A DNA stretch of 64,000 nt, from assembly GCF_014195535.1 (NCBI RefSeq), contig NZ_JACIBY010000007.1, positions 248,001-312,000 of the forward strand, written 5' to 3'. Origin of the DNA: Runella defluvii (lineage in GTDB: Bacteria; Bacteroidota; Bacteroidia; Cytophagales; Spirosomataceae). Numbering within the stretch: the stretch's first letter is position 1; every line of letters begins with the position of its first letter. The notes under the pieces were generated by a model. That model saw only the letters and a program-made list of their open reading frames with translations. It was not told the DNA's origin and searched no databases. Shown here piece after piece: positions 1 to 64,000 of this stretch. The position numbers were made by a program, and so were the translations under genes.

Positions 1-16
1 TAACTCATCACTCAAA

Positions 17-1129
17 ATGTGGCATTATTTTCCTGGGCAGTATATGCCCTCATATCAAGTCAATCGTGCATTAACTCAGGCCCATTACGGGGGTGGAGAG
101 TTTGCCGAAATTTTGGAAGTAGCAAGTGAAATCGACCCACTCGACCGCGAGAGTTTTAACCGTGCTTGGGTAAAAATGGGCGATAAAGTCTATGACAAAG
201 CAGAAGCCTATGCACAGGCCAATCAGCGCGTGTCGGCGCGACGTACCTACTTGCGGGCGTTCAATTACTTACGTACGGCTGAGTTTTTTATGACTCTGCA
301 CGACGAACGCAAAATTCCTTATTACCTCAAATGCCGCGATGCCTTTATCAAAGCCATTGATTTGTTCGATGAACGACCAATAACGGTTGATATTCCGTTT
401 GAAGGCTCAATACTTCCTGCCTATCTTTTTAAACCAGTTGGCGTTGCAAATCCGCCAGTAGTGGTCATGTTTGGTGGGTTGGACAGTTTGGCCGAAGAGC
501 TTTACTTCGGAATTGCCCAACACCTTAATGAACGCGGAATAGCCATGATGGCCGTCGATGGCCCTGGACAAGGAGCGGCTTTGCGCTTGAATCACATTCA
601 TACCCGCTATGACTATAATGTGGCTGGGACGGCAGTATTGGACTATATTATTGAAAATCTCGGCGAGCATGTCGATACCGCTCGGGTAGGGGTTGGGGCT
701 GTTTCGATGGGGGGCTACATGGCGGCACGCTGTGCGGCGTTTGAGCCTCGTTTTAAAGTGTGTATGATTTTTGGCGCGGTTTGGTCGTACTACGACATTT
801 GGAAAAACCGTCCAGACAATCACCCATTGGCCGAAATCGTACAACATATCGTAGGAGCCGACAACATGACCGAAGCCCGCGAGCGTCTTAAATACTTTAC
901 GTTAGAAGGTGTTGCCGAAAAAATTCAATGCCCAACTTACATTCTCCACGGCGAAGACGACCGCCAAAATTTTGTGGAAAATGCCTACAAAGTAAACGAC
1001 GCCTTGACTTGCGAACACGTGATGGAAATCGTGCCGAAAGAAGAAAGTGGCTCTGCTCACTGCTCAGTCGATGATTTTACCAAGACTTTTAATATGTACG
1101 ATTGGATTGAAAAAAAGATTAAGAGTTAG
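17..1129 (+). CDS. alpha/beta hydrolase with N-terminal helical cap
   Basis: A 370-residue serine hydrolase without a signal peptide, so cytoplasmic. The nucleophile elbow is AVSMGG (Ser230); the probable acid is in HGEDD (about residue 314) and the probable base is His348 in SAHCS. A helical N-terminal region of about 120 residues precedes the hydrolase fold, as in the FrsA/DUF1100 and 2,6-dihydroxypseudooxynicotine hydrolase group, some of which cleave C-C bonds. It is the first complete gene of a six-gene co-directional set ending at 6408, which suggests it hydrolyses a ring-cleavage or acyl intermediate. The frame is open upstream to the window edge, but ATG 17 follows a CTCATCACTC repeat remnant and gives a normal N-terminus. 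The fold is clear; the substrate is unknown. Confidence 0.8.
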   Translation: MWHYFPGQYMPSYQVNRALTQAHYGGGEFAEILEVASEIDPLDRESFNRAWVKMGDKVYDKAEAYAQANQRVSARRTYLRAFNYLRTAEFFMTLHDERKIPYYLKCRDAFIKAIDLFDERPITVDIPFEGSILPAYLFKPVGVANPPVVVMFGGLDSLAEELYFGIAQHLNERGIAMMAVDGPGQGAALRLNHIHTRYDYNVAGTAVLDYIIENLGEHVDTARVGVGAVSMGGYMAARCAAFEPRFKVCMIFGAVWSYYDIWKNRPDNHPLAEIVQHIVGADNMTEARERLKYFTLEGVAEKIQCPTYILHGEDDRQNFVENAYKVNDALTCEHVMEIVPKEESGSAHCSVDDFTKTFNMYDWIEKKIKS

Positions 1130-1200
1130 TCACTGGTGATTGGTTACTGATAATTGGAGAAACCTTACCTGCACCTAATTACCAATCATAAACTACTAAA
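1130..1200. repeat. intergenic GGTTACTGATAATTGG-type repeat
   Basis: The gap between the hydrolase and the HisD-like gene is built from short units such as TGATTGGTTACTGATAATTGG-like blocks, with the complementary ATTACCAATCAT near 1178-1190, so the RNA could fold weakly on itself. Similar wording recurs at 5364-5451. It resembles degenerate intergenic low-complexity repeats rather than a defined terminator. Confidence 0.45.
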
Positions 1201-2484
1201 ATGGTTACCCAAATAAAAAAAGGAATTACGTACGCCGAAAGCAAAGAAGCAGATCTCAAAGTGCGTGCTTTGGTAGAAGAAATGCTCGAAAATGTGGCGC
1301 AAAATGGTGATAAGGCCGTACGTGAGTATTCGACAAAGCTTGATCATTGGTCGCCCGAAAGTTTCCGACTTTCGGACGAAACGATTGAGGAAATTGTCGC
1401 GTCGTTGCCCGAACAAGTGATTCAAGACATTACGTTTGCCCAAACCCAAATTCGGAATTTTGCCCAAATCCAACGCGAATCTATGCGTGATGTGGAGGTC
1501 GAAACCCTTCCTGGGGTGATTTTGGGGCATAAACATATACCTGTCAACTCGGTGGGTTGTTACGTGCCAGGTGGGCGCTACCCGATGGTAGCCTCAGCGC
1601 ACATGAGCGTACTTACGGCTAAGGTTGCGGGGGTGAAGCGCGTGATTGCGTGTACGCCACCCATCAAAGGTGAAATCCCCGCCGCTACTGTTGCAGCGAT
1701 GTACATGGCAGGTGCTGATGAAATTTACCTCCTTGGGGGCGTTCAGGCCATTGCTATGATGGCGTTGGGGACGGAAACCGTAAAGCCCGTTGATATGCTC
1801 GTAGGCCCAGGAAACGCCTACGTGGCCGAGGCCAAACGGCAATTGTTTGGAAAAGTAGGAATTGACCTTTTTGCGGGTCCTACCGAAACCTTGGTGATTG
1901 CCGATGATACCACGGATGTCGAAACCTGCGCCACCGATTTGCTCGGACAAGCAGAACACGGGCCTACGTCGCCTGCGGTATTGTTAACCACGAGCAAAAC
2001 CATCGCCGAAGGCATCGAACCCGAAATTCAACGCCAATTGGCCGTTTTACCGACGGCCGATATTGCGAGTGTTTCGTGGCGAGATTACGGACAAGTCATT
2101 TTGTGTGACACCGTGGATGAACTGGTGGCCGAAGCTGACCGCATCGCCAGTGAACACGTACAAGTAATGACTGAAAATCCACGGTATTTCTTGGACAAAA
2201 TGACCAACTACGGTGGGTTGTTTTTAGGCGATAAAACCAACGTTGCTTATGGCGATAAAGTCATCGGCACCAATCATACATTACCTACCAAAGAAGCAGC
2301 TCGTTACACAGGCGGACTCTGGGTAGGCAAGTTCCTCAAAACTTGTACCTACCAAGAGGTTCGTACTCCAGAAGCCAGCGCATTTATTGGAGAATATTGC
2401 TCCCGACTTTGCGCCATCGAAAACTTCTGGGGCCACAAAGAACAAGCGGACTTACGGGTGAGAAAATATACGAGCGATAAGTGA
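1201..2484 (+). CDS. histidinol dehydrogenase-family NAD-dependent dehydrogenase
   Basis: A 427-residue HisD-family protein. Family landmarks include the Zn-ligand motif GQAEHGP in the middle of the protein, the [13 protein letters not shown] loop and the C-terminal TNHTLPT segment. HisD proper oxidises L-histidinol to histidine in two NAD-dependent steps. No other his gene is nearby, and it sits between a hydrolase and an SDR in what looks like a catabolic cluster. A HisD paralogue acting on another alcohol is therefore likelier, as known for HpsN-type sulfopropanediol dehydrogenases. The last codons and stop overlap a GTGATGAG repeat tract that runs into the next gene. The family is certain; the substrate is inferred to be non-histidinol. 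Confidence 0.85.
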
Positions 2485-2581
2485 TGAGAGCGAAGTGATA
2501 AATAAAAGTTTACGAGGTTTAAAAGTAAATAGTATGGACAAAGAAAACTCATCACTAAACTCTCATCGCTCATCTCTCAAA
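2481..2581. repeat. CTCATCACTC repeat pair around the SDR start
   Basis: GTGATGAGAGCGAAGTGATAA at the end of the HisD-like gene is the complement of the CTCATCACT...CTCATCGCTCATC tract at about 2546-2581, so the two can pair across the SDR start codon. The right-hand tract is translated as the N-terminus of the SDR. It belongs to the same low-complexity family as the tracts at 1-16, 2734-2768, 2993-3030, 4129-4158 and 41867-41918. Confidence 0.65.
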
Positions 2582-3358
2582 GTTGTTCTCGTCACAGGCG
2601 GTGCAGGGGAAATCGGGTCGGCCATTTGTAAAAAGTTTGCTCAAAATGGCTATTCAGTGATTGCTACGTACAACAGTAATTCTGCCAAAGCTGAGAGGCT
2701 ACTAGCTGAGTTGAATGTAATTTCTGAGTCTAAAACTCAACACTCATCGTTCATCACTCATCACTCAATTTTCCACGCCCCAACCACCGATGCTCAAAAA
2801 GTAGAGGAGTTGAAGGCATTTGTGGCCGAAAAGTATGGAAAATTAGATGTCTTGGTTAATAATGCAGGCATTACAACGCCCGTACCGCACGATGATTTGG
2901 AAGGCTTGACCGACGAATGGATTGATAAAATCATGCAGACAAATTTCCGAGGTTCGTTTGCCATGTGCAGAGCGATGAAAGAACTATTAGAAAACTCATC
3001 ACTCATCGCTGAGCACTCATCGTTAATAGTCAACATCTCCTCCATTGCTGGTATTTACGGCATCGGTAGCAATGTGGCGTATTGTGCCTCCAAAGCGGCG
3101 ATTGATTCCATGACGCGTTCGTTGGCGCGTGTGTTGGCACCCAAAATCAGGGTAGTGTCGGTGTCGCCAGGATTTGTGGAAGGAGAATACACCAAAAATT
3201 TTGACCAACAATTCCTGCAAAACCAGCGAGATAACACGCCATTGGGGCGTTTTGCAACGGGGAACGACGTAGCACAGGCTGTGTTTGCCTTGGCGACCTC
3301 ACTTACATTTACCACGGGTACAATTCTGACCGTTGATGGCGGTCGATTATTGAAATAA
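2534..3358 (+). CDS. SDR-family oxidoreductase carrying repeat-derived segments
   Basis: A classical short-chain dehydrogenase. Landmarks are the nucleotide loop TGGAGEIG, the NNAG motif, catalytic Ser in NISSIAG, YCASK (Tyr and Lys) and C-terminal SPGFV. It probably oxidises or reduces a hydroxy/keto intermediate of the surrounding pathway with NAD(P). I chose ATG 2534: the in-frame GTG 39 bases upstream lies inside a repeat and would add an unrelated N-terminus. Three CTCATCACTC-type tracts are translated in frame: at the N-terminus (NSSLNSHRSSL), after the second beta strand (QHSSFITHHS) and just before the active-site strand (NSSLIAEHSSL). All catalytic motifs survive, so the enzyme may still be active. 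Confidence 0.88.
   Translation: MDKENSSLNSHRSSLKVVLVTGGAGEIGSAICKKFAQNGYSVIATYNSNSAKAERLLAELNVISESKTQHSSFITHHSIFHAPTTDAQKVEELKAFVAEKYGKLDVLVNNAGITTPVPHDDLEGLTDEWIDKIMQTNFRGSFAMCRAMKELLENSSLIAEHSSLIVNISSIAGIYGIGSNVAYCASKAAIDSMTRSLARVLAPKIRVVSVSPGFVEGEYTKNFDQQFLQNQRDNTPLGRFATGNDVAQAVFALATSLTFTTGTILTVDGGRLLK
2734..2768. repeat. CTCATCACTC tract inside the SDR gene (1)
   Basis: Units ACTCATCGTTCATCACTCATCACTC-like run in frame through the SDR and encode a Ser/His-rich loop between the coenzyme-binding beta strand 2 region and the strand leading to NNAG. SDRs normally have a short linker here, so this reads as an insertion tolerated in a surface loop. Confidence 0.65.
2993..3030. repeat. CTCATCACTC tract inside the SDR gene (2)
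   Basis: A second in-frame tract (AACTCATCACTCATCGCTGA, then CACTCATCG) encodes ENSSLIAEHSSLI immediately before the NISSIAG active-site strand. In ordinary SDRs this helix-strand connection is a short Gly/Lys-rich turn. Confidence 0.65.
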
Positions 3359-3369
3359 ATTCTTACAAA

Positions 3370-4128
3370 ATGAAAATAATAGACCTTTCAGTAACTATTT
3401 CGGAAAAGATAAAAGAGCCGCTCCCAACCAAAATTGTCTATGAAGACCACAAAGAAGGGGCAAAAAAAATGGGTGGAAAACTCTTTGAAGGCTTGACCGA
3501 TGTGTTTATCGACGGAAACGGCCCTGCGGGTGAATTTTTGACCGTAACGAGTCATTGTGGTACGCACGTCGATGCGCCGTATCATTATTTTCCAACTTCT
3601 GAGGGAAAACCAGCCCGTACGATTGATGAAATGCCGTTAGAATGGTTTTTTCAAGATGGCGTTGTCCTTGATTTTACCGATAAACCCGACGGCTATATGT
3701 TTGAGCCAGAGGATTTACAAGAGAAATTAGAGGCTATCGGCTATAAACTGAAACCATTGGATATTGTCTTGATTCGTTGTGATGCGGATAAGCGTATTCA
3801 TGACGATGATTTTGTAAAAATTCACGTGGGAGCATCGGCAAAAGCCACGCACTGGCTTATTGACCAAGGCATTAAAGTAATGGGTACCGACGGTTGGGGT
3901 TGGGATATTCCATTGCATATTCAAGCAGCAGATTTCAGGGAGAATCCTCGTCCAGGCATTATCTGGCAAGCGCACTATGTAGGTATCAAAAAAGAATATT
4001 GTCAAATCGAAAAACTGGCAAATCTTGACCAATTGCCACCTTTTGGTTTCAAAGTGGCTTGTTTCCCTGCCAAAATCGAAAAAGCAAGCGCTGGCTGGAC
4101 GAGGGCGGTAGCGATTTTGGAAGATTAG
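3370..4128 (+). CDS. cyclase/KynB-like metal-dependent hydrolase
   Basis: A 252-residue protein of the cyclase family (PF04199), which includes kynurenine formamidase (KynB) and isatin hydrolase. The metal-binding signature HCGTHVDAPYHY lies at about residues 62-73, and the N-terminus DLSVTIS is typical. These enzymes use Mn or Zn to hydrolyse amide or lactam-type bonds of aromatic degradation products. It starts 12 bases after the SDR, so the two are likely co-transcribed. Next to the FAD monooxygenase and FAH-family hydrolase it supports an aromatic or heteroaromatic catabolic role; the exact reaction cannot be read from the sequence. Confidence 0.85.
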   Translation: MKIIDLSVTISEKIKEPLPTKIVYEDHKEGAKKMGGKLFEGLTDVFIDGNGPAGEFLTVTSHCGTHVDAPYHYFPTSEGKPARTIDEMPLEWFFQDGVVLDFTDKPDGYMFEPEDLQEKLEAIGYKLKPLDIVLIRCDADKRIHDDDFVKIHVGASAKATHWLIDQGIKVMGTDGWGWDIPLHIQAADFRENPRPGIIWQAHYVGIKKEYCQIEKLANLDQLPPFGFKVACFPAKIEKASAGWTRAVAILED

Positions 4129-4158
4129 TGATAAACGATGAGTAAAACTCATTTGTAG
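4129..4158. repeat. GATGAGT/ACTCAT hairpin repeat
   Basis: ATGAGT-AAA-ACTCAT forms a small perfect hairpin right after the cyclase stop codon. It is another copy of the CTCATCACTC family, here with both orientations adjacent. Confidence 0.5.
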
Positions 4159-4217
4159 GTTTTTCAAGAGTAATCAATCGTCAATCGAATCAATCCTAAA
4201 CCGTAAATTAAAATACC

Positions 4218-5363
4218 GTGGTAAAAAAAATATTGGTAGTCGGAGCTGGCATCGGAGGACAGTCAGTGGCGATCGGTCTTAAAAAAGCAGGTTTTGAAAT
4301 AGACGTTGTCGAAATCCATAAAGAATTTAACGTTTATGGTGTCGGCATTATTCAGCAGGCCAACGCGCTTCGGGCGTTAGATGCCATTGGCGTAGCCGAC
4401 GAGGTCATGCGGAGAGGCTCACCTTATGGTAAAGTGAAACTTTGTTTGCCTCATGGCAACTCGCCGTTTGGCGTTCAGATTGGCGAAGCAGGAACGCCAC
4501 CAATTGGTCGTTTTCCAAGCCATAATGGTATCTCTCGCCGAATCTTACACGATGTACTTTTTGAAGAAGCTCAAAAAGTAGGCTTGAAATACCGCATGGG
4601 AGTGACTGTTGAGTCCATTGATAATCAGCCTGATGCTGCTAAGGTAACGTTTACGGATGGTACTTCTGCTACCTACGATGTTGTCATCGCCGCCGACGGA
4701 GTCAACTCAAAAGTACGCAAGCTCATTTTTGGCGAGTTCAAATCTACTTACGTAGGTTTGTCGGTGTGGCGCTATGCCTTTAAGCGTCCTGCGAGTTTGG
4801 ATACGGGGTATATTTTCTTTAATAAAAAACACAAGCTGGGAGTCATCCCGATGACGGCTGAGTTGTGTTATATTTTCCTTAATTCGGCGGAGGGAGACAA
4901 TCCAATTATCCCTGAAGACCAATTGGTTGAGAAGTTGAAAAGCTACATGTCGGCTTATCCGATTCCGCTGGTGCAAGAGCTTATCCCTCAAGTAACAGAC
5001 CCTACATTGGTCAATTATCGCACGCTTGAAACCCTCCAAATGCCAGCGCCTTGGTACAAAAACCGAGTCGTAGTGTTGGGAGATGCCGCGCATACGACGA
5101 TTCCGCAATTGGGGTCGGGGGCGGCGTTAGCCATCGAAGATGCCGTGGTTTTGATTGAAGAATTGCAAAAGGAAGGTTCAGTAGAAGAAGTCTTTGAACG
5201 ATACATGACCCGCCGCTATAATCGCTGCAAAATGGTGGTGGATGTTTCGGAAACCTTGGGGGCTTGGGAATTGCTCGAATACAATGACCAACCACTACCT
5301 GAAGGGGCAAACATGGGGATGCTTATGGGAAAAACAGGCATGGCGTTGACTCAGGAAATTTAG
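4218..5363 (+). CDS. FAD-dependent aromatic-ring monooxygenase (group A type)
   Basis: A 381-residue flavoprotein of the PHBH/salicylate-hydroxylase type. It has the Rossmann motif GAGIGG near residue 9, the central DG motif (AADGVNSKVRK) and the second FAD motif GDAAHTTIPQLGSG at about 288. Such enzymes hydroxylate phenols, pyridinols or related rings with NAD(P)H and O2 in the cytoplasm. The start is GTG 4218, directly before the KKILVVGAG strand, and no better ATG exists. It lies between the cyclase and the FAH-family gene in the same direction. The gap of about 90 bases before it contains repeats, so it may also have its own promoter. The family is sure; the substrate is unknown. Confidence 0.88.
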   Translation: MVKKILVVGAGIGGQSVAIGLKKAGFEIDVVEIHKEFNVYGVGIIQQANALRALDAIGVADEVMRRGSPYGKVKLCLPHGNSPFGVQIGEAGTPPIGRFPSHNGISRRILHDVLFEEAQKVGLKYRMGVTVESIDNQPDAAKVTFTDGTSATYDVVIAADGVNSKVRKLIFGEFKSTYVGLSVWRYAFKRPASLDTGYIFFNKKHKLGVIPMTAELCYIFLNSAEGDNPIIPEDQLVEKLKSYMSAYPIPLVQELIPQVTDPTLVNYRTLETLQMPAPWYKNRVVVLGDAAHTTIPQLGSGAALAIEDAVVLIEELQKEGSVEEVFERYMTRRYNRCKMVVDVSETLGAWELLEYNDQPLPEGANMGMLMGKTGMALTQEI

Positions 5364-5451
5364 TTAATGGTTACTTGTTATTAGTAAATCAGTTTTAAAT
5401 GCCATTGGTACTGTAAGCAATAACCAGTTTACCAATAAACCAATAACCCAA
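5364..5451. repeat. intergenic GGTTAC/AATAACCA inverted repeats
   Basis: ATGGTTACTTGTTATTAG is followed about 50 bases later by CAATAACCAGTTTACCAAT, giving an imperfect inverted repeat between two genes of one probable operon. It matches the style of the element at 1130-1200. Confidence 0.45.
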
Positions 5452-6408
5452 ATGAAACTAATCACATTTTTAAATAAAAGCCAAGAATCACGCATTGGCT
5501 GGCTTGTAGGAGAAAAGGTAGTAGATATGCAGTTGGCGAGTTCTCAATTGCCGACGGACATGCTCACTTTTATAGATAACCACGAAATTTATTTCGAAAT
5601 TATTCAATCGTTAGGCGATGTAGCACCGCATTATTCGTTGGCTGATGTGCAACTTTTAGCACCGCTACCCAATCCACGAAGTTTTCGGGATTATATTGGG
5701 TTTGAGATGCACATGCAAAACGCTTCTCGCTCGTTTGGACATAAAATTGGCCCTGCTTGGTACGATATGCCCATTTTTTATTTTACCAATCACCAAGCCA
5801 TTTATGGTCCTGAGGCCGAAATCAAACGCCCAACCAAGGAGACGAAGCTCGATATTGAGTTAGAAATGGCCTGTATCATTGGCAAGAAAGGAAAAGACAT
5901 CAAAGCGGCTGATGCTCGTCCATATATTTTTGGTTATACGATTTTCAACGATTGGACGGCGAGAGCAATCCAAAAAGTAGAGATGGAGATTCCGTTGGGG
6001 CCGCATAAAGGCAAAGATTTTGCCAATGCGATTGGCCCTTGTATCGTCACGGCCGATGAAATGGAGCAATACCGCGTTCCGTTTGACCCCACGGTTTTTC
6101 AAGAGCCCATCAGCGTACCAAAAGTGGCAGGTGACAGACTGAACCTGAAAATGACATCTCGTATCAACGGTCAGACGGTGTGTGAAGGAAATTACAAAAC
6201 ATCGTACTATAGTTTCGAGCAAATGATTGAGCGGGCTTCTGAAAACAACGTAACCCTCATGCCAGGCGATATTCTTGGTTCTGGTACACTCGGTTGGGGT
6301 AGTTTGATTGAAAACAATTTTACGGTTCATCGCTCCCTCGAACCTGGCGATGTCGTAGAACTGGAAATTGAAGGTATTGGTATTTTGAGAAATAAAGTAG
6401 TGTCCTAA
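5452..6408 (+). CDS. fumarylacetoacetate hydrolase-family protein
   Basis: A 318-residue FAH-superfamily protein (PF01557) with an N-terminal FAH_N-like region (ITFLNKSQ...GWLVG) and a C-terminal catalytic domain. Metal-ligand acidic residues lie in LDIELEMACIIGKKG and FNDWTAR, and the late GDILGSGTLGWGS segment is typical. Family members hydrolyse or decarboxylate 2,4-dioxo or 2-oxo-enoic acids at the end of aromatic and sugar-acid pathways, for example fumarylpyruvate hydrolase or diketo-deoxyrhamnonate hydrolase. It is the last gene of the 17-6408 cluster, consistent with the final C-C cleavage step. Confidence 0.87.
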   Translation: MKLITFLNKSQESRIGWLVGEKVVDMQLASSQLPTDMLTFIDNHEIYFEIIQSLGDVAPHYSLADVQLLAPLPNPRSFRDYIGFEMHMQNASRSFGHKIGPAWYDMPIFYFTNHQAIYGPEAEIKRPTKETKLDIELEMACIIGKKGKDIKAADARPYIFGYTIFNDWTARAIQKVEMEIPLGPHKGKDFANAIGPCIVTADEMEQYRVPFDPTVFQEPISVPKVAGDRLNLKMTSRINGQTVCEGNYKTSYYSFEQMIERASENNVTLMPGDILGSGTLGWGSLIENNFTVHRSLEPGDVVELEIEGIGILRNKVVS

Positions 6409-6477
6409 TCGCGCACAACTGATTGATTTTGCATAAACTTCCTCTTTTTTTGCCCATTTTTCTTGCTCATGTTAAAT

Positions 6478-6485
6478 TAGCTTTG
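6478..6485 (+). promoter_or_regulatory. Bacteroidota -7 promoter element
   Basis: TAGCTTTG matches the TAnnTTTG consensus of the Bacteroidota primary sigma factor, 50 bases before the esterase start. No TTG lies at the expected 19-21 base spacing upstream, so only half of the promoter is supported. Confidence 0.45.
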
Positions 6486-6534
6486 TGTAATTATATATTG
6501 AAATAATGCCAAAGTTTAACTCTTATAAAAAGCA

Positions 6535-7674
6535 ATGAAAAAACTAACGTTTACCTTTTTTACTCTTGCAGTTACCACTGCTGTTTTTGCTCAATTTCCG
6601 CAGCGAACGCCAACCCCCAATGATACCTTACAATCGGTGAGGCAACTGGCTGACGGTAAAGTGAAACTCAGTATTTATGCCCCCAAAGCTTCGGAAGTAA
6701 CGGTTTCTGGCGATTTTCCAAACGGTTTTCCTGCCGCTAAACTGCAAAAAGACGAAGTAGGAGTGTGGTCGTTTACGACGGCAACGCGCGTGTCCCCTAA
6801 TGTCTATACGTACGATTTTAACGTGGACGGATTAAAGGTATTTGACCCAAAAAATGCCCAGTACAAAGAATCAAACAGCGGTGTGTCAAACCTTTTTGAA
6901 GTAAAGGGGCCTGAAAATGATTTCCAAACGCTCAAGGACGTACCGCACGGAAAAATTGAAAAAGTGCTGTACAAATCAACGGCTTTAGAGGGAGCTTCGC
7001 GCCGTTTGCACGTGTATTTACCCCCCAACTACGACGAAATTAGCAAGAAAGAAAAACTGCCCGTGTTGTATTTATTTCACGGCGGTGGGGACAATGATGC
7101 TTCTTGGACGACGATAGGGCGGGCCAATTTGATTTTGGACAACCTCTACGCCCAAGGAAAACTCAAACCAATGATCGTGGTGATGCCCGCAGGACACACA
7201 CACATCCAAGGCTTTTTTATGGGGGCAGGTGCGCAGCAAGACCCTTTCTGCCGTGACATGGTTCAAGACGTGATTCCTTTTGTGGAAAAAACGTATCCCG
7301 TTTCCAACAAACGCGAACACCGAGCCATTGCAGGTCTTTCGATGGGAGGCATTCAGGCCATTAACTTAGCCCTTTGGCATCCCGATTTGTTTTCGCAAGT
7401 TTTTCCGATGAGTACGGGCTATTTTCCTAATGCCATTGCGGAAATCAAAGAAAAATACGGCGAGGTGATGCGAAACAAAACCATTAACTCTTTCAAAAAC
7501 TTTAAGATTTATATGGGAGGTGAAGCCGACATCGCGTACCAAAATAACCTAAATATGATGAAGATGTTCGACGAGTTTGGCATCAAATATACCTATGAAA
7601 ACGGCGGGGGAGCGCATACTTTTTTGGCTTGGCGTCAAAATCTAAAAGACTTCGCACCGCTGTTGTTTAAATGA
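6535..7674 (+). CDS. secreted esterase, CE1/feruloyl esterase-like
   Basis: A 379-residue exported enzyme. The signal peptide (MKKLTFTFFTLAVTTAVFAQ) is followed by an early-set/CBM48-like domain (about 35-120, KLSIYAPKASEVTVSGDF) and an esterase D/CE1 alpha/beta hydrolase domain. It has the oxyanion-region HGGGDNDASW, nucleophile GLSMGG (Ser269) and catalytic His361 in GGAHTF. Homologues release ferulic acid or acetyl groups from plant polysaccharides, or act on siderophores. It follows the putative aromatic cluster and precedes an MFS importer, so release of a hydroxycinnamate or acyl group is a reasonable inference. A terminator follows at 7719. Confidence 0.87.
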   Translation: MKKLTFTFFTLAVTTAVFAQFPQRTPTPNDTLQSVRQLADGKVKLSIYAPKASEVTVSGDFPNGFPAAKLQKDEVGVWSFTTATRVSPNVYTYDFNVDGLKVFDPKNAQYKESNSGVSNLFEVKGPENDFQTLKDVPHGKIEKVLYKSTALEGASRRLHVYLPPNYDEISKKEKLPVLYLFHGGGDNDASWTTIGRANLILDNLYAQGKLKPMIVVMPAGHTHIQGFFMGAGAQQDPFCRDMVQDVIPFVEKTYPVSNKREHRAIAGLSMGGIQAINLALWHPDLFSQVFPMSTGYFPNAIAEIKEKYGEVMRNKTINSFKNFKIYMGGEADIAYQNNLNMMKMFDEFGIKYTYENGGGAHTFLAWRQNLKDFAPLLFK

Positions 7675-7718
7675 TAAATAAGGCTAAACAAATCACTACG
7701 ATGAACTTGGCCGTACTA

Positions 7719-7751
7719 CCTCATAGGCTCCCGTTCCTATGAGGTTTTTTT
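7719..7751 (+). terminator. rho-independent terminator
   Basis: CCTCATAGG / CCTATGAGG arms around an 8-base loop, followed directly by seven T residues. It ends the esterase transcript. Confidence 0.85.
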
Positions 7752-7782
7752 ATACCCGAAATCACCCTAAAACCTATTCTCG

Positions 7783-8994
7783 ATGAGCACTCCAACTGAA
7801 CAAGGTATTTCTACGACGTCTAAAAAAGGATTATTTACCTACGAAAACGGCATCGTCTTAGTGATGGCGCTGACCTTCGGTTGCCTTTTCTTTGACCGCC
7901 TCGCGCTTAATTTTTTAATGCCCTATGTGGCCAAAGACCTTCAACTCAACAACACCCAAATCGGTCTTTTGGCAGGAGCATTGTCACTGGCATGGGCTTT
8001 TTCGAGTTTTTTCTCTACCGCTTGGGCCGAAACGAACAACAAAAAGAAAGCCGTTTTTGTCATTGCCGTTTTTGTATTTTCGATTTGCTCGGTTGGTTCA
8101 GGCTTGGCCACTTCGTTCGTAACCTTGCTTTTGGCTCGGCTACTCATGGGTTTGGCCGAAGGGCCTGTTATTCCATTGGCGCAAAATTTTGTTGAGCGCG
8201 AGTCTTCACCGCACCGCCTCGGCGTGAATGCAGGAATTTTACAAGGAATGGGTTCGGCACTGTTTGGGTCTATTTTAGCGCCCGTGGTTTTAGTGCAAAT
8301 TGCCGAAAACGTGGGATGGCGCAATGCTTTTTACATTGCAGGGGCACCAGGGTTACTTTTGGGACTTATTTCATGGGTATATGTCAAAAAATCAACCGCA
8401 GAAAGTACACACATCAAAGAAACGTCCACGCTCAATCTTTCCGAGTTACTACAATACAATAACGTTAAATGGGGGATTCCTGTGGCCTGTTGTGTGTTTG
8501 GTTGGTGGTTTGCTGCGCTACCGTTTATTTCCAATTATTTCGTCAATGCCCAAGGCATGAGCGCCGACGAAATGGGGAAAACGATGGGGTTATTAGGGGT
8601 TTCAGGGTTGTTTTCTTCCATTCTTGTCCCTGGCCTTTCGGATAAAATAGGGCGAAAAAAAGTGATTCTATTTTTCTGTGGGGTAGGCGCTTGTTACCCT
8701 TTTGCCGTCTATTTCTTAGCTGGTTCGGGGGCTCATTTGCCCGTTATGTTTCTTACCTATTTTATGATGGGGCTCATTCCATTGGTCGCGGCTGTGGTCC
8801 CTTCTGAAGCAGTCCCCGAACATCTCAAAGCCAAAGCCATCGGGTTGATAACTGGCATTGCCGAAATTGTGGGGGGCGTGCTAGTTCCTGCTTTGGCGGG
8901 ATTACTTTCTGACGCTGTTGACCCCTCTGCTTTCTTGTGGATTGCGGCAAGTTTGGCATTAGCAGGGCTTGCTTTTTCAACGAAACTGAAATAA
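7783..8994 (+). CDS. MFS transporter, anion:cation symporter type
   Basis: A 403-residue, 12-helix inner-membrane transporter. The early segment FDRLALNFLMPYVAKDL resembles the ACS family (glucarate, hexuronate, hydroxyphenylacetate and phthalate permeases). A basic loop between the helix pairs (GLSDKIGRKKV in the second half) matches the MFS signature. It probably imports an organic acid or aromatic acid by H+ symport for the upstream catabolic genes. It stands alone between a terminator and the palindrome at 9007. Confidence 0.83.
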   Translation: MSTPTEQGISTTSKKGLFTYENGIVLVMALTFGCLFFDRLALNFLMPYVAKDLQLNNTQIGLLAGALSLAWAFSSFFSTAWAETNNKKKAVFVIAVFVFSICSVGSGLATSFVTLLLARLLMGLAEGPVIPLAQNFVERESSPHRLGVNAGILQGMGSALFGSILAPVVLVQIAENVGWRNAFYIAGAPGLLLGLISWVYVKKSTAESTHIKETSTLNLSELLQYNNVKWGIPVACCVFGWWFAALPFISNYFVNAQGMSADEMGKTMGLLGVSGLFSSILVPGLSDKIGRKKVILFFCGVGACYPFAVYFLAGSGAHLPVMFLTYFMMGLIPLVAAVVPSEAVPEHLKAKAIGLITGIAEIVGGVLVPALAGLLSDAVDPSAFLWIAASLALAGLAFSTKLK

Positions 8995-9006
8995 CGTAAA
9001 ATTATT

Positions 9007-9027
9007 ATTGTCTAAAATTAAGACAAT
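9007..9027. promoter_or_regulatory. 21-bp palindromic operator ATTGTCT-N7-AGACAAT (site A)
   Basis: Perfect 7-base arms around an A/T spacer; with the flanking T and A the match extends to 23 bases. The same arms and spacer length recur at 19960-19980 before the ThuA operon, beside a Nudix-type regulator gene. It lies 107 bases before the Dabb gene that opens the rhamnosidase operon. Binding by the Nudix regulator is inference. Confidence 0.7.
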
Positions 9028-9133
9028 ATCAGGTAAGTACAGGATGATTTCTGTATAAAAGAAATATTTTTTTGTACTTATAGTAGCAAAAATGCTTCTC
9101 GTATTCAAAATATCTTAGTGCTTGCCTACAATT

Positions 9134-9430
9134 ATGCTTCGACATTCCGTCATTCTGAAATTAAAACCCTCATTAGGTGCTGACGAGCAACGCGCTTTTT
9201 TCAAAGCAGTTGATTCTCTCGCTACGCTTCCAAATGTTCAAAAGTTTGAGGTGTTGAAACAGATAAGCCCTAAAAACAAATTTGAGTACGGGATTTCAAT
9301 GGAGTTTGCGACTCAAGAACACTATGATTTTTATACAAATCATCCAGAACACGAGGCTTTTATCCAGGATTTTTGGCTAACATCTGTGGACGATTTCTTG
9401 GAAATAGATTATCAAAAAATAAGCTACTAA
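9134..9430 (+). CDS. Dabb (stress-responsive alpha/beta barrel) domain protein
   Basis: A small single-domain Dabb protein (PF07876), with N-terminal MLRHSVILKLKP, a central strand-helix region and closing FLTSVDDFLEIDY-like segment. Dabb proteins form dimeric ferredoxin-like barrels; in Bacteroidota they often sit in sugar or secondary-metabolite loci with no defined reaction. I start at ATG 9134 because family members begin MLRH; the TTG four codons upstream is less likely. It is the first gene after the palindromic operator. Confidence 0.8.
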   Translation: MLRHSVILKLKPSLGADEQRAFFKAVDSLATLPNVQKFEVLKQISPKNKFEYGISMEFATQEHYDFYTNHPEHEAFIQDFWLTSVDDFLEIDYQKISY

Positions 9431-9480
9431 GTGTGCCTCCTTGAGATAAACATGGCGATAATCAACTAATACACAGTGAT

Positions 9481-10347
9481 ATGAAAGGGATGTTTCAATG
9501 TCCAAAGAGTAACATTATAAAATTGACAATACTTCTGATGTATTGTTTCTCAATCGTATCATACGCTCAAAGTAAAGCAACCTCGGTCGATTGGAAACTA
9601 GGGGTGGCGCTTTATACCTTTAGTACCGCATCATTTCCCGACCAATTGGCCTACGCCGACAGTGCTTCCTTAAAGTACGTGGAAGGGTTTGTGTTTGCCA
9701 AAGCAGGAAAAGAACTCCAAGACTCGGTGTTATTTCGGCTTTCGCCGTCGGGGCTTCAGCATTTGAAAAAGCAGATAGCTGATAAAGGGCTTAAAATGGA
9801 GTCGATTTACATCATTGGAGGTAAAACCGTGGCCGACTGGAAACGCGATTTTGACATAGCCAAAGCGTTCGGAGTTAAATACGTGACGGCCGAACCACCC
9901 CGAAATTTATGGAACAGCGTGGATAGTTTGGCGGGTGCTTATGGGGTGAAAGTGGCTTTGCACAACCACTGGAAAGGAAACAGTATCTATTGGCATCCCG
10001 ACTCGCTATTAGCAGCGTTGGAAGGACATCCCAACTTCGCGGCTTGTCCCGATTTGGGGCATTATCCAAAATCAGGAATAAATCCAATTCTAGCCTTGAA
10101 AAAACTGCAAGGTAAAATCATTGGCATTCACCTAAAAGACATCGCGGAATACAACAATAACAAACTCCAAGATGTGCCTGTAGGAACGGGAGTAATCGAC
10201 TTCCCAGCGGTTTTTGACGAATTGAAGAGCCAAAACTACAAGGGATATATCATGATTGAACGTGATACCAAAGAGAAGCCGTCGAACCTTTCCTCGGTGA
10301 AGCAGACGGTCAATTTTTATTATAAAACGCTATCCATCCCCCGCTGA
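9481..10347 (+). CDS. secreted sugar phosphate isomerase/epimerase-like TIM barrel
   Basis: A 288-residue AP-endonuclease-2/xylose-isomerase-like TIM barrel with an export signal (hydrophobic stretch IIKLTILLMYCFSIVSYAQ). Barrel and metal-site landmarks are VALHNHW, DLGHY, GIHLKDI and the C-terminal IMIERD. Exported members are common in Bacteroidota and are thought to isomerise or oxidise free sugars in the periplasm. It is followed 46 bases later by the GH106-like gene, which suggests a role in processing released sugars. Confidence 0.82.
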   Translation: MKGMFQCPKSNIIKLTILLMYCFSIVSYAQSKATSVDWKLGVALYTFSTASFPDQLAYADSASLKYVEGFVFAKAGKELQDSVLFRLSPSGLQHLKKQIADKGLKMESIYIIGGKTVADWKRDFDIAKAFGVKYVTAEPPRNLWNSVDSLAGAYGVKVALHNHWKGNSIYWHPDSLLAALEGHPNFAACPDLGHYPKSGINPILALKKLQGKIIGIHLKDIAEYNNNKLQDVPVGTGVIDFPAVFDELKSQNYKGYIMIERDTKEKPSNLSSVKQTVNFYYKTLSIPR

Positions 10348-10393
10348 GGTAGGCAGCTAGTGTGCGCTCTTTTTTACCAACAACTCTAATTGA

Positions 10394-13300
10394 ATGAGAA
10401 TGAAAACGAAAATTCAAGCTGTTGTAGCCTTGCTACTCGTGTCGAGTGTAGGAGGTTATGCCCAAGACAAAACTCAATTTCAAACACCGCCCAGCTCGGC
10501 CAAGCCGCGTGTTTGGTGGCATTGGATGAACGGAAATATCTCCAAAGAAGGCATCCAAAAAGACTTAGAATGGATGCAACGTGTGGGTATCGGCGGGTTT
10601 CAAAACTTTGATGCCAACTTGTTTACGCCCGTCGTAGTGCCCAAAAAGCTTGTCTTTATGACACCCGACTGGAAAGATGCTTTTAAGTTTACTACGCAAT
10701 TGGCCGACCAAAAAGGGCTCGAAATGGCCATAGCAGGTTCGCCAGGCTGGAGTGTGACGGGCGGCCCTTGGGTTAAGCCCGAAGATGCCATGAAAAAATA
10801 CGTTTGGACCGAAACTCGGATTGAGGGAGGAAAACCATTTTCAGGGAAATTGCCCCGACCTTCGGACATAACGGGAAAATACCAAAATGTTGAAATAGGA
10901 GCAGGAGGACTCACGGGGGGATTTGTGGGTGAAAAACCTAAATTTTACCAAGATGCGTTGGTGATTGCGTACCGACTTCCCAATTCGGAAAAAACGCTGA
11001 CTGAATTAGCGCCTAAAGTGAGTTCGAGCGGAGGAAGTTTTGCGCTGAAAGAATTGACAGATACTGATTTAAGTAAGGCTACGTTGTTGCCTCCAATGGC
11101 GGTAGGGCAAGAGATGTGGCTTCAGTACGAATTTGAAACCCCACAAACATTTAAAGCATTTTCTTTGGCAGGCGCCAACGAGGGTGCATTGTCAGAGTTT
11201 CGGGGAAATCCTGAAAACCGAACGTTGAAAGTAAGCGACGACGGTGTGAATTTTCGTGAAATTGCCAAAGTGTCAGGAAGTACCGTTCCTTACAACACCG
11301 TAGCCATTGCTCCGACCACGGCGAAATATTGGCGGATGTGTTGGAAAACCCTTGCGCCTGCTCCCAATATGTTTGCTGCCATGGCAGGTCGCCCTGCCGA
11401 AGAGCCTAAACCTGAAGGGGTTCACGTGGCCGAGTTTGTGTTGCACAGCAATAGCCGCATCGACCAGTTGGAAGATAAAGCAGGTTTTACACCTTGGAAA
11501 GAGAGTAGCCCCTCAAGCAGCCCCCTAAGCCCCAATGGGGGGATTGAAACCATTCCCACCTCAGATGTTATTGATTTAACATCTTTGATGCAACCTGATG
11601 GTACACTCAATTGGGAAGCCCCTATTGGGAGTTGGGGGGTGATTCGTCTCGGTTATTCACTTACAGGTCGTCAAAATCACCCAGCGTCTCCCGAAGCGAC
11701 TGGTTTAGAGGTAGATAAATTGAATAAAGAGGCCGTTCGTCGTTACATCAATACCTATTTGGACATGTACAAAGACGCCACGGGAGGATTGATGGGGGCT
11801 AAAGGTCTCAATTACATGGTGTTGGATAGCTACGAAGCGGGACACATGAACTGGACCAAAAGTTTTCCTGATGAGTTCAAAAACCGCCGCGGGTATGACC
11901 TTCGCCAGTGGGTGCCTGTCTTGACGGGCAGAATCGTGACATCATTGGAGGCAAGTGAGAAATTCCTGTGGGATTTTCGTAAAACGATTGGTGAGCTGAT
12001 TGCCGAAAATCACTACGATGTGATTGGAGAAGAATTGAAGAAACGCGGCATGAAACGTTATACCGAAAGCCATGAAAATGGACGGATTTATTTGGCCGAC
12101 GGCATGGACGTAAAACGCAACTCAGACATTCCAATGTCGGCCATGTGGACGCCAGGGAGCTTGGCGGGTGGAAACGACGAGGAAGTGCGGAGCGAGGCAG
12201 ATATTCGTGAATCGGCTTCGGTAGCCAATATTTATGGAAAACCCATCGTGGCGGCAGAATCAATGACGTCGGTGGGGAAACCCTTTCAAGAATATCCTGA
12301 AAAATTGAAACGTACTGCTGATTTGGAAATGGCGTCGGGTTTGAACCGATTTGTGATTCACACGTCCGTTCACCAACCGCTCGATGATAAAAAACCAGGG
12401 TTTTCGCTTGGGCCATTTGGACAGTATTTTACCCGCCAAGAGACGTGGGCCGAAGCGGGAGGCAAAGCATGGATGTCGTACTTGGGGCGTAGTTGTTATT
12501 TACTTCAACAAGGCCGCAACGTCGCGGATATTTTATACTATTATGGCGAAAACAACAACGTGACGTGGATTAGTCGCGAAAAATTGCCCTCAATTCCAGC
12601 GGGTTATGAATTTGATTATGTCAATTCTTCCGCACTATTAAATGCCATTAAGGCTCAAAATGGTAAACTCGTGGCGCAAAGTGGTAATACGTACAGCCTG
12701 TTGGTACTGGATGAATCGGCGAAACTGATGACCTTGCCTGTTTTGAAAAAAATTCGTGATTTGGTCAAAGCAGGGGTAAAAGTAGTCGGTGAAAAGCCGC
12801 TAAAATCGCCAAGTTTGTCCGATAATGAGGGTGAATTTCAGTCGATTGTGAATGAAATTTGGTCAAATCCAAACGTCAATGTAGAGACGTTGCATGCAAC
12901 GTCTCTACCAAAACCCGACGTAATTATTTCAAATACCCCCAATAAAATCCTGTATCGCCACCGACAGGTTCAAGAAACCGATATTTATTGGTTAAATAAC
13001 CGTAGCGACAACCCTACCAATGCCGAAGTGAGTTTTCGGGTAACGGGCAAAGTACCAGAAATATGGAACCCACAAACGGGCAAAGTCGAAAAAGTAAGTT
13101 ACCAAATGAAGGATGGACGCACGATTGTTCCTTTGAAATTTGAATCATGGGATGCGTTTTTTGTTGTTTTTAAAGACAAAGCCACGGCCAATAACTACGC
13201 CAAGGCTGCTACTAAAGAAACGCCCCTGAGCCAAATGTCGGGCGCATGGCAAGTAAGCATTGCAGGTAAAAGCGCAACGATGGATAAACTGACTTCTTGG

Positions 13301-13705
13301 AGTGAAAATACCGATGTTGACATCAAATATTTCTCAGGTACTGCCACGTACAACAATAATTTCCAAATAAATACCCCCATTGGGCGGTCTGCCGATGCGG
13401 GCAAGGGGGCTGTTATTCTTGATTTGGGTGAGGTTAAAAATATCGCGGAGGTGATTGTGAACGGTAAAAACGTAGGTACTGTTTGGAAAAAGCCGTTTAA
13501 AATCGACATTACTTCGGCGGTGAAAGAAGGTAATAATACCCTTCAAATCAATGTTACCAATAGCTGGGTCAACCGCCTTGTGGGGGATGCACAGCCCGAT
13601 GTTAAGGAAAAAACGACCTTCACAACCATGCCGTTTTACCGAAAAGATTCACCTTTGGTTCCTTCAGGGTTAGTAGGAGAGGTGAAGGTATGGCAAGTGA
13701 AATAA
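10394..13705 (+). CDS. GH106-like alpha-L-rhamnosidase, secreted
   Basis: An 1103-residue secreted enzyme. The signal peptide ends at GGYAQ. The N-terminal catalytic region contains PRVWWHWMNGNISKEG and GIGGFQNFD, typical of GH106 rhamnosidase-like proteins, with TESHENGR later in the barrel. The C-terminus has a beta-sandwich (LDLGEVKNIAEVIVNGKNVG) of galactose-binding type. The expected activity is cleavage of alpha-L-rhamnose from rhamnogalacturonan or plant glycosides. Two repeat elements are translated in frame: a C/G-rich block at about residues 371-383 and a perfect 28-base palindrome at residues 830-838. A third G-rich block lies near 13373. The reading frame is intact throughout. Downstream are an esterase and a GH78 enzyme. 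Confidence 0.88.
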   Translation: MRMKTKIQAVVALLLVSSVGGYAQDKTQFQTPPSSAKPRVWWHWMNGNISKEGIQKDLEWMQRVGIGGFQNFDANLFTPVVVPKKLVFMTPDWKDAFKFTTQLADQKGLEMAIAGSPGWSVTGGPWVKPEDAMKKYVWTETRIEGGKPFSGKLPRPSDITGKYQNVEIGAGGLTGGFVGEKPKFYQDALVIAYRLPNSEKTLTELAPKVSSSGGSFALKELTDTDLSKATLLPPMAVGQEMWLQYEFETPQTFKAFSLAGANEGALSEFRGNPENRTLKVSDDGVNFREIAKVSGSTVPYNTVAIAPTTAKYWRMCWKTLAPAPNMFAAMAGRPAEEPKPEGVHVAEFVLHSNSRIDQLEDKAGFTPWKESSPSSSPLSPNGGIETIPTSDVIDLTSLMQPDGTLNWEAPIGSWGVIRLGYSLTGRQNHPASPEATGLEVDKLNKEAVRRYINTYLDMYKDATGGLMGAKGLNYMVLDSYEAGHMNWTKSFPDEFKNRRGYDLRQWVPVLTGRIVTSLEASEKFLWDFRKTIGELIAENHYDVIGEELKKRGMKRYTESHENGRIYLADGMDVKRNSDIPMSAMWTPGSLAGGNDEEVRSEADIRESASVANIYGKPIVAAESMTSVGKPFQEYPEKLKRTADLEMASGLNRFVIHTSVHQPLDDKKPGFSLGPFGQYFTRQETWAEAGGKAWMSYLGRSCYLLQQGRNVADILYYYGENNNVTWISREKLPSIPAGYEFDYVNSSALLNAIKAQNGKLVAQSGNTYSLLVLDESAKLMTLPVLKKIRDLVKAGVKVVGEKPLKSPSLSDNEGEFQSIVNEIWSNPNVNVETLHATSLPKPDVIISNTPNKILYRHRQVQETDIYWLNNRSDNPTNAEVSFRVTGKVPEIWNPQTGKVEKVSYQMKDGRTIVPLKFESWDAFFVVFKDKATANNYAKAATKETPLSQMSGAWQVSIAGKSATMDKLTSWSENTDVDIKYFSGTATYNNNFQINTPIGRSADAGKGAVILDLGEVKNIAEVIVNGKNVGTVWKKPFKIDITSAVKEGNNTLQINVTNSWVNRLVGDAQPDVKEKTTFTTMPFYRKDSPLVPSGLVGEVKVWQVK
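11504..11542. repeat. C/G-rich repeat inside the GH106-like gene
   Basis: TAGCCCCTCAAGC is followed by AGCCCCCTAAGC and then CCCAATGGGGGG. This is a half copy of the element seen as a full inverted repeat at 21744-21821. It is translated as a Ser/Pro stretch (SSPSSSPLSPNGG) in a linker before the VIDLTSLM strand. Confidence 0.6.
12881..12908. repeat. perfect 28-bp palindrome inside the GH106-like gene
   Basis: GTAGAGACGTTGCA / TGCAACGTCTCTAC with no spacer. It begins exactly on a codon boundary and encodes VETLHATSL (residues 830-838) just before LPKPDVI. Its perfect symmetry inside a coding sequence is not expected by chance. Confidence 0.85.
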
Positions 13706-13730
13706 TAGAAACAATGAACGAAAAGTAAGA

Positions 13731-13752
13731 GGCGGGGCAACCCGCCTTTTAT
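13731..13752 (+). terminator. intrinsic terminator after the GH106-like gene
   Basis: GGCGGG / CCCGCC arms with a GCAA loop, followed by TTTTAT. It lies between the GH106-like gene and the esterase and may reduce rather than block read-through. Confidence 0.7.
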
Positions 13753-13784
13753 ATTGGAAAAAAGTTTGCCAAACCTGCCTGAAT

Positions 13785-14687
13785 ATGAACTTGTCACGCT
13801 TAACCTTTTGCTTTTTACTACTGATACAAACGGGGCTTGCCTTTGGCCAGAAACCCAACCCGATGATTAAATTTTTTCCGCAGGGCACGGTTTTGCACGG
13901 AAATATTCCTTACAACAATGATACGTTGTCTAAGCACTTGCTGGACATTTATTTGCCCCCAAACCCCAAAAATAAAATGCCGTTGGTGGTTTGGGTTCAT
14001 GGCGGTGGGTGGTTGGTCAACGACAAATATGCCGACATGGGCTACATGAAAAGCACCATTTCGGAGCTTCTCAAGAGCGGATTTGCGTTGGCGTCCATTG
14101 ATTATCGTTTTGCCTCGCAAGCTGTTTTTCCCGCACTTATTCAGGACTGCAACCGTGCTATTTCATTTTTGTACGACAATGCTGCTCAATATGGGTACGA
14201 CAAAAATCGCATAGCCTTAATGGGTTTTTCGGCGGGGGGGCATTTGGCTTCGTTGATGGCTTTGTCCAAAAACAATAAAATAGAATCGTTTTTTATGCCA
14301 AACACTTCTAAAGCGTTTACGTTTAAAGCGGTGGTTGATTTTTATGGGCCTTCCGATTTGACTTCACTTAATTCGAGTGAAAATCCAAAGGCCAACGAAG
14401 GGGTATTGCTAGGGGCTGCGCCCATTGACCGTCCCGATTTGGCCAAAATTGCCAGTCCAGTTACGTATGTTGACAAAAATGACCCGCCTTTTTTAATCAT
14501 CCACGGCGAAAAAGATGAAAGCGTGCCCAATCGTCAATCAAAATTGCTGAACGGTTGGTTGAAATCCGTGGGCGTTCAAAGCGATTTAATCATTGTCAAA
14601 GACGCCCCGCATTTTGGGGTGATGTTTGATGCCCCCGAAATTCGTTCTCGAATCCTGAGCTTTTTAAAAGAAACCCTAAAACCATGA
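13785..14687 (+). CDS. secreted alpha/beta hydrolase, BD-FAE/lipase-like esterase
   Basis: A 300-residue exported esterase (signal peptide ending GLAFGQ). It has the hormone-sensitive-lipase-type HGGGW oxyanion motif, nucleophile GFSAGG, acid in HGEKDESVP and base in DAPHFGV. Relatives deacylate polysaccharides or small esters. Its stop codon overlaps the ATG of the GH78 gene, so the two are translationally coupled. Removal of acetyl or other acyl groups from rhamnose-containing glycans is likely. Confidence 0.85.
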   Translation: MNLSRLTFCFLLLIQTGLAFGQKPNPMIKFFPQGTVLHGNIPYNNDTLSKHLLDIYLPPNPKNKMPLVVWVHGGGWLVNDKYADMGYMKSTISELLKSGFALASIDYRFASQAVFPALIQDCNRAISFLYDNAAQYGYDKNRIALMGFSAGGHLASLMALSKNNKIESFFMPNTSKAFTFKAVVDFYGPSDLTSLNSSENPKANEGVLLGAAPIDRPDLAKIASPVTYVDKNDPPFLIIHGEKDESVPNRQSKLLNGWLKSVGVQSDLIIVKDAPHFGVMFDAPEIRSRILSFLKETLKP

Positions 14688-17428
14688 AGTTGGTCAGAAA
14701 ATCTTGCTTGTTTGCGCTGGTTTTGGTTCATTATCAGGTATTAGCGCAGTTGAGTGTCTCAAAGTTGACTTGCGAATACATGGACAATCCTTCGGTGGTG
14801 GATGAAAAACAGCCGAGGTTGTCGTGGGTAAATCTTGCCCAAAACAACGATAGAGGCCAAAAACAAACGGCTTACCAAATTCGGGTAGCTACCAGCCGAA
14901 CGGCGCTCGCCACGCCCGATTTGTGGGATAGCGGCAAAATCAGCAGTGAGGTTTCTCATCGGGTGCGTTATGCAGGAAAAGCCTTGGCATCGCGCGACAA
15001 TTGTTTTTGGCAAATTCGGGTATGGGATAAAAATGGAAAGCCATCAGCTTGGAGTTCGGTAGGGCAGTGGCGGATGGGTTTGTTGAACCCCACCGACTGG
15101 AAAGCCGAGTGGATTGGAGCGCCTTGGCAAGGAGAGGAGGCACTTCCAAAACCTCCAGGAGGACCCAATGAACGCACCAAACTCTTGCCACCACCCGCAC
15201 CTTTGTTGCGTAAAAGCCTGACAATTACCAAGAAACTCAAACAAGCAGTCGTTTATACGACGGGGTTGGGGTATTTTGAGATGTATGCCAATGGTCAAAA
15301 AGTATCCGACGATTTGTTGGTTCCTAACCAAACCAATTACGACAAACGACCGTCGTTGCCCAAAGCTTACATTTCGCTGCCCGACGAATTTCGCGATTAC
15401 CAAGTGATGTACCTAGCTTACGATTTGACCCATCTTTTAAAACAGGGAAAAAACGCCATTGGAGCTATTCTTGGCAATGGGTTTTACAATGCGCCAAAAT
15501 TTTGGACGGCGTCGTACGGCTCGCCCCGATTTATTGCACAGCTGCACCTGACCTACCAAGATGGGAGCGAAGAGGTGATTGTGTCGGATACTTCGTGGAA
15601 AGCAGCCAAATCGGCCATTCAATCTGACTTGGTATTTGACGGGGAAATATACGATTCGCGCGAAGAGCAGCCCGATTGGTGCCAGCCGACCTTTGATGAT
15701 TCGCGCTGGGCATCGGCCATCAAACGCCGCACACCTCATGGCCGCTTGGTTGCGCACACGTCGCCTACCGATAAGATTACCAAGGTATTACAGCCAATTT
15801 CGGTTCAAAAACTGCCGAATGGGAATTACAAGGTGAATTTTGCCGAAGAAATATCGGGTTGGGTGCGGCTCAAAAACGTATCAGCGCCTGCGGGTCATTC
15901 CATCAAAATGACCTTCAACGCCAACGTTTATTCGGGAGAAAATACCTTTATTTTCAATGGTCAAAAGTCCCAAACCTACGCGCCTCGGTTCAATTGGTTT
16001 GTATTTAGCGGGGTCGAAATCAGCAATTGGTACGGCGAACTCAAACCCGAACACATCCAGGCTGAGGCCGTTAACACAGACGTGAAGGAAAACGCCGTTT
16101 TTGAAACCTCCAATGTGCTGTTTAATCAAATTAACCACATTTGGCGGCGTAGCCAAATGGACAATATGCACGGTGGTATCGCCTCCGATTGTCCACACCG
16201 CGAACGTTCTCCCTATACAGGCGACGCGCAAGTGGCTTGCCATACCGTCATGCACAATTTTGACGCCCGTGCTTTTTACAAAAAATGGCTCAATGACATG
16301 CTTTCGGCACAAATCCCCGCCACGGGCTACATTCCCAACGGCGCACCTTGGCAACCTGGGTGTGGTGGAGGCGTGGCATGGGGCGCGGCCATCCACGTGA
16401 TTCCTTGGGAGTTTTACCAACACTACGGCGATGTCGAGCTATTGAAGGAAAATTACGAAGGGATGACGGGCTACATGAAGTACATGAAAACGTGGGTCAA
16501 CGACGAAGGAATCATGTTTTCGCAGCGGACGGGCAACGATGGAAAGCCCTTGCAATGGTGGAATTTGGGCGACTGGGCAGGGCTGAAAGGAAAACTCCCA
16601 CCCGATGCGCTCGTACATACGTTTTATTATTGGTTGTGCGCGGACATTACGGCCAAAACGGCCCAAATTTTGGGGAGAGCCCAAGAGGCATCAGCCTACC
16701 GAGCCATTGCCGAAAATACCAAAAAGGTATTTGTTTCAAAATTTTATAACGCTCAAAAAGGAACCTTTGGAAAGTATGGTGCGAATATTTTTGCCCTTAA
16801 AATGGGACTGGAAGGGACGCAATACAAAGCCGTTGTCGCTTCGTTAAAAAACGACATTGCGGAAGCTGATGGGCATCTTGATACGGGTATTTTTGGCACG
16901 CGTTACTTTTTTGAAGTATTGGCCGAAAATGGGCTGAATGACTTGGCTTACAACGCCCTGAACAAGAAAACGTTTCCAAGTTTTGGGCATTGGATTGAGC
17001 TAGGAAGTACCACCACCCGTGAGTTTTGGGACGAAGACGGATCACACAACCACCCCATGTACGGGGGAGGATTAAGTTGGTTGTATCGACACTTAGCAGG
17101 CATGAAAACCGACGAAAAAGCAACGGGGTATAAGCACATTGTATTTCAACCCATGCCCGTGAAAGAACTGGCCTTTGCCAAGTATTCGACAGAGTCCAAC
17201 TTTGGAAAAGCAGGAATCGAATGGCGTCAAAACAACGGTTTTGAAATGTTGCTGGACGTGCCCGTTGGAAGCACAGCGACGGTGCATTTTCCCAACGGAG
17301 CCAATCGTAAAATTACCGAAAATAACCTCGATATCACCCGCCTCAAGTCAGTGTCTAACCTTCGTGTCGAAGGCGATGATGTGGTGTTTGAGCTTGAGAG
17401 CGGTACGTATCATTTCAAAGCGAAGTGA
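14684..17428 (+). CDS. GH78 alpha-L-rhamnosidase, secreted
   Basis: A 914-residue GH78 enzyme with a signal peptide. Domain order: N-terminal Fn3-like region (LTCEYMDNPSVVDEKQPRLS), Bac_rhamnosid_N beta domain (YTTGLGYFEMYANGQKV), concanavalin-like domain, (alpha/alpha)6 barrel and C-terminal beta domain. The barrel signature DCPHRERSPYTGDAQ begins at residue 502 and matches the GH78 DCPxRxE..GD motif. The later WIELGSTTTREFWDE carries candidate catalytic Glu residues. It hydrolyses terminal alpha-L-rhamnosyl bonds. It overlaps the esterase by 4 bases. Confidence 0.92.
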   Translation: MKLVRKSCLFALVLVHYQVLAQLSVSKLTCEYMDNPSVVDEKQPRLSWVNLAQNNDRGQKQTAYQIRVATSRTALATPDLWDSGKISSEVSHRVRYAGKALASRDNCFWQIRVWDKNGKPSAWSSVGQWRMGLLNPTDWKAEWIGAPWQGEEALPKPPGGPNERTKLLPPPAPLLRKSLTITKKLKQAVVYTTGLGYFEMYANGQKVSDDLLVPNQTNYDKRPSLPKAYISLPDEFRDYQVMYLAYDLTHLLKQGKNAIGAILGNGFYNAPKFWTASYGSPRFIAQLHLTYQDGSEEVIVSDTSWKAAKSAIQSDLVFDGEIYDSREEQPDWCQPTFDDSRWASAIKRRTPHGRLVAHTSPTDKITKVLQPISVQKLPNGNYKVNFAEEISGWVRLKNVSAPAGHSIKMTFNANVYSGENTFIFNGQKSQTYAPRFNWFVFSGVEISNWYGELKPEHIQAEAVNTDVKENAVFETSNVLFNQINHIWRRSQMDNMHGGIASDCPHRERSPYTGDAQVACHTVMHNFDARAFYKKWLNDMLSAQIPATGYIPNGAPWQPGCGGGVAWGAAIHVIPWEFYQHYGDVELLKENYEGMTGYMKYMKTWVNDEGIMFSQRTGNDGKPLQWWNLGDWAGLKGKLPPDALVHTFYYWLCADITAKTAQILGRAQEASAYRAIAENTKKVFVSKFYNAQKGTFGKYGANIFALKMGLEGTQYKAVVASLKNDIAEADGHLDTGIFGTRYFFEVLAENGLNDLAYNALNKKTFPSFGHWIELGSTTTREFWDEDGSHNHPMYGGGLSWLYRHLAGMKTDEKATGYKHIVFQPMPVKELAFAKYSTESNFGKAGIEWRQNNGFEMLLDVPVGSTATVHFPNGANRKITENNLDITRLKSVSNLRVEGDDVVFELESGTYHFKAK

Positions 17429-17437
17429 TTGGAAAGA

Positions 17438-17471
17438 GGTGGGGCTAACTAATACTATTTGAAGCCCCACC
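17438..17471. terminator. hairpin after the GH78 gene
   Basis: GGTGGGGCT / AGCCCCACC arms around a 16-base loop, between the convergent ends of the GH78 and ATPase genes. No T-run follows on the plus strand, so it may be a processing or weak termination hairpin. Confidence 0.5.
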
Positions 17472-17518
17472 GCAGTAGCCAAAATGGCCTTGCCCGCTGC
17501 TAAAGCCGCCGAACTACT

Positions 17519-18931
17519 TTACTGGTAAAAATCTTGAAGTGTAATTTCGTGGTCTATTAAATGTCCATCGTATTGGATAGACTGTAAACCTGATTTTGTA
17601 ATGAATGTTAAAAAAACGGTTTTTTTAGTGCCTGATTGCCATTTGAAGTTTTCTAACCGTGCCTGTAGTTGATTGCCATATTGCTTATTGATGATGAGGG
17701 GCTTATCGGCGTATTTTATCTCGCAAATATTGATACACTGGTCATTTCTGTCAATGATTAAATCAATTTGAGCCCCCTCGAAACGACCCTGAGGTTTCAG
17801 AGAATAGCTGTATTGGCTAGAAACAATACCTGATATGCCAAGTTTTTGCTTGATTTTGTGAATATGCTTGAAACAGAAATTTTCAAAAGCATAGCCTTGC
17901 CAAGCTTTGAATGCTTGGCTTTGGCTTATCGCATTAAAATTGGTGTATTTAGCCCCTTCTACAAATCGTAAATAAAAAATCGAAAATTCATCCCACAAGC
18001 GATATCGTTTTTCCTTCTTTTTGTTTCCTAATGGTAAGGAAACCATTAAAAAGCCTGATACCTCTAATTCTTCTAAAATTTTGGTCAAAGTACCACCTGA
18101 GGGAACCCCACTGAGTTTGACGATTTCGCTTTGAGTAACTCCCTGCCATTTGGAGAAGCAGGCTTTAATTACAGCCATGTAATGGTTAGGGTTACTAAAT
18201 AAGGCAGCATACAAATTTTGAAACTCATATTTTAAGGGAGCTTTGTCTTCAAAACACAGTTTACCAACGACTTGCGGGACTGATAATCCTTTTTCGACTA
18301 ATTTCAAATAATATGGTATTCCACCCAAAGCCATATACAATTCTGTAATTTGAGGCTCATTGAACTTGATTCCCCGCTCTTTTAAAAATAATTGGGTTTC
18401 TTGGCAAGTAAATGGATGTAAGTAAATCGTACGGGTAACTCGGTTGTGTAATCCCCCCTTGTTCTGAATGAGGTGAGTGACCATCCAAGAAGTGGCTGAA
18501 CCACAAACAGCCACAACGACATTGTTTTTGGAAGCCCAGCTATTCCAAAAATAGCCAAATGCTTTCAAGAAATCAGACTTAGGCCCTGCAATCCAAGGTA
18601 ATTCATCAATAAAAATAACGGGTTTTTTGACTGGTTTTATGCTTGATAGTGAGGTGATTAGTAGCTGAAATGCTTCCAGCCAATTGTCTATTTTTGCAGG
18701 GATTAACTCTTTTCCAAAAGTATTTCTTAATTCAAAAAGAAAGCTATTAAGGTGCTCTTTGCGACTACCGTTTTGGATGCCAACAAACTCAAACACGATG
18801 TTTTGTTTGTAAGTTTCCCTTATCAAAAAAGTTTTACCTACTCGCCTTCTTCCAACTACGGCCACCATTTCGGCTTCTTTTGAAGCTAAAAGTTGACCCA
18901 TAATAGCGATTTCTTCCGTGCGTCCTATCAT
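17519..18931 (-). CDS. AAA ATPase with DUF234/PD-(D/E)XK-like C-terminus
   Basis: A 470-residue protein of the archaeal-type ATPase_2 plus DUF234 family. Walker A is GRRRVGKT (residues 27-34), Walker B is VIFIDE (Asp109-Glu110), then a winged-helix segment (SEIVKLSGVPSGGTLTKILE) and a C-terminal nuclease-like motif (IDLIID...CEIKY). The family is widespread, often patchily distributed, and its function is unresolved. It is transcribed alone, leftward. Its upstream region contains two copies of an inverted repeat. Remnants of two related ATPases lie at 40.5-41.1 kb. Confidence 0.87.
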   Translation of the reverse strand: MIGRTEEIAIMGQLLASKEAEMVAVVGRRRVGKTFLIRETYKQNIVFEFVGIQNGSRKEHLNSFLFELRNTFGKELIPAKIDNWLEAFQLLITSLSSIKPVKKPVIFIDELPWIAGPKSDFLKAFGYFWNSWASKNNVVVAVCGSATSWMVTHLIQNKGGLHNRVTRTIYLHPFTCQETQLFLKERGIKFNEPQITELYMALGGIPYYLKLVEKGLSVPQVVGKLCFEDKAPLKYEFQNLYAALFSNPNHYMAVIKACFSKWQGVTQSEIVKLSGVPSGGTLTKILEELEVSGFLMVSLPLGNKKKEKRYRLWDEFSIFYLRFVEGAKYTNFNAISQSQAFKAWQGYAFENFCFKHIHKIKQKLGISGIVSSQYSYSLKPQGRFEGAQIDLIIDRNDQCINICEIKYADKPLIINKQYGNQLQARLENFKWQSGTKKTVFLTFITKSGLQSIQYDGHLIDHEITLQDFYQ

Positions 18932-18939
18932 TATTTTTG

Positions 18940-19044
18940 TTTTATAGCCAGCGAAATGTGTAACAAAAATAGTACATTTCGCTGGCTATAAAATTATTTT
19001 CAGCGAAATGTGTAATAAAAATGCCACATTTCGCTGGCTATAAA
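18940..19044. repeat. duplicated inverted repeat upstream of the ATPase
   Basis: Copy 1 has perfect 20-base arms (TTTTATAGCCAGCGAAATGT at 18940-18959 and its complement at 18974-18993) around a 14-base loop. Copy 2 has 12-base arms at 19001-19012 and 19025-19036, followed by the same GCTATAAA. On the minus strand the copy 1 loop contains TATTTTTG, a match to the -7 promoter consensus TAnnTTTG, so the repeat could be both promoter and operator of the ATPase gene. Confidence 0.7.
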
Positions 19045-19048
19045 TCGT

Positions 19049-19777
19049 TTATTCTTTCCTAAACCGATACAAATACGGTGCTTTATTCTGCGCCCCCGTA
19101 AATTTCTTTTCGAGGCGTTCGAGTACGTTAAGGTCGAGTATTTTCTTTTGGAAGTTGTTGCGGGCAAACGGCTTGTCATACACTGCCTCGTACAATTCTT
19201 GCACTTCACGCATGGTAAACGTTTCGGGTAAGAGATTAAAGCCAATGAGCTTTTGGTCAAGGTTTTGGCGGAGAGCTTCCAGCGCGGCATCGACCATTTC
19301 GTTGTGATCCATAATCATCTTGGGCAACTCTTTCACATTATACCAACCTACGGAAGCATCAAGCATTCCTCTGCGAGGGCTTACTTTGTTGATGTCCACC
19401 AAGGCGTAATAGCCAATCGAAACAAAGCGTTTGGAGAGCCATTGGAAGCTACTTTCGTCTAAAATCCCTTTACTCAGCCATTCTGCTTTCATGTTGTTGA
19501 AACCCTCAAAGATTTCGTGATTGATGCGAGTCGGTTCCCCAAAAACGCGATATTGTTCTAGGTAAATATCCGTAAGCCCCGTGCGCTCTTCCAAAATTCG
19601 TTGAGCGGCCAAGTCAATGCTTTCTTCTTGCTTGATAAATCCCCCAGGCAATGTCCAGACGGAGTGAGGGAGGTCAACTTTAGAAACTAACACCTTTAAT
19701 TCTAATTCTTGATAACCAAAAATAACACTGTCGATAGAGAGTTGGCGAATAAAATGGCCTTCGTCGAATAACTTCAT
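19049..19777 (-). CDS. Nudix-fold transcriptional regulator, NrtR/AraR-like
   Basis: A 242-residue protein with an N-terminal Nudix domain and a C-terminal winged helix (FNLLPETFTMREVQELYEAV ... KILDLNVLERL). The Nudix box begins at Gly46, but the catalytic REuxEExG core reads RILEERTGL (60-68): Ile61 and Arg65 replace two metal-binding Glu residues. It is therefore probably not an active hydrolase but a ligand-sensing repressor, like the sugar-responsive Nudix regulators of Bacteroidota. It is divergent from the ThuA operon, with the palindrome ATTGTCT-N7-AGACAAT between them; the same site precedes the rhamnosidase operon. Confidence 0.83.
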   Translation of the reverse strand: MKLFDEGHFIRQLSIDSVIFGYQELELKVLVSKVDLPHSVWTLPGGFIKQEESIDLAAQRILEERTGLTDIYLEQYRVFGEPTRINHEIFEGFNNMKAEWLSKGILDESSFQWLSKRFVSIGYYALVDINKVSPRRGMLDASVGWYNVKELPKMIMDHNEMVDAALEALRQNLDQKLIGFNLLPETFTMREVQELYEAVYDKPFARNNFQKKILDLNVLERLEKKFTGAQNKAPYLYRFRKE

Positions 19778-20065
19778 GGGGCGTAGTTTTAGGAATTGGT
19801 AAATTTCAAATTAGGGATACATACACAAACTAAACATGAAAGTTACACTTTTGGCAGGCTTTCAAATAATATACGGCTATAAAAAGCTCATTTTCATTTA
19901 TCCCTGTATTTTGCCGTTTATAAAATATAACTCTTCAAAGACAAAATAATGCAAAAATTATTGTCTTTAAAATAGACAATAAAAATTTTTATTCTATACC
20001 TTTGTTGTGTTATACATCTAACGCATTCGCAACCAGTACTTCTATTCGCCTAAAAAATTACCTCA
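19778..20065. promoter_or_regulatory. divergent regulatory region between regulator and ThuA operon
   Basis: A 288-base A/T-rich intergenic region. Site B of the palindrome (ATTGTCT-N7-AGACAAT) is at 19960-19980. It overlaps a longer inverted pair, AAAGACAA at 19937-19944 with TTGTCTTT at 19961-19968. The perfect -7 element TACCTTTG at 19997-20004 faces the ThuA gene, and site B covers the place of the -33 element. This geometry suits a repressor that blocks the sigma factor. Confidence 0.7.
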
Positions 20066-20920
20066 ATGAAAAAAATCATCAAAATTGTACTGGGAGTCAT
20101 CGTTGGCTTGGTGGTACTGTTGAGCGCCGTGGCGGGAATATTCATTTACAAGGTAAAAAACGGATTTCCTGTGTCTTACGAGACCGAAGCGCCCCAAATC
20201 ACGTTCCCAACGGATAAGCCTGCCATCCTGCTTTTTTCAAAAACGACAGGATTTCGTCACGGAGCGTCAATTGATGCCTCAAAGCCTGTGATTGCTGACT
20301 TGGCCAAGAAAAACAATTGGTATTTGTATGAAACGGAAGAAGGAGGGGTATTTAACGCTCAACAGCTGGCGAAATTCAGCGTGGTAGTGTTCAACAATTC
20401 GACGGGTGAGGTCATTAATGACGAGCAAAAACGAGTGCTGGAACAGTACGTGGAGAACGGTGGCAGCCTGATGGGGATTCACGGGGCTGGCGACGACTCA
20501 CACCACTGGGATTGGTACGAAAAACATTTGTTAGGGGCGAAGTTTTCGCACCACCCCCTTGATCCACAGTTTCAAATGGCCGATATTTTACTTGATACGC
20601 CCAAAGACAGCCTCTTCAGTACATTAGTGCCCAAATGGTCTAATTCGGACGAGTGGTACGTATTTTTTGAAAATCCCCGTAAAAAGGGCTTCAACATCGT
20701 ATATACCATCAATGGCGAAAGTATCAATCCTAGCGGAAATATGCTGTTTGTGTCCACCAAAAACTTTGGCATGGGCAAAGACCACCCCGTGGCATGGTAC
20801 AAACAAACGGGAAAAGGCAAAACTTTTTACACTTCAATGGGGCACAACGAAACCGCTTGGCAGAATACCAATTTTGTGAAATTGATTGAAACGGCTTTGC
20901 AGTGGAGTGCCAAAAAATAA
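20066..20920 (+). CDS. ThuA-like domain protein, membrane anchored
   Basis: A 284-residue protein with an N-terminal transmembrane anchor (IIKIVLGVIVGLVVLLSAV) and a ThuA-like class I glutamine-amidotransferase-fold domain (PF06283). Landmarks include ILLFSKTTGFRHGASI, VVFNNSTGEV, GIHGAGDDSHHWDWY and FYTSMGHNETAW. ThuA proteins are linked to trehalose and other disaccharide use; in Bacteroidota they are often exported and paired with sorbosone-type dehydrogenases, as here. It probably acts in the periplasm on an oxidised sugar. Confidence 0.87.
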   Translation: MKKIIKIVLGVIVGLVVLLSAVAGIFIYKVKNGFPVSYETEAPQITFPTDKPAILLFSKTTGFRHGASIDASKPVIADLAKKNNWYLYETEEGGVFNAQQLAKFSVVVFNNSTGEVINDEQKRVLEQYVENGGSLMGIHGAGDDSHHWDWYEKHLLGAKFSHHPLDPQFQMADILLDTPKDSLFSTLVPKWSNSDEWYVFFENPRKKGFNIVYTINGESINPSGNMLFVSTKNFGMGKDHPVAWYKQTGKGKTFYTSMGHNETAWQNTNFVKLIETALQWSAKK

Positions 20921-20971
20921 CCTCAATAAAAATTTAACCTATCAGTAACGTTTTAATTAGTGTACCAATTT

Positions 20972-23900
20972 ATGAAACAAGTAGCTAGTAAGGGTAAGTG
21001 GGTGTTTACACAAGCGGCAGTGATGTTGTTTAGTGCGGCTCACTTGATGGCTCAAGCCCCTAAGGCCAGTGAGGCGAAGGAAAAAGCCGCTAAAGTAACG
21101 GATGTGAAAGAGGTGCGCCCCGAAGAAAACCGTTTTACCAAGGTGGTGTTGGAAGAAAAATTGGATGAGCCAATGGAGTTGACCGTCCTCGACAAAGACA
21201 GGGTGTTGTTCATCCAACGTAAAGGGGAGATTCGTTTGTACAACAATAAAACCAAACAGCTGAAGACCATTGCCAAACTACCCGTTAGCTTAAAATATGT
21301 CAATCGAGAAGGAAAAGAATCGGTGGCGGAAGATGGCGTTTTGGGGTTAGGAAAAGATCCTAATTTTGCTCAAAATCAGTGGATTTACTTGTACTATTCG
21401 TCAACAAAAGGTTCGTATAACGTGCTTTCACGCTTTACGATGAAAGGCGACGAGTTGTTGTTGGATTCGGAAAAAGAAATGTTAAAAGTCGAAACTCAGC
21501 GCGAAGAATGTTGCCATACAGGTGGCTCGATTGACTGGGATAAGGCTGGAAATATGTACCTTTCGACGGGCGATAATACCAACCCTCACGCTTCAAATGG
21601 ATACAGTCCAAGCGACGAACGTCCAGGCCGCAGCCCTTGGGATGCCCAAAAATCAAGTGCCAATACCAACGATTTGCGAGGTAAAATCCTCAGAATTAAA
21701 CCCCAAGCGGACGGGACTTACACGATTCCAGAAGGGAACCTTTTTAGCCCCCCAGCCCCCAATGGGGGAGCTAAGGGGTGGTCGGCCACAAATGTTCCCC
21801 CATCGGGGGATAGGGGGCTAACCCGCCCTGAAATTTATACGATGGGTCACCGTAACCCATTCCGCATTTCGGTTGACGAAAAAACGGGTAAGGTGTACTG
21901 GGGAGATGTAGGCCCTGATGCTTCTAAGCCAGACCCCAATCGTGGGGCGGCAGGTACGTGTGAGTTTGGGCAAGCATCAAGTGCAGGAAACTACGGTTGG
22001 CCGCATTTTGTGGGCAACAACCAGCCGTACAACAAATTTAACTTTGACACCAAACAATCGGGTGAAAAGTGGGATGTATTTAAGCCAGTTAACAATTCAC
22101 CCAACAACACAGGATTAATACAGCTGCCTCCAGCGCAAGGAGCGATGATTTGGTACAGCTACGCCAAAAGCGAAGAGTTCCCGCTGTTGGGGGCGGGTGG
22201 CTGTAACCCCATGGCTGGGCCCGTATATAACAAAGACAGATTTGCCAAAGCTGAACGCGCATTTCCGAGCTACTACGATGGTAAATTTTTTGCCTACGAG
22301 TGGATGAGGGGCTGGATTATGGCAGTAAGTTTTGACAAAGACGGAAACTACGCGTCGATGGAGCCATTTATGCCAAGTTATAAATTTAGCAATCCAATGG
22401 ACATGGAGTTTGCCGAGAATGGCGACATGTACATGCTTGAATATGGTTCGGGCTGGTTTACGGCCAACGACGACGCGAGGTTGATACGTATAGAGTATAA
22501 CGGTGGCAATCGGAAGCCAAAAATTGAAATGGTCGCCAACCAAATGGGGGGGGCTGTGCCGTTCAACTTGAAACTTTCTTCAAAAGGAACGTCGGATGCT
22601 GACGGTGATGTGTTGAAATATACGTGGAAAATTACCTCCAAAACGGGTTTTACAAAAGTAGTCACCACGCCAGATGCTAACCTTACGCTCGCAAAGGCGG
22701 GCGTTTACAAAGCCACTTTGACGGTTGATGATGGAAAAGGCGGCGTGAATTCGCAGTCGATGGAAATTACGGCTGGAAACGAGCCTCCTGTGTTGAGCCT
22801 CGACATGCCTAAAAGCAATAAGTCGTTTTACGTTTCTAATAAACCATTTAACTACGACATCAAAGTCAATGACAAAGAAGATGGTTCGTTGGGTAAAGGC
22901 ATCGAAGCCGAAAATGTGGCAGTAAGTATCGATTATCTTGCCGAAGGCTTCGATAAAAACATGATTGCCATGGGACACCGTTCGGCGGATGCTAATGCCT
23001 TGGTCGCGACGGGTAAAAAACTCATCCAAGCCAGCGATTGTATGGCGTGCCATAGTGTCGATAAAAAATCAATTGGCCCAACTTACCGTGACGTAGCCAA
23101 GAAATATAAAGGTGACAATACGGCGCTGGAGCGTTTGACCAAGAAGGTCATTTCGGGAGGAAGTGGTGTGTGGGGAGAAACTGCCATGGCTGGACACCCA
23201 CAACTTGCTACGGGCGATGCCTCCGAAATGGTGAAGTATATCTTGAGTATTGCGGATGAAAAACCAAAGTCATTGCCAGTAAACGGTACTTACCTTGCCA
23301 AAGCACCTGCGTCGGATAAAAGCAAAGGCGTATATATCGTTCGGGCAGCGTACGAAGATCAAGGGGCGAACGGCGTGCCTGCGCTACGCTCTGAGCAGAC
23401 GTTCTTCCTTCGTAACTCGAAAGTGGACCCACATACGTTTGACGAGTACAACGAGGTCAATAAAATGTCGTTTGGAGGCAATAACCTAGCGATTCCTTCA
23501 AAACCAGGTGCCTATATGGGGATGAAAGAGGTCGATTTAGAAGGAGTGTCGGAAGTAATCATGTTGGCGTCTGCACCTAAACCACAGGTAAATGCAGCGG
23601 GTGGATTGGTTGAGTTACGTCTTGATTCTCCTACGGGAAAATTGATTGGTAAATCGGAGTTTTTGGAGCCTTCAGATAAAATGGACTTTGCCCCAAAAGT
23701 GCTTAAAATTCCAATAACTGAGCCTGTCAATGACCGTAAATTACACAATGTATATGCTGTATTCCAGAATCCAAAGGCCGATGCCGCCACGCTGATGGTC
23801 GTGTCGGGTGCGGAGTTTAAACTGCCAAGTATAGAAGCGGTGGAGGTAGAGCAACCGAAAGAAGCAGCGGCACCAGCCGACTTTTATGCGGGTAGCTGGG

Positions 23901-24172
23901 AAACGACTGTGATTGGTACTCCGCAGGGGGACGCTGTTATGGTGTTGAACCTAGAACGGAAAGACGGTAAACTAACGGGTACCATCAAGCCAAAAACGGG
24001 GGATTTACCTGCCGAAACCCTCGAAAAAGTGGAGGAAGCTGACGGTAAAATCATGATTTATTTCAAAATGTCTGGTTTTAACATCAACGTAAATCTTGAA
24101 AAAGTGGACGCTGACAATTTGAAGGGCTCGATGATGGGCATGTTTACCACTAAAGCAACACGTAGAAAGTAA
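20972..24172 (+). CDS. PQQ-dependent sugar dehydrogenase-cytochrome c multidomain protein
   Basis: A secreted 1066-residue protein; ATG 20972 starts a good signal peptide (ending SAAHLMAQ), whereas the GTG 12 bases upstream does not. Domains: glucose/sorbosone dehydrogenase beta propeller (about 40-505; CHTGGSI, YTMGHRNPFRI), PKD (about 510-603), cytochrome c (CMACH, 690-694), a CBM6-like beta domain and a C-terminal domain (from about 970, YAGSWETTVIGTPQGD) homologous to the next gene's product. It likely oxidises an aldose in the periplasm and passes electrons through its own haem. A G/C-rich inverted repeat adds about 25 residues between GNLF and TRPEIYTMG, which are nearly adjacent in relatives. 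Confidence 0.9.
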   Translation: MKQVASKGKWVFTQAAVMLFSAAHLMAQAPKASEAKEKAAKVTDVKEVRPEENRFTKVVLEEKLDEPMELTVLDKDRVLFIQRKGEIRLYNNKTKQLKTIAKLPVSLKYVNREGKESVAEDGVLGLGKDPNFAQNQWIYLYYSSTKGSYNVLSRFTMKGDELLLDSEKEMLKVETQREECCHTGGSIDWDKAGNMYLSTGDNTNPHASNGYSPSDERPGRSPWDAQKSSANTNDLRGKILRIKPQADGTYTIPEGNLFSPPAPNGGAKGWSATNVPPSGDRGLTRPEIYTMGHRNPFRISVDEKTGKVYWGDVGPDASKPDPNRGAAGTCEFGQASSAGNYGWPHFVGNNQPYNKFNFDTKQSGEKWDVFKPVNNSPNNTGLIQLPPAQGAMIWYSYAKSEEFPLLGAGGCNPMAGPVYNKDRFAKAERAFPSYYDGKFFAYEWMRGWIMAVSFDKDGNYASMEPFMPSYKFSNPMDMEFAENGDMYMLEYGSGWFTANDDARLIRIEYNGGNRKPKIEMVANQMGGAVPFNLKLSSKGTSDADGDVLKYTWKITSKTGFTKVVTTPDANLTLAKAGVYKATLTVDDGKGGVNSQSMEITAGNEPPVLSLDMPKSNKSFYVSNKPFNYDIKVNDKEDGSLGKGIEAENVAVSIDYLAEGFDKNMIAMGHRSADANALVATGKKLIQASDCMACHSVDKKSIGPTYRDVAKKYKGDNTALERLTKKVISGGSGVWGETAMAGHPQLATGDASEMVKYILSIADEKPKSLPVNGTYLAKAPASDKSKGVYIVRAAYEDQGANGVPALRSEQTFFLRNSKVDPHTFDEYNEVNKMSFGGNNLAIPSKPGAYMGMKEVDLEGVSEVIMLASAPKPQVNAAGGLVELRLDSPTGKLIGKSEFLEPSDKMDFAPKVLKIPITEPVNDRKLHNVYAVFQNPKADAATLMVVSGAEFKLPSIEAVEVEQPKEAAAPADFYAGSWETTVIGTPQGDAVMVLNLERKDGKLTGTIKPKTGDLPAETLEKVEEADGKIMIYFKMSGFNINVNLEKVDADNLKGSMMGMFTTKATRRK
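21744..21821. repeat. G/C-rich inverted repeat inside the PQQ dehydrogenase gene
   Basis: Nearly complementary 26-base arms at 21744-21769 and 21796-21821, built from AGCCCCC, AATGGGGG and their complements, flank a 26-base centre. The element is 78 bases long, a multiple of three, and adds SPPAPNGGAKG...GDRGL to the beta propeller. A half copy is in the GH106-like gene at 11504-11542. Confidence 0.8.
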
Positions 24173-24200
24173 CATCAATTTAAACTCAAACTCAAATACA

Positions 24201-24863
24201 ATGAAAAAAGCAATCGTATTGATTCTCGCACTCGTGGGTGGTATCGTATCAGAAAGTGCTGCACAGGCCGATTATTGGGTGGGCAAATGGGAGTTTTTTG
24301 TCAAAGAAACTCCGCAAGGTGACGTAAAAATGACAGGAAATTTGGTGCGCAAAGACGGGAAGTTGACGGGCGACTTGACGCCAATCACTAGCCAAGCGAC
24401 CGAAAAAATTGCCATTAGCTCGATTGAAGAAAGTGCCGATAAAATCGTATTATTTTTCTCGGCGGCTGGCTACGATTTGAATTTAGCCCTCAATAAAGTG
24501 GACGGAGATAACCTCAAAGGATTGTTGGCCGATTCGTTTGAAGCATCGGGAAAACGACTAAAAAGCAATGATTTCTTTGCAGGGAAGTGGGAGATTGTCG
24601 TTGTAGATACTCCAAATGGTGACGCTAAGTTTATTACTGAGCTTGTTCGTAAAGAAGGTAAATTGGCAGGAGATTTGAAAATGACGGCGGGAGATGCTAA
24701 AGAAACAATACCTGCGAAAGTGGAAGAAGCTGAGGGGAAAATTACCCTTTACTTCTCTGCTCAAGGGTACGACGTCAACGTTGAATTAAACAAAGTAGAT
24801 GACGATAACCTCAAAGGCACGCTCATGAATATGTTTGAAGCGAAGGCAAAACGGGTGAAGTAA
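24201..24863 (+). CDS. secreted protein with two tandem beta domains
   Basis: A 220-residue exported protein (signal peptide ending SESAAQA). It is made of two homologous units: GKWEFFVKETPQGDVKM...LVRKDGKLTGDL and GKWEIVVVDTPNGDAKF...LVRKEGKLAGDL, each ending in NKVD-D-NLKG-L. The same unit forms the C-terminus of the upstream PQQ dehydrogenase. The pattern of short alternating strands suggests a lipocalin-like or avidin-like barrel. I do not recognise a named family and give no function; it may bind the dehydrogenase or a small ligand. Confidence 0.8.
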   Translation: MKKAIVLILALVGGIVSESAAQADYWVGKWEFFVKETPQGDVKMTGNLVRKDGKLTGDLTPITSQATEKIAISSIEESADKIVLFFSAAGYDLNLALNKVDGDNLKGLLADSFEASGKRLKSNDFFAGKWEIVVVDTPNGDAKFITELVRKEGKLAGDLKMTAGDAKETIPAKVEEAEGKITLYFSAQGYDVNVELNKVDDDNLKGTLMNMFEAKAKRVK

Positions 24864-24882
24864 CTAGAATAAATAATTTTTA

Positions 24883-24926
24883 AAAAAGTCGTCACCAAGA
24901 GCATTTTTGCTCGGTGACGACTTTTT
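24883..24926. terminator. bidirectional intrinsic terminator
   Basis: AAAAAGTCGTCACC / GGTGACGACTTTTT arms with an inner GAGC/GCTC stem. It has a T-run in both directions and sits between convergent genes. Confidence 0.9.
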
Positions 24927-24940
24927 ATGTTCAAAATAGG

Positions 24941-25678
24941 TTAAGAAAGTACAGAATTTCCGATGGAGTCTTTAAAGATACAATACTGTAAATAATTGTT
25001 TGCTTGAAGGTCTTGGTAGGTCATTTTAAACTCCAACTGATTGAGCACAAATTGAGTAATCGAAATCGTTTTTAGGGTATTGTTTCTATTCATTTTTAAG
25101 TCGTTTTTGGGGTCACCACTTCCACCGTGGTGATGAAAATCAATTACTTTTTGGGGAACAATGGCTTGTTGCTTAAATTCATCAAACCACTGTTCGCGGG
25201 CACTGATAATGTCAGGCGAATAAAGCGTAACGGAAGACCAAATACGCGGCAAAGTAGCATCAAGCGAGGTACAAAAAAGGCGGGTGCCGTTCCAGCGTAC
25301 TTCGGTGAGGGTAAGGTCAGTTGTACTTTCAATGATAACCAACGTGAACGGCTCAATTCCTTCAAAATCATACTGTTGGATGAAATTATTGACATCCAAA
25401 AAGGTGAAAAAATCCAATACTACCTTTCCCCGACTTTGTTTGTAAGGTGGCTGAGGAACGTGTTTTTCAAAGCCGCCATTGAGCAAGCACAAGGTAAAAT
25501 CGCCGCTGCTAGCAATCCACGTACCACCACCCTTGGGGTCTTTTGGAAAAAAAACTTGCTGCCCGCCAATGTGGTATTTTTTGGGAGGAATGGCGGGCTT
25601 GCGCGACACGGCTTCGTCACGGTTAGAGGTGAGAATAAACCCGTTGTCTTGGTATGGAAAGTAAGTTAAAACGCACAT
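24941..25678 (-). CDS. NRDE/TANGO2 family protein
   Basis: A 245-residue NRDE protein (PF05742). The family begins with Met-Cys and carries the Asn-Arg-Asp-Glu motif, seen here as MCVLTYFPYQD...TSNRDEAVSR, followed by GGTWIA and LLNG. It has an Ntn-hydrolase-like fold with Cys2 as the likely nucleophile; in eukaryotes TANGO2 is linked to haem and lipid handling. The bacterial role is unknown. It is the last of five leftward genes starting with the DM13 lipoprotein. Confidence 0.87.
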   Translation of the reverse strand: MCVLTYFPYQDNGFILTSNRDEAVSRKPAIPPKKYHIGGQQVFFPKDPKGGGTWIASSGDFTLCLLNGGFEKHVPQPPYKQSRGKVVLDFFTFLDVNNFIQQYDFEGIEPFTLVIIESTTDLTLTEVRWNGTRLFCTSLDATLPRIWSSVTLYSPDIISAREQWFDEFKQQAIVPQKVIDFHHHGGSGDPKNDLKMNRNNTLKTISITQFVLNQLEFKMTYQDLQANNYLQYCIFKDSIGNSVLS

Positions 25679-25697
25679 TTGTAATTCAAAAAAAGGG

Positions 25698-26207
25698 TTA
25701 ATGACTAACTGACAATTCTTGTTTGTGACGAATGGTAGAATAAGCTACTCCAAAATCAGAATCAATTGGTATGTGTTTAAAATTCACCTGAATACCCACC
25801 CGAATTAAGGCAAAATGATGAATGGAATGTTCGACCATATACACCAATTCGCGTAAAAAATTGGTCTCAATTAATTCGAAGTTATCATCGTCAAAATTCA
25901 CTTTTAACTGAATCGGAAAATATAAGTCAGAAGTAGTATGAATACTGTGAGCAATTTCCCCAATAAGCTGCAAAGTGTAGCCTAGATTGGTTTCAATGAG
26001 CAGGTTTCTTTTTCGGGCATCGTAGTTGATAATACCCGTTGAAAACCCTTCAAATAAACACTGAAAAAATTCGATGGTATGCCTGACGTGCTGCCCAATA
26101 CTACTTTCGTTCAAAACGGGAAGTTTTTGCGTGTATTCGTCGGTAGTTAGTTGAGCAAGCAGGTCGTGCAATTGCTTTAGAACGGACAAAGAAGCGTTGA
26201 TTGTCAT
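25698..26207 (-). CDS. DinB-family protein
   Basis: A four-helix-bundle DinB-like protein of about 169 residues. Probable metal-binding histidines lie in IGQHVRHTIEF and VEHSIHHFALIRVG. The family includes metal-dependent thiol transferases, but most members are uncharacterised. I start at ATG 26207, which follows the YceI stop codon by one base; an ATG at 26222 would overlap that gene by 14 bases. The tight spacing indicates an operon with YceI. Confidence 0.82.
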   Translation of the reverse strand: MTINASLSVLKQLHDLLAQLTTDEYTQKLPVLNESSIGQHVRHTIEFFQCLFEGFSTGIINYDARKRNLLIETNLGYTLQLIGEIAHSIHTTSDLYFPIQLKVNFDDDNFELIETNFLRELVYMVEHSIHHFALIRVGIQVNFKHIPIDSDFGVAYSTIRHKQELSVSH

Positions 26208-26208
26208 C

Positions 26209-26757
26209 TTATTGTTGCACATTTAAAGTAATAGAAATGGTAGCTACATCGCCTAAAAGCGAACTTTTTTCCCCGATTTCGTACTCCACTCGGTTGAGTT
26301 GAAAGGTACTTTTCATTTGGGCCGTGGTGCCGTTTTGGACGAATGAAAAGGGAATTTTGATGATTTTGGTCGTTTTCTTTAGCATCAGACTAAACGTACC
26401 TACGTAATCGTTTTCCTTTGCCGCTTTCTCAAACTTCTGCGAAACCATCGTTATTTTTGGGTACTTTTCTACGTCAAAATACTCGTCACTTCTCAAGGTT
26501 TTGTCTCTTATTTTGAGGTCAGTGTCAATTGTTTTTGCGTCAATGCTCGCTTTGATGGTGGCGCTGGAGAGTTCTTTTGGGTCAAAAACGACCGCTCCCA
26601 CAAATCCTTTAAAAGAGCCTTCGGCAGTAGCACCCAATGCGTGTTTTATTTTGAAAGTGATTGAGGCTGAGGTCGGTTTCCAAACCTGCGCTTGAGAAGT
26701 CAAGGCCAGTAAAAGCATTGCCCCAAAAAATAGTTTTTTTACTGAGGTTAAAAGCAT
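26209..26757 (-). CDS. YceI family periplasmic protein
   Basis: A 182-residue exported YceI protein: signal peptide (GAMLLLALTSQAQ), then the lipid-binding beta-barrel pattern VWKPTSASITFKIKHALG, SIDAKTIDTDLKIRDKTLRS and YFDVEKYPKITM. YceI proteins bind polyisoprenoids or related amphiphiles in a long tunnel and are associated with quinone or isoprenoid handling. It is flanked by a beta-barrel-like protein and DinB in one leftward unit. Confidence 0.9.
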   Translation of the reverse strand: MLLTSVKKLFFGAMLLLALTSQAQVWKPTSASITFKIKHALGATAEGSFKGFVGAVVFDPKELSSATIKASIDAKTIDTDLKIRDKTLRSDEYFDVEKYPKITMVSQKFEKAAKENDYVGTFSLMLKKTTKIIKIPFSFVQNGTTAQMKSTFQLNRVEYEIGEKSSLLGDVATISITLNVQQ

Positions 26758-26769
26758 ACAAGAAAAATT

Positions 26770-27477
26770 TTAGAAAAGTGAATAGGAAACGGCCAAAAAC
26801 GGTAGAAGTGTTTTGTGCCTAAATCGGTCATTTTCAAAAGTTAAAAGACGTTCGGCTTTGTATTCTAAAAATTGAAAACTTGCCCCACCCCGAATCGAAA
26901 AACGTTTGTTGACCCAATAACGGGCGTACAGTTCTGAATTTAAGCTGCCAATGTCGCTATCGCTTATCAACAATAAATTAAAAGAAGTAGGTTTGGCACT
27001 TTGGAGGCTACCGTTGAGCGATTTTGACTCGCTGGCGATGAATTTTCCAGATTGTTTACCTCCAAATGAAACTCCAAAAGCGTCAATGTTAAAACCTACG
27101 TCTAATTTTGGGAAACTGTATTGCAGCGTAATCGTACTATTTAAACTTCCAATGGCCGTTTTTGTTAGCTGTAATGTGTCGATATTACTCAAAATATTTT
27201 CTGTAAATAAAGCCACAATACTTTGAGAACCAGATGTAAGTTTAGCGGGAGCAGTAAGGTAGTTTTGCTGTCCGCTAAAAAATGTGTTGAAACGAACTCC
27301 CCAGCCTATTTTAAAACGCTTGGATTTTCCAATACCGTAGAGCTGTTGGAATGATACGGAAGGTGATACTCCCGCCCCAAATGCCGTAGCGAAATCGACA
27401 TTAGTTTGTTTTTGGGGAAAGTTATACTGCGCCGATAACGACGTACTTATAAGAAGAAAAATTGCTATTTTTTTCAT
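26770..27477 (-). CDS. exported beta-rich protein, probable outer-membrane barrel
   Basis: About 235 residues from ATG 27477, which begins a clear signal peptide (MKKIAIFLLISTSLSAQ); the longer reading from 27522 lacks one. The mature protein has alternating strands (FKIGWGVRFNTFFS, ITLQYSFPKLDVGFNIDAFG) and ends LLPFLAVSYSLF with a C-terminal aromatic, as in outer-membrane barrels. I do not recognise a named family. It lies between YceI and DM13 genes and may be a small porin or structural partner. Confidence 0.72.
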   Translation of the reverse strand: MKKIAIFLLISTSLSAQYNFPQKQTNVDFATAFGAGVSPSVSFQQLYGIGKSKRFKIGWGVRFNTFFSGQQNYLTAPAKLTSGSQSIVALFTENILSNIDTLQLTKTAIGSLNSTITLQYSFPKLDVGFNIDAFGVSFGGKQSGKFIASESKSLNGSLQSAKPTSFNLLLISDSDIGSLNSELYARYWVNKRFSIRGGASFQFLEYKAERLLTFENDRFRHKTLLPFLAVSYSLF

Positions 27478-27523
27478 GTTTTGAAACTTGTTTGAGCGGG
27501 TTGTGAAAAGTTCGAAATGCACG

Positions 27524-27979
27524 TTATTTTAATTGGGCAGCGCCAAATAAAACTGAAAATTGCTTGCACCAAATCAGCACGTAGTTTTGTTTTTGAAGGT
27601 TGGCATTCGCAGGAATAGCAACCGAACTATTGCCGTTTTTAACCTCGTTTGTTACTTGGATAAAGTTGCTAACTGATTTGTCTTCAGCGAGATAAATACG
27701 CAGGTCGGGGCCAGCGTCGGTTTTGAAATTTTCAAAAACCAACGTACGTTTTTTGTCTTTGTCTTCGTAAACTCGCACTGTTCCCGATGTCGGATGAACT
27801 GCGCTTTCAAACGTACCCTGATAAAGGAGCGTTTGGCCAGTAGCATCAAATGAACTGGGATTCATCATCATCACCGTTTCGACGGGCGTCGTTGCGGTAT
27901 TTGTTTGAACAGGAACGGTTTCTTGTTGACACGAAACCAAAGCGAGCGCAAGTGAGATAATTGTCAGGGTTGTTTTCAT
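27524..27979 (-). CDS. DM13 domain lipoprotein
   Basis: A 151-residue lipoprotein (lipobox LVSC near residue 17). The DM13 domain (PF10517) covers about 50-150: GTFESAVHPTSGTVRVYED, FENFKTDAGPDLRIYL and the closing VLIWCKQFSVLFGAA, whose Cys is the proposed redox residue. DM13 domains are predicted electron-transfer modules. It is the first gene of the leftward DM13-barrel-YceI-DinB-NRDE set. Confidence 0.86.
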   Translation of the reverse strand: MKTTLTIISLALALVSCQQETVPVQTNTATTPVETVMMMNPSSFDATGQTLLYQGTFESAVHPTSGTVRVYEDKDKKRTLVFENFKTDAGPDLRIYLAEDKSVSNFIQVTNEVKNGNSSVAIPANANLQKQNYVLIWCKQFSVLFGAAQLK

Positions 27980-28057
27980 GATAATTTGTTTTTATGTTAC
28001 AAATATCACCGTTACCACTGACCTGAATTGTCGGCTAGACGACCTATTGAACGTTTT

Positions 28058-28726
28058 TTAGGCTACTTTTTTTAGAATTATTTCCGTACGAGAATAATCC
28101 AAAATTCCTTGTTCTTTCAACTCATTAAAAAGCTGAGTAACCGTCTGACGAGTGCTACAAATCAAACTCGCGATGTCTTGATGTGTAAGGTAATTTTTCA
28201 GGATAATTTCGTCAGAATTGGCCATCCCTTCTTTAGAAGCCCACTCCTCCAAAAAGCTTTTGAAACGCGTCCGAACGTCTTTAAACATCAGATTGGCGTA
28301 CTTATTTTGAAGACGTTTAAAACGAAAACCCATCCACTTGGTATAAGATAAACTCAGTTGTGGATTTTTTTCTAATAACTTTTCAAAATCATCCATTTTA
28401 AAGCTGCAACAAATCACACTATCAGATACCGCCACAGCGTATTCATCCGATTGGGATTCGGTCAGGGTAAATTCCCCAAAAATATCCCCTTTTTGAAGCA
28501 CATCTTTGACAATCTCATTGCCTTTATCGTCGATTTCAACAATTTTTAACGTCCCTTTTTTTAGAAAATACACGCGGGTATTTTCGTCGTGCGAAAACAA
28601 AATAATTTCTCCTTTCTTGGCCGATTTGAAGTTTGAAATCATGCAAATGGATTTTAATTCGGAAGAAGAAAGGACGCTGAAGAGCTTATGATCGCGCAAA
28701 TACCAGTATTTTGTATCGAGATTCAT
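28058..28726 (-). CDS. Crp/Fnr family transcriptional regulator
   Basis: A 222-residue regulator with an N-terminal cyclic-nucleotide-binding-like beta roll (GEIILFSHDENTRVYFLKKG, GDIFGEFTL) and a C-terminal winged helix (LTHQDIASLICSTRQTVTQL). No Fe-S cysteine pattern of classic FNR is visible. In Bacteroidota such proteins often control redox or stress genes. It sits between the ATP-grasp/DoxX/YHS group and the DM13 group, so either or both are candidate targets. Confidence 0.88.
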   Translation of the reverse strand: MNLDTKYWYLRDHKLFSVLSSSELKSICMISNFKSAKKGEIILFSHDENTRVYFLKKGTLKIVEIDDKGNEIVKDVLQKGDIFGEFTLTESQSDEYAVAVSDSVICCSFKMDDFEKLLEKNPQLSLSYTKWMGFRFKRLQNKYANLMFKDVRTRFKSFLEEWASKEGMANSDEIILKNYLTHQDIASLICSTRQTVTQLFNELKEQGILDYSRTEIILKKVA

Positions 28727-28784
28727 GGGAAGGTTAAGAATATTCTAAGCCAATATACAAAGTCTATTTAGCATCAACAACATT

Positions 28785-29801
28785 TTACATCAAATGCGTT
28801 TTTACAATTCCCCAGACTTCACCCAAGGGTAGGGGAGCCACTCCGCTTTTTTGGTTGATGATACTAATGGTTGCGCTTCGTTTCCAGTGCCAACACAAAT
28901 CACGGTAGGCTTGCCAAAGCCGATAGCTAGGGTCATAAATGTGTCCAGGGTCGGAGCTGACGCCGTTTAACTCCATGATTTTGATGTTTTTTCCACGGTA
29001 CAAATCATCCAAACTGGCAACTTTTAAGTCGAACCTTCCGTAGTAAAATCCCGAAAAATCTTTACTAACGTCGTTGAAAACAGTATTCAATTGTTTATTA
29101 ATCAGGTGATTAACGTTGACGAATTTAGTGCCTCGACAGTGGTTTCCAATGGGTTCCAACAAACGAATTTCACCTTTGGCAGGGATTTCATCCAGTTGAT
29201 TTCCCAGTTTGGCAGAAAGAGCCGTTAACTGAAATCGAGCACGGTTTGATTGATCGATTAACTCCCGAACCGTTGAACTGCCATCGCCTACGACCTTCAA
29301 AAACTCCTTCATGGTCAGCGACGACACTCTTCCCATTTTTTCATTGGGCAATCGGCTGAAAAGTACTCCCAACTCAATGGAATAGTCAATAAATTCCTGA
29401 AGAATGTACGCATCATTGGCTTGGATGTGATAGACTTCCAATTGACCGATGTTCTCAATCTTCGCCACATTCGTCCCTCTTTCGCCAATGTTCGGTTTGG
29501 CAATGATAGGGAATTGTAAGTGGTTGCTTTTCAGTAATCTAAGGGTTTCTTCAAAGGAGGTCTTGTGGGCGATAAACACCGTGGTGGGTAAATACGCAGG
29601 GTTGATTTTGCGGAGAATGTCAATTTTGCTTTCTCCATAAAACCCCCCTGCTTCTATCCCTGGATTGACGGCCGTAAAGTAGGTAAAAGAACGTGATTTG
29701 AGGGCCAAATACACCCAATACGGAGCCATTGGCAGGTAAAAAAGCCACCAAGGCCAGTATTCGTAGTTGAAAATTTTAACTAGAAAAAGGGGGAGTTTCA
29801 T
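28785..29801 (-). CDS. ATP-grasp ligase-like protein
   Basis: A 338-residue protein of the ATP-grasp fold (D-Ala-D-Ala ligase / carbamoyl-phosphate synthase-like). Visible elements are FPIIAKPNIGERGTNVAKI (ATP-binding Lys and Gly loop), LQEFIDYSIELGVLF, and a C-terminal metal site with Asp and Glu-Leu-Asn (GRFDLKVASLDDLY, IMELNGVSSDPGHIYD). A hydrophobic start (EYWPWWLFYLPMAPYWVYL) suggests membrane association. No amino-acid or peptide biosynthesis genes are adjacent, so the substrate is unknown. The C-terminal APLPLGEVWG lies in a G/C-rich sequence that may derive from a repeat. Confidence 0.75.
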   Translation of the reverse strand: MKLPLFLVKIFNYEYWPWWLFYLPMAPYWVYLALKSRSFTYFTAVNPGIEAGGFYGESKIDILRKINPAYLPTTVFIAHKTSFEETLRLLKSNHLQFPIIAKPNIGERGTNVAKIENIGQLEVYHIQANDAYILQEFIDYSIELGVLFSRLPNEKMGRVSSLTMKEFLKVVGDGSSTVRELIDQSNRARFQLTALSAKLGNQLDEIPAKGEIRLLEPIGNHCRGTKFVNVNHLINKQLNTVFNDVSKDFSGFYYGRFDLKVASLDDLYRGKNIKIMELNGVSSDPGHIYDPSYRLWQAYRDLCWHWKRSATISIINQKSGVAPLPLGEVWGIVKTHLM

Positions 29802-29802
29802 G

Positions 29803-30204
29803 TTAGTTGGCTGGAAAATACGTGTGAACGAACTGTTGTGCTTGTTTACGGTGTAAAACTTGAATGATGATAGAAAGTTTTAAGACAACAACGGCCAAAA
29901 TAAACAGTTGACCACCATCGCCTTGGGATTCGATGCCAATCACCAACAAGTGAGAGGCTATTGCGCCCAGCATCAGCCCTGTGGCCAAAAAACCTCCCAA
30001 AAACGCGGTTGAAGGGAGCAATAACAAGATGCCCGTTATCAGTTCGAGCACGCCCGTTGCTATTCTTCCCCAAGGTTCCACCCCCAATTTGGTAAACAAC
30101 GCCACCGACTCAGGATGTGCTGTGAATTTAAAATAAAGGGTTTGTAATAAAATACCTGCGGCAATTATTCGTAAAATCCACGAGATGATTGCTGTCGTTT
30201 TCAT
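29803..30204 (-). CDS. DoxX family membrane protein
   Basis: A 133-residue, four-helix membrane protein of the DoxX-like family: WILRIIAAGILLQTLYFKF, GVLELITGILLLL and FLATGLMLGAIASHL. Family members are thiol-oxidation or quinone-linked subunits. It ends two bases before the ATP-grasp start and follows the YHS gene, so all are likely one transcript. Confidence 0.84.
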   Translation of the reverse strand: MKTTAIISWILRIIAAGILLQTLYFKFTAHPESVALFTKLGVEPWGRIATGVLELITGILLLLPSTAFLGGFLATGLMLGAIASHLLVIGIESQGDGGQLFILAVVVLKLSIIIQVLHRKQAQQFVHTYFPAN

Positions 30205-30219
30205 GTTAGTAGTCGAGGT

Positions 30220-30681
30220 TTAGTGAAAAAAAACAGTCCAGCTTTTGTCGGCTTTGGACTTGAGATTAGGCTCGTCTTTGTTCCATTTAGTCAAAGTATT
30301 ATTTGTCCAAGAGTGGTAAAAGAGGTACAGTTTTCCGTTTAAAATTTTAAACGTTTCGGGGTCGATTTCAACTTTTTCGCCCGTAGCACCCATAGCGTAG
30401 GCACACCAGCCGCCGTATTGGGGTTCGTATTTTTTGGGGTCTTTGACAAACAACTCTTTGTTGGCTGCGCTAGAAAAACGGTAGGTAACACCCTCAAAAA
30501 CAGCAGTAAGCTGCTTATTTCCTTCGGCTGCTTTGTTTTGGTTAAAATAGGCGACGGGGTCGTACCCTTGAATCGCCAACCCGTTTTCAAGGTTAAATTG
30601 CTTCGAGCGCTGTAACGCCTGACTATATACGAATAGGGGGGCAACTACCAACAGGATTAGAAAAAAATGCTTTGTTTTCAT
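30220..30681 (-). CDS. secreted YHS domain protein (1)
   Basis: A 153-residue exported protein with a YHS domain. The core AIQGYDPVAYF, followed by FSSAANKELFVKDPKKYEP and YGGWCAYAMG, is the YHS pattern, with the metal-linked Tyr and Cys conserved. YHS domains are thought to bind copper or other metals. It is a paralogue of the next upstream gene at 30701-31147. Confidence 0.87.
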   Translation of the reverse strand: MKTKHFFLILLVVAPLFVYSQALQRSKQFNLENGLAIQGYDPVAYFNQNKAAEGNKQLTAVFEGVTYRFSSAANKELFVKDPKKYEPQYGGWCAYAMGATGEKVEIDPETFKILNGKLYLFYHSWTNNTLTKWNKDEPNLKSKADKSWTVFFH

Positions 30682-30700
30682 GGGAGGTCTGGGGGATAAA

Positions 30701-31147
30701 TTAATTGGATTTGTTCAACGTTGGCCAGTATTCGTTGGCTTTTTGAATGCGGGTTGGGACATCTTTCGACCATAATTCTTTGACTTTTTTGCTGTAATTC
30801 AAATACAGTTTTTGGTCAACGATGGTCCAAGCGTTAGGGTCGGTAGGAGATTTGTGGTTTTCACTGACCCCGTAGGCGCAGTATCCGCCAAATTGGGGGG
30901 CGTATTTTTCAGGGTTGGCCTTGAACGCCTCCAGATGCTCAGACGAACTGAATAGCCATTTGGCACCCATCCATTCAAAAACGAAGGATTCGCTGCCTTC
31001 AACGGCTTTGCTATCAGTGAAATAGGCGACGGCGTCGTGGCCATTGATGGCGATGCCGTTTTTCTGGAAAATAGCTTTTTCTTGGGCAAAACTAACGGCC
31101 GAAAACAAAAAGAAAAGTAGGGTAAACTGGGCGATACGATTTTTCAT
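30701..31147 (-). CDS. secreted YHS domain protein (2)
   Basis: A 148-residue exported paralogue of the neighbouring YHS protein (AINGHDAVAYF, FGGYCAYGVS; signal peptide FLFSAVSFAQ). The two lie in tandem 19 bases apart and probably arose by local duplication. It is the first gene of the YHS-YHS-DoxX-ATP-grasp unit. A metal-binding role in the periplasm is inferred from the family. Confidence 0.87.
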   Translation of the reverse strand: MKNRIAQFTLLFFLFSAVSFAQEKAIFQKNGIAINGHDAVAYFTDSKAVEGSESFVFEWMGAKWLFSSSEHLEAFKANPEKYAPQFGGYCAYGVSENHKSPTDPNAWTIVDQKLYLNYSKKVKELWSKDVPTRIQKANEYWPTLNKSN

Positions 31148-31275
31148 GTGAATTGTAATTAGATGCTAATACTTGATTGTTTGCGTTGGAAGTTGCTGTT
31201 AGAGAGGATGATAAGTCTCAATCTTGATACAAAGGTGCAAAGACGTTGCGTAGCGAATTGTCGGTGAGCCGACAA

Positions 31276-31896
31276 TCAGGCCAAGATTTTAAAAGTTTGG
31301 TACAAAGACATCCCGATAAAAAACAAACCAATGAGTTTATTCATCGGATAGCGATGTAAAAAGCGGTACAAAGTTGTTTGGTAACGTTCGGCCAAATACG
31401 CAAAGAGGACTAAAATGAGGAAAGCACCTAAAGCTGCGCCAAACACAAAAGAGAATTTTGCCCCAAACGTATCTAGGCTAAAATGAGAGTGGAGGTATAT
31501 CAAGAAAACGACCCAAAATGGTAAAAGTTGGGGGTTGAGCAAACCACTCAAAAAGCCTTTTAATGCTTCCACAGGTTGGGTAGAGCGGATGGCAGCATTG
31601 CGTTGTACGGGGGTTTTGATAAAACTGTAAACACCGATAACGAGAAAAAAAGGAATAATTGCGACTTCAAGGGTTTGAAAAACAGTTTGATGTTTTGCTA
31701 AAAAGCCTTGACTTTGCAGGGCTATCAGCGTATAAATGATTTCGGGCAAGGTGCCGCTTATAGCCACCCAAACCCCCGTTTTGAAGTTGTGGGAAAGGGT
31801 AGCGTTAACAACGGCCAAATTGACGGGGCCAGGATGAATGGAACCCATAAAACTGATGAGCGCCGTCAGCGAAAGAATAGCAAGGGATTCGGACAT
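31276..31896 (-). CDS. LysE/RhtB family exporter
   Basis: A 206-residue, six-helix LysE-type exporter beginning MSESLAILSLTALISFMGSI, followed by HPGPVNLAVVNATL (the family's GPxN motif). A longer open frame to 32169 exists, but its first 91 codons are repeat-rich intergenic DNA, so I use ATG 31896. The family exports amino acids or small polar molecules. It follows the type III PKS cluster after a 203-base repeat-filled gap, so a functional link is uncertain. Confidence 0.82.
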   Translation of the reverse strand: MSESLAILSLTALISFMGSIHPGPVNLAVVNATLSHNFKTGVWVAISGTLPEIIYTLIALQSQGFLAKHQTVFQTLEVAIIPFFLVIGVYSFIKTPVQRNAAIRSTQPVEALKGFLSGLLNPQLLPFWVVFLIYLHSHFSLDTFGAKFSFVFGAALGAFLILVLFAYLAERYQTTLYRFLHRYPMNKLIGLFFIGMSLYQTFKILA

Positions 31897-31986
31897 ACCT
31901 TTGTTGGTTAATGAAACAAAGGTAAAGTGGAGCTCCCTGCCGAATTGTCGGTAGGCTGACATTTGGAGCAAAGTAATTTCGTCGTT

Positions 31987-32093
31987 GTTGATTGGGTTGT
32001 GAGCCTCAATGTAAGTCGGGTTGTCACGGTGAAGAGGGTTGCTCACAACCCGAGGATACAGTGAAGAGGGTTTCTCAAAACCCGACGCGACGC
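31987..32093. repeat. GGGTTG-type hairpin repeats (two direct copies)
   Basis: GTGAAGAGGGTT-N-CTCA-N-AACCCGA occurs twice, 32 bases apart, each a hairpin (GGGTT/AACCC at 32036-32051 and 32068-32083). Degraded copies precede them at 31993 and 32018. The core GGTTGTGAGCAACC is shared with the repeat at 53907-54017. Confidence 0.65.
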
Positions 32094-32099
32094 CGGCAC

Positions 32100-32951
32100 T
32101 TATTTTTGCAGGATTAAGAGAGTTATAAACAATGCATTCAGTCCAAAGGAAGCCAGTAAATTGAGCCACATTGTATTTTTAAAGTTGGCTTGCGATGCGT
32201 CGAGCCACGTTTTACGAAACCAATTCAGAAAAAAAACGAGAGTGGGAGAGGTAAGCACGATAAAAAGAAGAAATTGCTGAAGCGGTAAATACACCCAGAA
32301 ACAAAGGGCGGTCAAGGAGTAAATGCTGGCGGTAAAAAAGAAAGTACCCCGAATGCCCAACAGCAGACTCAAGGTTCGGTCGCCGCGTTTGGCGTCTTCT
32401 TCGTGTTGGTAAATTTGCGTCATGGGGTACACCGCCCACAGCATCATCGAACTCAAAATGGCAGGAAGAAGGTTGTTTGTCAACGAATTGTATGGATGTA
32501 AAACAGCTTGTTGGGTACTTAAATAGACAAAAAAACCTTGAAAAAGACCGACGATAAACCAGCTCAACAACGGGTATTTTTTGAGCCGAATGCTGGTGTG
32601 GCTGTATGATTTAGAAACCAAGCCATACACCAAAACTGCCAACGCGAAGACCGCTCCCACAAAGAAATAACTGAGTACAATGGCCAAAATATCCATTGCC
32701 CAAGCGACCGTAAAAAGCTCTTTATCCACGGCGGGTGGTTTTTCGAGGCCACCGATGCTGCCTTCGTCCTTGTCGAAATAGCTGTTGTAGGCATTGCTGG
32801 CGGGATACACCAACACGTGCCAAATCACAAATACCCAACAAGCTTTCGTGACGTCGAAATGCGGCGATTGGCTGATAGAAAACCAATAGACGGGCATCAA
32901 AAACAACGAAAATGGCAAACGAAGATGTAGAAGAATGGCTTTGGGCGTCAT
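32100..32951 (-). CDS. UbiA-family prenyltransferase
   Basis: A 283-residue polytopic membrane protein. Start ATG 32951 gives MTPKAILLHLRLPFSLFLMP, a normal UbiA N-terminus; the longer reading from 33092 overlaps the FAD gene. The first Asp-rich motif NAYNSYFDKDE begins at residue 53, and the second (EEDAKRGDRTLS) lies between later helices. UbiA enzymes attach isoprenyl diphosphates to aromatic rings. Directly downstream of type III PKS, methyltransferase and FAD reductase genes, it probably prenylates the polyketide-derived ring. Confidence 0.85.
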   Translation of the reverse strand: MTPKAILLHLRLPFSLFLMPVYWFSISQSPHFDVTKACWVFVIWHVLVYPASNAYNSYFDKDEGSIGGLEKPPAVDKELFTVAWAMDILAIVLSYFFVGAVFALAVLVYGLVSKSYSHTSIRLKKYPLLSWFIVGLFQGFFVYLSTQQAVLHPYNSLTNNLLPAILSSMMLWAVYPMTQIYQHEEDAKRGDRTLSLLLGIRGTFFFTASIYSLTALCFWVYLPLQQFLLFIVLTSPTLVFFLNWFRKTWLDASQANFKNTMWLNLLASFGLNALFITLLILQK

Positions 32952-32962
32952 GGAGTAAAGGT

Positions 32963-34099
32963 TTAGAAAGGTTGCCCGTGGGTCAGACGGATTAAATTTT
33001 TGATGATAAAAGGAAAAGGCCGAAGCGTCCGCAGCAACAATTCCGTTTGAAATTCGCTGCCAAACTGGGCTTGAATTTGTCGCCCTACCCACAAACGCCG
33101 CCTAAAATGCTGGTTCCAATCGCGCACAAATTGAGTTTCTAACTCGTTTCGAGAAATTGTTCCATTGGTATATTTGCCAATCCACTCAAACGCAATTTTA
33201 GACGCGTGCAACGCCATGCTCATGCCATTGCCGCAGAGGGGCGTAATCATCCCTGCCGCATCGCCGAGCAGCAGCACGTGGTTTTCGACCAAGCTTTTGG
33301 ACTCAAAACTAATTTGAGAAATGGTGACGGGTTCGGAAAATAAAAAGTCAGCATTGGCAAAAATTGATTTCAAATAAGGATTCCGAAAGAGCACTTGCTC
33401 GTGCATTTGTTCCAGTTTATTACCCGATTTTTTGAGGTTTTGGGCGGTTGTAAGGTAGCACAGGCAGTAGTTGTCGTCCTCAATGGCCGAAATGCCGCAG
33501 TAGCCGTCCACAAAATTATGCAGGGCGATTTTGTCTTTGGGGAAGTCGGTCTGAATGTGGTATTTAACCCCAATGTAGTTGTTGAGCCGTGTTTCTTGGC
33601 TTTGCACAAAAGGACGTTTCCAGGCCACGTCGAGGTTCGATTTTTTACCAAAACTCCCCACGCAGCAATCCACTTCCCGCGTTTGCTGGTTGGCTACAAT
33701 AACAAACGAATCGGTAGCTGTCAAGTAGTCAATCTTACTAACGGTATGTTTTTCTAGTACTTCTACCCCCACCGAGCGGGCAATGCGGGCCAATTCGTAG
33801 TCGAGTTGGTAGCGGCTCAACCCAAACCCTCCCAACGGTAATGTTTCATTGATTCGAGTACCTTTGGGCGAAGTGACTTCTAACTGTTTGATGAACGGTA
33901 GATTCCATTCGGAAAGCGGAACGCCCAAGCGTTCGATGAAATCGTGCGATTCGAGGCTGATGTATTCGCCGCATACGCGGTGGAAAGGGTAGGTGTTTTT
34001 TTCAAATAACGTAACTTCAAACCCTTTTCGAGCTGCTTGAATGGCCAAACTTAGGCCCGCGAGTCCACCTCCCACGATGCCAAGTTTATTTTTGCGCAT
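32963..34099 (-). CDS. FAD-dependent oxidoreductase, geranylgeranyl reductase/monooxygenase type
   Basis: A 378-residue flavoprotein: Rossmann GGGLAGLSLA at about residue 10, RVCGEYIS shortly after (the C-G-E motif of geranylgeranyl reductase-like proteins), and GDAAGMITPLCGNGMSMAL near 280. It could reduce a prenyl chain or hydroxylate the ring. It overlaps the methyltransferase gene by 14 bases and ends 11 bases before the UbiA gene, so it belongs to the same operon. Confidence 0.84.
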   Translation of the reverse strand: MRKNKLGIVGGGLAGLSLAIQAARKGFEVTLFEKNTYPFHRVCGEYISLESHDFIERLGVPLSEWNLPFIKQLEVTSPKGTRINETLPLGGFGLSRYQLDYELARIARSVGVEVLEKHTVSKIDYLTATDSFVIVANQQTREVDCCVGSFGKKSNLDVAWKRPFVQSQETRLNNYIGVKYHIQTDFPKDKIALHNFVDGYCGISAIEDDNYCLCYLTTAQNLKKSGNKLEQMHEQVLFRNPYLKSIFANADFLFSEPVTISQISFESKSLVENHVLLLGDAAGMITPLCGNGMSMALHASKIAFEWIGKYTNGTISRNELETQFVRDWNQHFRRRLWVGRQIQAQFGSEFQTELLLRTLRPFPFIIKNLIRLTHGQPF

Positions 34100-34769
34100 G
34101 TTGTACCACGATTAAAAACCGAAACGCCCACTGCCAACGTATAGTGTAATGCGTAATACCTGCTTTGGCAAGTAACGTTTCCCATTCCGAGCGCGTAAAA
34201 CCACGCCTGACCGAAAGCGGTGCGTCATTTTTGACCAAATAAGAACGGGAAAAAAGCTGAGTCAGGACCTTAATGGAATAGTATGCCAACGTGTGACGGT
34301 GCAAATCGGCGATAAAAAAACCTTGGGTCGAATTTTTGTGCATCCATTGCAGCATGTCCACCAACTGTTCGTCGGTAAAGTGATGACAAAAGAGCGAATT
34401 AAAAAGAAGGTTTGGCGTTTTATGAAAAATAGCCTTTTGATAATCAGCCGTTTGAAAGCGAACGGATGGGTTGTGGCTACGGGCGTAATCGGTACAATCG
34501 CGTTTCAAATCAACACCTTCTAGGAAAAAGTCGGGGTATTTTGAGCGAATCGCCCCGAGGTTATCGCCGCCTCCTGACCCGATTTCAACGACGTAGAGTG
34601 AGGGGTCTTTTTTGGCAAATTTTGAGATACCGTTCAACACCACCCGATGCCCTCCGAGCAAAGTATTGATGATTTTGAGTTCTTTCAGGTTTTGAAACAA
34701 ATCGGCCGAAGGGATGTCGTTGGCATCCAAAAGTTCGGGCGTGTAGGAGCGTTTTTTGAAATCTATCAT
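34086..34769 (-). CDS. class I SAM-dependent methyltransferase
   Basis: A 227-residue methyltransferase with motif I VVEIGSGGGDNL, an acidic strand end (LEGVDLKRD) and motif IV region LLFNSLFCHHF. Its start overlaps the end of the type III PKS gene by 4 bases. Methyltransferases in this position of type III PKS clusters methylate a phenolic oxygen or carbon, or a pyrone hydroxyl. The product here is unknown. Confidence 0.86.
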   Translation of the reverse strand: MIDFKKRSYTPELLDANDIPSADLFQNLKELKIINTLLGGHRVVLNGISKFAKKDPSLYVVEIGSGGGDNLGAIRSKYPDFFLEGVDLKRDCTDYARSHNPSVRFQTADYQKAIFHKTPNLLFNSLFCHHFTDEQLVDMLQWMHKNSTQGFFIADLHRHTLAYYSIKVLTQLFSRSYLVKNDAPLSVRRGFTRSEWETLLAKAGITHYTIRWQWAFRFLIVVQHAQK

Positions 34770-35830
34770 GCCAACATCATGCTTTCCATGGTGATACCAG
34801 GCCCAAAGGCAACTGCAAATGTATTTCCGTCATTGTTGGTTGAAAATAGCTTTTTTAACACAAAAAGTATCGTCACCGACGACATATTTCCGTAGTTTCT
34901 CAACACTTCAAATGAAGTGTCGCTCGCTGTACTTTCCAACTTCATGGCCCGTTGAATGGCTTCCAAAATGCTTTTTCCGCCAGGGTGAATGGCCCAGTTG
35001 GTGATTTGGTCAAGCGTTAAGTTGTTGCTAGATAGGGCATTGAGAATCATTTTTTGAATCGAAGCTTCCAGTAATTTTGGTACCTCGTTGCTCAATTTCA
35101 TCAAAAAACCGTGCTCAGATATTTTCCACGACATGTCGTTTTTTCCCTCCAGCACCACTTCCGAATAAAACCCTTCGATGCGTTTTCCGTGGGGATGATT
35201 GCTGACGATGCAAGCGGCGGCTCCGTCGGAAAAAAGTAAGTTGGAAGTTTGCGTATCCATTGATTTTCCTTTTTGAAAATGTAAGGTACACAGCTCCGTA
35301 CAAACAACCAAAACTTGCGCGTTGGCATCGGCTCGGCAAAAAGCATCGGCCAATTTCAGGGCGTGAATAGCCGCGTAACAACCCATAAAGTTGACCGAAT
35401 TTCGGACAATTGTGGGAGATAAATCCAATGATTCCATCAGCTGAATGTCTAGCCCAGGCGCCATCAAACCCGTACAACTTACCGTAATAAGGTGCGTAAA
35501 TGTGGTCAGAGGTTTGGTAAAATGAAGGTCTTCAATGGCTGCTTGTGCCAAAGTCAGCGCATGTGTTTCAAAGAAATTCATGCGTTGCGAAACGCTAGGA
35601 AATGGCTCTAAATCAGGGGTTTTTGGGTAGAATTGATAGCCGTCTTTGGTGCTGCTGTAATCGGGCAATACCGAATGACGAAAAGAAATGCCGCTTCGAT
35701 GATACATCAATGATAATCGACGGGCTTCGTCTTCCAAATAGGTTTCGGCCGATAGCATAAACCTCAAAATGTCGGTTTGTTGGTGCTTGAAAGCAGGCAC
35801 AGCCGTACCGATGGCATTGATATAGGGCAT
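34766..35830 (-). CDS. type III polyketide synthase
   Basis: A 354-residue chalcone/stilbene-synthase-type enzyme. The catalytic triad is visible: Cys119 in VSCTGLMAPG, His282 in AIHPGGKSI and Asn315 in RNYGNMSS. It is a homodimeric enzyme that extends an acyl-CoA with malonyl-CoA and cyclises the chain to an alkylresorcinol, alkylpyrone or related ring. It is the first gene of a tightly overlapping four-gene leftward operon with a methyltransferase, FAD oxidoreductase and UbiA prenyltransferase. That gene set recalls the actinobacterial alkyl-dihydrogeranyl-methoxyhydroquinone cluster (agq). Confidence 0.92.
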   Translation of the reverse strand: MPYINAIGTAVPAFKHQQTDILRFMLSAETYLEDEARRLSLMYHRSGISFRHSVLPDYSSTKDGYQFYPKTPDLEPFPSVSQRMNFFETHALTLAQAAIEDLHFTKPLTTFTHLITVSCTGLMAPGLDIQLMESLDLSPTIVRNSVNFMGCYAAIHALKLADAFCRADANAQVLVVCTELCTLHFQKGKSMDTQTSNLLFSDGAAACIVSNHPHGKRIEGFYSEVVLEGKNDMSWKISEHGFLMKLSNEVPKLLEASIQKMILNALSSNNLTLDQITNWAIHPGGKSILEAIQRAMKLESTASDTSFEVLRNYGNMSSVTILFVLKKLFSTNNDGNTFAVAFGPGITMESMMLA

Positions 35831-35999
35831 GTAGTTATTTTCGAGTTAATGAATTGCGCAAAGTAAGCAGTTTGGCATTTTACCAAATGTCGCCCAAACG
35901 ACACATAACGGCTTAATTTAGTATATTAACTAGAAATAGGCGAAGGAGTTTAAGAAAATCATTTCCCTTGCCAACCCCAAGGCTGCCAATCTAAAGATT

Positions 36000-36677
36000 T
36001 TACTTCTCAAAAAGGTCTTTCTTAGAAAGCGGTATTGTTGTGTTTTTTATGACTACATTTTTAGCATTGTACTTCTCAATTTTATCTTTGTTGACTATAA
36101 ATGCCCTGTGGATTTGAATGAATTTTGAGGGGGGTAATAATTCTAAAATTTGCGAAATAGTAGCGCGCGATTTATACGTTTTTTCATTGGTATAAAAGAG
36201 TAAATAATTCCCTTCTGAATTGATAAAATTGATGTCTTCAATGGGTAGTTCGACTTTGTATTCGCCATCTTTTACCAAAATGCTAGGTTTGGGTTTGTCT
36301 TCCTTTGAAGATTTTATGATTGCCAATTCAATGGATGCTATCAAGTCGCTGTTTTTGAATGGTTTGGTGAGGTAAGAGTAGGGCGAGGTGGCAACAGCTT
36401 CGCTGATGACTTTGGCATTTTCGTAGGCAGTCAGATAGATAAATGGTACTTTTTGTTTGTTTTGAATGAGATTCCCTAAGCTGATACCATCCATTTCGCC
36501 ATCGCCAAGATTGATGTCAAGAATAGCGAGGTCAACCAATTCCTTGTTGAGAATAGCCAAGGCTTCATTGGCATTTTTTGCTTCCAAAGTCTGATACCCA
36601 TTTTCTTGAAGAATCTTTTTGGTGAGCCTTCTATTCAGAAAATCGTCTTCTACGATTAGTATTGTTTTTGAATTCAT
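36000..36677 (-). CDS. LytTR-type response regulator
   Basis: About 225 residues: an N-terminal receiver (KTILIVEDDFLNRRL, phospho-acceptor in LAILDINLGDGEMDG, switch KPF) and a C-terminal LytTR DNA-binding domain (INSEGNYLLFYTNEKTYKSR, FIQIHRAFIVN). Start ATG 36677 gives the canonical receiver N-terminus; the ATG 42 bases upstream adds an unrelated tail. It probably works with the sensor kinase encoded 161 bases upstream. Confidence 0.92.
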   Translation of the reverse strand: MNSKTILIVEDDFLNRRLTKKILQENGYQTLEAKNANEALAILNKELVDLAILDINLGDGEMDGISLGNLIQNKQKVPFIYLTAYENAKVISEAVATSPYSYLTKPFKNSDLIASIELAIIKSSKEDKPKPSILVKDGEYKVELPIEDINFINSEGNYLLFYTNEKTYKSRATISQILELLPPSKFIQIHRAFIVNKDKIEKYNAKNVVIKNTTIPLSKKDLFEK

Positions 36678-36838
36678 TTTCTTGAAATAATTCGAGTTAT
36701 AAACTAAAAAATGGAACACAGATGACGCTGATTTGACTGATTTATACCGATTTTACGTTTTTTAGTGTAAAAATTGTTATCCGTTCAGAGTCAATGAATT
36801 GTGTTAAAGCAAATACCTCAAAATGTTTGCTCTACTAC

Positions 36839-38650
36839 TTAAAAACACATTTTCAGTTCAAACCCTTTTTTGAGTTGAGTTTCCACGGTGCCATTGAGTT
36901 GGTCAATCAACCCTTTTGTGATTTCTACCCCAAGCCCTTTGGTTTGTATATTCTTAAAATCAAAGCCAATACCATTGTCAATATAGTGCAGGCAATTCTT
37001 TTTTGAGTTTTTATCCTGGGCAATTTCGATATTAATGATGCCGTTTGGTTGATTTTTGAAGGCGTGTTTCATGCTATTGCTGACCAACTCGACGATGATT
37101 AAGCCCAACGGTAGGGCTTTTGTGATAGACAAAGTCTCGATGTCACAAGTGACAAACAGGCTCACATTGTTTCCTTTGATGTCATACGAATCCTTGACGA
37201 GTTCGGATAGGTCGGTTACGTATCGTTTCAAGTCCACGTCATTGACACTTTCCGAAACATTCAATTTTTTATGGAGCAAAGCAATCGAATGAATCCGATT
37301 CTGGTTGCTTCTTATCAAGTCGTCAATGTTGCTATGGCTCGCCGATTCTTTCTGGATTTCTAAGATACTGATCACATACTGCAAATTGTTTTTTACTCGG
37401 TGTTGCAGTTCAGAAAGGAGCACCTGTTTTTGCTCCATTGTTTTTTCGATTTCGTCTTTTTGAAGACTAATTTCTCGATTTTTATCTTTCAAAATCGCAT
37501 TACTTTTCTGTTTTTGACGGTTGTTCCGAATCAAAATGAGAGTCAGAATTCCAAAAAATGCTAGAAATCCAATGAGCGCATTTTGCCTGATAGAATAGTC
37601 GTATTCTTTTTTCGCTTCTACTAATTCTCGTTCACGCTGTTTGATGGTATTTACAATATTTTGCGTTTGAAAAATTCTAGAAGTAGTATAAAGGCTATCG
37701 TTAGAGGCATTTACAATTTTTAGATAATTGATAGCCTTGGCTGGATTTTTTTGTTCGTAGATTTGAGCTAAAAGTTTGGCGGCGTTTATGGTAAGCACTA
37801 AGTTTTTGAATTGTCGGCCGCCTGCTAAGGCTTTTTCTGCATAAAAAATAGCTGAGTCAGGTTGGTTCATTGCCTGAAAAACCCCCGCTAAATCAACCGA
37901 CTGTTCAGACTCTAAAAAAGGATTGCCAAATTTGTTTGAGAAACCAATCGCAGTTCTTAGGTAATGCAATGCCTGTGGGTAATTTTTGCGTTTTTTTTCT
38001 ACCCTTCCCATGACGGCATTGGCATACGATACCTCTATAGGGATGTTCAATTTTCGACAACTCGTATCGATTAGGTTGCCATAATACATGGCAGAGTCAA
38101 ATTCATTTAGGTTTTCGTAAACCTCGCCAAGATTATGGTAAATCAGCCATTTTCCGTTATTGGGAAGCGATTCGATTTCGGGGTGGTTTTTGGCTTTCAA
38201 TAACCATTCTAATCGGTGTTGGCTATCTTGTTGTTTTTCGTAAACGAGTGCTATCAGATTATAAAAAACAATTTCCAGCTTGGGGTATTTTGCTTGACTC
38301 ACCTGCAAGCCTTCATACGCCGTCTGCATACCGTTTTGCCAGTCACCCGTGATGGTTGAGACAAAGCTCAACGCCTGCAAAGACACCAATTCGCCATACG
38401 TATAATTAAGTTTTCGGGCGAGGCGAATAGACTCCGTGGCATACACAACCGCTTGGCGAGGATCTGTCATGGTATGATACCTAGCCAACTGCCACAAGCT
38501 AATCACCCGATTGGTGTCGTCAATAACCTCAGTCAAATTTTGTTTCAACCTATCTACCTCTTTTGTAGGCAGACTAAGCGGTTGAGCGAAGCCAGAGGTA
38601 GCCAGAGCCGTGATTAGTAAAAGTAATATTTTAATGAGTTGGCTCGGCAT
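36839..38650 (-). CDS. TPR-containing sensor histidine kinase (HisKA_2 type)
   Basis: A 603-residue membrane sensor. It has a signal peptide, a periplasmic TPR array (about 60-320), a transmembrane helix (ALIGFLAFFGILTLILI), a coiled-coil linker and a HisKA_2 domain with phospho-accepting His in LSELQHRVKNNLQYVISI. An HATPase domain follows (ELVSNSMKHAF, YIDNGIGFD, LGVEITKGL). The paired regulator is the LytTR gene. A strong hairpin begins 12 bases upstream of the start codon and could affect translation. Confidence 0.92.
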   Translation of the reverse strand: MPSQLIKILLLLITALATSGFAQPLSLPTKEVDRLKQNLTEVIDDTNRVISLWQLARYHTMTDPRQAVVYATESIRLARKLNYTYGELVSLQALSFVSTITGDWQNGMQTAYEGLQVSQAKYPKLEIVFYNLIALVYEKQQDSQHRLEWLLKAKNHPEIESLPNNGKWLIYHNLGEVYENLNEFDSAMYYGNLIDTSCRKLNIPIEVSYANAVMGRVEKKRKNYPQALHYLRTAIGFSNKFGNPFLESEQSVDLAGVFQAMNQPDSAIFYAEKALAGGRQFKNLVLTINAAKLLAQIYEQKNPAKAINYLKIVNASNDSLYTTSRIFQTQNIVNTIKQRERELVEAKKEYDYSIRQNALIGFLAFFGILTLILIRNNRQKQKSNAILKDKNREISLQKDEIEKTMEQKQVLLSELQHRVKNNLQYVISILEIQKESASHSNIDDLIRSNQNRIHSIALLHKKLNVSESVNDVDLKRYVTDLSELVKDSYDIKGNNVSLFVTCDIETLSITKALPLGLIIVELVSNSMKHAFKNQPNGIINIEIAQDKNSKKNCLHYIDNGIGFDFKNIQTKGLGVEITKGLIDQLNGTVETQLKKGFELKMCF

Positions 38651-38661
38651 AATTGCGAAAG

Positions 38662-38695
38662 AACTTCCCGAAAGGGCTAACGCTTTCGGGAAGTT
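38662..38695. repeat. AACTTCCCGAAAG hairpin before the sensor kinase
   Basis: Perfect 13-base arms, AACTTCCCGAAAG and CTTTCGGGAAGTT, around an 8-base loop. Related 15-base arms occur at 41142-41174, so this is a repeat family and not only a terminator. Here it is in the 5' leader of the kinase gene. Confidence 0.75.
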
Positions 38696-38776
38696 GATTT
38701 TATTTGCATTAATAAATCTTTCTGTAAACTTAACACAAAATTGTATTCATTTTAGTGGTTTACAGAAGTCTATTTA

Positions 38777-39358
38777 CTAATCTTTCAGATCATAAAACTC
38801 CTTCACAGCATTGTAATCGGAGAAATCTACGGCCGCCTGACGGCCATTGCGGATGTCGTTGGCAGGGATAATCACTATACGAGTTGAGGCTGAAAGTGTG
38901 GCTGTCGAAGCTACTTTTCTATAAATATTTATTCCTGCGGTGTTTCCAGCAAAAGTAGTTTGAAAGTAGAATTCATGTTCAGCTCCATTTGATGGAACAA
39001 TACCAGGGATAGCATACCAACCATAAGAGGTTGCGTTATTTGGTGTGCCATCGGTCATATAGACCAATACAGCACTACTATTCATTATTGCCGTCGTGAC
39101 ATTGGAAGGGAAAACAAATTGTTGAACTGAGCCTTTTGCAGCCGTCCAAGTTTTGGCTGCGTATGAGATTTGAATCACGTTGGCATTGCCAGTTTGCCCG
39201 GCAGGTCCAGCGGGGCCGCTAGCACCAGTCGGTCCTGCGGGTCCTGCTGGGCCTGCGGGACCAACAGGACCTTCTGGGCCTTCACAACTGGTAAACAATA
39301 AACTACCGCATACTACAAGTACTGATAAAACGCCTGAAATAATGGATGATTTGTTCAT
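38777..39358 (-). CDS. collagen-like lipoprotein
   Basis: A 193-residue lipoprotein: lipobox LFTSC at about residues 21-25, then roughly ten Gly-X-Y triplets (GPEGPVGPAGPAGP and so on, about 27-57), then a globular C-terminal domain of about 130 residues (VIQISYAAKTWTAAKG...). Bacterial collagen-like lipoproteins project a triple helix from the cell surface, with the C-terminal domain as trimerisation or binding head. Such proteins are frequent in Bacteroidota. A role in adhesion is possible but not shown. Confidence 0.85.
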   Translation of the reverse strand: MNKSSIISGVLSVLVVCGSLLFTSCEGPEGPVGPAGPAGPAGPTGASGPAGPAGQTGNANVIQISYAAKTWTAAKGSVQQFVFPSNVTTAIMNSSAVLVYMTDGTPNNATSYGWYAIPGIVPSNGAEHEFYFQTTFAGNTAGINIYRKVASTATLSASTRIVIIPANDIRNGRQAAVDFSDYNAVKEFYDLKD

Positions 39359-39458
39359 ACTAAAATGTGTGACTTTGTCGGAAATTTGATTGGTTGATAA
39401 AAGGTTGAAATTTTCAATTTAATACTAGCCGATAGGCAGTTTTGGGATAAGTAAGGCT

Positions 39459-40025
39459 TTATTGTACTGGCACTAATCTCCACATTTGGCCCGAAACATT
39501 TTGAGTTTTATCCATAAATGCGTTGCCAGAATATACGGATTTATTATCAGGCTTATTTCCTTCTAAAGAAAAGTTGTTGCCATGCAGCATCGTACGCAAT
39601 CTATAGAGGTGGTCGCCGTTAGTGGCACTCACTAAATCCAATCGCCATAGCTGGCCTGTTACATCTTGAACGTTATCCATAAAAGACCGACCGTCTTTCT
39701 CCCCCCCAGCGGTATTAGCTTCTAAACATTTACCATCGCCCTGATCTTTCGATTGTAAGCGATACCACCCTTTGTTTTTAGCATCCGGAACTAATTTCCA
39801 CATGGTTCCAGTCGCACCTTTTTGCGAAGACATGAACGATGCGCCACTCATAACATTACTCGCTGAACCATTGCTTTCAAGAGATAGTGCATCGCCCGTG
39901 AATGCTGTTCGCAAATAATAATAGCCTTTATAATTAGGACTAAAAGAATGTCCTCTCTCTTGGGCATAGGATGTTAATGTAAGACCAATGAACAGAATTG
40001 TTACAAGGGTTTTTAAAGTTTTCAT
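39459..40025 (-). CDS. secreted beta-trefoil (ricin-type) protein
   Basis: A 188-residue exported protein (signal peptide ending LTSYAQ). It has three similar units: YYLRTAFTGDALSLESNG, YRLQSKDQGDGKCLEAN and YRLRTMLHGNNFSLEGN, each ending in a W-K/R-L motif (MWKLVPD, LWRLDLV, MWRLVPV). Three such units make a beta-trefoil, as in RICIN-type carbohydrate-binding domains. It probably binds a glycan at the cell surface or outside. Confidence 0.82.
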   Translation of the reverse strand: MKTLKTLVTILFIGLTLTSYAQERGHSFSPNYKGYYYLRTAFTGDALSLESNGSASNVMSGASFMSSQKGATGTMWKLVPDAKNKGWYRLQSKDQGDGKCLEANTAGGEKDGRSFMDNVQDVTGQLWRLDLVSATNGDHLYRLRTMLHGNNFSLEGNKPDNKSVYSGNAFMDKTQNVSGQMWRLVPVQ

Positions 40026-40497
40026 TTTTGAGGGTTCTTAGTAAATTTTGCCTACTCTAAATCAGCATTTTCGGCTTCCTGCTTGGTTGTTGTGCAGCAA
40101 ACCTACTTGCCTCATTAATGCCTGCAAAATTTCTGGGATATAAGTCGGATTTTAGGGATAGAAAGTGGGGTTTTGGAATTCCCCCCGAAAGTCCATAGGA
40201 CTACGCTCAACCGTCTGTCGGGGCGCCGTTGCGATTAAAAAAAACGTGTGAAGTTTTGTGGATAGTTGAAGCCCAATTTGTATTCACTGGGCTTACTAGA
40301 AAATTCGCTTACTTTAGAGGATTTGTTTGCAAAGTAAGTTTCTATCGCGTAAGCTATTCAAATCAATATAAACTACTTAGCCACCCCCTTTTCTGTTTGT
40401 AGATGTGAAAAATCAATCATCAAGAAAAAAGGAGAGATATACTATAATCAATAAATTTATATGAATTTGTAGATTATAATCTGTAGATTTATATAAA
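40026..40497. other. intergenic region with hairpin repeats, no intact gene
   Basis: A 472-base stretch. At 40193-40223 CCCCGA and TCGGGG enclose GAAAGTCCATAGGAC and CAACCGTCTG, a hairpin-forming element of repeat type. At about 40456-40498 TTTATATGAATTTGTAGATT is imperfectly complementary to AATCTGTAGATTTATATAAA, just before an ATPase relic and possibly its old promoter or operator. The rest shows no coding signal. Confidence 0.5.
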
Positions 40498-40901
40498 ATG
40501 ATAGCAAAGAAAGCTCAAGGCGCACTTGGAAGGTCATTGGAATGAGGGTAAAGTATTGATTGTTTTAGGACCGCGCCAAGTGGCTAAAACAAGCCCTCAT
40601 TGGGAATTTTAATCCGTTGGCATTAAGAAATGATACAGGAGCTTTATGGGAAAATTTTTTGATAAGCGAGCGTTTGAAGGCAAATCACTACAACAACAGT
40701 ATGACAAAAGCTTATTTCTGGCGAAACCACGCTCAGCAAGAAATTGATTATATTGAAGAACGAGGCGGACAGATGTATGCGTACGAATTCAAATGGAATC
40801 CCAAAGCCAAAAATAAGTTCCCCAATTCTTTTGTAGAAGCATATCAACCAGTTGAAAAACAGTTGATTAGTCCTGGTGATTTTGAAGATTTTTTGAGATA
40901 G
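40498..40901 (+). pseudogene. decayed AAA_14/DUF4143 ATPase (plus strand)
   Basis: Three pieces in different frames. MIAKKAQ begins at 40498. After a +1 shift, HLEGHWNEGKVLIVLGPRQV runs on into AKTS from 40523; the Walker A glycine before the Lys-Thr is replaced by Ala. A third piece from about 40599 (IGNFNPLALRNDTGALWENF) continues to the stop as a DUF4143-like C-terminus. The region between P-loop and C-terminus (about 200 codons in intact relatives) is deleted. The last 94 codons still read open, but no functional ATPase can be made. Confidence 0.8.
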
Positions 40902-40945
40902 AACATGCCAAGTTAATTTAGTATTAGGAAGGCATTAACCATTTA

Positions 40946-41119
40946 TCACTGAGGCAGTTTTTGGCCGAATTTTGTTAAAATAACTTGTTCAAATTCTCTT
41001 TTTCCAAACTCTTTCATCAGCCATGTTTTTCCTACTTGTCTTGCTCCTTGCAAAATGAGCGGCTTTCTTGTGGACGAATTTTTCCAGTTTAGTAGGTCTT
41101 GATATAGGTGTTGTATCAT
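40946..41119 (-). pseudogene. N-terminal fragment of a second AAA_14 ATPase (minus strand)
   Basis: A 57-codon reading frame starting MIQHLYQDLLNWKNSSTRKP, with an intact Walker A (QGARQVGKTW) and LMKEFGKREFEQV. It then loses homology and stops. It is the typical start of an AAA_14 ATPase (full length about 400 residues), truncated after about 50 residues. It points towards the plus-strand ATPase relic, 45 bases away. Confidence 0.75.
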
Positions 41120-41141
41120 ATTTTTCCTTTGAAAAAGTGTA

Positions 41142-41202
41142 ACCTTCCCGAAAGTTTGGAACTTTCGGGAAGGTGCTAAATAAAAGTTTCAAACTTTCGG
41201 GT
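41142..41202. repeat. ACCTTCCCGAAAGTT hairpin repeat
   Basis: 15-base arms ACCTTCCCGAAAGTT (41142-41156) and AACTTTCGGGAAGGT (41160-41174) around TGG, followed by a partial copy (AAACTTTCGGGTGGGT). It lies in the leader of the truncated minus-strand ATPase and shares its core with the hairpin at 38662. Confidence 0.75.
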
Positions 41203-41289
41203 GGGTGATAATTGTGCGCTAACGGTTAAAAAACAGCCTTAAAATTCTTTTAAAGTAATTAACCCAATTTACCAATCAACTCAGGAAAA

Positions 41290-41841
41290 ATGAACAGAAG
41301 AGAGGTCATTAAAAGTGTTGCCTTGATGTTTGGAGGAACGCTATCGGCGCCAACCCTCATGGCCATGAACCATTGGGAGCAGGCCACAACTCCTACCACA
41401 AACGCCGCGGCTTTTAGCTTAACGGCTACGCAGCAAAAGATTATCGCAGAAGTAGCCGAAATGATTATCCCACGCACCAATACCGCAGGCGCCAAAGACG
41501 TGGGCGTGCCTGCTTTTGTCGAAATGATGCTCAAGGATTGTTATTCGCAGCCTGACCACCAGCGTTTTATGGAGGGGGTAACTTCGTTGGAACAGCTGAA
41601 ATTTTTGGAACTGAACGAAGCCGAACGGCGCGGTGCGCTCAAAATGATGGAGCAGCAAACCAAAGAACAAATGAAGACGCCATCAAAAACGGTTCCTTTT
41701 TGGCGATTGATGAAAGAACTGACGCTGTTGGGGTATTTTACCTCTGAAGCGGGTATCAAGGCTTCGTTTGAGTACGTACAAATTCCTGGAAAATTGGAAA
41801 ATATCAAGCTCAAAACCAACCAAAAATCATACGCGTATTAA
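41290..41841 (+). CDS. gluconate 2-dehydrogenase subunit 3 family protein
   Basis: A 183-residue protein of PF13618. The N-terminus MNRREVIKSVALMFGG looks like a Tat-type signal (Arg-Arg, hydrophobic run, SAPTLMA). The mature part has IIAEVAEMIIPRTNTAGAKD and FVEMMLKDCYS, typical of the small subunit that accompanies GMC dehydrogenases. The GMC gene follows, so the pair probably forms a periplasmic sugar or sugar-acid dehydrogenase. Confidence 0.88.
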   Translation: MNRREVIKSVALMFGGTLSAPTLMAMNHWEQATTPTTNAAAFSLTATQQKIIAEVAEMIIPRTNTAGAKDVGVPAFVEMMLKDCYSQPDHQRFMEGVTSLEQLKFLELNEAERRGALKMMEQQTKEQMKTPSKTVPFWRLMKELTLLGYFTSEAGIKASFEYVQIPGKLENIKLKTNQKSYAY

Positions 41842-41866
41842 GTGTAAATTTAGTGAGGAGTTATAA

Positions 41867-41918
41867 GAGAGGAGTGATGAGTTATAAGACATTCTTATAT
41901 ACTCAACTCTCATCTCTC
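41867..41918. repeat. CTCATCACTC-family inverted repeat
   Basis: GAGAGGAGTGATGAGTTATA at 41867 is imperfectly complementary to TATACTCAACTCTCATCTCT near 41899-41918, separated by a few bases. It fills the gap between the two dehydrogenase subunit genes and matches the SDR-associated repeats at 2.5-3.0 kb. Confidence 0.6.
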
Positions 41919-41951
41919 AACTTTCATTACTCACATAATATTTTGAAAATC

Positions 41952-43667
41952 ATGTACTTAAATATAAAAGCAACGAAAGAAAATACCTTTGACGCCATTG
42001 TCGTTGGGTCGGGGATGACGGGTGGTTTTGCAGCGAAAGAGCTGACCGAAAAAGGCATGAAGGTGTTGATGATTGAGCGTGGAAAAGAAATCAAGCACGT
42101 CCAAGATTACGACACAGCCATGAAACAGCCGTGGGAAATTGAACACCGTGGAAAAACCACGCTCGTTTCGGCCGAAGAACGCTGGGCTAATAGCCGTTTT
42201 TGGGGACTCGGCAGCGAAGAAGTGGTAAACCATTTGACCAACGATAAAGAAAATCCGTACGTTGAAAAACGTCCTTTTGACTGGATTCGCGCGTACCATA
42301 CGGGCGGGAAATCCATGCACTGGGGGCGTCAGTCGTACCGCTGGAACAAACAAGATTTTGAAGCCAATGCCAAAGAAGGCATCGGTATCGACTGGCCGAT
42401 TCGGTACGAAGATTTGGAGCCTTGGTACACACACGTGGAAAAATTTGTGGGCGTAAGTGGCCAAAAAGAAGGCTTGGACGTACTGCCCGACGGGCATTTT
42501 TTGCCGCCCATGCCGCTGTTTGCGCCTGAGGCTTATTTCAAAAAAGTGATGTTCGACAAGTTTAATCGCCCCGTAACGGTAGGGCGGGTGGCCAACCTTA
42601 CGCAAACCCAAGCCATTCATACCGAGCTTGGTAGAGCATCGTGCCAGTACCGTAACAAGTGCGCGCGTGGATGTCCTTATGGTGGATATTATAGTTCGCT
42701 GTCGGGCGCGATTCCTGCTGCCATGCGTACCAAACGCCTAACGATGTTGCACGATTCGATTGTGGCTGAAATTATCTACGATGACCAAAAAAATAAGGCC
42801 GTTGGCGTTCGGGTTATCAATCAGCATAACAATCTTGTTACCGATTATTTCTCAAAAATTATCTTCTTAAACGCAGGTTCTATCAATACTGCCGCGTTGA
42901 TGCTCAACTCTAAATCGAGCCGTTTCCCCAACGGATTCGGAAACGATAGCGACCAAGTGGGCCGCAATCTCATGGATCACCAACTTGGCGCAGGAGCTAC
43001 GGCGAGTATCGAAGGTTTTGAAGACGATTATGTATATGGACAGCGCCCCAACGCGCTTTACATTCCTCGTTTCCGAAACTGGGGGAACGATAAACAAACG
43101 GCGTATCTCAGGGGCTTTGGCTACCAAGGCGGAGCGAGCCGCGAAGGCTGGAACCGTGGCGTGGCCGCCGATGGTTTTGGCGGTGATTTTAAAGAAAACT
43201 TGACCAAGCCAGGGGCGTGGGCCATCAGCATTGGTGGTTTTGGGGAAGTGTTGCCCGACCCCAACAATAGAATGTACCTCGACCCCGACAAAAAAGATAA
43301 ATGGGGTGTGCCATTGATTGTGTTTGATGCAGCCTTTAGTGACAATGACCGTGCGATTCGCAAGGACATAGTGGCTTCGGCGGTAGAAATGTTGGAAACA
43401 GCAGGGTTCAAGAACGTGACTCCTTACGACCGCCCAACGCACCTTGGACTGGGCATTCACGACATGGGAACGGCTAGGATGGGGCGCGACCCAAAAACGT
43501 CGGTCTTGAATTCTTTCAACCAAGTGCATGACAGTAAAAATGTATTCGTCACCGACGGTGCAGCGATGGCGTCGGCCTCTTGTGTCAATCCATCCATTAC
43601 CTACATGGCGCTTACGGCCCGTGCAGTAGATCATGCAGTGAAGTCTTTGAAAAAAAGAGAATTATAG
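41952..43667 (+). CDS. GMC-family oxidoreductase (gluconate 2-dehydrogenase large-subunit type)
   Basis: A 571-residue FAD enzyme. The N-terminal FAD motif VVGSGMTGGFAAKEL follows ATG 41952; an earlier in-frame start would add repeat-encoded residues. Further motifs are RGCPYGGYYSS, GRNLMDH and the C-terminal GTARMGRDP and VTDGAAMASASCVNPS. No signal peptide is visible, but the preceding small subunit carries a Tat-like signal, so the complex could be exported together. It probably oxidises a sugar or sugar acid. It is followed by a TIM-barrel isomerase gene. Confidence 0.9.
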   Translation: MYLNIKATKENTFDAIVVGSGMTGGFAAKELTEKGMKVLMIERGKEIKHVQDYDTAMKQPWEIEHRGKTTLVSAEERWANSRFWGLGSEEVVNHLTNDKENPYVEKRPFDWIRAYHTGGKSMHWGRQSYRWNKQDFEANAKEGIGIDWPIRYEDLEPWYTHVEKFVGVSGQKEGLDVLPDGHFLPPMPLFAPEAYFKKVMFDKFNRPVTVGRVANLTQTQAIHTELGRASCQYRNKCARGCPYGGYYSSLSGAIPAAMRTKRLTMLHDSIVAEIIYDDQKNKAVGVRVINQHNNLVTDYFSKIIFLNAGSINTAALMLNSKSSRFPNGFGNDSDQVGRNLMDHQLGAGATASIEGFEDDYVYGQRPNALYIPRFRNWGNDKQTAYLRGFGYQGGASREGWNRGVAADGFGGDFKENLTKPGAWAISIGGFGEVLPDPNNRMYLDPDKKDKWGVPLIVFDAAFSDNDRAIRKDIVASAVEMLETAGFKNVTPYDRPTHLGLGIHDMGTARMGRDPKTSVLNSFNQVHDSKNVFVTDGAAMASASCVNPSITYMALTARAVDHAVKSLKKREL

Positions 43668-43730
43668 CTCAAAACAGTATCTGTTTCCTTTTTTTGCCTT
43701 TCTTAAAGAAAAAAAGTACAAGAGAAAAAG

Positions 43731-44573
43731 ATGAATAACCGTAGAAAGTTTCTTAAACAAGCAAGTAGCGCTTTGGCGATTGGGGCAGTTACACCCGCGA
43801 TGGCGCACGAAAATGCGAGCACGCCCAAAGCCCAAGAAGATTTGTTCAAGCTAGGAATCGCAGGCTATAGTTTTGTGCATTTTAAACTAGATCAAGCCCT
43901 CGAAATGATGAGGAAGGTGGACGTTCACTACCTCTGTATCAAAGATTTTCACTTGCCTTTTAATAGCACCGACGAACAAATCGCGGCGTTTCATGCCACC
44001 CTCAAAGCCTCTAACGTAACGGGCTATGCCGTGGGGCCGATTTACATGAAAACGACTCAAGAAATCGACAATGGTTTTGAATATGCCAAGCGGGTAGGAG
44101 TAAAGCTGATTGTGGGTGTACCAAACGAAGAATTGTTGCCGTATATCGACAAAAAAGTGAAGGAATACGACATGCGTTACGCGATTCACATTCACGGTCC
44201 CGACATTAAATTGTGGCCAAATGCGTCGTCGGTTATCAATGCCGTTAAAAACCTCGACCCGCGTATGGGATTGTGTTTTGACATGGGCCATGATGCGCGT
44301 TTTGGTGATGATCCAATTGCTGACCTCAAAAAATACGCCGACCGTATTTTTGACATTCACCTCAAAAACGTAACGGCGGCTTCTAAAGAAGGAAAAACCT
44401 GCGAACTCGGACGCGGTATCATCGACGTGCCTGCGTTTGTGGCCATGCTTCGCAAAATCAAGTACAGCGGAAGTTGTAGTTTAGAATACGAAAAGGACAT
44501 GAAAGACCCGTTGGCAGGTATCGCCGAATCGGTGGGGTACTTCAAAGGAGTTTGCCAAGCGAGTCGTAAATAG
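43731..44573 (+). CDS. exported sugar phosphate isomerase/epimerase-like protein
   Basis: A 280-residue AP-endonuclease-2-type TIM barrel with a Tat-like N-terminus (NNRRKFLKQASSALAIGAV). Metal-site and barrel motifs include YAIHIHGPD, GLCFDMGHDAR, IFDIHLKNV and SLEYEKD. It is a distant paralogue of the protein at 9481-10347. It follows the GMC pair by 63 bases and probably acts on the same sugar in the periplasm. Confidence 0.85.
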   Translation: MNNRRKFLKQASSALAIGAVTPAMAHENASTPKAQEDLFKLGIAGYSFVHFKLDQALEMMRKVDVHYLCIKDFHLPFNSTDEQIAAFHATLKASNVTGYAVGPIYMKTTQEIDNGFEYAKRVGVKLIVGVPNEELLPYIDKKVKEYDMRYAIHIHGPDIKLWPNASSVINAVKNLDPRMGLCFDMGHDARFGDDPIADLKKYADRIFDIHLKNVTAASKEGKTCELGRGIIDVPAFVAMLRKIKYSGSCSLEYEKDMKDPLAGIAESVGYFKGVCQASRK

Positions 44574-44645
44574 TGAACACCTGTCGGTAATAAGTAATTG
44601 GGGTTGGGTAAGGCTTTGGCCAATATCCAGCCTCTTTTAAATGAT

Positions 44646-44688
44646 TAAGCACAGTTAACGATTAACGGATAACAATTAACTTTGCTTA
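44646..44688. repeat. TAAGCACAGTTAA hairpin overlapping a stop codon
   Basis: TAAGCACAGTTAA (44646-44658) pairs with TTAACTTTGCTTA (44676-44688) with one mismatch; the loop carries more GTTAACGATTAAC-like units. The right arm contains the stop codon of the leftward FG-GAP gene, so it can act as a transcript end or stability element for that gene. Confidence 0.6.
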
Positions 44689-46179
44689 TTTTATGTGTTG
44701 ATTTTTTAAAACAAGAAGCTGAGGGATGGACAAAATTCCCTTAAACATCAGCTTGGTTAGTTCGCCAACGTTATGAAAATACGAGCCAAGTACAAGGTCG
44801 GTATCGCCGTCGCGGTCGATGTCGGCGGCTTCTAAAGTAAGCCACTTTCCTGCAGCGGCAGCTTGTGTGCTTGAGACGTCAAATTGAAAGTTACCCTTGT
44901 TGGAAAAATACAAAAAACCTTGTTCGGGTCGGTCGAGGTCATCGTAAAAAGAGATGGCGGCAATGTCGAGGTCGCCGTCGTTGTCAAAATCTCGCGCCAC
45001 CGCTTTGCTGGTGCCGTAGAGCGGATAAAACCATGCTTCCTTAAAATTGTCTTTCCCATCGTTCAGAAAAAGACGAATGCCGTGGTAGTTTTTAGAAATA
45101 GCGGAATAATCCCAATTGTCGCCGTTGGTCAATAAAATATCTAAAGCCCCGTCTTTGTTAAAATCCACGAACTCAAAATAACTTACACCATACACAGGGG
45201 GGAATTGAAGTACTAGCTTTTCTCTAAATTGGCCTTTGCCGAGGTTATAAAAAATGTGAATACTTTCGCGGGCTTGTGCCATCAACACCACGATGTCAGG
45301 TTTTTTGTCGTTGTTCATGTCTCTGATTTCCACCCTGCGAGCGCCAGGTAGAGCGAGTAAAATGTGTTCTTTTTCGGGCAACATACTCTCGTACCATGCC
45401 AGTTTTCCCGTGTTATTTCCAAAGTGACAAATCACGACATCTTCTTGGCCGTCTTGGTTGAGGTCGGCCGTAGCAAAGTCAACACCCCGCTGAATGGCGT
45501 CAAAATAAAGGGTGGCGTTGGCCACGGCAGTGTCAAGAACAATTAATTTGCCCAATGCTTGGTCAGAAGGACGAAATGACCCAATCGTGAGCAAGCGGGG
45601 AGGGGCATTGGTTGGAAATGAAATGGCCGACGGTGGACTATCGACGTTCCAAGCCATTCGTAATTGAAGAAGTGAATCGACTTCGTACAATTCATTTTGG
45701 GCATCACCCACGTACAAAATGCCATTTTTGGGGTTAAACTTGAGCAGGGATGTTTGGGGAATGGGTTTGTCGTGCACTTTTACTTCGAGGGCTTCAAATT
45801 GTGCTAATGTTGGTAGGATGGGAGCGTGTTTGGGTTGTGGCAATGGCGATTCAGGGGCCGTTTGTACGTAGAAATCAACAATCTGTTTCCACGCTTCTTG
45901 CGACAATTGCGGCGTTTCGGGGTATGTACCTGCTTGCCGCAATAAGGCTTCCTCCTTAGGGTCGAGGTCTGCGTACGGATTTTTACCTGCGTCTTTGATG
46001 CCCAACCGAAGCCCCATGTTGGGAAGTACACTATTTGCCCACGTTTTTTTGTCCAACAGCGCTGGTTCAGGGTACAAATGACAACTTTGGCAATGCGTTA
46101 AAGCAAGTTGCTTTCCTTGAGAAAAAGCATTTGTTGCCCAAAAGAGTGCAATGAGTAGTCCCGTAATTTTAGAAGTCAT
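44686..46179 (-). CDS. secreted FG-GAP/VCBS repeat protein with cytochrome c motif
   Basis: A 497-residue exported protein (signal peptide ending NAFSQ). A single haem motif CQSCH (residues 30-34) lies right after the signal. The rest is a beta propeller of FG-GAP/VCBS repeats with Asp-rich calcium loops (DLNQDGQEDVVI, DMNNDKKPDIVV, DFNKDGALDILL, DFDNDGDLDIAA, DIDRDGDTDLVL). It is likely a periplasmic or surface electron-transfer or binding protein. No named homologue is recognised. Confidence 0.85.
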   Translation of the reverse strand: MTSKITGLLIALFWATNAFSQGKQLALTHCQSCHLYPEPALLDKKTWANSVLPNMGLRLGIKDAGKNPYADLDPKEEALLRQAGTYPETPQLSQEAWKQIVDFYVQTAPESPLPQPKHAPILPTLAQFEALEVKVHDKPIPQTSLLKFNPKNGILYVGDAQNELYEVDSLLQLRMAWNVDSPPSAISFPTNAPPRLLTIGSFRPSDQALGKLIVLDTAVANATLYFDAIQRGVDFATADLNQDGQEDVVICHFGNNTGKLAWYESMLPEKEHILLALPGARRVEIRDMNNDKKPDIVVLMAQARESIHIFYNLGKGQFREKLVLQFPPVYGVSYFEFVDFNKDGALDILLTNGDNWDYSAISKNYHGIRLFLNDGKDNFKEAWFYPLYGTSKAVARDFDNDGDLDIAAISFYDDLDRPEQGFLYFSNKGNFQFDVSSTQAAAAGKWLTLEAADIDRDGDTDLVLGSYFHNVGELTKLMFKGILSIPQLLVLKNQHIK

Positions 46180-46200
46180 AAGGGAGAAATTTGAATCGAA

Positions 46201-46239
46201 AAATAAAAAAAATTCCGAGATAAAACCTATCTCGGAATT
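46201..46239 (-). terminator. intrinsic terminator of the susCD transcript
   Basis: TATCTCGGAATT / AATTCCGAGATA 12-base arms with a 5-base loop; reading leftward the stem is followed by a T-rich run (46201-46210). Confidence 0.85.
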
Positions 46240-46312
46240 CTAACTACTTACCAAAGTTCAACTCTAACGTTGTATTTTTAATGTATGAATACTGCATACA
46301 TGGTTAAAAGTA

Positions 46313-46363
46313 CTATTTAACATCCCAAAAAAGTTTGGTAGTTAGGTTATCTTTTGCTGATTA
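46313..46363 (-). pseudogene. 3'-end relic of a second susD gene
   Basis: The reverse strand reads AKDNLTTKLFWDVK followed by TAG (46313-46315). The intact SusD just upstream ends AQDNLTTKIFWDVK plus TAA, so 12 of 14 residues agree, with clear DNA similarity. Immediately before the matching residues a stop codon occurs in frame, so only the last 14-15 codons of the old gene remain. A former tandem susD copy has been deleted, leaving its tail and probably its terminator. Confidence 0.82.
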
Positions 46364-46415
46364 GATTTACTGTAATTTAGATACCATAAGGAAAAATTAC
46401 AGCAAATCTAATTGA
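46361..46415. repeat. inverted repeat between susD and its relic
   Basis: TTAGATTTACTGTAATTT (46361-46378) is complementary, with one mismatch, to AAATTACAGCAAATCTAA at about 46394-46411. It sits exactly at the junction between the susD stop codon and the relic, so it may mark the deletion boundary or end the susD message. Confidence 0.65.
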
Positions 46416-46424
46416 CAGATGTGC

Positions 46425-48032
46425 TTATTTTACATCCCAGAAAATCTTGGTGGTAAGATTATCTTGAGCTTTAACCGCCGCATAGTTGGGATTGTACGTA
46501 ATTTCGTTGCTAGGGATTGTCCAACGGTATGGAGGCAATGTTTGATTGTTGGAGTTATCTGGCACAAAACTAAATTTAGGCAAATCAAGTCTTCTTACAT
46601 CAGACCAGTTTTCAAATGGCTGAGTGATGTTATAGTGAAGCCACTTTTGGTCAGCAATGAGCGCCAACTTGTTAGCTGCCGTACCTGCTTTGGTCCAGTT
46701 TACGCCATCTTTTGCAATGTAGGCCGCAATTTGAGTGGCTGTTGCAGGAACTGGAATGTTTTTTTCACCTACAATATTGTTACTCAATGACAATATCTTG
46801 TTGTAAAAATTCACCGACTGGTCAATGGCCGTTTCGTAAGCTGTTTGGGCTTTGGCATCGTTGTTGGTTCGCAAGTAGTATTCTGCTTTTATCAAATTCA
46901 CCTCAGCAGCATTGACCAAAACCCCAGGGAAGTAGTTGTTTCCACTGAAAGTAACGCGATTGTAAAGCGCAGCCATACCATCGCTGGCTAAGGTTGCTTG
47001 TACTGTTGCATTTGCAGTTGGATCAATTCCCAAATATTCTCCTTTTGCATTGGCGCCTGGTTGGAAAATAATCGGCAAACGAGGATCTGCGTTAGTTTTC
47101 ATGTGGTCAATCATTTTCTTCCCAGCGAAATTGATATACCATGAAGCACCAGACTCAAGGGCACCTTGAAGCCCTGATGAGTTAATAGGCGTCTTTAGAT
47201 CAAAAACATTCATTTGAATATTCTGTGCATTTGTTTCTACGATAGGATACGTAGTCGAGTTGCCCAAAATTTCTGCGATTTCTGAATTTGAACGCGCTTT
47301 CAAACTTTCTACGTCAGATACGCGGTTGAGCATACGAAGACGAAGTGAGTTTGTATAACGTTTCCACGCATTCACATCTCCATAGTTGACAAAGTCTTGA
47401 ACAGTAAAAGCTTTTTGGTAACCAGCAGATAATGTAATTGTATTTAGCTCGGTCGCAATGCTTTTCAAATCGTCCAGCATTTTAGTATAAAGGTCTTGCG
47501 GAGAATCAAATTTTGCAAGTGATTTCGCATAATCACCGTTGTTTGCACTTAACATACCTGCTTCAGTGAAAGGGATTGGACCATGTAAGTCAATCAGCTT
47601 TTGGGTATAGTCGTATATGTAAACTGTTGCGGCGAGCATGAAAATTTTCTTCTCTTTTTGCTCATCAGCAGGGCGCTGGGCAAAAACCCGTTGTAGTTCA
47701 CGGTATTGCGCAAGTGTGTTATAGTAATTAAACCATACATCTTCAACACCAGAAGAACCAGGGATGTATTGACCTTCACCGTTTACCCAACCCGTTGTTT
47801 GCACGTAGTGGTTGATAGTAGTGCGGAGCGTAACAAAGTATAAACGATACCCAGGAAGGACGTAATCTTTGTTTGATTGTAACAACCCCGTGAATTGTTT
47901 TTCAATGGTTGTTGCAGCAAGTTTTGACGGGTCTGGGTAAGCTTCAATGAATTCTGACTCTTTGCAAGACATCGCAAATAGAAGGAGTCCTGACAGCAAA
48001 ATGGATGATATTTTTTTCATTATCTTGTTCAT
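46425..48032 (-). CDS. SusD/RagB-family outer-membrane lipoprotein
   Basis: A 535-residue SusD-like lipoprotein (SusD-like_2 type) with lipobox FAMSC. Typical regions are RTTINHYVQTTGW, YDYTQKLIDLHGPIPF, YTNSLRLRMLNRVSD and the C-terminal WSDVRRLDLPKF. It binds glycan or other substrate on the cell surface and lids the SusC transporter. An alternative start 12 bases downstream (MKKISS) is equally possible. It begins 6 bases after the SusC stop. The relic at 46313 shows that a second copy once followed it. Confidence 0.92.
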   Translation of the reverse strand: MNKIMKKISSILLSGLLLFAMSCKESEFIEAYPDPSKLAATTIEKQFTGLLQSNKDYVLPGYRLYFVTLRTTINHYVQTTGWVNGEGQYIPGSSGVEDVWFNYYNTLAQYRELQRVFAQRPADEQKEKKIFMLAATVYIYDYTQKLIDLHGPIPFTEAGMLSANNGDYAKSLAKFDSPQDLYTKMLDDLKSIATELNTITLSAGYQKAFTVQDFVNYGDVNAWKRYTNSLRLRMLNRVSDVESLKARSNSEIAEILGNSTTYPIVETNAQNIQMNVFDLKTPINSSGLQGALESGASWYINFAGKKMIDHMKTNADPRLPIIFQPGANAKGEYLGIDPTANATVQATLASDGMAALYNRVTFSGNNYFPGVLVNAAEVNLIKAEYYLRTNNDAKAQTAYETAIDQSVNFYNKILSLSNNIVGEKNIPVPATATQIAAYIAKDGVNWTKAGTAANKLALIADQKWLHYNITQPFENWSDVRRLDLPKFSFVPDNSNNQTLPPYRWTIPSNEITYNPNYAAVKAQDNLTTKIFWDVK

Positions 48033-48038
48033 TTAAAA

Positions 48039-51000
48039 TTAGAAACTGGCTCTTAACATTACACCTGTTGTACGGAAAGACGGGTTGTTCCCCGCGTTGT
48101 TTACGTTGTCCGTCCAACGGGTACCTGCGTTTGTTTGCTCCGCATCCAAGTCTTTGATTGTTCTGTAGAAAAAGAACAAGTTACGGCCGAATACAGACAA
48201 GGTCAGGCTTTGAGCACCAATTTTAGAGGCAATCGACGAAGGCAACGTATAGCCAAATGAAAGCTCTCTCATTTTTGCGTAGGTGTTTTCTGTTACGTAC
48301 AATTCGTAACGAGCGCTGCTATACTGTGGACCTCCCCAGTTGTATGTACTGTTGTAGTAAACAGCTTGCGAAATGATGTTTGTGTTTTTCTCTCCATTAG
48401 AAAGAACGCCGTCCATCAGCATCCCATCGTGGTAAACGGTCTCTCCGTTAGGGCCTTGGTTTGCAGTTGTTGGAATTCCTTTTCCGTCTTTTACGTAGTA
48501 GCTAAGTCCACCATGCTCGGCATCCATGCTTCCCAAGCTTTGTTGGGTTAATCCTCGTGATGTCATCCAGTTGATACCTGTTGGCATGATACTTCCTCCG
48601 ATGCGGAAATCAACGACAGCCTCTAGGTTGAAGTTTCTGTAGCTAAGGCTGTTGATAAAACCACCCACAATTTTAGGCATGGCATTACCTACTTTTTTCC
48701 AAGCGGGGTCAAGTTGATACAGACCACTTGGGCCTACAACATTTTTGCCATCTTTCTGAAGGATTCCGTGTGCATAAATATCACCCATAGGTTGTCCAAC
48801 AACAGATTTTAACTGAGCAGCATTGCCATCATAATCAGCGTGCAAGAGTTCAGTAGAGTTATTAGCAAGTTTTTCTACTTTGTTGACGTTCTTGGCAAGG
48901 TTCAATGTCGCATCCCAGTTCAAATCAGAAGCAGATTTTCCTCTGATGATGTTTGCATTAATACCGATTTCCAATCCCTTGTTTCTAAGCGTACCAATGT
49001 TGGCAAGAATTGACCGAGCACCAGTGGTAGAAGCAATAGAAAGTGGAAGAATTTGGTCAACAATCTGTGCATTGTAATACGAAATATCCAAGCCAATACG
49101 GTTATTGAAGAATTTGGCATTAACACCAAACTCCATTTCGCGCTTTTGCTCTGGACGAATCAAGTCATTACCATAAGGGTTTGCACTTGTATTGGTATAT
49201 AATACTGAGCCTCCCCCTGATTGTTGAATATTAAGTGTCCCCTGATTGTAGGCAACGTTAGCCAAATAGATACCTGGGTAGTTACCCACCACACCATAAG
49301 ATGCCCGAAGTTTACCAAAGCTAATAAACGAAGGTAATTTAAACGCATCAGAGAACACAAAGCTTGCGTTGACAGAAGGATAGACAAATGTATTATTGTT
49401 TGGAGCTAAAGTAGAAGTGCGGTCTCTACGCAATGTCCCTTCCACAAATACAATGTTCTTATAATCGAAGTTTAATGTTCCTAAATACGCCTCTCTGATA
49501 GAACGATCACGTCGCTGGTCACCATTAGCGGTGTTCACAGAAGCAGATAAGTCAAAGAAGTTCTCTGTACTTAAACCACCGTTGGTACTGCGGCTCAACA
49601 TCGTATTCAATTCACGTTTGGCAGTATAGCCTCCCATTACCGAAACGGTCATGTCTTCATTCAGTTTTTTTGAATAGGTCAAAAGCAAATCACCATATAC
49701 ACTATTGTACAAATTGTTGTTCATCCCAAAGCTTCCGCTGTATCCAAAAGCAAGTGGTACTGTGCTATAGTTTTTGTTTTCGATGCGTTCTGATGTAAGG
49801 TCAGTCGCAATACGTCCTCTTAGGTTTAAGCCGCTAACGATGTCCCAGTTTTGGGTAATGCTGGCAATAACACGGTTGCTGTATTCGTCCGATGAATTTT
49901 TACGTACGTTCCAAACGTAATCCGCAATATCCCCTTTGAAACCATTGTATCGGATATTCTCGTTGGGCGTTAAACTTTGTGTTCCTGCTCCATTGACAAA
50001 CTTATAGCCAAGGCTAGTCTGATATTTGGCATTGTACCAATCCGCTGATTCAAAACGGTCCATCATCCCCGTAAAGTTGTTGATCATACGATCTACTTTG
50101 AAAGGACGGTTGTGCGTGTATTGGTTAACAAAATTCACCATCAAATCCGTTTTCAATTTCTTGTGAGGATTAAAGCTGGCGTTAAGGTTTGCAATATTTT
50201 TGCTGTTTTTAGCGCCGTAGCTAATCATTCCGTTGTCTTGACGCGTAAATGAAAAACGAACATTTGAATTGTCAGACACCTTTGAAACCGCAAGGCTTAC
50301 GTTAGAGCTAGACGTGTTTTGGAATAAATCACCGTAGCTATTGTTAGAAGGAGAATAGGGTCTAATTACTCCGTCCCATGACATAACTGGTTGGCCGTCA
50401 AATTTTGGCCCGAAGTTAACTGTAGCACCAAGCAAACCACGTGTTTCTTTTGTTCCATCTCCGTTGGTATCGTAATAAATAAAACCAGCAGCATCCTGAC
50501 CACCGTTGTTGTAGTTTAAAGGATAACCTGGACCTCTTACGTTTTGGTAACGAGGAAGGTATGCGATTTTGTCAACGTTGTAGCTCGCGTTAAAATCAAC
50601 GCCTAAACCTTTTTTGCCTTTTCCGCTTTTTGTTGTAATCAATAAAACCCCGTTTACGGCTTCTGAACCATAGAGGGCAGCTGCGGAAGCACCTTTAAGT
50701 ACGGAAATATTCTCAACGTCAGCTGGGTTGATGTCCAATAGACCATTTCCACGAATACGTTGGTCACCCCAATAGTCAGTATTTCTAGCTTCACCATTTC
50801 TGATAGGGATACCATCCAAAATGATAAGTGGCTGTGTATTACCAGCAATTGAGCTAAAACCACGAATGCTAATGCTTACCCCACTCGTAGCTCCACCTGG
50901 CGTAGCGTTGATCATTACACCTGGTGCTTTCCCATAAAGCGCTGCTGCGAAGTTAGGAGATGCTACTTTAACAAGGGCATCGTTTTTAATGGTTGCAGTG

Positions 51001-51359
51001 GCATAACCCAATCCACGCTGTTCTTTGCCAATCCCAAGTGCAGTTACTACTACTTCTTGGAGCTGAGACGCATCTTCTTGAAGGACAACGTCAATACTTG
51101 AGCGATTACCAACAAGGATTTCTTGGGATTTGAAACCAATATACGAAAATACAAGGGCCGTTTTGGCCGAAGCTTGAAGACTGAACTTCCCGTTGCCGTC
51201 GGTCGTCGTACCAGCATTTGTTCCTTTTACGATGATCGACACACCTGGTAGTGGCTGCCCATCAGTCTGGGATGTTACTTTCCCTGTAATCGTTTGCGCG
51301 AAAACAGAGCCGCCTATCATTGTCAGTAAGACAATCAGTGCAAGTAATTTGTGTTTCAT
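48039..51359 (-). CDS. SusC/RagA-family TonB-dependent outer-membrane transporter
   Basis: An 1106-residue transporter. It has a signal peptide (ending GGSVFAQ), a carboxypeptidase-regulatory-like domain (TITGKVTSQTDGQPLPGVSI), a TonB-box/linker region (LQEVVVTALGIGKEQRGLGY), a plug with the SusC signature VLKGASAAALYGSEAVNGV, and a 22-strand barrel ending GVMLRASF. With the SusD partner it imports oligosaccharides or other large ligands using TonB energy. A divergent ROK regulator upstream suggests sugar control. No glycoside hydrolase is in this locus, so the substrate is open. Confidence 0.95.
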   Translation of the reverse strand: MKHKLLALIVLLTMIGGSVFAQTITGKVTSQTDGQPLPGVSIIVKGTNAGTTTDGNGKFSLQASAKTALVFSYIGFKSQEILVGNRSSIDVVLQEDASQLQEVVVTALGIGKEQRGLGYATATIKNDALVKVASPNFAAALYGKAPGVMINATPGGATSGVSISIRGFSSIAGNTQPLIILDGIPIRNGEARNTDYWGDQRIRGNGLLDINPADVENISVLKGASAAALYGSEAVNGVLLITTKSGKGKKGLGVDFNASYNVDKIAYLPRYQNVRGPGYPLNYNNGGQDAAGFIYYDTNGDGTKETRGLLGATVNFGPKFDGQPVMSWDGVIRPYSPSNNSYGDLFQNTSSSNVSLAVSKVSDNSNVRFSFTRQDNGMISYGAKNSKNIANLNASFNPHKKLKTDLMVNFVNQYTHNRPFKVDRMINNFTGMMDRFESADWYNAKYQTSLGYKFVNGAGTQSLTPNENIRYNGFKGDIADYVWNVRKNSSDEYSNRVIASITQNWDIVSGLNLRGRIATDLTSERIENKNYSTVPLAFGYSGSFGMNNNLYNSVYGDLLLTYSKKLNEDMTVSVMGGYTAKRELNTMLSRSTNGGLSTENFFDLSASVNTANGDQRRDRSIREAYLGTLNFDYKNIVFVEGTLRRDRTSTLAPNNNTFVYPSVNASFVFSDAFKLPSFISFGKLRASYGVVGNYPGIYLANVAYNQGTLNIQQSGGGSVLYTNTSANPYGNDLIRPEQKREMEFGVNAKFFNNRIGLDISYYNAQIVDQILPLSIASTTGARSILANIGTLRNKGLEIGINANIIRGKSASDLNWDATLNLAKNVNKVEKLANNSTELLHADYDGNAAQLKSVVGQPMGDIYAHGILQKDGKNVVGPSGLYQLDPAWKKVGNAMPKIVGGFINSLSYRNFNLEAVVDFRIGGSIMPTGINWMTSRGLTQQSLGSMDAEHGGLSYYVKDGKGIPTTANQGPNGETVYHDGMLMDGVLSNGEKNTNIISQAVYYNSTYNWGGPQYSSARYELYVTENTYAKMRELSFGYTLPSSIASKIGAQSLTLSVFGRNLFFFYRTIKDLDAEQTNAGTRWTDNVNNAGNNPSFRTTGVMLRASF

Positions 51360-51712
51360 TTGGTAATGGAGGTTAAAAATTAAAAATAAATAAGAAAGGG
51401 ATTCTTGGTAAAAATTGGTTGCGAGTGTAAAAATCTCATAGTAAGAGATTTAGGGACGTAGGGCTGACCTGTCTTTGGTGTAAATAAGTAGTCGGGCTTT
51501 AATAAAAAAAAATAAAAACTAAAGTTGGTTAAAGTTGTGTGAATCTGAGATTAGGAAATTTTTTACAATGTTAACAATAATTTTATTAATTCAAATGGAT
51601 GTTAATAAAAAAATATTTTTAAATGTCGGCATTAAGTAAAAAAAATTAATATTATATTTATATCCACAAAATAAACTAATTTAGCATCTCCTTTATTCTA
51701 CTTATATATAGC
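51360..51712. promoter_or_regulatory. divergent intergenic region between susC and the ROK regulator
   Basis: A 353-base A/T-rich region. A hairpin AAATCTC / GAGATTT (51431-51451) lies in the susC leader and, read leftward, is followed by TTTTTACAC, so it could attenuate susC. ATGTTAAC (51568) and ATGTTAAT (51599) are a loose direct repeat that might bind the regulator. No clear TAnnTTTG element was found for either gene. Confidence 0.45.
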
Positions 51713-52942
51713 ATGTTTGAACCTACTACATCGTCAGAATTAGATACTTTACCTAAAACCTCGGTCGTTGATTATAAAAAGAACTTACACCGCCGACGTA
51801 TATTAATCGAACTTTATCGTTCTGGTACATCTTCTATTGCAGAGTTGGCCCGAGTTATTCACAGCAGCGTTCCTTCCGTGACGAGCATCGTAGAGGAAAT
51901 GGTGGAAGAAAAGTGGATTGTGCCCGTGGGGACTGGCGTGACGAAACAAGGCCGTAAGCCCGTTTTGTTTAGCCTAAGTACTGAGCGGTATTATGTTTTG
52001 GTATTGGACGTAAATACCCACGATACCAAAGTGCTGGTGATGAATCTCAAAAACGAGGTGGTATTTCGGAGAGACCTCGACATGAAGTTGGAAGATTCTT
52101 CTAAATTTCTGGGCGCACTGATTGAAGCTACCGAAGATGTAATCAATGAATCCAATATTCGTCACGATGATTTTATGGCGATGGGGATTTCGGTGGCAGG
52201 GTTGGTGGATGCCCGTAAGGGTTTTAACTTTACCTACCGCAGCCTTAACCAAGGCGAGCAATCGTTTGGCACATTGCTCGAAAGGCACTTTAAATTTCCT
52301 GTGTATGTCATCAACGATACCAAAGCAACTACCCTTGGCGAACACCGCTTTGGGTTGGCACAAGGTAAAGACCACGTGCTTGCCATCTATATTGATTGGG
52401 GGGTTGGACTTGGCGTGATTCTAAATGGGGAAGTTTTTCAGGGAGCTTCGGGCTTTGCGGGTGAGCTTGGACACATTCAAGTAGTACCCAATGGCGAACT
52501 TTGTCACTGCGGAAAAGTAGGTTGCCTGGATACCATCACTTCGGCGGCTTCCTTGTTGCGCCGTATCAAAAAAGGATTGAACGATGGTCGCATTTCGCGC
52601 TTGTCAGGAATGGATATTGAGAAAATCGACGCCGAAATTATCATTGATGCAGCTTGGCAGGGTGACTCCTTCGCCATTGATATTCTCCACGAGATTGGGA
52701 TGGAGCTTGGAAAAGGACTGTCGATTGCCATTCATCTGTTCAATCCAGAAATCATTATCGTGGATGGGATTGTGGCCAAGGCGGGTGCGTTTATTACGAA
52801 CCCCATCGAACAAGCCATCAACAAATACTGCTTGACGGACTTTAGAAGTAACCTGAACGTGGTTATTTCTCAACTTGGGCAAGAAGCCAAATGGTTGGGA
52901 ACGCAAGCGTACGTGGTAGAAAAAGTGATTGAAAATAATTAG
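51713..52942 (+). CDS. ROK-family transcriptional regulator (NagC/XylR type)
   Basis: A 409-residue ROK protein with an N-terminal winged helix (RILIELYRSGTSSIAELAR...VPSVTSIVEEMVEE) and a sugar-kinase-like domain. It has the sugar and ATP motifs INDTKATTLGEHRFG and DWGVGLGVILNG, and the Zn motif CHCGKVGCLDT at about residues 264-274. It probably represses the divergent susCD operon and perhaps the nitrilase gene, releasing DNA when it binds a sugar. It could retain kinase activity, but the DNA-binding domain favours a regulatory role. Confidence 0.9.
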   Translation: MFEPTTSSELDTLPKTSVVDYKKNLHRRRILIELYRSGTSSIAELARVIHSSVPSVTSIVEEMVEEKWIVPVGTGVTKQGRKPVLFSLSTERYYVLVLDVNTHDTKVLVMNLKNEVVFRRDLDMKLEDSSKFLGALIEATEDVINESNIRHDDFMAMGISVAGLVDARKGFNFTYRSLNQGEQSFGTLLERHFKFPVYVINDTKATTLGEHRFGLAQGKDHVLAIYIDWGVGLGVILNGEVFQGASGFAGELGHIQVVPNGELCHCGKVGCLDTITSAASLLRRIKKGLNDGRISRLSGMDIEKIDAEIIIDAAWQGDSFAIDILHEIGMELGKGLSIAIHLFNPEIIIVDGIVAKAGAFITNPIEQAINKYCLTDFRSNLNVVISQLGQEAKWLGTQAYVVEKVIENN

Positions 52943-52962
52943 ATTCACTATCGCTGAGCACG

Positions 52963-53892
52963 ATGAATTTTAAACAAGTAAAGGTAGGGGTTGTGCAAGC
53001 AACTCCTTTTCTTTTTGATAAGGCTAAAACCGTCGAACGGGTCATTGAGTGGATAGAAAAGGCGGCCAAAGCGCAGTGTGAACTGCTGCTTTTTCCTGAG
53101 TCTTTTATTCCTTGTTATCCGCGCGGGCTCGATTTTGATTCCCGCGTTGGTCGTCGAACGGACAAAAGCCGCGCGCATTGGCTCGACTATTGGGCAAATA
53201 GCATCGAAGCTGACTCGGAAGAAGTGCAAAAAATTGGCGAAGCTGTTCGTCAAGCAGGAATGTATGTGGCGTTGGGCGTGACCGAACGCGAACCTGTCGG
53301 TGGGTCGTTGCATTGTGCTTTGTTCTACTTTAATCAAGAGGGAGTGCTGGTGGGCAAACATCGGAAATTAAAACCTACGGGGCTTGAACGGTACATTTGG
53401 GCAGAAAGCGATGGAAGTACACTCATGGCGTTTGATACCAAAGTGGGTCGAGTAGGAGGGCTGATTTGTTGGGAAAATTATATGCCCCTCGCGCGCATGT
53501 CGATGTACCAGCAGGGGGTCGAAATTTATTTGGCTCCTACGGCCGACGCCCGCGAATCGTGGCAAGCTACGATGCAACACGTGGCGTTGGAAGGACGCTG
53601 TTTTGTGTTAGCGGCCAATCAGTTTGTACGAAAGTCAGATTACCCCGAACGTTATCAAGAAGACTTAACCGAAGAACCCGACATCATGAGCGCAGGTGGA
53701 AGTGTGATTATCTCGCCTTTGGGGGAAGTTTTAGCGGGTCCACTTTGGAACGTAGAAGGACTGCTGACGGCCGAGTTAGATTTCTCGGTGCTGGCTAAAA
53801 GTAAATTGGATTTTGACGTGGTCGGGCACTATGCGCGTCCCGACGTTTTTTCGTTGGAAGTGAAAGGGCAACCTCCCATTTGTAAAATATAA
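52963..53892 (+). CDS. nitrilase-family amidohydrolase
   Basis: A 309-residue nitrilase with the Glu-Lys-Cys triad: Glu46 (LLFPESFIPCYPRG), Lys135 (GKHRKLKPTG) and Cys169 (GGLICWENYMPLARM). The CWENYMPL wording fits true nitrilases (branch 1) better than amidases. It converts a nitrile to acid and ammonia in the cytoplasm. It starts 20 bases after the ROK regulator, so it may share its transcript. The substrate is unknown. Confidence 0.9.
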   Translation: MNFKQVKVGVVQATPFLFDKAKTVERVIEWIEKAAKAQCELLLFPESFIPCYPRGLDFDSRVGRRTDKSRAHWLDYWANSIEADSEEVQKIGEAVRQAGMYVALGVTEREPVGGSLHCALFYFNQEGVLVGKHRKLKPTGLERYIWAESDGSTLMAFDTKVGRVGGLICWENYMPLARMSMYQQGVEIYLAPTADARESWQATMQHVALEGRCFVLAANQFVRKSDYPERYQEDLTEEPDIMSAGGSVIISPLGEVLAGPLWNVEGLLTAELDFSVLAKSKLDFDVVGHYARPDVFSLEVKGQPPICKI

Positions 53893-53906
53893 AAAGGAGG
53901 GTTTGC

Positions 53907-54017
53907 GTGGTGCAGGTTGCCTATATCGTGAAACAGGTTGCTTACAACCTGCTTTAGTCGATGTATAGTGCAGGTTGTGAGCAACCTGCACCACGAGCGG
54001 TGAGCAACCTGCACCAC
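53907..54017. repeat. GTGGTGCAGGTTGC repeat array
   Basis: GTGGTGCAGGTTGC (53907-53920) is complementary to GCAACCTGCACCAC at 53981-53994 and again at 54004-54017; ACAGGTTGC/ACAACCTG forms an inner copy near 53934-53951. The whole gap between the convergent nitrilase and purB genes is made of this element. The GGTTGTGAGCAACC core is shared with 31987-32093. Confidence 0.8.
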
Positions 54018-54025
54018 AAAAAACG

Positions 54026-55369
54026 CTACACGCCCGTGTAACTAAAGGGCGAAATCGCGCGTAGTTCTTCTTTAATTGCTTCCGATACTTCGAGGCAATC
54101 AATAAACTCAGCAATCGTATTGGAGGTGATTTTTTCGTTTTTACGCGTAAGGGCTTTCAGTGCCTCGTAAGGTTGCGGGTAAGCCTCGCGACGTAAGATG
54201 GTTTGAATTGCTTCGGCTACTACTGCCCAGTTGTTGTCGAGGTCGGCGTAGAAAGCGGTTTCGTTCAATTCAAGTTTGCCCAAACCTCGCAACAATGCCT
54301 TCAAACCGATGATGGTATGACCAAGCGGTACGCCAAGGTTACGAAGGACAGTCGAGTCGGTTAGGTCGCGTTGGAGGCGAGAAATAGGAAGTTTGGCCGA
54401 CAAATGCTCAAAAACGGCGTTGGCAATGCCTAAATTTCCTTCTGAATTTTCAAAATCAATGGGGTTGACCTTGTGTGGCATCGCCGACGAGCCTACTTCG
54501 CCTGCTTTGATTTTTTGCTTAAAATACTCCATCGAAACGTACGTCCAAACATCGCGGTTGAGGTCGATGAGAATGGTATTTAAGCGCTTAAATGTATCCA
54601 TCAACGCTGCAAGCATGTCGTAATGCTCGATTTGGGTCGTCAGTTGGCTGCGCGACAATCCCAGTGTTTCGTTGACAAAATTGTTCCCAAATGCCACCCA
54701 ATCAATGTCGGGATAAGCCACGTGGTGTGCGTTGAAGTTGCCTGTTGCTCCGCCAAATTTTGCGGCGTAAGGGATGGCCTGAATCATCAAGAGTTGTTTT
54801 TCCAAACGTTCGATAAACACCCCAAACTCTTTGCCCAGGCGCGTAGGCGAGGCAGGTTGTCCGTGCGTACGGGCCAGCATCGGAATGTGTTTCCATTCTT
54901 CGGCCAAAGCTTTCAGTTTGACAACAACCTCTTCAAATGTTGGCAAAATTTCGTCCGTAATGGCTTCTTTGAGCGAAAGCGGAATCGAGGTATTGTTAAC
55001 GTCTTGCGACGTAAGTCCAAAGTGGATAAATTCCAAATACGAATCAAGCTGTTTGTCTTTGAGTTTTTCTTTGATGAAATACTCTACGGCTTTTACGTCG
55101 TGGTTGGTAACCGACTCGATTTCTTTGATTCGCAAAGCATCAGCTTCCGTAAAGTCAAGATACAAAGCACGTAAGTCGGCGTAAATGGTTTTGTCGAAAC
55201 CTTCCAATTGAGGAAGAGGAAGTTCGCAAAGGGCGATAAAATACTCGACTTCGATGCGAATTCGGTAGCGAATAAGCCCAAATTCCGAGAAATAAGGGGC
55301 GAGTTTTTCAACTTGACGACGGTAACGTCCATCGACGGGCGAGATAGCTGTGAGGGTATTTAATTGCAT
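54026..55369 (-). CDS. purB: adenylosuccinate lyase
   Basis: A 447-residue PurB with N-terminal LTAISPVDGRYRRQ and the family signature SSAMPHKVNPIDFENSEGN. It removes fumarate from SAICAR and adenylosuccinate in purine synthesis, as a cytoplasmic homotetramer. The size matches the E. coli type (456). I start at ATG 55369; the open frame to 55546 would add 59 residues that run into the divergent quinoprotein gene. A -7 element lies at 55388-55395. Confidence 0.95.
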   Translation of the reverse strand: MQLNTLTAISPVDGRYRRQVEKLAPYFSEFGLIRYRIRIEVEYFIALCELPLPQLEGFDKTIYADLRALYLDFTEADALRIKEIESVTNHDVKAVEYFIKEKLKDKQLDSYLEFIHFGLTSQDVNNTSIPLSLKEAITDEILPTFEEVVVKLKALAEEWKHIPMLARTHGQPASPTRLGKEFGVFIERLEKQLLMIQAIPYAAKFGGATGNFNAHHVAYPDIDWVAFGNNFVNETLGLSRSQLTTQIEHYDMLAALMDTFKRLNTILIDLNRDVWTYVSMEYFKQKIKAGEVGSSAMPHKVNPIDFENSEGNLGIANAVFEHLSAKLPISRLQRDLTDSTVLRNLGVPLGHTIIGLKALLRGLGKLELNETAFYADLDNNWAVVAEAIQTILRREAYPQPYEALKALTRKNEKITSNTIAEFIDCLEVSEAIKEELRAISPFSYTGV

Positions 55370-55387
55370 AGCTTGGTTACTAAAATG

Positions 55388-55395
55388 CAAAGATA
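55388..55395 (-). promoter_or_regulatory. -7 promoter element of purB
   Basis: Reverse-strand TATCTTTG matches TAnnTTTG and would give a leader of roughly 12-15 bases before ATG 55369. No -33 TTG is at the normal spacing. It supports the shorter PurB start. Confidence 0.5.
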
Positions 55396-55448
55396 CGCCA
55401 TCCATGCCAAAGATTTGGTAGAAAACGCTCGAAAATGCTTTTGGAAGT

Positions 55449-57545
55449 ATGAAACATCGCATTCTACTTAGTATAGCAGGAGGGCTTATGGCATTAGTGG
55501 CTTTCCGTGAAGCAAATGATTTGTCGTTGGATTGGCCCGAATACAATGGAAACGCGACCCGAAGCCATTATTCGGAGGCGAGCCAGATTTCGGCCGAAAA
55601 CATCGGTCAACTTAAAGTGGCTTGGACGTATGCCTCGGGTGGGGCCGATACAGTTTTTCACCGTACCCAAATGCAGTGCAATCCCATTGTGATTGATGGG
55701 GTTTTGTACGGCGTTTCGGCCAATACCCAAGCGTTTGCCTTGGATGCTACGACGGGGAGGGAACTTTGGAAAACAAACGTGACTGAGACGGAAGGAACAA
55801 CAAGCCGTGGGGTAAGTTACTGGGCAGAAGGAGGCGAAAAAACAATCTTTTTTGGGGCGGGAAAATGGCTATATGCCGTGGATGCTGTTACGGGAAAATT
55901 TCGCTCTTCGTTTGGAGAAAACGGACGAATCAACTTAAAAACGGGCATTGAACGCCCTACGGCCGACGATTACGTGGTTTCAAATACGCCCAATGCCATT
56001 TTTGAGGATAAAATTATCGTCGGCACGCGGGTGTCGGAAAGTGAATCGGCTTTGCTTGGTGATATTCGGGCCTATGACGTGCGAACAGGAAAACGCATTT
56101 GGACGTTTCGCACCATTCCTGAAGCGGGTGAAATGGGCGCTACATCTTGGCCAGCTAAAGCCCGACAACATATCGGAGGAGCGAATGCGTGGGCGGGAAT
56201 GGCCTTGGACCGCCAGCGGGGGATTTTGTACGCACCCACAGGCTCGGCAGCGTTCGATTTTTATGGCGGAAATCGCAAAGGCGATAACCTTTTTGCCAAT
56301 TGTTTACTGGCTTTGGACGTTCGCACTGGTAAACGGCTTTGGCATTACCAGTTGGTGCGCCATGATATTTGGGACCGCGACGTGCCTGCTCCTCCCAATT
56401 TGGTAACAGTTGTCCAAAACGGAAAAAAAATAGACGCTGTGGCGCAAATTACCAAACAAGGTTACATTTTTGTGTTTGACCGAGTGAGTGGAAAACCGCT
56501 CTTCCCTATCGAAAATCGAACGTTTGCGTTTGACGCCGTGGCGGGTGAATTTCCGTCAAAAACGCAGCCTATTCCGCTCAAACCGACCTATTTTGCCCGA
56601 CAAAGTTTTACCGAAAAAGACCTGAACTCGTTCGTGGCTGACCGTGATTCGTTGGTGGCCTTGATCCGAAAAGCCCGTACGGGGAGTGCTTATATTCCTA
56701 TTGGCAAAGACATGACCATTTTCTTTCCTGGTACCGACGGCGGCGGGCAATGGGGCGGTGCTGCCACCGACCCGCAGGGAGTGATGTATATTCCTTCCAA
56801 AGAAATTCCTGTTTATACATCGCTCTTATCTCGTAAGCAAGAGTCAAACGCAAAAACTACGACAGGAAAACAGTTGTATCGCCAGTATTGCTCGGCGTGC
56901 CACGGTGAAGACCGCCGAGGCAACCACGATGGCTCGTACCCTTCTTTGCTGACTGTTTCAAAACGACTTTCGGAAGATGCTGTCAAAAATTTGATTACCA
57001 AAGGCCGTGCTATGATGCCGTCGTTTGTGCATCTCTCAGCGGCAGAAAACAAAGCAATTGTCGATTTTTTGTTCCAAAAACAGCAAGATATTCAGGTGGC
57101 TAGCTCACAAAAAGGCGTTATTCCATATCAGCATACGGGTTACAACCGTTGGTACGACCGAAACGGGTATCCCATTAGTGCTCCTCCGTGGGGGACATTG
57201 ACGGCTACGGATTTGAATACGGGCGACCGACTTTGGCAAGTGCCGTTGGGCGAATATCCAGAACTAACCGCCAAGGGAATTGCACCTACGGGAACGGACA
57301 ACTATGGCGGGCCGCTAGTGACAGGGAGCGGATTACTTTTTATCGCCGCGACCCGCGACGAACGCTTACGGGCTTTTGACAAAAAAACGGGGAAAATACT
57401 TTGGCAAACCCAACTGCCAGCGGCGGGATATGCTTCACCGAGTACTTACGTGGCGAATGGCAAACAGTACGTGGTCATTGCTTGCGGCGGAGGAAAGTTG
57501 AAAACAAAGTCGGGCGACAAATACGTGGCCTTTGCATTGCCATAA
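55449..57545 (+). CDS. PQQ-dependent dehydrogenase with inserted cytochrome c domain
   Basis: A 698-residue quinoprotein. It has an N-terminal hydrophobic signal and beta-propeller tryptophan-docking repeats (DWPEYNGNATRSHYSE, LYAVDAVTGKF, AYDVRTGKRIWTF, LLALDVRTGKRLWHYQ). A cytochrome c segment (YCSACHGEDRRG, haem near residue 481) is inserted before the last blades, and FDKKTGKILWQ follows near the C-terminus. It resembles the soluble/membrane glucose and alcohol quinoprotein dehydrogenases and probably oxidises a sugar or alcohol in the periplasm. It is divergent from purB, and its 3' end is followed by an aquaglyceroporin gene, so a polyol substrate is possible. Confidence 0.9.
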   Translation: MKHRILLSIAGGLMALVAFREANDLSLDWPEYNGNATRSHYSEASQISAENIGQLKVAWTYASGGADTVFHRTQMQCNPIVIDGVLYGVSANTQAFALDATTGRELWKTNVTETEGTTSRGVSYWAEGGEKTIFFGAGKWLYAVDAVTGKFRSSFGENGRINLKTGIERPTADDYVVSNTPNAIFEDKIIVGTRVSESESALLGDIRAYDVRTGKRIWTFRTIPEAGEMGATSWPAKARQHIGGANAWAGMALDRQRGILYAPTGSAAFDFYGGNRKGDNLFANCLLALDVRTGKRLWHYQLVRHDIWDRDVPAPPNLVTVVQNGKKIDAVAQITKQGYIFVFDRVSGKPLFPIENRTFAFDAVAGEFPSKTQPIPLKPTYFARQSFTEKDLNSFVADRDSLVALIRKARTGSAYIPIGKDMTIFFPGTDGGGQWGGAATDPQGVMYIPSKEIPVYTSLLSRKQESNAKTTTGKQLYRQYCSACHGEDRRGNHDGSYPSLLTVSKRLSEDAVKNLITKGRAMMPSFVHLSAAENKAIVDFLFQKQQDIQVASSQKGVIPYQHTGYNRWYDRNGYPISAPPWGTLTATDLNTGDRLWQVPLGEYPELTAKGIAPTGTDNYGGPLVTGSGLLFIAATRDERLRAFDKKTGKILWQTQLPAAGYASPSTYVANGKQYVVIACGGGKLKTKSGDKYVAFALP

Positions 57546-57547
57546 GA

Positions 57548-57555
57548 TAAATTTG
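57548..57555 (+). promoter_or_regulatory. -7 promoter element before the aquaporin gene
   Basis: TAAATTTG matches TAnnTTTG, 63 bases before the aquaporin start. No TTG at the ideal distance was seen, so this is a half match. Confidence 0.35.
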
Positions 57556-57617
57556 TACTTAATTGCGAAAAAACTAATCCTAACAATCCTTTAACCTTCT
57601 AACTACTAAAAACGCTG

Positions 57618-58316
57618 ATGACTCCTTCTCCTTTTTTAGGTGAACTTTTGGGCACGATGGTGCTTATTATTCTTGGCAACGGTGTGGTTGCCAACGTTGT
57701 TCTCAAAGATACCAAAGGCAACAATGGCGGCTGGATTGTCATTACCGCAGGTTGGGCTTTTGCCGTCACGATGGGCGTGTTTGTCTCCCAAGCTTTTGGC
57801 GGGTACGATGCGCATTTAAACCCTGCCGTTACGGTGGCTATGGCCATTGCCAAAAACGAATACAGTAAAGTGGTTAGTTATATCACGGCGCAGATGATAG
57901 GAGCCATGTTGGGTGCGATTACCGTGTGGTTGTTTCATTTACCGCATTACGCACGCACCGAAGACAAAGGAGCCAAGCGGGCTACTTTTTGTACAGAGCC
58001 TGCCATTCGTTCGACGGGGTCAAATTTCTTTAGTGAAGTCCTTGGGACAATCGTTCTTCTTGTGGGTATCAAAGGCATCGGGGCAGTGACTACGGGCTTA
58101 GGCCCTTTTGCCGTAGGTATTTTAGTGTGGGCAATTGGTCTTTCATTGGGAGGAACGACGGGCTATGCCATTAACCCTGCCCGCGACTTAGGCCCTCGCA
58201 TTATTCATGCCATTATGCCCATTGCAGGCAAAGGCGATTCTGATTGGCAATATTCGTGGATTCCAGTGGCAGGCCCGATTGTAGGAGCGATGATTGCAGG
58301 TCTTCTATTGCTTTAG
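57618..58316 (+). CDS. glpF: MIP-family aquaglyceroporin
   Basis: A 232-residue six-helix channel with both half-helix motifs: HLNPAVT (Asn68) and AINPARDLGPR. The Asp after the second NPA-Arg (NPARD) is the marker of glycerol facilitators rather than strict water channels. It would carry glycerol or related small polyols across the inner membrane. It follows the quinoprotein dehydrogenase by 72 bases. Confidence 0.9.
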   Translation: MTPSPFLGELLGTMVLIILGNGVVANVVLKDTKGNNGGWIVITAGWAFAVTMGVFVSQAFGGYDAHLNPAVTVAMAIAKNEYSKVVSYITAQMIGAMLGAITVWLFHLPHYARTEDKGAKRATFCTEPAIRSTGSNFFSEVLGTIVLLVGIKGIGAVTTGLGPFAVGILVWAIGLSLGGTTGYAINPARDLGPRIIHAIMPIAGKGDSDWQYSWIPVAGPIVGAMIAGLLLL

Positions 58317-58349
58317 CAGGGGTGCTTAATGTAAGTGCCAGCCAATTTA

Positions 58350-58427
58350 AAACACATAGAGCACAGTAGAATAAACACATAGAAATAGCACTATGTATTG
58401 TAAAAATTCTAGGTGCACTATGTGTTT
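58350..58427. repeat. AAACACATAG inverted repeat
   Basis: AAACACATAGAGCAC (58350-58364) and GTGCACTATGTGTTT (58413-58427) are complementary with one mismatch, with further CACATAG and CTATGT units between. It fills the gap between two convergent genes and may act as terminator, but its composition is repeat-like. Confidence 0.65.
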
Positions 58428-58445
58428 ACTACTCATTTTTTAGGC

Positions 58446-59111
58446 TTATTTCTCAAATTTTAGCTTGAAGACCCCCGTTGTTAGTTTGATTTCGTCTTTA
58501 TCATCCGTTTTTTTGTAGCCTCTTCCTTCTGGGTCAATGTCGGAGTCATAGCCCGTGGCACTGGTAAAAACTTTATCTTCCAGTTTGCTTTTCAGCCTTC
58601 CAAGACCGCCCAAAGCTGTTGCTGATGTTTTTTCTTTAAAATGCGTTCCATCAAGGACACACGAAAACTTGCCTTCCAAATAACCATTTTCGGCTTTCAC
58701 TACCTCAATCTCACCGCCATTTTCTCGTTTCGACTTCCCGACATGGTACTCCATACGGGGTGAACGCGTTTCTTCCACGTATTTTACATAGGCGACACCT
58801 TTGTATTTACCTTCCGAAACGAGCGACTGCCAATATTTTTCACCGTTAAAATCTTCGTCCACGATTTTGTACAACCCTACCTCGGGGGTATCGCTGTTGC
58901 TCCAAGTGGCAAACCAAAACCGTAACGATTTGTCGGGGCTAGTGGCGTTGGCAGTAATATACCAAACATTGCCCATTCGTATTCGACGCGGAGCTGTTTT
59001 GAATTCTTTCCCGTCGATTTGAACATTCAGCGAATTATCATTGGAGAGCTGGGCAAGGGCTGAAGAAGTAGCAATAAATCCGACGATTAAGGCTAAAAAT
59101 AGTGTTTTCAT
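58446..59111 (-). CDS. exported protein of unknown function
   Basis: A 221-residue protein with a clear signal peptide (FLALIVGFIATSSALAQ). The mature protein is beta-rich (LNVQIDGKEFKTAP, GNVWYITANATS, LRFWFATWSNSD, EVGLYKIVDED) and ends with a charged tail (DKDEIKLTTGVFKLKFEK). No cysteine pairs or known catalytic motif are seen. I do not recognise a family. Its convergent neighbour is the aquaporin gene. Confidence 0.7.
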   Translation of the reverse strand: MKTLFLALIVGFIATSSALAQLSNDNSLNVQIDGKEFKTAPRRIRMGNVWYITANATSPDKSLRFWFATWSNSDTPEVGLYKIVDEDFNGEKYWQSLVSEGKYKGVAYVKYVEETRSPRMEYHVGKSKRENGGEIEVVKAENGYLEGKFSCVLDGTHFKEKTSATALGGLGRLKSKLEDKVFTSATGYDSDIDPEGRGYKKTDDKDEIKLTTGVFKLKFEK

Positions 59112-59210
59112 TGTTGTGAGAGGCGTTTATATGCGCTTGATTATCAGTGAATAACTGTACTGTAAAGAAGTAAATTTTTGGCATATAAAACAATGACATT
59201 TTACCCGAAA

Positions 59211-59241
59211 TTGGTATCACGGTGTTTCACCTGTATCTTTG
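59211..59241 (+). promoter_or_regulatory. complete Bacteroidota promoter (TTG-N20-TATCTTTG)
   Basis: TTG at 59211-59213, exactly 20 bases, then TATCTTTG at 59234-59241: both elements at consensus spacing. Transcription would start near 59247, downstream of an in-frame GTG at 59222, which shows that the TPR protein starts at ATG 59267. Confidence 0.75.
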
Positions 59242-59266
59242 GCGGCGTAAAATCAACCAAAAATCA

Positions 59267-59977
59267 ATGAAATACCTCATCACCATAACATTAGGAGTGC
59301 TTGTCGTTCTTTTTCAGGCCTGTAGTTTCTCGTCAGAAGGTATGCTAGAAAAAGGAAAAGAGTTAATGAAAGAAGGCAAATTTAGCGAAGCATTGCCCTT
59401 TCTCAATAAAGCCATCGAACGCGATAATGGAAATTTTGAAGCCCTCAACGCGCGTGGGGTGGTCTATTACGAATTGAAAGAATTCCAAAACGCATTGCTG
59501 GATTATGAGCAAGCCCTCAAAGTGAAGCCTGATTATTATCGTCCTTACTACAACCGTGCGATGCTAAAAGTAGCCCAAAACGATACCGAAGGCGCTTTAA
59601 AAGACTACGCAGAAGCCATTCGATTGGAAGATAAAAATGCCGAGCTGTTTGTGAATCGGGGGCAACTTTTGGCGGCAATGGGGCAAATGGACGGAGCACT
59701 CAACGATTTTGATAAAGCAATTGGGCTGGATTCAAAAAATGCCTTGGCGTATTACAACAAAGGAAATATTATATTTCAAAAAGGCGATTTTAAAGGAGCA
59801 GTTATTCAGTTTGAAAACGCTGTAAAAAGTGATGCAAAGTTTGGCAAGGCTTTCCACGCGTTGGGCGTAGCCCAATTGATGGAGCAGCAAAAAGAAGCAG
59901 GTTGTCTTAACCTCAAACAAGCCGATAAACTTGGTTATCCTGCCGCGAAAGAAGCACTGGAACAGAATTGTAAATAA
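59267..59977 (+). CDS. TPR-repeat lipoprotein
   Basis: A 236-residue protein starting MKYLITITLGVLVVLFQACS; Cys19 could be a lipidated cysteine. Six tetratricopeptide units follow (for example FSEALPFLNKAIERDNGNFE, FQNALLDYEQALKVKPDYY, YYNKGNIIFQKGDFKGAVI). TPR arrays scaffold protein complexes. It has its own promoter and is not in an operon. Confidence 0.87.
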   Translation: MKYLITITLGVLVVLFQACSFSSEGMLEKGKELMKEGKFSEALPFLNKAIERDNGNFEALNARGVVYYELKEFQNALLDYEQALKVKPDYYRPYYNRAMLKVAQNDTEGALKDYAEAIRLEDKNAELFVNRGQLLAAMGQMDGALNDFDKAIGLDSKNALAYYNKGNIIFQKGDFKGAVIQFENAVKSDAKFGKAFHALGVAQLMEQQKEAGCLNLKQADKLGYPAAKEALEQNCK

Positions 59978-60045
59978 TGGCAGATTGGACTTGGAGTATG
60001 GCAAAAGGATGGAATTTATCTAAGTATTTTCTGTAACTTTACCCC

Positions 60046-60911
60046 ATGGAGATAAAAAAAACGCCAATCAAGTGGGCGGCAATCCGCCCAATACGATAAG
60101 ATATTAAAAGAGAATATCGAAGCTGTAATTTTAAGTATCATGCAAAATGTACCGCTCGGGCGGCCCCGTTGAAATTACAGCTGTTTTTATAGAAGAATTA
60201 CCTGACGACATACAGCACACCAAAGAGCGGAAGCCTGATGTACTCAAAAAGGTAACTGATGCTAAAGGGGATACTTTTGTAGTTCAGATAGAGTTTCAAG
60301 TTAAAGATGAGCCTGAAATGGTTTATCGTATGGCAGAATATTTTATCATGCTTGAAAGAAAATACAAGTTGCCAATAAGGCAGTTTGTTATATTTCTTGG
60401 CGCTGACCATCCAACTATGGTAACCCAGCTTAATAGGGAAATGCTAAAGTTTAAATTTCCGCTGGTCTCACTTTCGACGTTGGACTACCATATTTTTCTT
60501 AAATCGGATAAGCCTGAAGAAGTTATTTTGGCTATTTTAGCAAATTTTCAGAGTGAAAATCCTGAAAATGCTTTAAAACAGATATTGGTGCGTGTCAAAG
60601 AAACTAGCAATGGAGAATTTTCGTTAAATAGGTACTTCAATCAGTTGCGTGTATTAGCTCAACTTCGTAATTTAGAATTAAATTTAAAAAACGCTATGGA
60701 TAGTATCGCAGAATATATTAAAGAAGAAAGAGACGTTCTATTTTTGAGAGGTCTTGATAAAGGAGAAGCAAATGCTAGGGAGAAAGAGTTAACGAAGTTT
60801 GTCACTAATTTGCTCCAGAAGTTAAATTTACCTTTTGAGCAAATTGCAGACATTACAGGTACTACTGTGGATTTTGTTAAATCTGTACATAAAAAACTTA
60901 GTGACAAGTAG
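60046..60911 (+). pseudogene. frameshifted Rpn-family PD-(D/E)XK nuclease gene
   Basis: The C-terminal 254 codons (from 60147) are open and contain the Rpn/DUF4351-type nuclease core (ERKPDVLKKVTDAKG, VVQIEFQ) and a C-terminal helix-turn-helix-like tail (LPFEQIADITGTTVDFVKSV). The N-terminus is split over other frames: ATG 60046 then MEIKKT, a shift in an A8 run, NQVGGNPP from 60066, another shift, then QYDKILKENIEAVILSIMQN from about 60089, and a third shift near 60140. Three shifts in 100 bases make it a pseudogene. The Rpn family is linked to recombination and transposase-like nucleases. Confidence 0.78.
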
Positions 60912-60933
60912 ATTTTATATGAAACAAGAATCT

Positions 60934-60976
60934 ACAAATAAAGCCTCGCCGAATCATTCGGCGAGGCTTTATTTGT
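60934..60976. terminator. bidirectional intrinsic terminator
   Basis: 20-base perfect arms (ACAAATAAAGCCTCGCCGAA and complement) around TCA, with A/T flanks on both sides, between the convergent Rpn and MFS genes. Confidence 0.9.
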
Positions 60977-61011
60977 AACATTCGGCTAAGAATTAACTGA
61001 CAACAATATCA

Positions 61012-62217
61012 TTACGCTTTTTTAAGGTTCTTTGTCCAGAAGTACAAACCGATAAAGGCAACGATAAGAATGGCAGGGAAAGCTACCATCGTGCTCAGTG
61101 TCGCTTGTCCAGCAGCCAATTCAAGCGCATCGCCTTGGAAACCTTGAGCGGCTGCCTCTGTTTTAGCGCCATCAATCCAGTTACCAATAATTGGCTGGAA
61201 AATAGAGCTTGAGAACATCCCAACCCCACCAATTACCGACATTCCAAGGGCGCCACTCGCAGGGATTTTTTCAGCCACAAATCCAACCATGTTTGGCCAA
61301 AAATAAGCGATACCGCAGGCATATACAAAAGCCGCAGCGTAGGCAGTTCCACCCGTTACTTTGCTCAATAAGAACAAACCAATGGTTGCCAAAACGGCCG
61401 AAACAAGAAGAACCCCCGTTTGGCTGATTTTGTGAATTACGGGTCCTGCAAAGAAACGAGCCACGGCCATAGTACCTGTCGTAATCGCAAGAAGTAACAT
61501 TGGGTCAGCACCTGATTTACTCAAAATCAAACCTACCCACTGCTGAGGGCCGAATTCTGAAATCGCTGTCAAGGCCATACAAGCAAACATGAATATAAAC
61601 AACGGTGAAAGCATGGCTTTGATGTTTTCGCCCACCGATGCAGCCACTTCGTTTTTTGGTTTTGGAAACTCTTGTCCCCAGAAAAGATAAGCATAAATAA
61701 TAGCTGGAAGAAGAATAATCCAAATTTGTGCTTCCCAACCAGTGTTGGCTTCAGTCATAAATTTAGAAATCAACGAACCAATCACAATTCCACCTGGAAA
61801 CCACATGTGGAATTTGTTCAACATGGCATTCATTTTATTGCCATCGTACGCGTCGGCAATCATCGGGTTACAAGCGGCTTCTGTACAGCCGTTGCCCAAA
61901 CCGATAAGAAGGGTTGAAATCAACAAGGTCATGTAGTTTCCACCCGAAAAGATTGTTAATAAAATACCGATAGTGTGTGCCAAAAATGCAAACTGCATGA
62001 TTTTTTTGCCACCTACTGAGTTGTAAATTAAACCTCCAACAATCATGGAGATGGGGAAACCTAAGAACCACATGGAGTTGATAGTTCCTAATTGCTCGCC
62101 TGTGAAGCCGTACTGTTTGGCTAGTTGGTCTAGGATACCTGCACGGATACTGAACGAGAACGCAGTGGTAATCAGCGCAAAGCAACTACCGTAAAACAAT
62201 CTGTCTTTGTTAATCAT
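61012..62217 (-). CDS. MFS transporter, sugar-type
   Basis: A 401-residue, 12-helix permease. Early segments (YGSCFALITTAFSFSIRAGI, YGFTGEQLGTINSMWFLGFP) and the GLGNGCTEAACNPM and MWFPGGIVIGSLI helices resemble sugar or nucleoside MFS carriers of Bacteroidota. It is divergent from a Gfo/Idh/MocA dehydrogenase gene, so it may import the dehydrogenase's sugar substrate. Confidence 0.85.
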   Translation of the reverse strand: MINKDRLFYGSCFALITTAFSFSIRAGILDQLAKQYGFTGEQLGTINSMWFLGFPISMIVGGLIYNSVGGKKIMQFAFLAHTIGILLTIFSGGNYMTLLISTLLIGLGNGCTEAACNPMIADAYDGNKMNAMLNKFHMWFPGGIVIGSLISKFMTEANTGWEAQIWIILLPAIIYAYLFWGQEFPKPKNEVAASVGENIKAMLSPLFIFMFACMALTAISEFGPQQWVGLILSKSGADPMLLLAITTGTMAVARFFAGPVIHKISQTGVLLVSAVLATIGLFLLSKVTGGTAYAAAFVYACGIAYFWPNMVGFVAEKIPASGALGMSVIGGVGMFSSSIFQPIIGNWIDGAKTEAAAQGFQGDALELAAGQATLSTMVAFPAILIVAFIGLYFWTKNLKKA

Positions 62218-62419
62218 TGTTTGAAAGGTTTGGTTGAAGGGTATGAAACATATTACTTCCAGTGGACTAAAGTAGGCGTACGATTTTTTTTACCCAATTT
62301 TCGTGAGAAAAAGGCTTTTTTTTACTTTGTGAATGTAAAAGTACTTCGCTCGTGAATGGCGAAAATGATAGAATCAAACTAACCTTGTAACTAAAACACC
62401 AAATTTAAAAATTAAAAAT

Positions 62420-63568
62420 ATGGCTCGAAAAATTAGAATGGGCATGGTTGGTGGAGGCCGTGGGGCTTTCATTGGAGGGGTACACCGAATTGCGGCTGCT
62501 ATCGACGGTGAGATTGACCTAGTATGCGGTGCGTTTAGCTCAACGCCCGAAAAGTCGAAAGCGTCGGGTGAAGACCTTATGCTTGATCCGTCGCGTTGTT
62601 ATGGCGATTTCAAAGAAATGATTCAAAAAGAAAAACGCCGTAAAGACCGCATGGACGTGGTGTCGATTGTGACGCCTAACCACATGCACTTTGCTCCAGC
62701 TAAAATGGCGCTCGAAAACGGTTTCCACGTGATTTGTGATAAGCCCGTGACGTTTTCGTTGAGTGAGGCTAGAAAATTGCAAGAAATTGTTGAAAAAACG
62801 GGCTTGACCTTTGCCTTAACCCATAACTATACGGGCTATCCGATGGTGAAAGAAGCGCGTCAACGTATCAAAAACGGAGCCATCGGCGTGATTCGTAAAG
62901 TGGTGGTTGAATACCCGCAAGGCTGGTTGTCGTTTCCTGTCGAAAAAGATGGGTCGAAACAAGCTGAATGGCGTACCGATCCAAAACGCTCAGGGATTGC
63001 AGGTGCGGTGGGTGACATCGGAACGCACGCAGAAAACCTTGCCGAATACATCACAGGCTTGAAAATAACGGAACTGTGTGCCGACGTGAGTCGCGTGGTA
63101 GAAGGGCGTGTGTTGGATGATGATGCCAACGTTTTGCTTCGTTTTGACAACGGCGCAAGAGGAATTTTGCATTGTAGCCAAATTTGTAATGGCGATTGGA
63201 ACGGCCTGAATATTCGCATTTACGGGGAGTTGGGAAGTTTGCACTGGCACCAAGAAACACCTCAATATTTACACCACAAAAGCACGGATGGCTACCAGAT
63301 TTATCAGCCATCGGTGGGGCAATTGTCGGATTCAGCCAATGCCCACTCACGCATTCCGTTTGGTCACCCAGAAGGGTATTTGGAGGCTTTTGCCAACGTC
63401 TATCGCAATTTTGCCCGTACGGTACGTAAGCGTATGAATGGCGAAGAACCAAATGAATTTGATTTAGATTTCCCAACCATTGAAGACGGTATCCGTGGAA
63501 TGCAATTTGTCGAAACGGTCATCGCTTCGGGAAAAAGCAATAGCAAATGGGTGAAGTTTAAAGGATAA
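62420..63568 (+). CDS. Gfo/Idh/MocA-family NAD(P)-dependent oxidoreductase
   Basis: A 382-residue protein with an N-terminal Rossmann motif (GMVGGGRGAFIGGVHR), the nucleotide-side motif VVSIVTPNHMHFAPA and the catalytic-lysine segment CDKPVTFS, then a C-terminal alpha/beta domain with GDIGTHAENLAEY. No signal peptide is seen. It oxidises or epimerises a sugar or inositol. It is divergent from the MFS transporter and ends at a strong terminator (63577). Confidence 0.88.
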   Translation: MARKIRMGMVGGGRGAFIGGVHRIAAAIDGEIDLVCGAFSSTPEKSKASGEDLMLDPSRCYGDFKEMIQKEKRRKDRMDVVSIVTPNHMHFAPAKMALENGFHVICDKPVTFSLSEARKLQEIVEKTGLTFALTHNYTGYPMVKEARQRIKNGAIGVIRKVVVEYPQGWLSFPVEKDGSKQAEWRTDPKRSGIAGAVGDIGTHAENLAEYITGLKITELCADVSRVVEGRVLDDDANVLLRFDNGARGILHCSQICNGDWNGLNIRIYGELGSLHWHQETPQYLHHKSTDGYQIYQPSVGQLSDSANAHSRIPFGHPEGYLEAFANVYRNFARTVRKRMNGEEPNEFDLDFPTIEDGIRGMQFVETVIASGKSNSKWVKFKG

Positions 63569-63576
63569 AATTGCTT

Positions 63577-63617
63577 AAATAACATCCTGTATATAGTTGT
63601 TGTACAGGATGTTATTT
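63577..63617 (+). terminator. intrinsic terminator after the Gfo/Idh/MocA gene
   Basis: AAATAACATCCTGTA / TACAGGATGTTATTT perfect 15-base arms around an 11-base loop; T-rich at the end of the stem. Confidence 0.8.
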
Positions 63618-63675
63618 GAAAAATCAACCATCATTAGTTACCTCTTAAATCAAAAAAACATGATTCGCTATTTGA

Positions 63676-64000
63676 ATGAAATTGACGCAAGTACATCTTG
63701 ATGAGCGAGAGCTGTGGGATCGCCTGAAATCGGGAGATACAAATGCGTTTGGACAAATTTCGACGCATTATTATCGGATATTGTTTGACTATGGACGTAA
63801 ATTCACCAAAGACCGTGAACTTATAAAAGATGTCATTCAAGATGCGCTGTTGGTGTTGTGGCAAAAAAGAGCCCACATCAATCCCGACGAAAATGCCAAA
63901 TTATACTTACTCAAAATCATTCGGAATAGTTTATTCAAAGAACTTCAAAAACAGCACCTGCGGGTAGCCGACGGCCAGTTTGATGAACTGGAGTTTATGG
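63676..64000 (+). CDS. ECF-type RNA polymerase sigma factor (partial, cut by window end)
   Basis: The first 108 codons of a sigma-70 family ECF factor: DERELWDRLKSGDTNAFGQI (region 1.2/2.1-like helix), then the region 2 core DRELIKDVIQDALLVLWQK and YLLKIIRNSLFKELQ. The C-terminal region 4 lies beyond the window. In Bacteroidota such genes usually sit before a FecR-like anti-sigma factor and a SusCD system, so one probably follows. Start ATG 63676 is preceded by an A/T-rich leader without a Shine-Dalgarno motif. Confidence 0.85.
   Translation, partial: MKLTQVHLDERELWDRLKSGDTNAFGQISTHYYRILFDYGRKFTKDRELIKDVIQDALLVLWQKRAHINPDENAKLYLLKIIRNSLFKELQKQHLRVADGQFDELEFM

Follow-up and report, generated by a model that had tools for sequence, protein, structure and literature searches.

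A 21-bp dyad shared by a rhamnosidase operon and a ThuA operon of Runella defluvii is very probably the docking site of a neighbouring sugar-type Nudix-winged-helix repressor

NrtR proteins are termed repressors in the available sections of PMC4666351, which also report that effector binding to BtAraR (BT0354), the L-arabinose repressor of Bacteroides, lowers its affinity for DNA and raises operon expression. BtXylR (BT0791), a predicted D-xylose regulator, is likewise called an NrtR-family sugar regulator (PMC3878776 and PMC4666351, available sections). Correlations between transcription factors and their sites in NrtR, Rex and MerR have been analysed with Prot-DNA-Korr, and recognition-helix residues 1, 2 and 6 were found to correlate with site positions (PMC5045206, available text). 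XylRA of PMC12125979 was also considered as a relative; by the available text of that paper it is an AraC-type protein and unrelated.

Here we describe a sugar-type member of this family from Runella defluvii, together with two copies of a dyad, O1 and O2. The features of the window (the whole 64,000-nucleotide stretch of DNA that was analysed) on which the argument rests are as follows.

9007..9027, no strand assigned: predicted operator O1, a match to ATTGTCT-N7-AGACAAT upstream of the Dabb, TIM-barrel, GH106, BD-FAE and GH78 genes
9028..9085, plus strand: conserved hairpin block directly after O1 (-16.2 kcal/mol, z -4.4)
9122..9430, plus strand: Dabb (stress-responsive A/B barrel) protein, first gene after O1
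9481..10347, plus strand: xylose-isomerase-like TIM barrel (AP_endonuc_2)
10394..13705, plus strand: GH106 alpha-L-rhamnosidase, with one further, partial match in the genome and no other full-length one
13785..14687, plus strand: BD-FAE type alpha/beta hydrolase (esterase)
14684..17428, plus strand: GH78-type alpha-L-rhamnosidase
19049..19777, minus strand: regulator with a Nudix-like domain and an NrtR-type winged helix, 242 aa, recognition helix ARNNFQKK
19960..19980, no strand assigned: predicted operator O2, a match to ATTGTCT-N7-AGACAAT in the intergenic region from which the regulator and ThuA genes diverge
19997..20004, plus strand: TACCTTTG, probable -7 promoter box of ThuA, 16 bp after O2
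20066..20920, plus strand: ThuA family protein, first gene under O2
20960..24172, plus strand: glucose/sorbosone dehydrogenase-PKD-cytochrome c fusion protein
24201..24863, plus strand: secreted-looking, tandem-duplicated module of about 100 aa without a Pfam family, which recurs beside these operators

The preliminary description had claimed perfect copies of ATTGTCT-N7-AGACAAT at 9007-9027 and 19960-19980 and had noticed none elsewhere in the intergenic DNA of the window. Both are present, and the other three window matches carry three mismatches; the five matches with up to three mismatches are no excess over the chance expectation of 3.76. A scan of the whole genome, also proposed there, returned two perfect copies in 7,991,252 bases (7.99 Mb, 50 contigs), both in the window. 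Two more places have one mismatch: a paralogous Nudix-winged-helix gene follows the first at a distance of 86 bp, and the second lies, by sequence, apparently within a short coding region. Two mismatches are found at 43 further places; the backwards control pattern occurs at six places with up to two mismatches. The backwards pattern has no perfect match across 13 genomes of the genus, and among 101 family genomes it occurs at three places, compared with 51 genomes that contain the true pattern. An outer-membrane barrel gene (L006) that begins about 20 bp past a two-mismatch site of the same genome is a candidate but unproven third target; the barrel protein is 30% identical to the protein following a perfect site in L035.

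We place the regulator in the NrtR/AraR family as a new member, with an N-terminal Nudix-like domain and a C-terminal NrtR winged helix (PF00293, 30 bits; PF21906, 68.3 bits; PF19368, 34.7 bits; each above cut-off). Its AlphaFold2 model has a pLDDT of 89.6, and the best PDB match in a fold search is AraR (5bs6, E 2.7e-22), followed by NrtR. Compared with GX5EX7REUXEEXGU, its Nudix box reads GFIKQEESIDLAAQRILEERTGL, with I61 and R65 in place of two of the four glutamates, so that the catalytic box is impaired. A 21-bp dyad operator that is, on sequence evidence, read at -7 to -4 by helix alpha6 agrees with the same assignment. The regulator's neighbours comprise ThuA, the dehydrogenase-cytochrome c protein, an ATPase and the rhamnosidases. 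Because 11 of 80 loci encoding related regulators have a GH106 rhamnosidase gene in the vicinity, our guess is a rhamnose-type effector. A literature search for a link of ThuA and the TIM barrel to 3-keto-glycoside metabolism returned nothing useful among the papers listed.

The site travels with the regulator. Of the 80 loci encoding relatives, 47 have a perfect site no more than 260 bp ahead of the regulator gene, with invariant arms and a varying spacer, and at 11 further loci the same arms stand 8 bp apart. No 7- or 8-spaced site with at most one mismatch was found within 280 bp at 16 of the 80 loci, part of which encode other helices or have the gene inside an operon. L061 has a perfect site and L056 a one-mismatch site, both about 2.1 kb upstream, and L054 has none. 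The 80 loci have 63 exact sites with a 7- or 8-bp spacer, and at 59 of them the gene run includes the regulator. Conservation within the genus, which the preliminary description had suggested examining, follows the same line: the five of 13 genomes with the site are exactly the five with a 69-100% identical ortholog, and the eight genus genomes without a close ortholog have no perfect site. Of 44 perfect sites among the matches listed for 71 family genomes, 31 have a listed regulator beginning no more than 300 bp downstream and 13 do not adjoin one. A blind-template scan found a full-score site for 128 of 210 regulators (species duplicates kept), compared with 1.8% of shuffled upstream sequences. 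The earlier prediction of a small regulon and its regulator is thus supported by this footprinting, and the assignment of the regulator strongly so, since the site follows the relatives, is missing from the genus genomes without the ortholog and changes its letters with the recognition helix.

When some 200 related proteins are compared, particular residues appear to choose particular DNA letters. After hand drops, R179 goes with G at -7 on both arms in 123 of 125 rows (the exceptions being L097 and L206) and non-R179 in 0 of 23. N180 goes with C at -5 in 104 of 104 rows and T, S or A180 with A at -5 in 27 of 27, again after hand drops and counting only rows that have Asn181, lack Asp178 and show an identical C or A on the two arms. 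The 148 rows kept include 17 outside this residue-180 count: 13 non-Asn181, three Asp178 (GTGT) and one Asp180 (GTTT). Dropped by hand were 15 regulators whose site calls were doubtful or looked like chance (L173, L088, L017, L136, L116, L049, L091, L084, L162, L172, L230, L189, L199, L194 and L195), along with all sites scoring below 10 or spaced other than 7 or 8 bp; the reduced set also underlies the promoter-box and paralog-pair counts given below. Note that some dropped rows contradict the code: L194 and L195 combine R179 with T on one arm. In new regulators, with no hand drops, the residue equivalent to BtAraR 179 predicted the -7 base in 45 of 45 cases and the 180 equivalent the -5 base in 36 of 38, where 42 of 87 regulators had no full-score 7- or 8-spaced site and were left unscored. 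The two -5 misses are L173, in which an overlapping ATTATCT site fits, and L182 (DRTNF with GTGT). The -5 rule breaks in the C9-type clade, where residue 181 is A, S or T and T/S180 is paired with C. In an independent-pairs test the average was 2.9 and 4.0 pairs in the same direction and 0 in the opposite one, from three and four well-supported pairs, too few to reach 0.05. If residues do choose DNA letters, docking sites may be predictable from protein sequence, and such a helix-to-operator rule would allow the operator, and hence the regulon, of other uncharacterised Nudix-winged-helix proteins to be predicted.

The -33/-7 promoter consensus provides a frame for O2. A TAnnTTTG box lies within 60 bp on the target side of 102 of 146 sites, in all 102 cases at 12-17 bp from the operator, and because this distance is so short the -33 region falls inside the operator. 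The proposal that the second site overlaps the -33 position of a promoter fits O2, with TACCTTTG 16 bp past the operator and the -33 region within it, a geometry that fits repression.

At the other operon, an MFS transporter gene ends (stop codon at 8994) 12 bp ahead of O1, and about 105 bp separate O1 from ATG 9134, the likely true start of the Dabb gene (the ORF list gives TTG 9122). No TAnnTTTG box was found within 60 bp on either side. In four genus genomes the seven-base arms of O1 are unchanged and identical to those of O2, with a differing spacer, and in two other genus genomes BD-FAE homologs come directly after O1. The hairpin block has eight matches with up to two mismatches in 13 genus genomes: four perfect ones at O1-type sites, one with one mismatch in a long open frame without similarity to window genes (G010), and three with two mismatches (G001, G004 and G006) and no operator in the adjoining bases inspected. 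Possible roles of the block are leader, terminator or promoter element. An Rfam search of 8900-20200 gave only five hits, all below the gathering score and from eukaryotic families, which we take as chance. Membership of O1 in the regulon of O2 is supported by its conservation in the four genomes and by the occurrence of GH106 in operator-led gene runs elsewhere (4 of 63 sites).

As a whole, the explanation that we hold to with considerable confidence is that ATTGTCT-N7-AGACAAT is the dimer operator of the 242-residue regulator (19777-19049), which would repress the ThuA and rhamnosidase operons until a ligand releases it; the sequences show the sites, their conservation, their occurrence together with the regulator and the covariation of their letters with the recognition helix, and from these we infer physical binding, repression and the effector. 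Without effector, the dimer would sit on O2, cover the region upstream of the -7 box and repress the ThuA-dehydrogenase-cytochrome c operon, perhaps with the regulator's own gene, and would also occupy O1, 11 kb off, and repress the rhamnosidase operon there. The small ligand expected to enter the Nudix-like pocket is most likely a sugar set free from rhamnose-containing glycans, or a product of that sugar, and the regulator would then leave the DNA, as BtAraR does with L-arabinose.

Could another protein be the main binder of both sites? The same genome encodes a paralog (C9:208158-208832, helix HRGAF) that is 40% identical to the regulator and has an operator resembling the window pattern, ATTGTCTC-N5-GTGACAAT, so cross-binding is possible; its own upstream site, ATTGTCACAAAATGAGACAAT, is one base off the pattern, and most of its relatives carry ATTGTC[TG]C-N5-type sites. 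However, sites called in this clade have C and G at -3/+3 (with one exception for G, L231), where both window sites have A/T, and O2 adjoins the window regulator, whose relatives so often carry the perfect site upstream. Moreover, in five genus genomes (G001, G003, G004, G006 and G010) the window regulator has no close ortholog but the C9 paralog has one, 74-76% identical and with its own ATTGTCTC site, and yet these genomes lack a perfect ATTGTCT-N7-AGACAAT. We regard the paralog as a very improbable main binder.

It is also unlikely, if less so, that O1 is part of the terminator of the MFS operon and not a working operator. Its position just past the MFS stop, the missing promoter box and the folding of O1 and the next block as two hairpins (-23.1 kcal/mol, z -4.5) would suit a terminator, but the O1 stem is AT-rich, four genomes that keep the regulator also keep O1 arms matching those of O2 despite a changing spacer, and GH106 recurs behind such operators. 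Equally doubtful is that the regulator activates these promoters: dyads adjoining a -33 region can serve activators, but here that region lies within the operator, and the repressor designation of NrtR proteins and the response of BtAraR to its effector point the other way.

All 47 of 47 same-genome paralog pairs have different operators, three of them differing by spacing alone (genomes listed under two names were merged, and the permutation statistics ignore that paralog clades are sampled differently in each genome). We lean slightly towards viewing the sugar-type paralogs of Spirosomataceae and neighbours as naturally diversified, mutually insulated repressor-operator pairs, in which the -7 base (G or A/T) is set by residue 179 and the -5 base (C, A, G or T) by residue 180, with an influence of residue 181 on -4. 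Independently, an altered geometry of the dimer would place the arms 7 or 8 bp apart and so part same-helix paralogs in one cell by one bp of spacing. These same-helix paralogs, with arms 7 or 8 bp apart, would offer a small natural experiment on the means by which duplicated repressors escape cross-talk. To our knowledge few orthogonal repressor-operator parts exist for Bacteroidota, and the pairs may be a source of them. What began as a two-site observation has become a regulator whose operator and targets are predicted throughout a bacterial family.

Among described systems, the Prot-DNA-Korr study differs in that the available text of PMC5045206 makes no mention of the sugar-type clade or of 7/8-bp spacing, and BtXylR resembles our regulator by description alone, as an NrtR-family sugar regulator. 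ADP-ribose-responsive NrtR, which controls NAD genes, has the same domains and a matching fold (3gz5/3gz6, E about 5e-15), but no NAD gene is among the regulator's scanned neighbours, and NF050029 of NCBIfam, described as an ADPR-responsive repressor, scores 80.6 against a cut-off of 400; a different same-genome paralog, L024, adjoins a NAMPT-like gene. BtAraR is about 35% identical to the regulator, which has some 30 extra residues at 85-115, an RNN helix in place of KRN and an operator core GTCT in place of GTGT. The DNA contacts K179, R180, N181, K184, K204 and R205 correspond to R, N, N, K, N and K and are not conserved as a set, and the predicted targets are ThuA, dehydrogenase-cytochrome c and rhamnosidase genes instead of ara genes, without arabinose-catabolic linkage. 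Arg34 is replaced by V34, leaving the Arg34/Arg86/His131 set for L-arabinose incomplete, and since Arg34 is not conserved, L-arabinose looks the least likely effector among rhamnose, arabinose and xylose. Nevertheless, the regulator keeps His131 as H158 by alignment and Arg86 as R84 by counting on from the alignment (invariant in 45 rows), and it shares with BtAraR the Nudix-like plus winged-helix architecture, glycan-degrading neighbours and a 21-bp near-palindromic operator in the same register, G-7 T-6 n-5 T-4, as given for the crystal structure in section 15 of PMC4666351.

The preliminary description had placed two perfect copies of ATTGTCT-N7-AGACAAT in the window, and a pattern search finds both, at 9007-9027 and 19960-19980; the paired palindromes are real. 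A genome-wide scan returned these two sites alone, with no third perfect copy anywhere in the Runella defluvii genome, and with one mismatch at 2 places and two mismatches at 43. The backwards-read control gave 0 perfect matches in the 13 genomes of the genus set, and in a survey of 101 family genomes the true palindrome was present in 51 genomes and the control at 3 places. The sites, which we treat as predicted operators O1 and O2, lie as follows.

O1, 9007..9027: directly 3' of an MFS gene and 5' of Dabb, TIM-barrel, GH106 rhamnosidase, esterase and GH78 rhamnosidase genes
Conserved block after O1, 9028-9085: folds as a hairpin (-16.2 kcal/mol, z -4.4)
O2, 19960..19980: 183 bp to the regulator gene start (19777, minus strand) and 85 bp to the ThuA start (20066)
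Genes downstream of O2, in order: ThuA, a glucose/sorbosone dehydrogenase-PKD-cytochrome c protein, a secreted-looking tandem ~100-aa module
Tandem-duplicated ~100-aa module, 24201-24863: behind a signal-like N-terminus

The window regulator, the 242-aa protein encoded beside O2, belongs to a known family as a new member: its Nudix-like domain, in which the catalytic box is damaged, is joined to a winged helix of the NrtR type. Its AlphaFold2 model (pLDDT 89.6) matches AraR of Bacteroides best and NrtR second, and contains ~30 extra residues at 85-115, modelled as two helices. Runella limosa is the nearest named relative among the matches listed (regulator 95% identical). A search at E <= 0.01 gave 13 matches in the genome, with five genes each split into two, and puts the number of paralogs at seven; one of them adjoins an NAMPT-like gene (NrtR-like), one an FGGY kinase and one a GH43 gene.

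Relatives of the window regulator were compared at 80 loci in named genomes. In 47 of these the perfect palindrome precedes the regulator gene by no more than 260 bp (-259 to -89), with the seven-base arms unchanged and the spacers differing. The same arms occur 8 bp apart in 11 more loci and a 7-spaced site with one mismatch in 6; 16/80 have no 7-spaced (up to one mismatch) or 8-spaced site within 280 bp, and none of the 80 has ATTGTCT arms spaced 6 or 9 bp. Gene runs led by the 63 exact 7- or 8-spaced sites include the regulator at 59, the dehydrogenase-cytochrome c gene at 36, the ~100-aa secreted module at 27, ThuA at 15 and GH106 at 4. Within the genus set, a perfect site occurs in five genomes, and the same five are the ones that encode a 69-100% ortholog; in the remaining eight the best regulator match is 52-61% and a perfect site is absent. 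Both site and regulator were searched for in 71 family genomes; of the 44 perfect sites there, at least 31 have a listed regulator gene no more than 300 bp downstream, and 13 are not near a regulator among the matches listed. The comparison of related species shows the perfect site tracking regulator relatives in the genus and across the family, and the main inference behind the earlier proposal, that the Nudix regulator would act via the palindrome, holds.

The palindrome might instead belong to the C9 paralog (C9:208158-208832), which has a predicted operator related to it. Five genus genomes without a close window-regulator ortholog do retain an ortholog of the C9 protein, at 74-76% identity and fronted in each by a ATTGTCTC-type site, and none of these five contains a perfect ATTGTCT-N7-AGACAAT, which argues that the perfect palindrome is the putative site of the window regulator and not of the C9 paralog. 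Paralogs sharing a genome also have distinct predicted operators: at least two operators were called in each of 37 genomes, and every one of the 47 pairs formed inside a genome is distinguished by letters, extension or spacing (operators reassigned at random gave a mean of 5.9 equal pairs, and zero in 1/2000 draws). In Arcicella aurantiaca, a Cytophagales MAG and Lacihabitans CCS-44, two paralogs sharing the RNN helix differ by spacing alone, 7 versus 8 bp; spacing 8 is seen also with AANN, VRTN and DRTN helices.

Promoter boxes were located around 146 sites upstream of regulators, which are not phylogenetically independent. On the target side 102/146 have a TAnnTTTG box within 60 bp, and its distance to the end of the operator is always 12-17 bp; towards the regulator 69/146 have one, most often 16-18 bp away (44/70 boxes). 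Since the Bacteroidota promoter consensus has a -33 element ~20 bp before the -7 box, the operator would cover the -33 region, a geometry compatible with repression by occlusion.

No TAnnTTTG box was found near O1. A second perfect site is present in four genus genomes (the window genome, G002, G005 and G007), preceded by the MFS gene in three; in G002 that gene is reduced to a stretch resembling its 3' end. The arms of these sites are invariant and the spacer variable, and a conserved ~50-bp block follows before the sequence diverges; the next gene is Dabb in two genomes and a BD-FAE esterase in two. Upstream of O1, 17-8994 encodes a HisD-like dehydrogenase, SDR, cyclase, FAD monooxygenase, FAH-family hydrolase (matching 2,4-didehydro-3-deoxy-L-rhamnonate hydrolase below the cut-off), esterase and MFS transporter; this gene run may form a pathway for deoxy-sugars or aromatic glycosides.

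Around O2, the ~100-aa module (GKWE...GDAK...LVRKEGKLTGDL...DNLKG) matched no Pfam family; it recurs at the C-terminus of the 20960-24172 product and elsewhere as stand-alone genes of 125-140 aa adjoining many of these predicted operators. A hairpin repeat (AGCGAAATGTGTAA...ACATTTCGCTGGCTATAAA) is present twice in tandem at 18940-19045, between the ATPase and regulator genes, and a genome search that allowed up to 3 mismatches gave no further copy. At ten relatives' loci (L031, L035, L037-L039, L041, L044-L047) SDR and/or ~402-aa genes come after the predicted operator, assigned by Pfam for SDR in L031 and L038 and for MFS in L031 and L041, and otherwise by similarity or length only; seven of the ten have ThuA.

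In the BtAraR-DNA crystal, Lys179 touches G-7, Arg180 intercalates beside -5 and Asn181 touches the partner of T-4 (PMC4666351). The BtAraR and window operators share this register, with GTGT in the former and GTCT in the latter. Among relatives, helix RNN pairs with GTCT, RTN/RAN/RSN with GTAT, M/I/T/A-NN with A/T-TCT and DRRN with GTGT; L196:383-1093, with helix RRDN and ATTGTTT...GGAACAAT, is the sole clear T-5 case observed. Most helix-to-base rules were fixed before 100 further regulators were added, Ser180 and Asp180 falling outside them. When the template ignored positions -7, -5 and -4, a full-score site was found in 128/210 regulators, species duplicates included, versus 1.8% of block-shuffled sequences. 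After hand drops, 148 regulators were left, in which R179 goes with G-7 on both arms in 123/125 and non-R179 in 0/23. For the 131 with Asn181, without Asp178 and with arms that agree in having C or in having A, N180 goes with C-5 (104/104) and T, S or A180 with A-5 (27/27). A FastTree phylogeny from which the helix columns were left out shows 8 changes in the class of residue 179 and 10 in that of -7, six each in residue 180 and base -5, and three in spacing. The rules were then tested strictly on 87 regulators new to the set (<95% identical to those already in it). Of these, 45 had a full-score site, and the prediction was correct for -7 in 45/45 and for -5 in 36/38; the -5 rule fails in the C9-type clade.

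AraR and XylR of Bacteroides are published NrtR-family sugar regulators (PMC4666351, PMC3878776), and correlations between residues and site positions in the NrtR family are mentioned in PMC5045206. Titles and abstract openings, a scope mostly outside subscription journals, gave no published account of the window regulator, its operator in the family or the spacing of 7 or 8 bp. Of specialist interest are the predictive helix-operator rule and the paralog spacing difference. Our best guess for the effector is a ligand from rhamnose-containing glycans, given GH106 homologs (at least 40% identity) in 11/80 loci, versus one full-length match in the window genome (plus one partial match on another contig). 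BtAraR binds L-arabinose via Arg34, Arg86 and His131 (PMC4666351). The window regulator has V34 and H158 by alignment for Arg34 and His131, and R84 for Arg86 by counting on from it; because of V34 and the ~30-residue insertion, L-arabinose is an unlikely effector of the window regulator.
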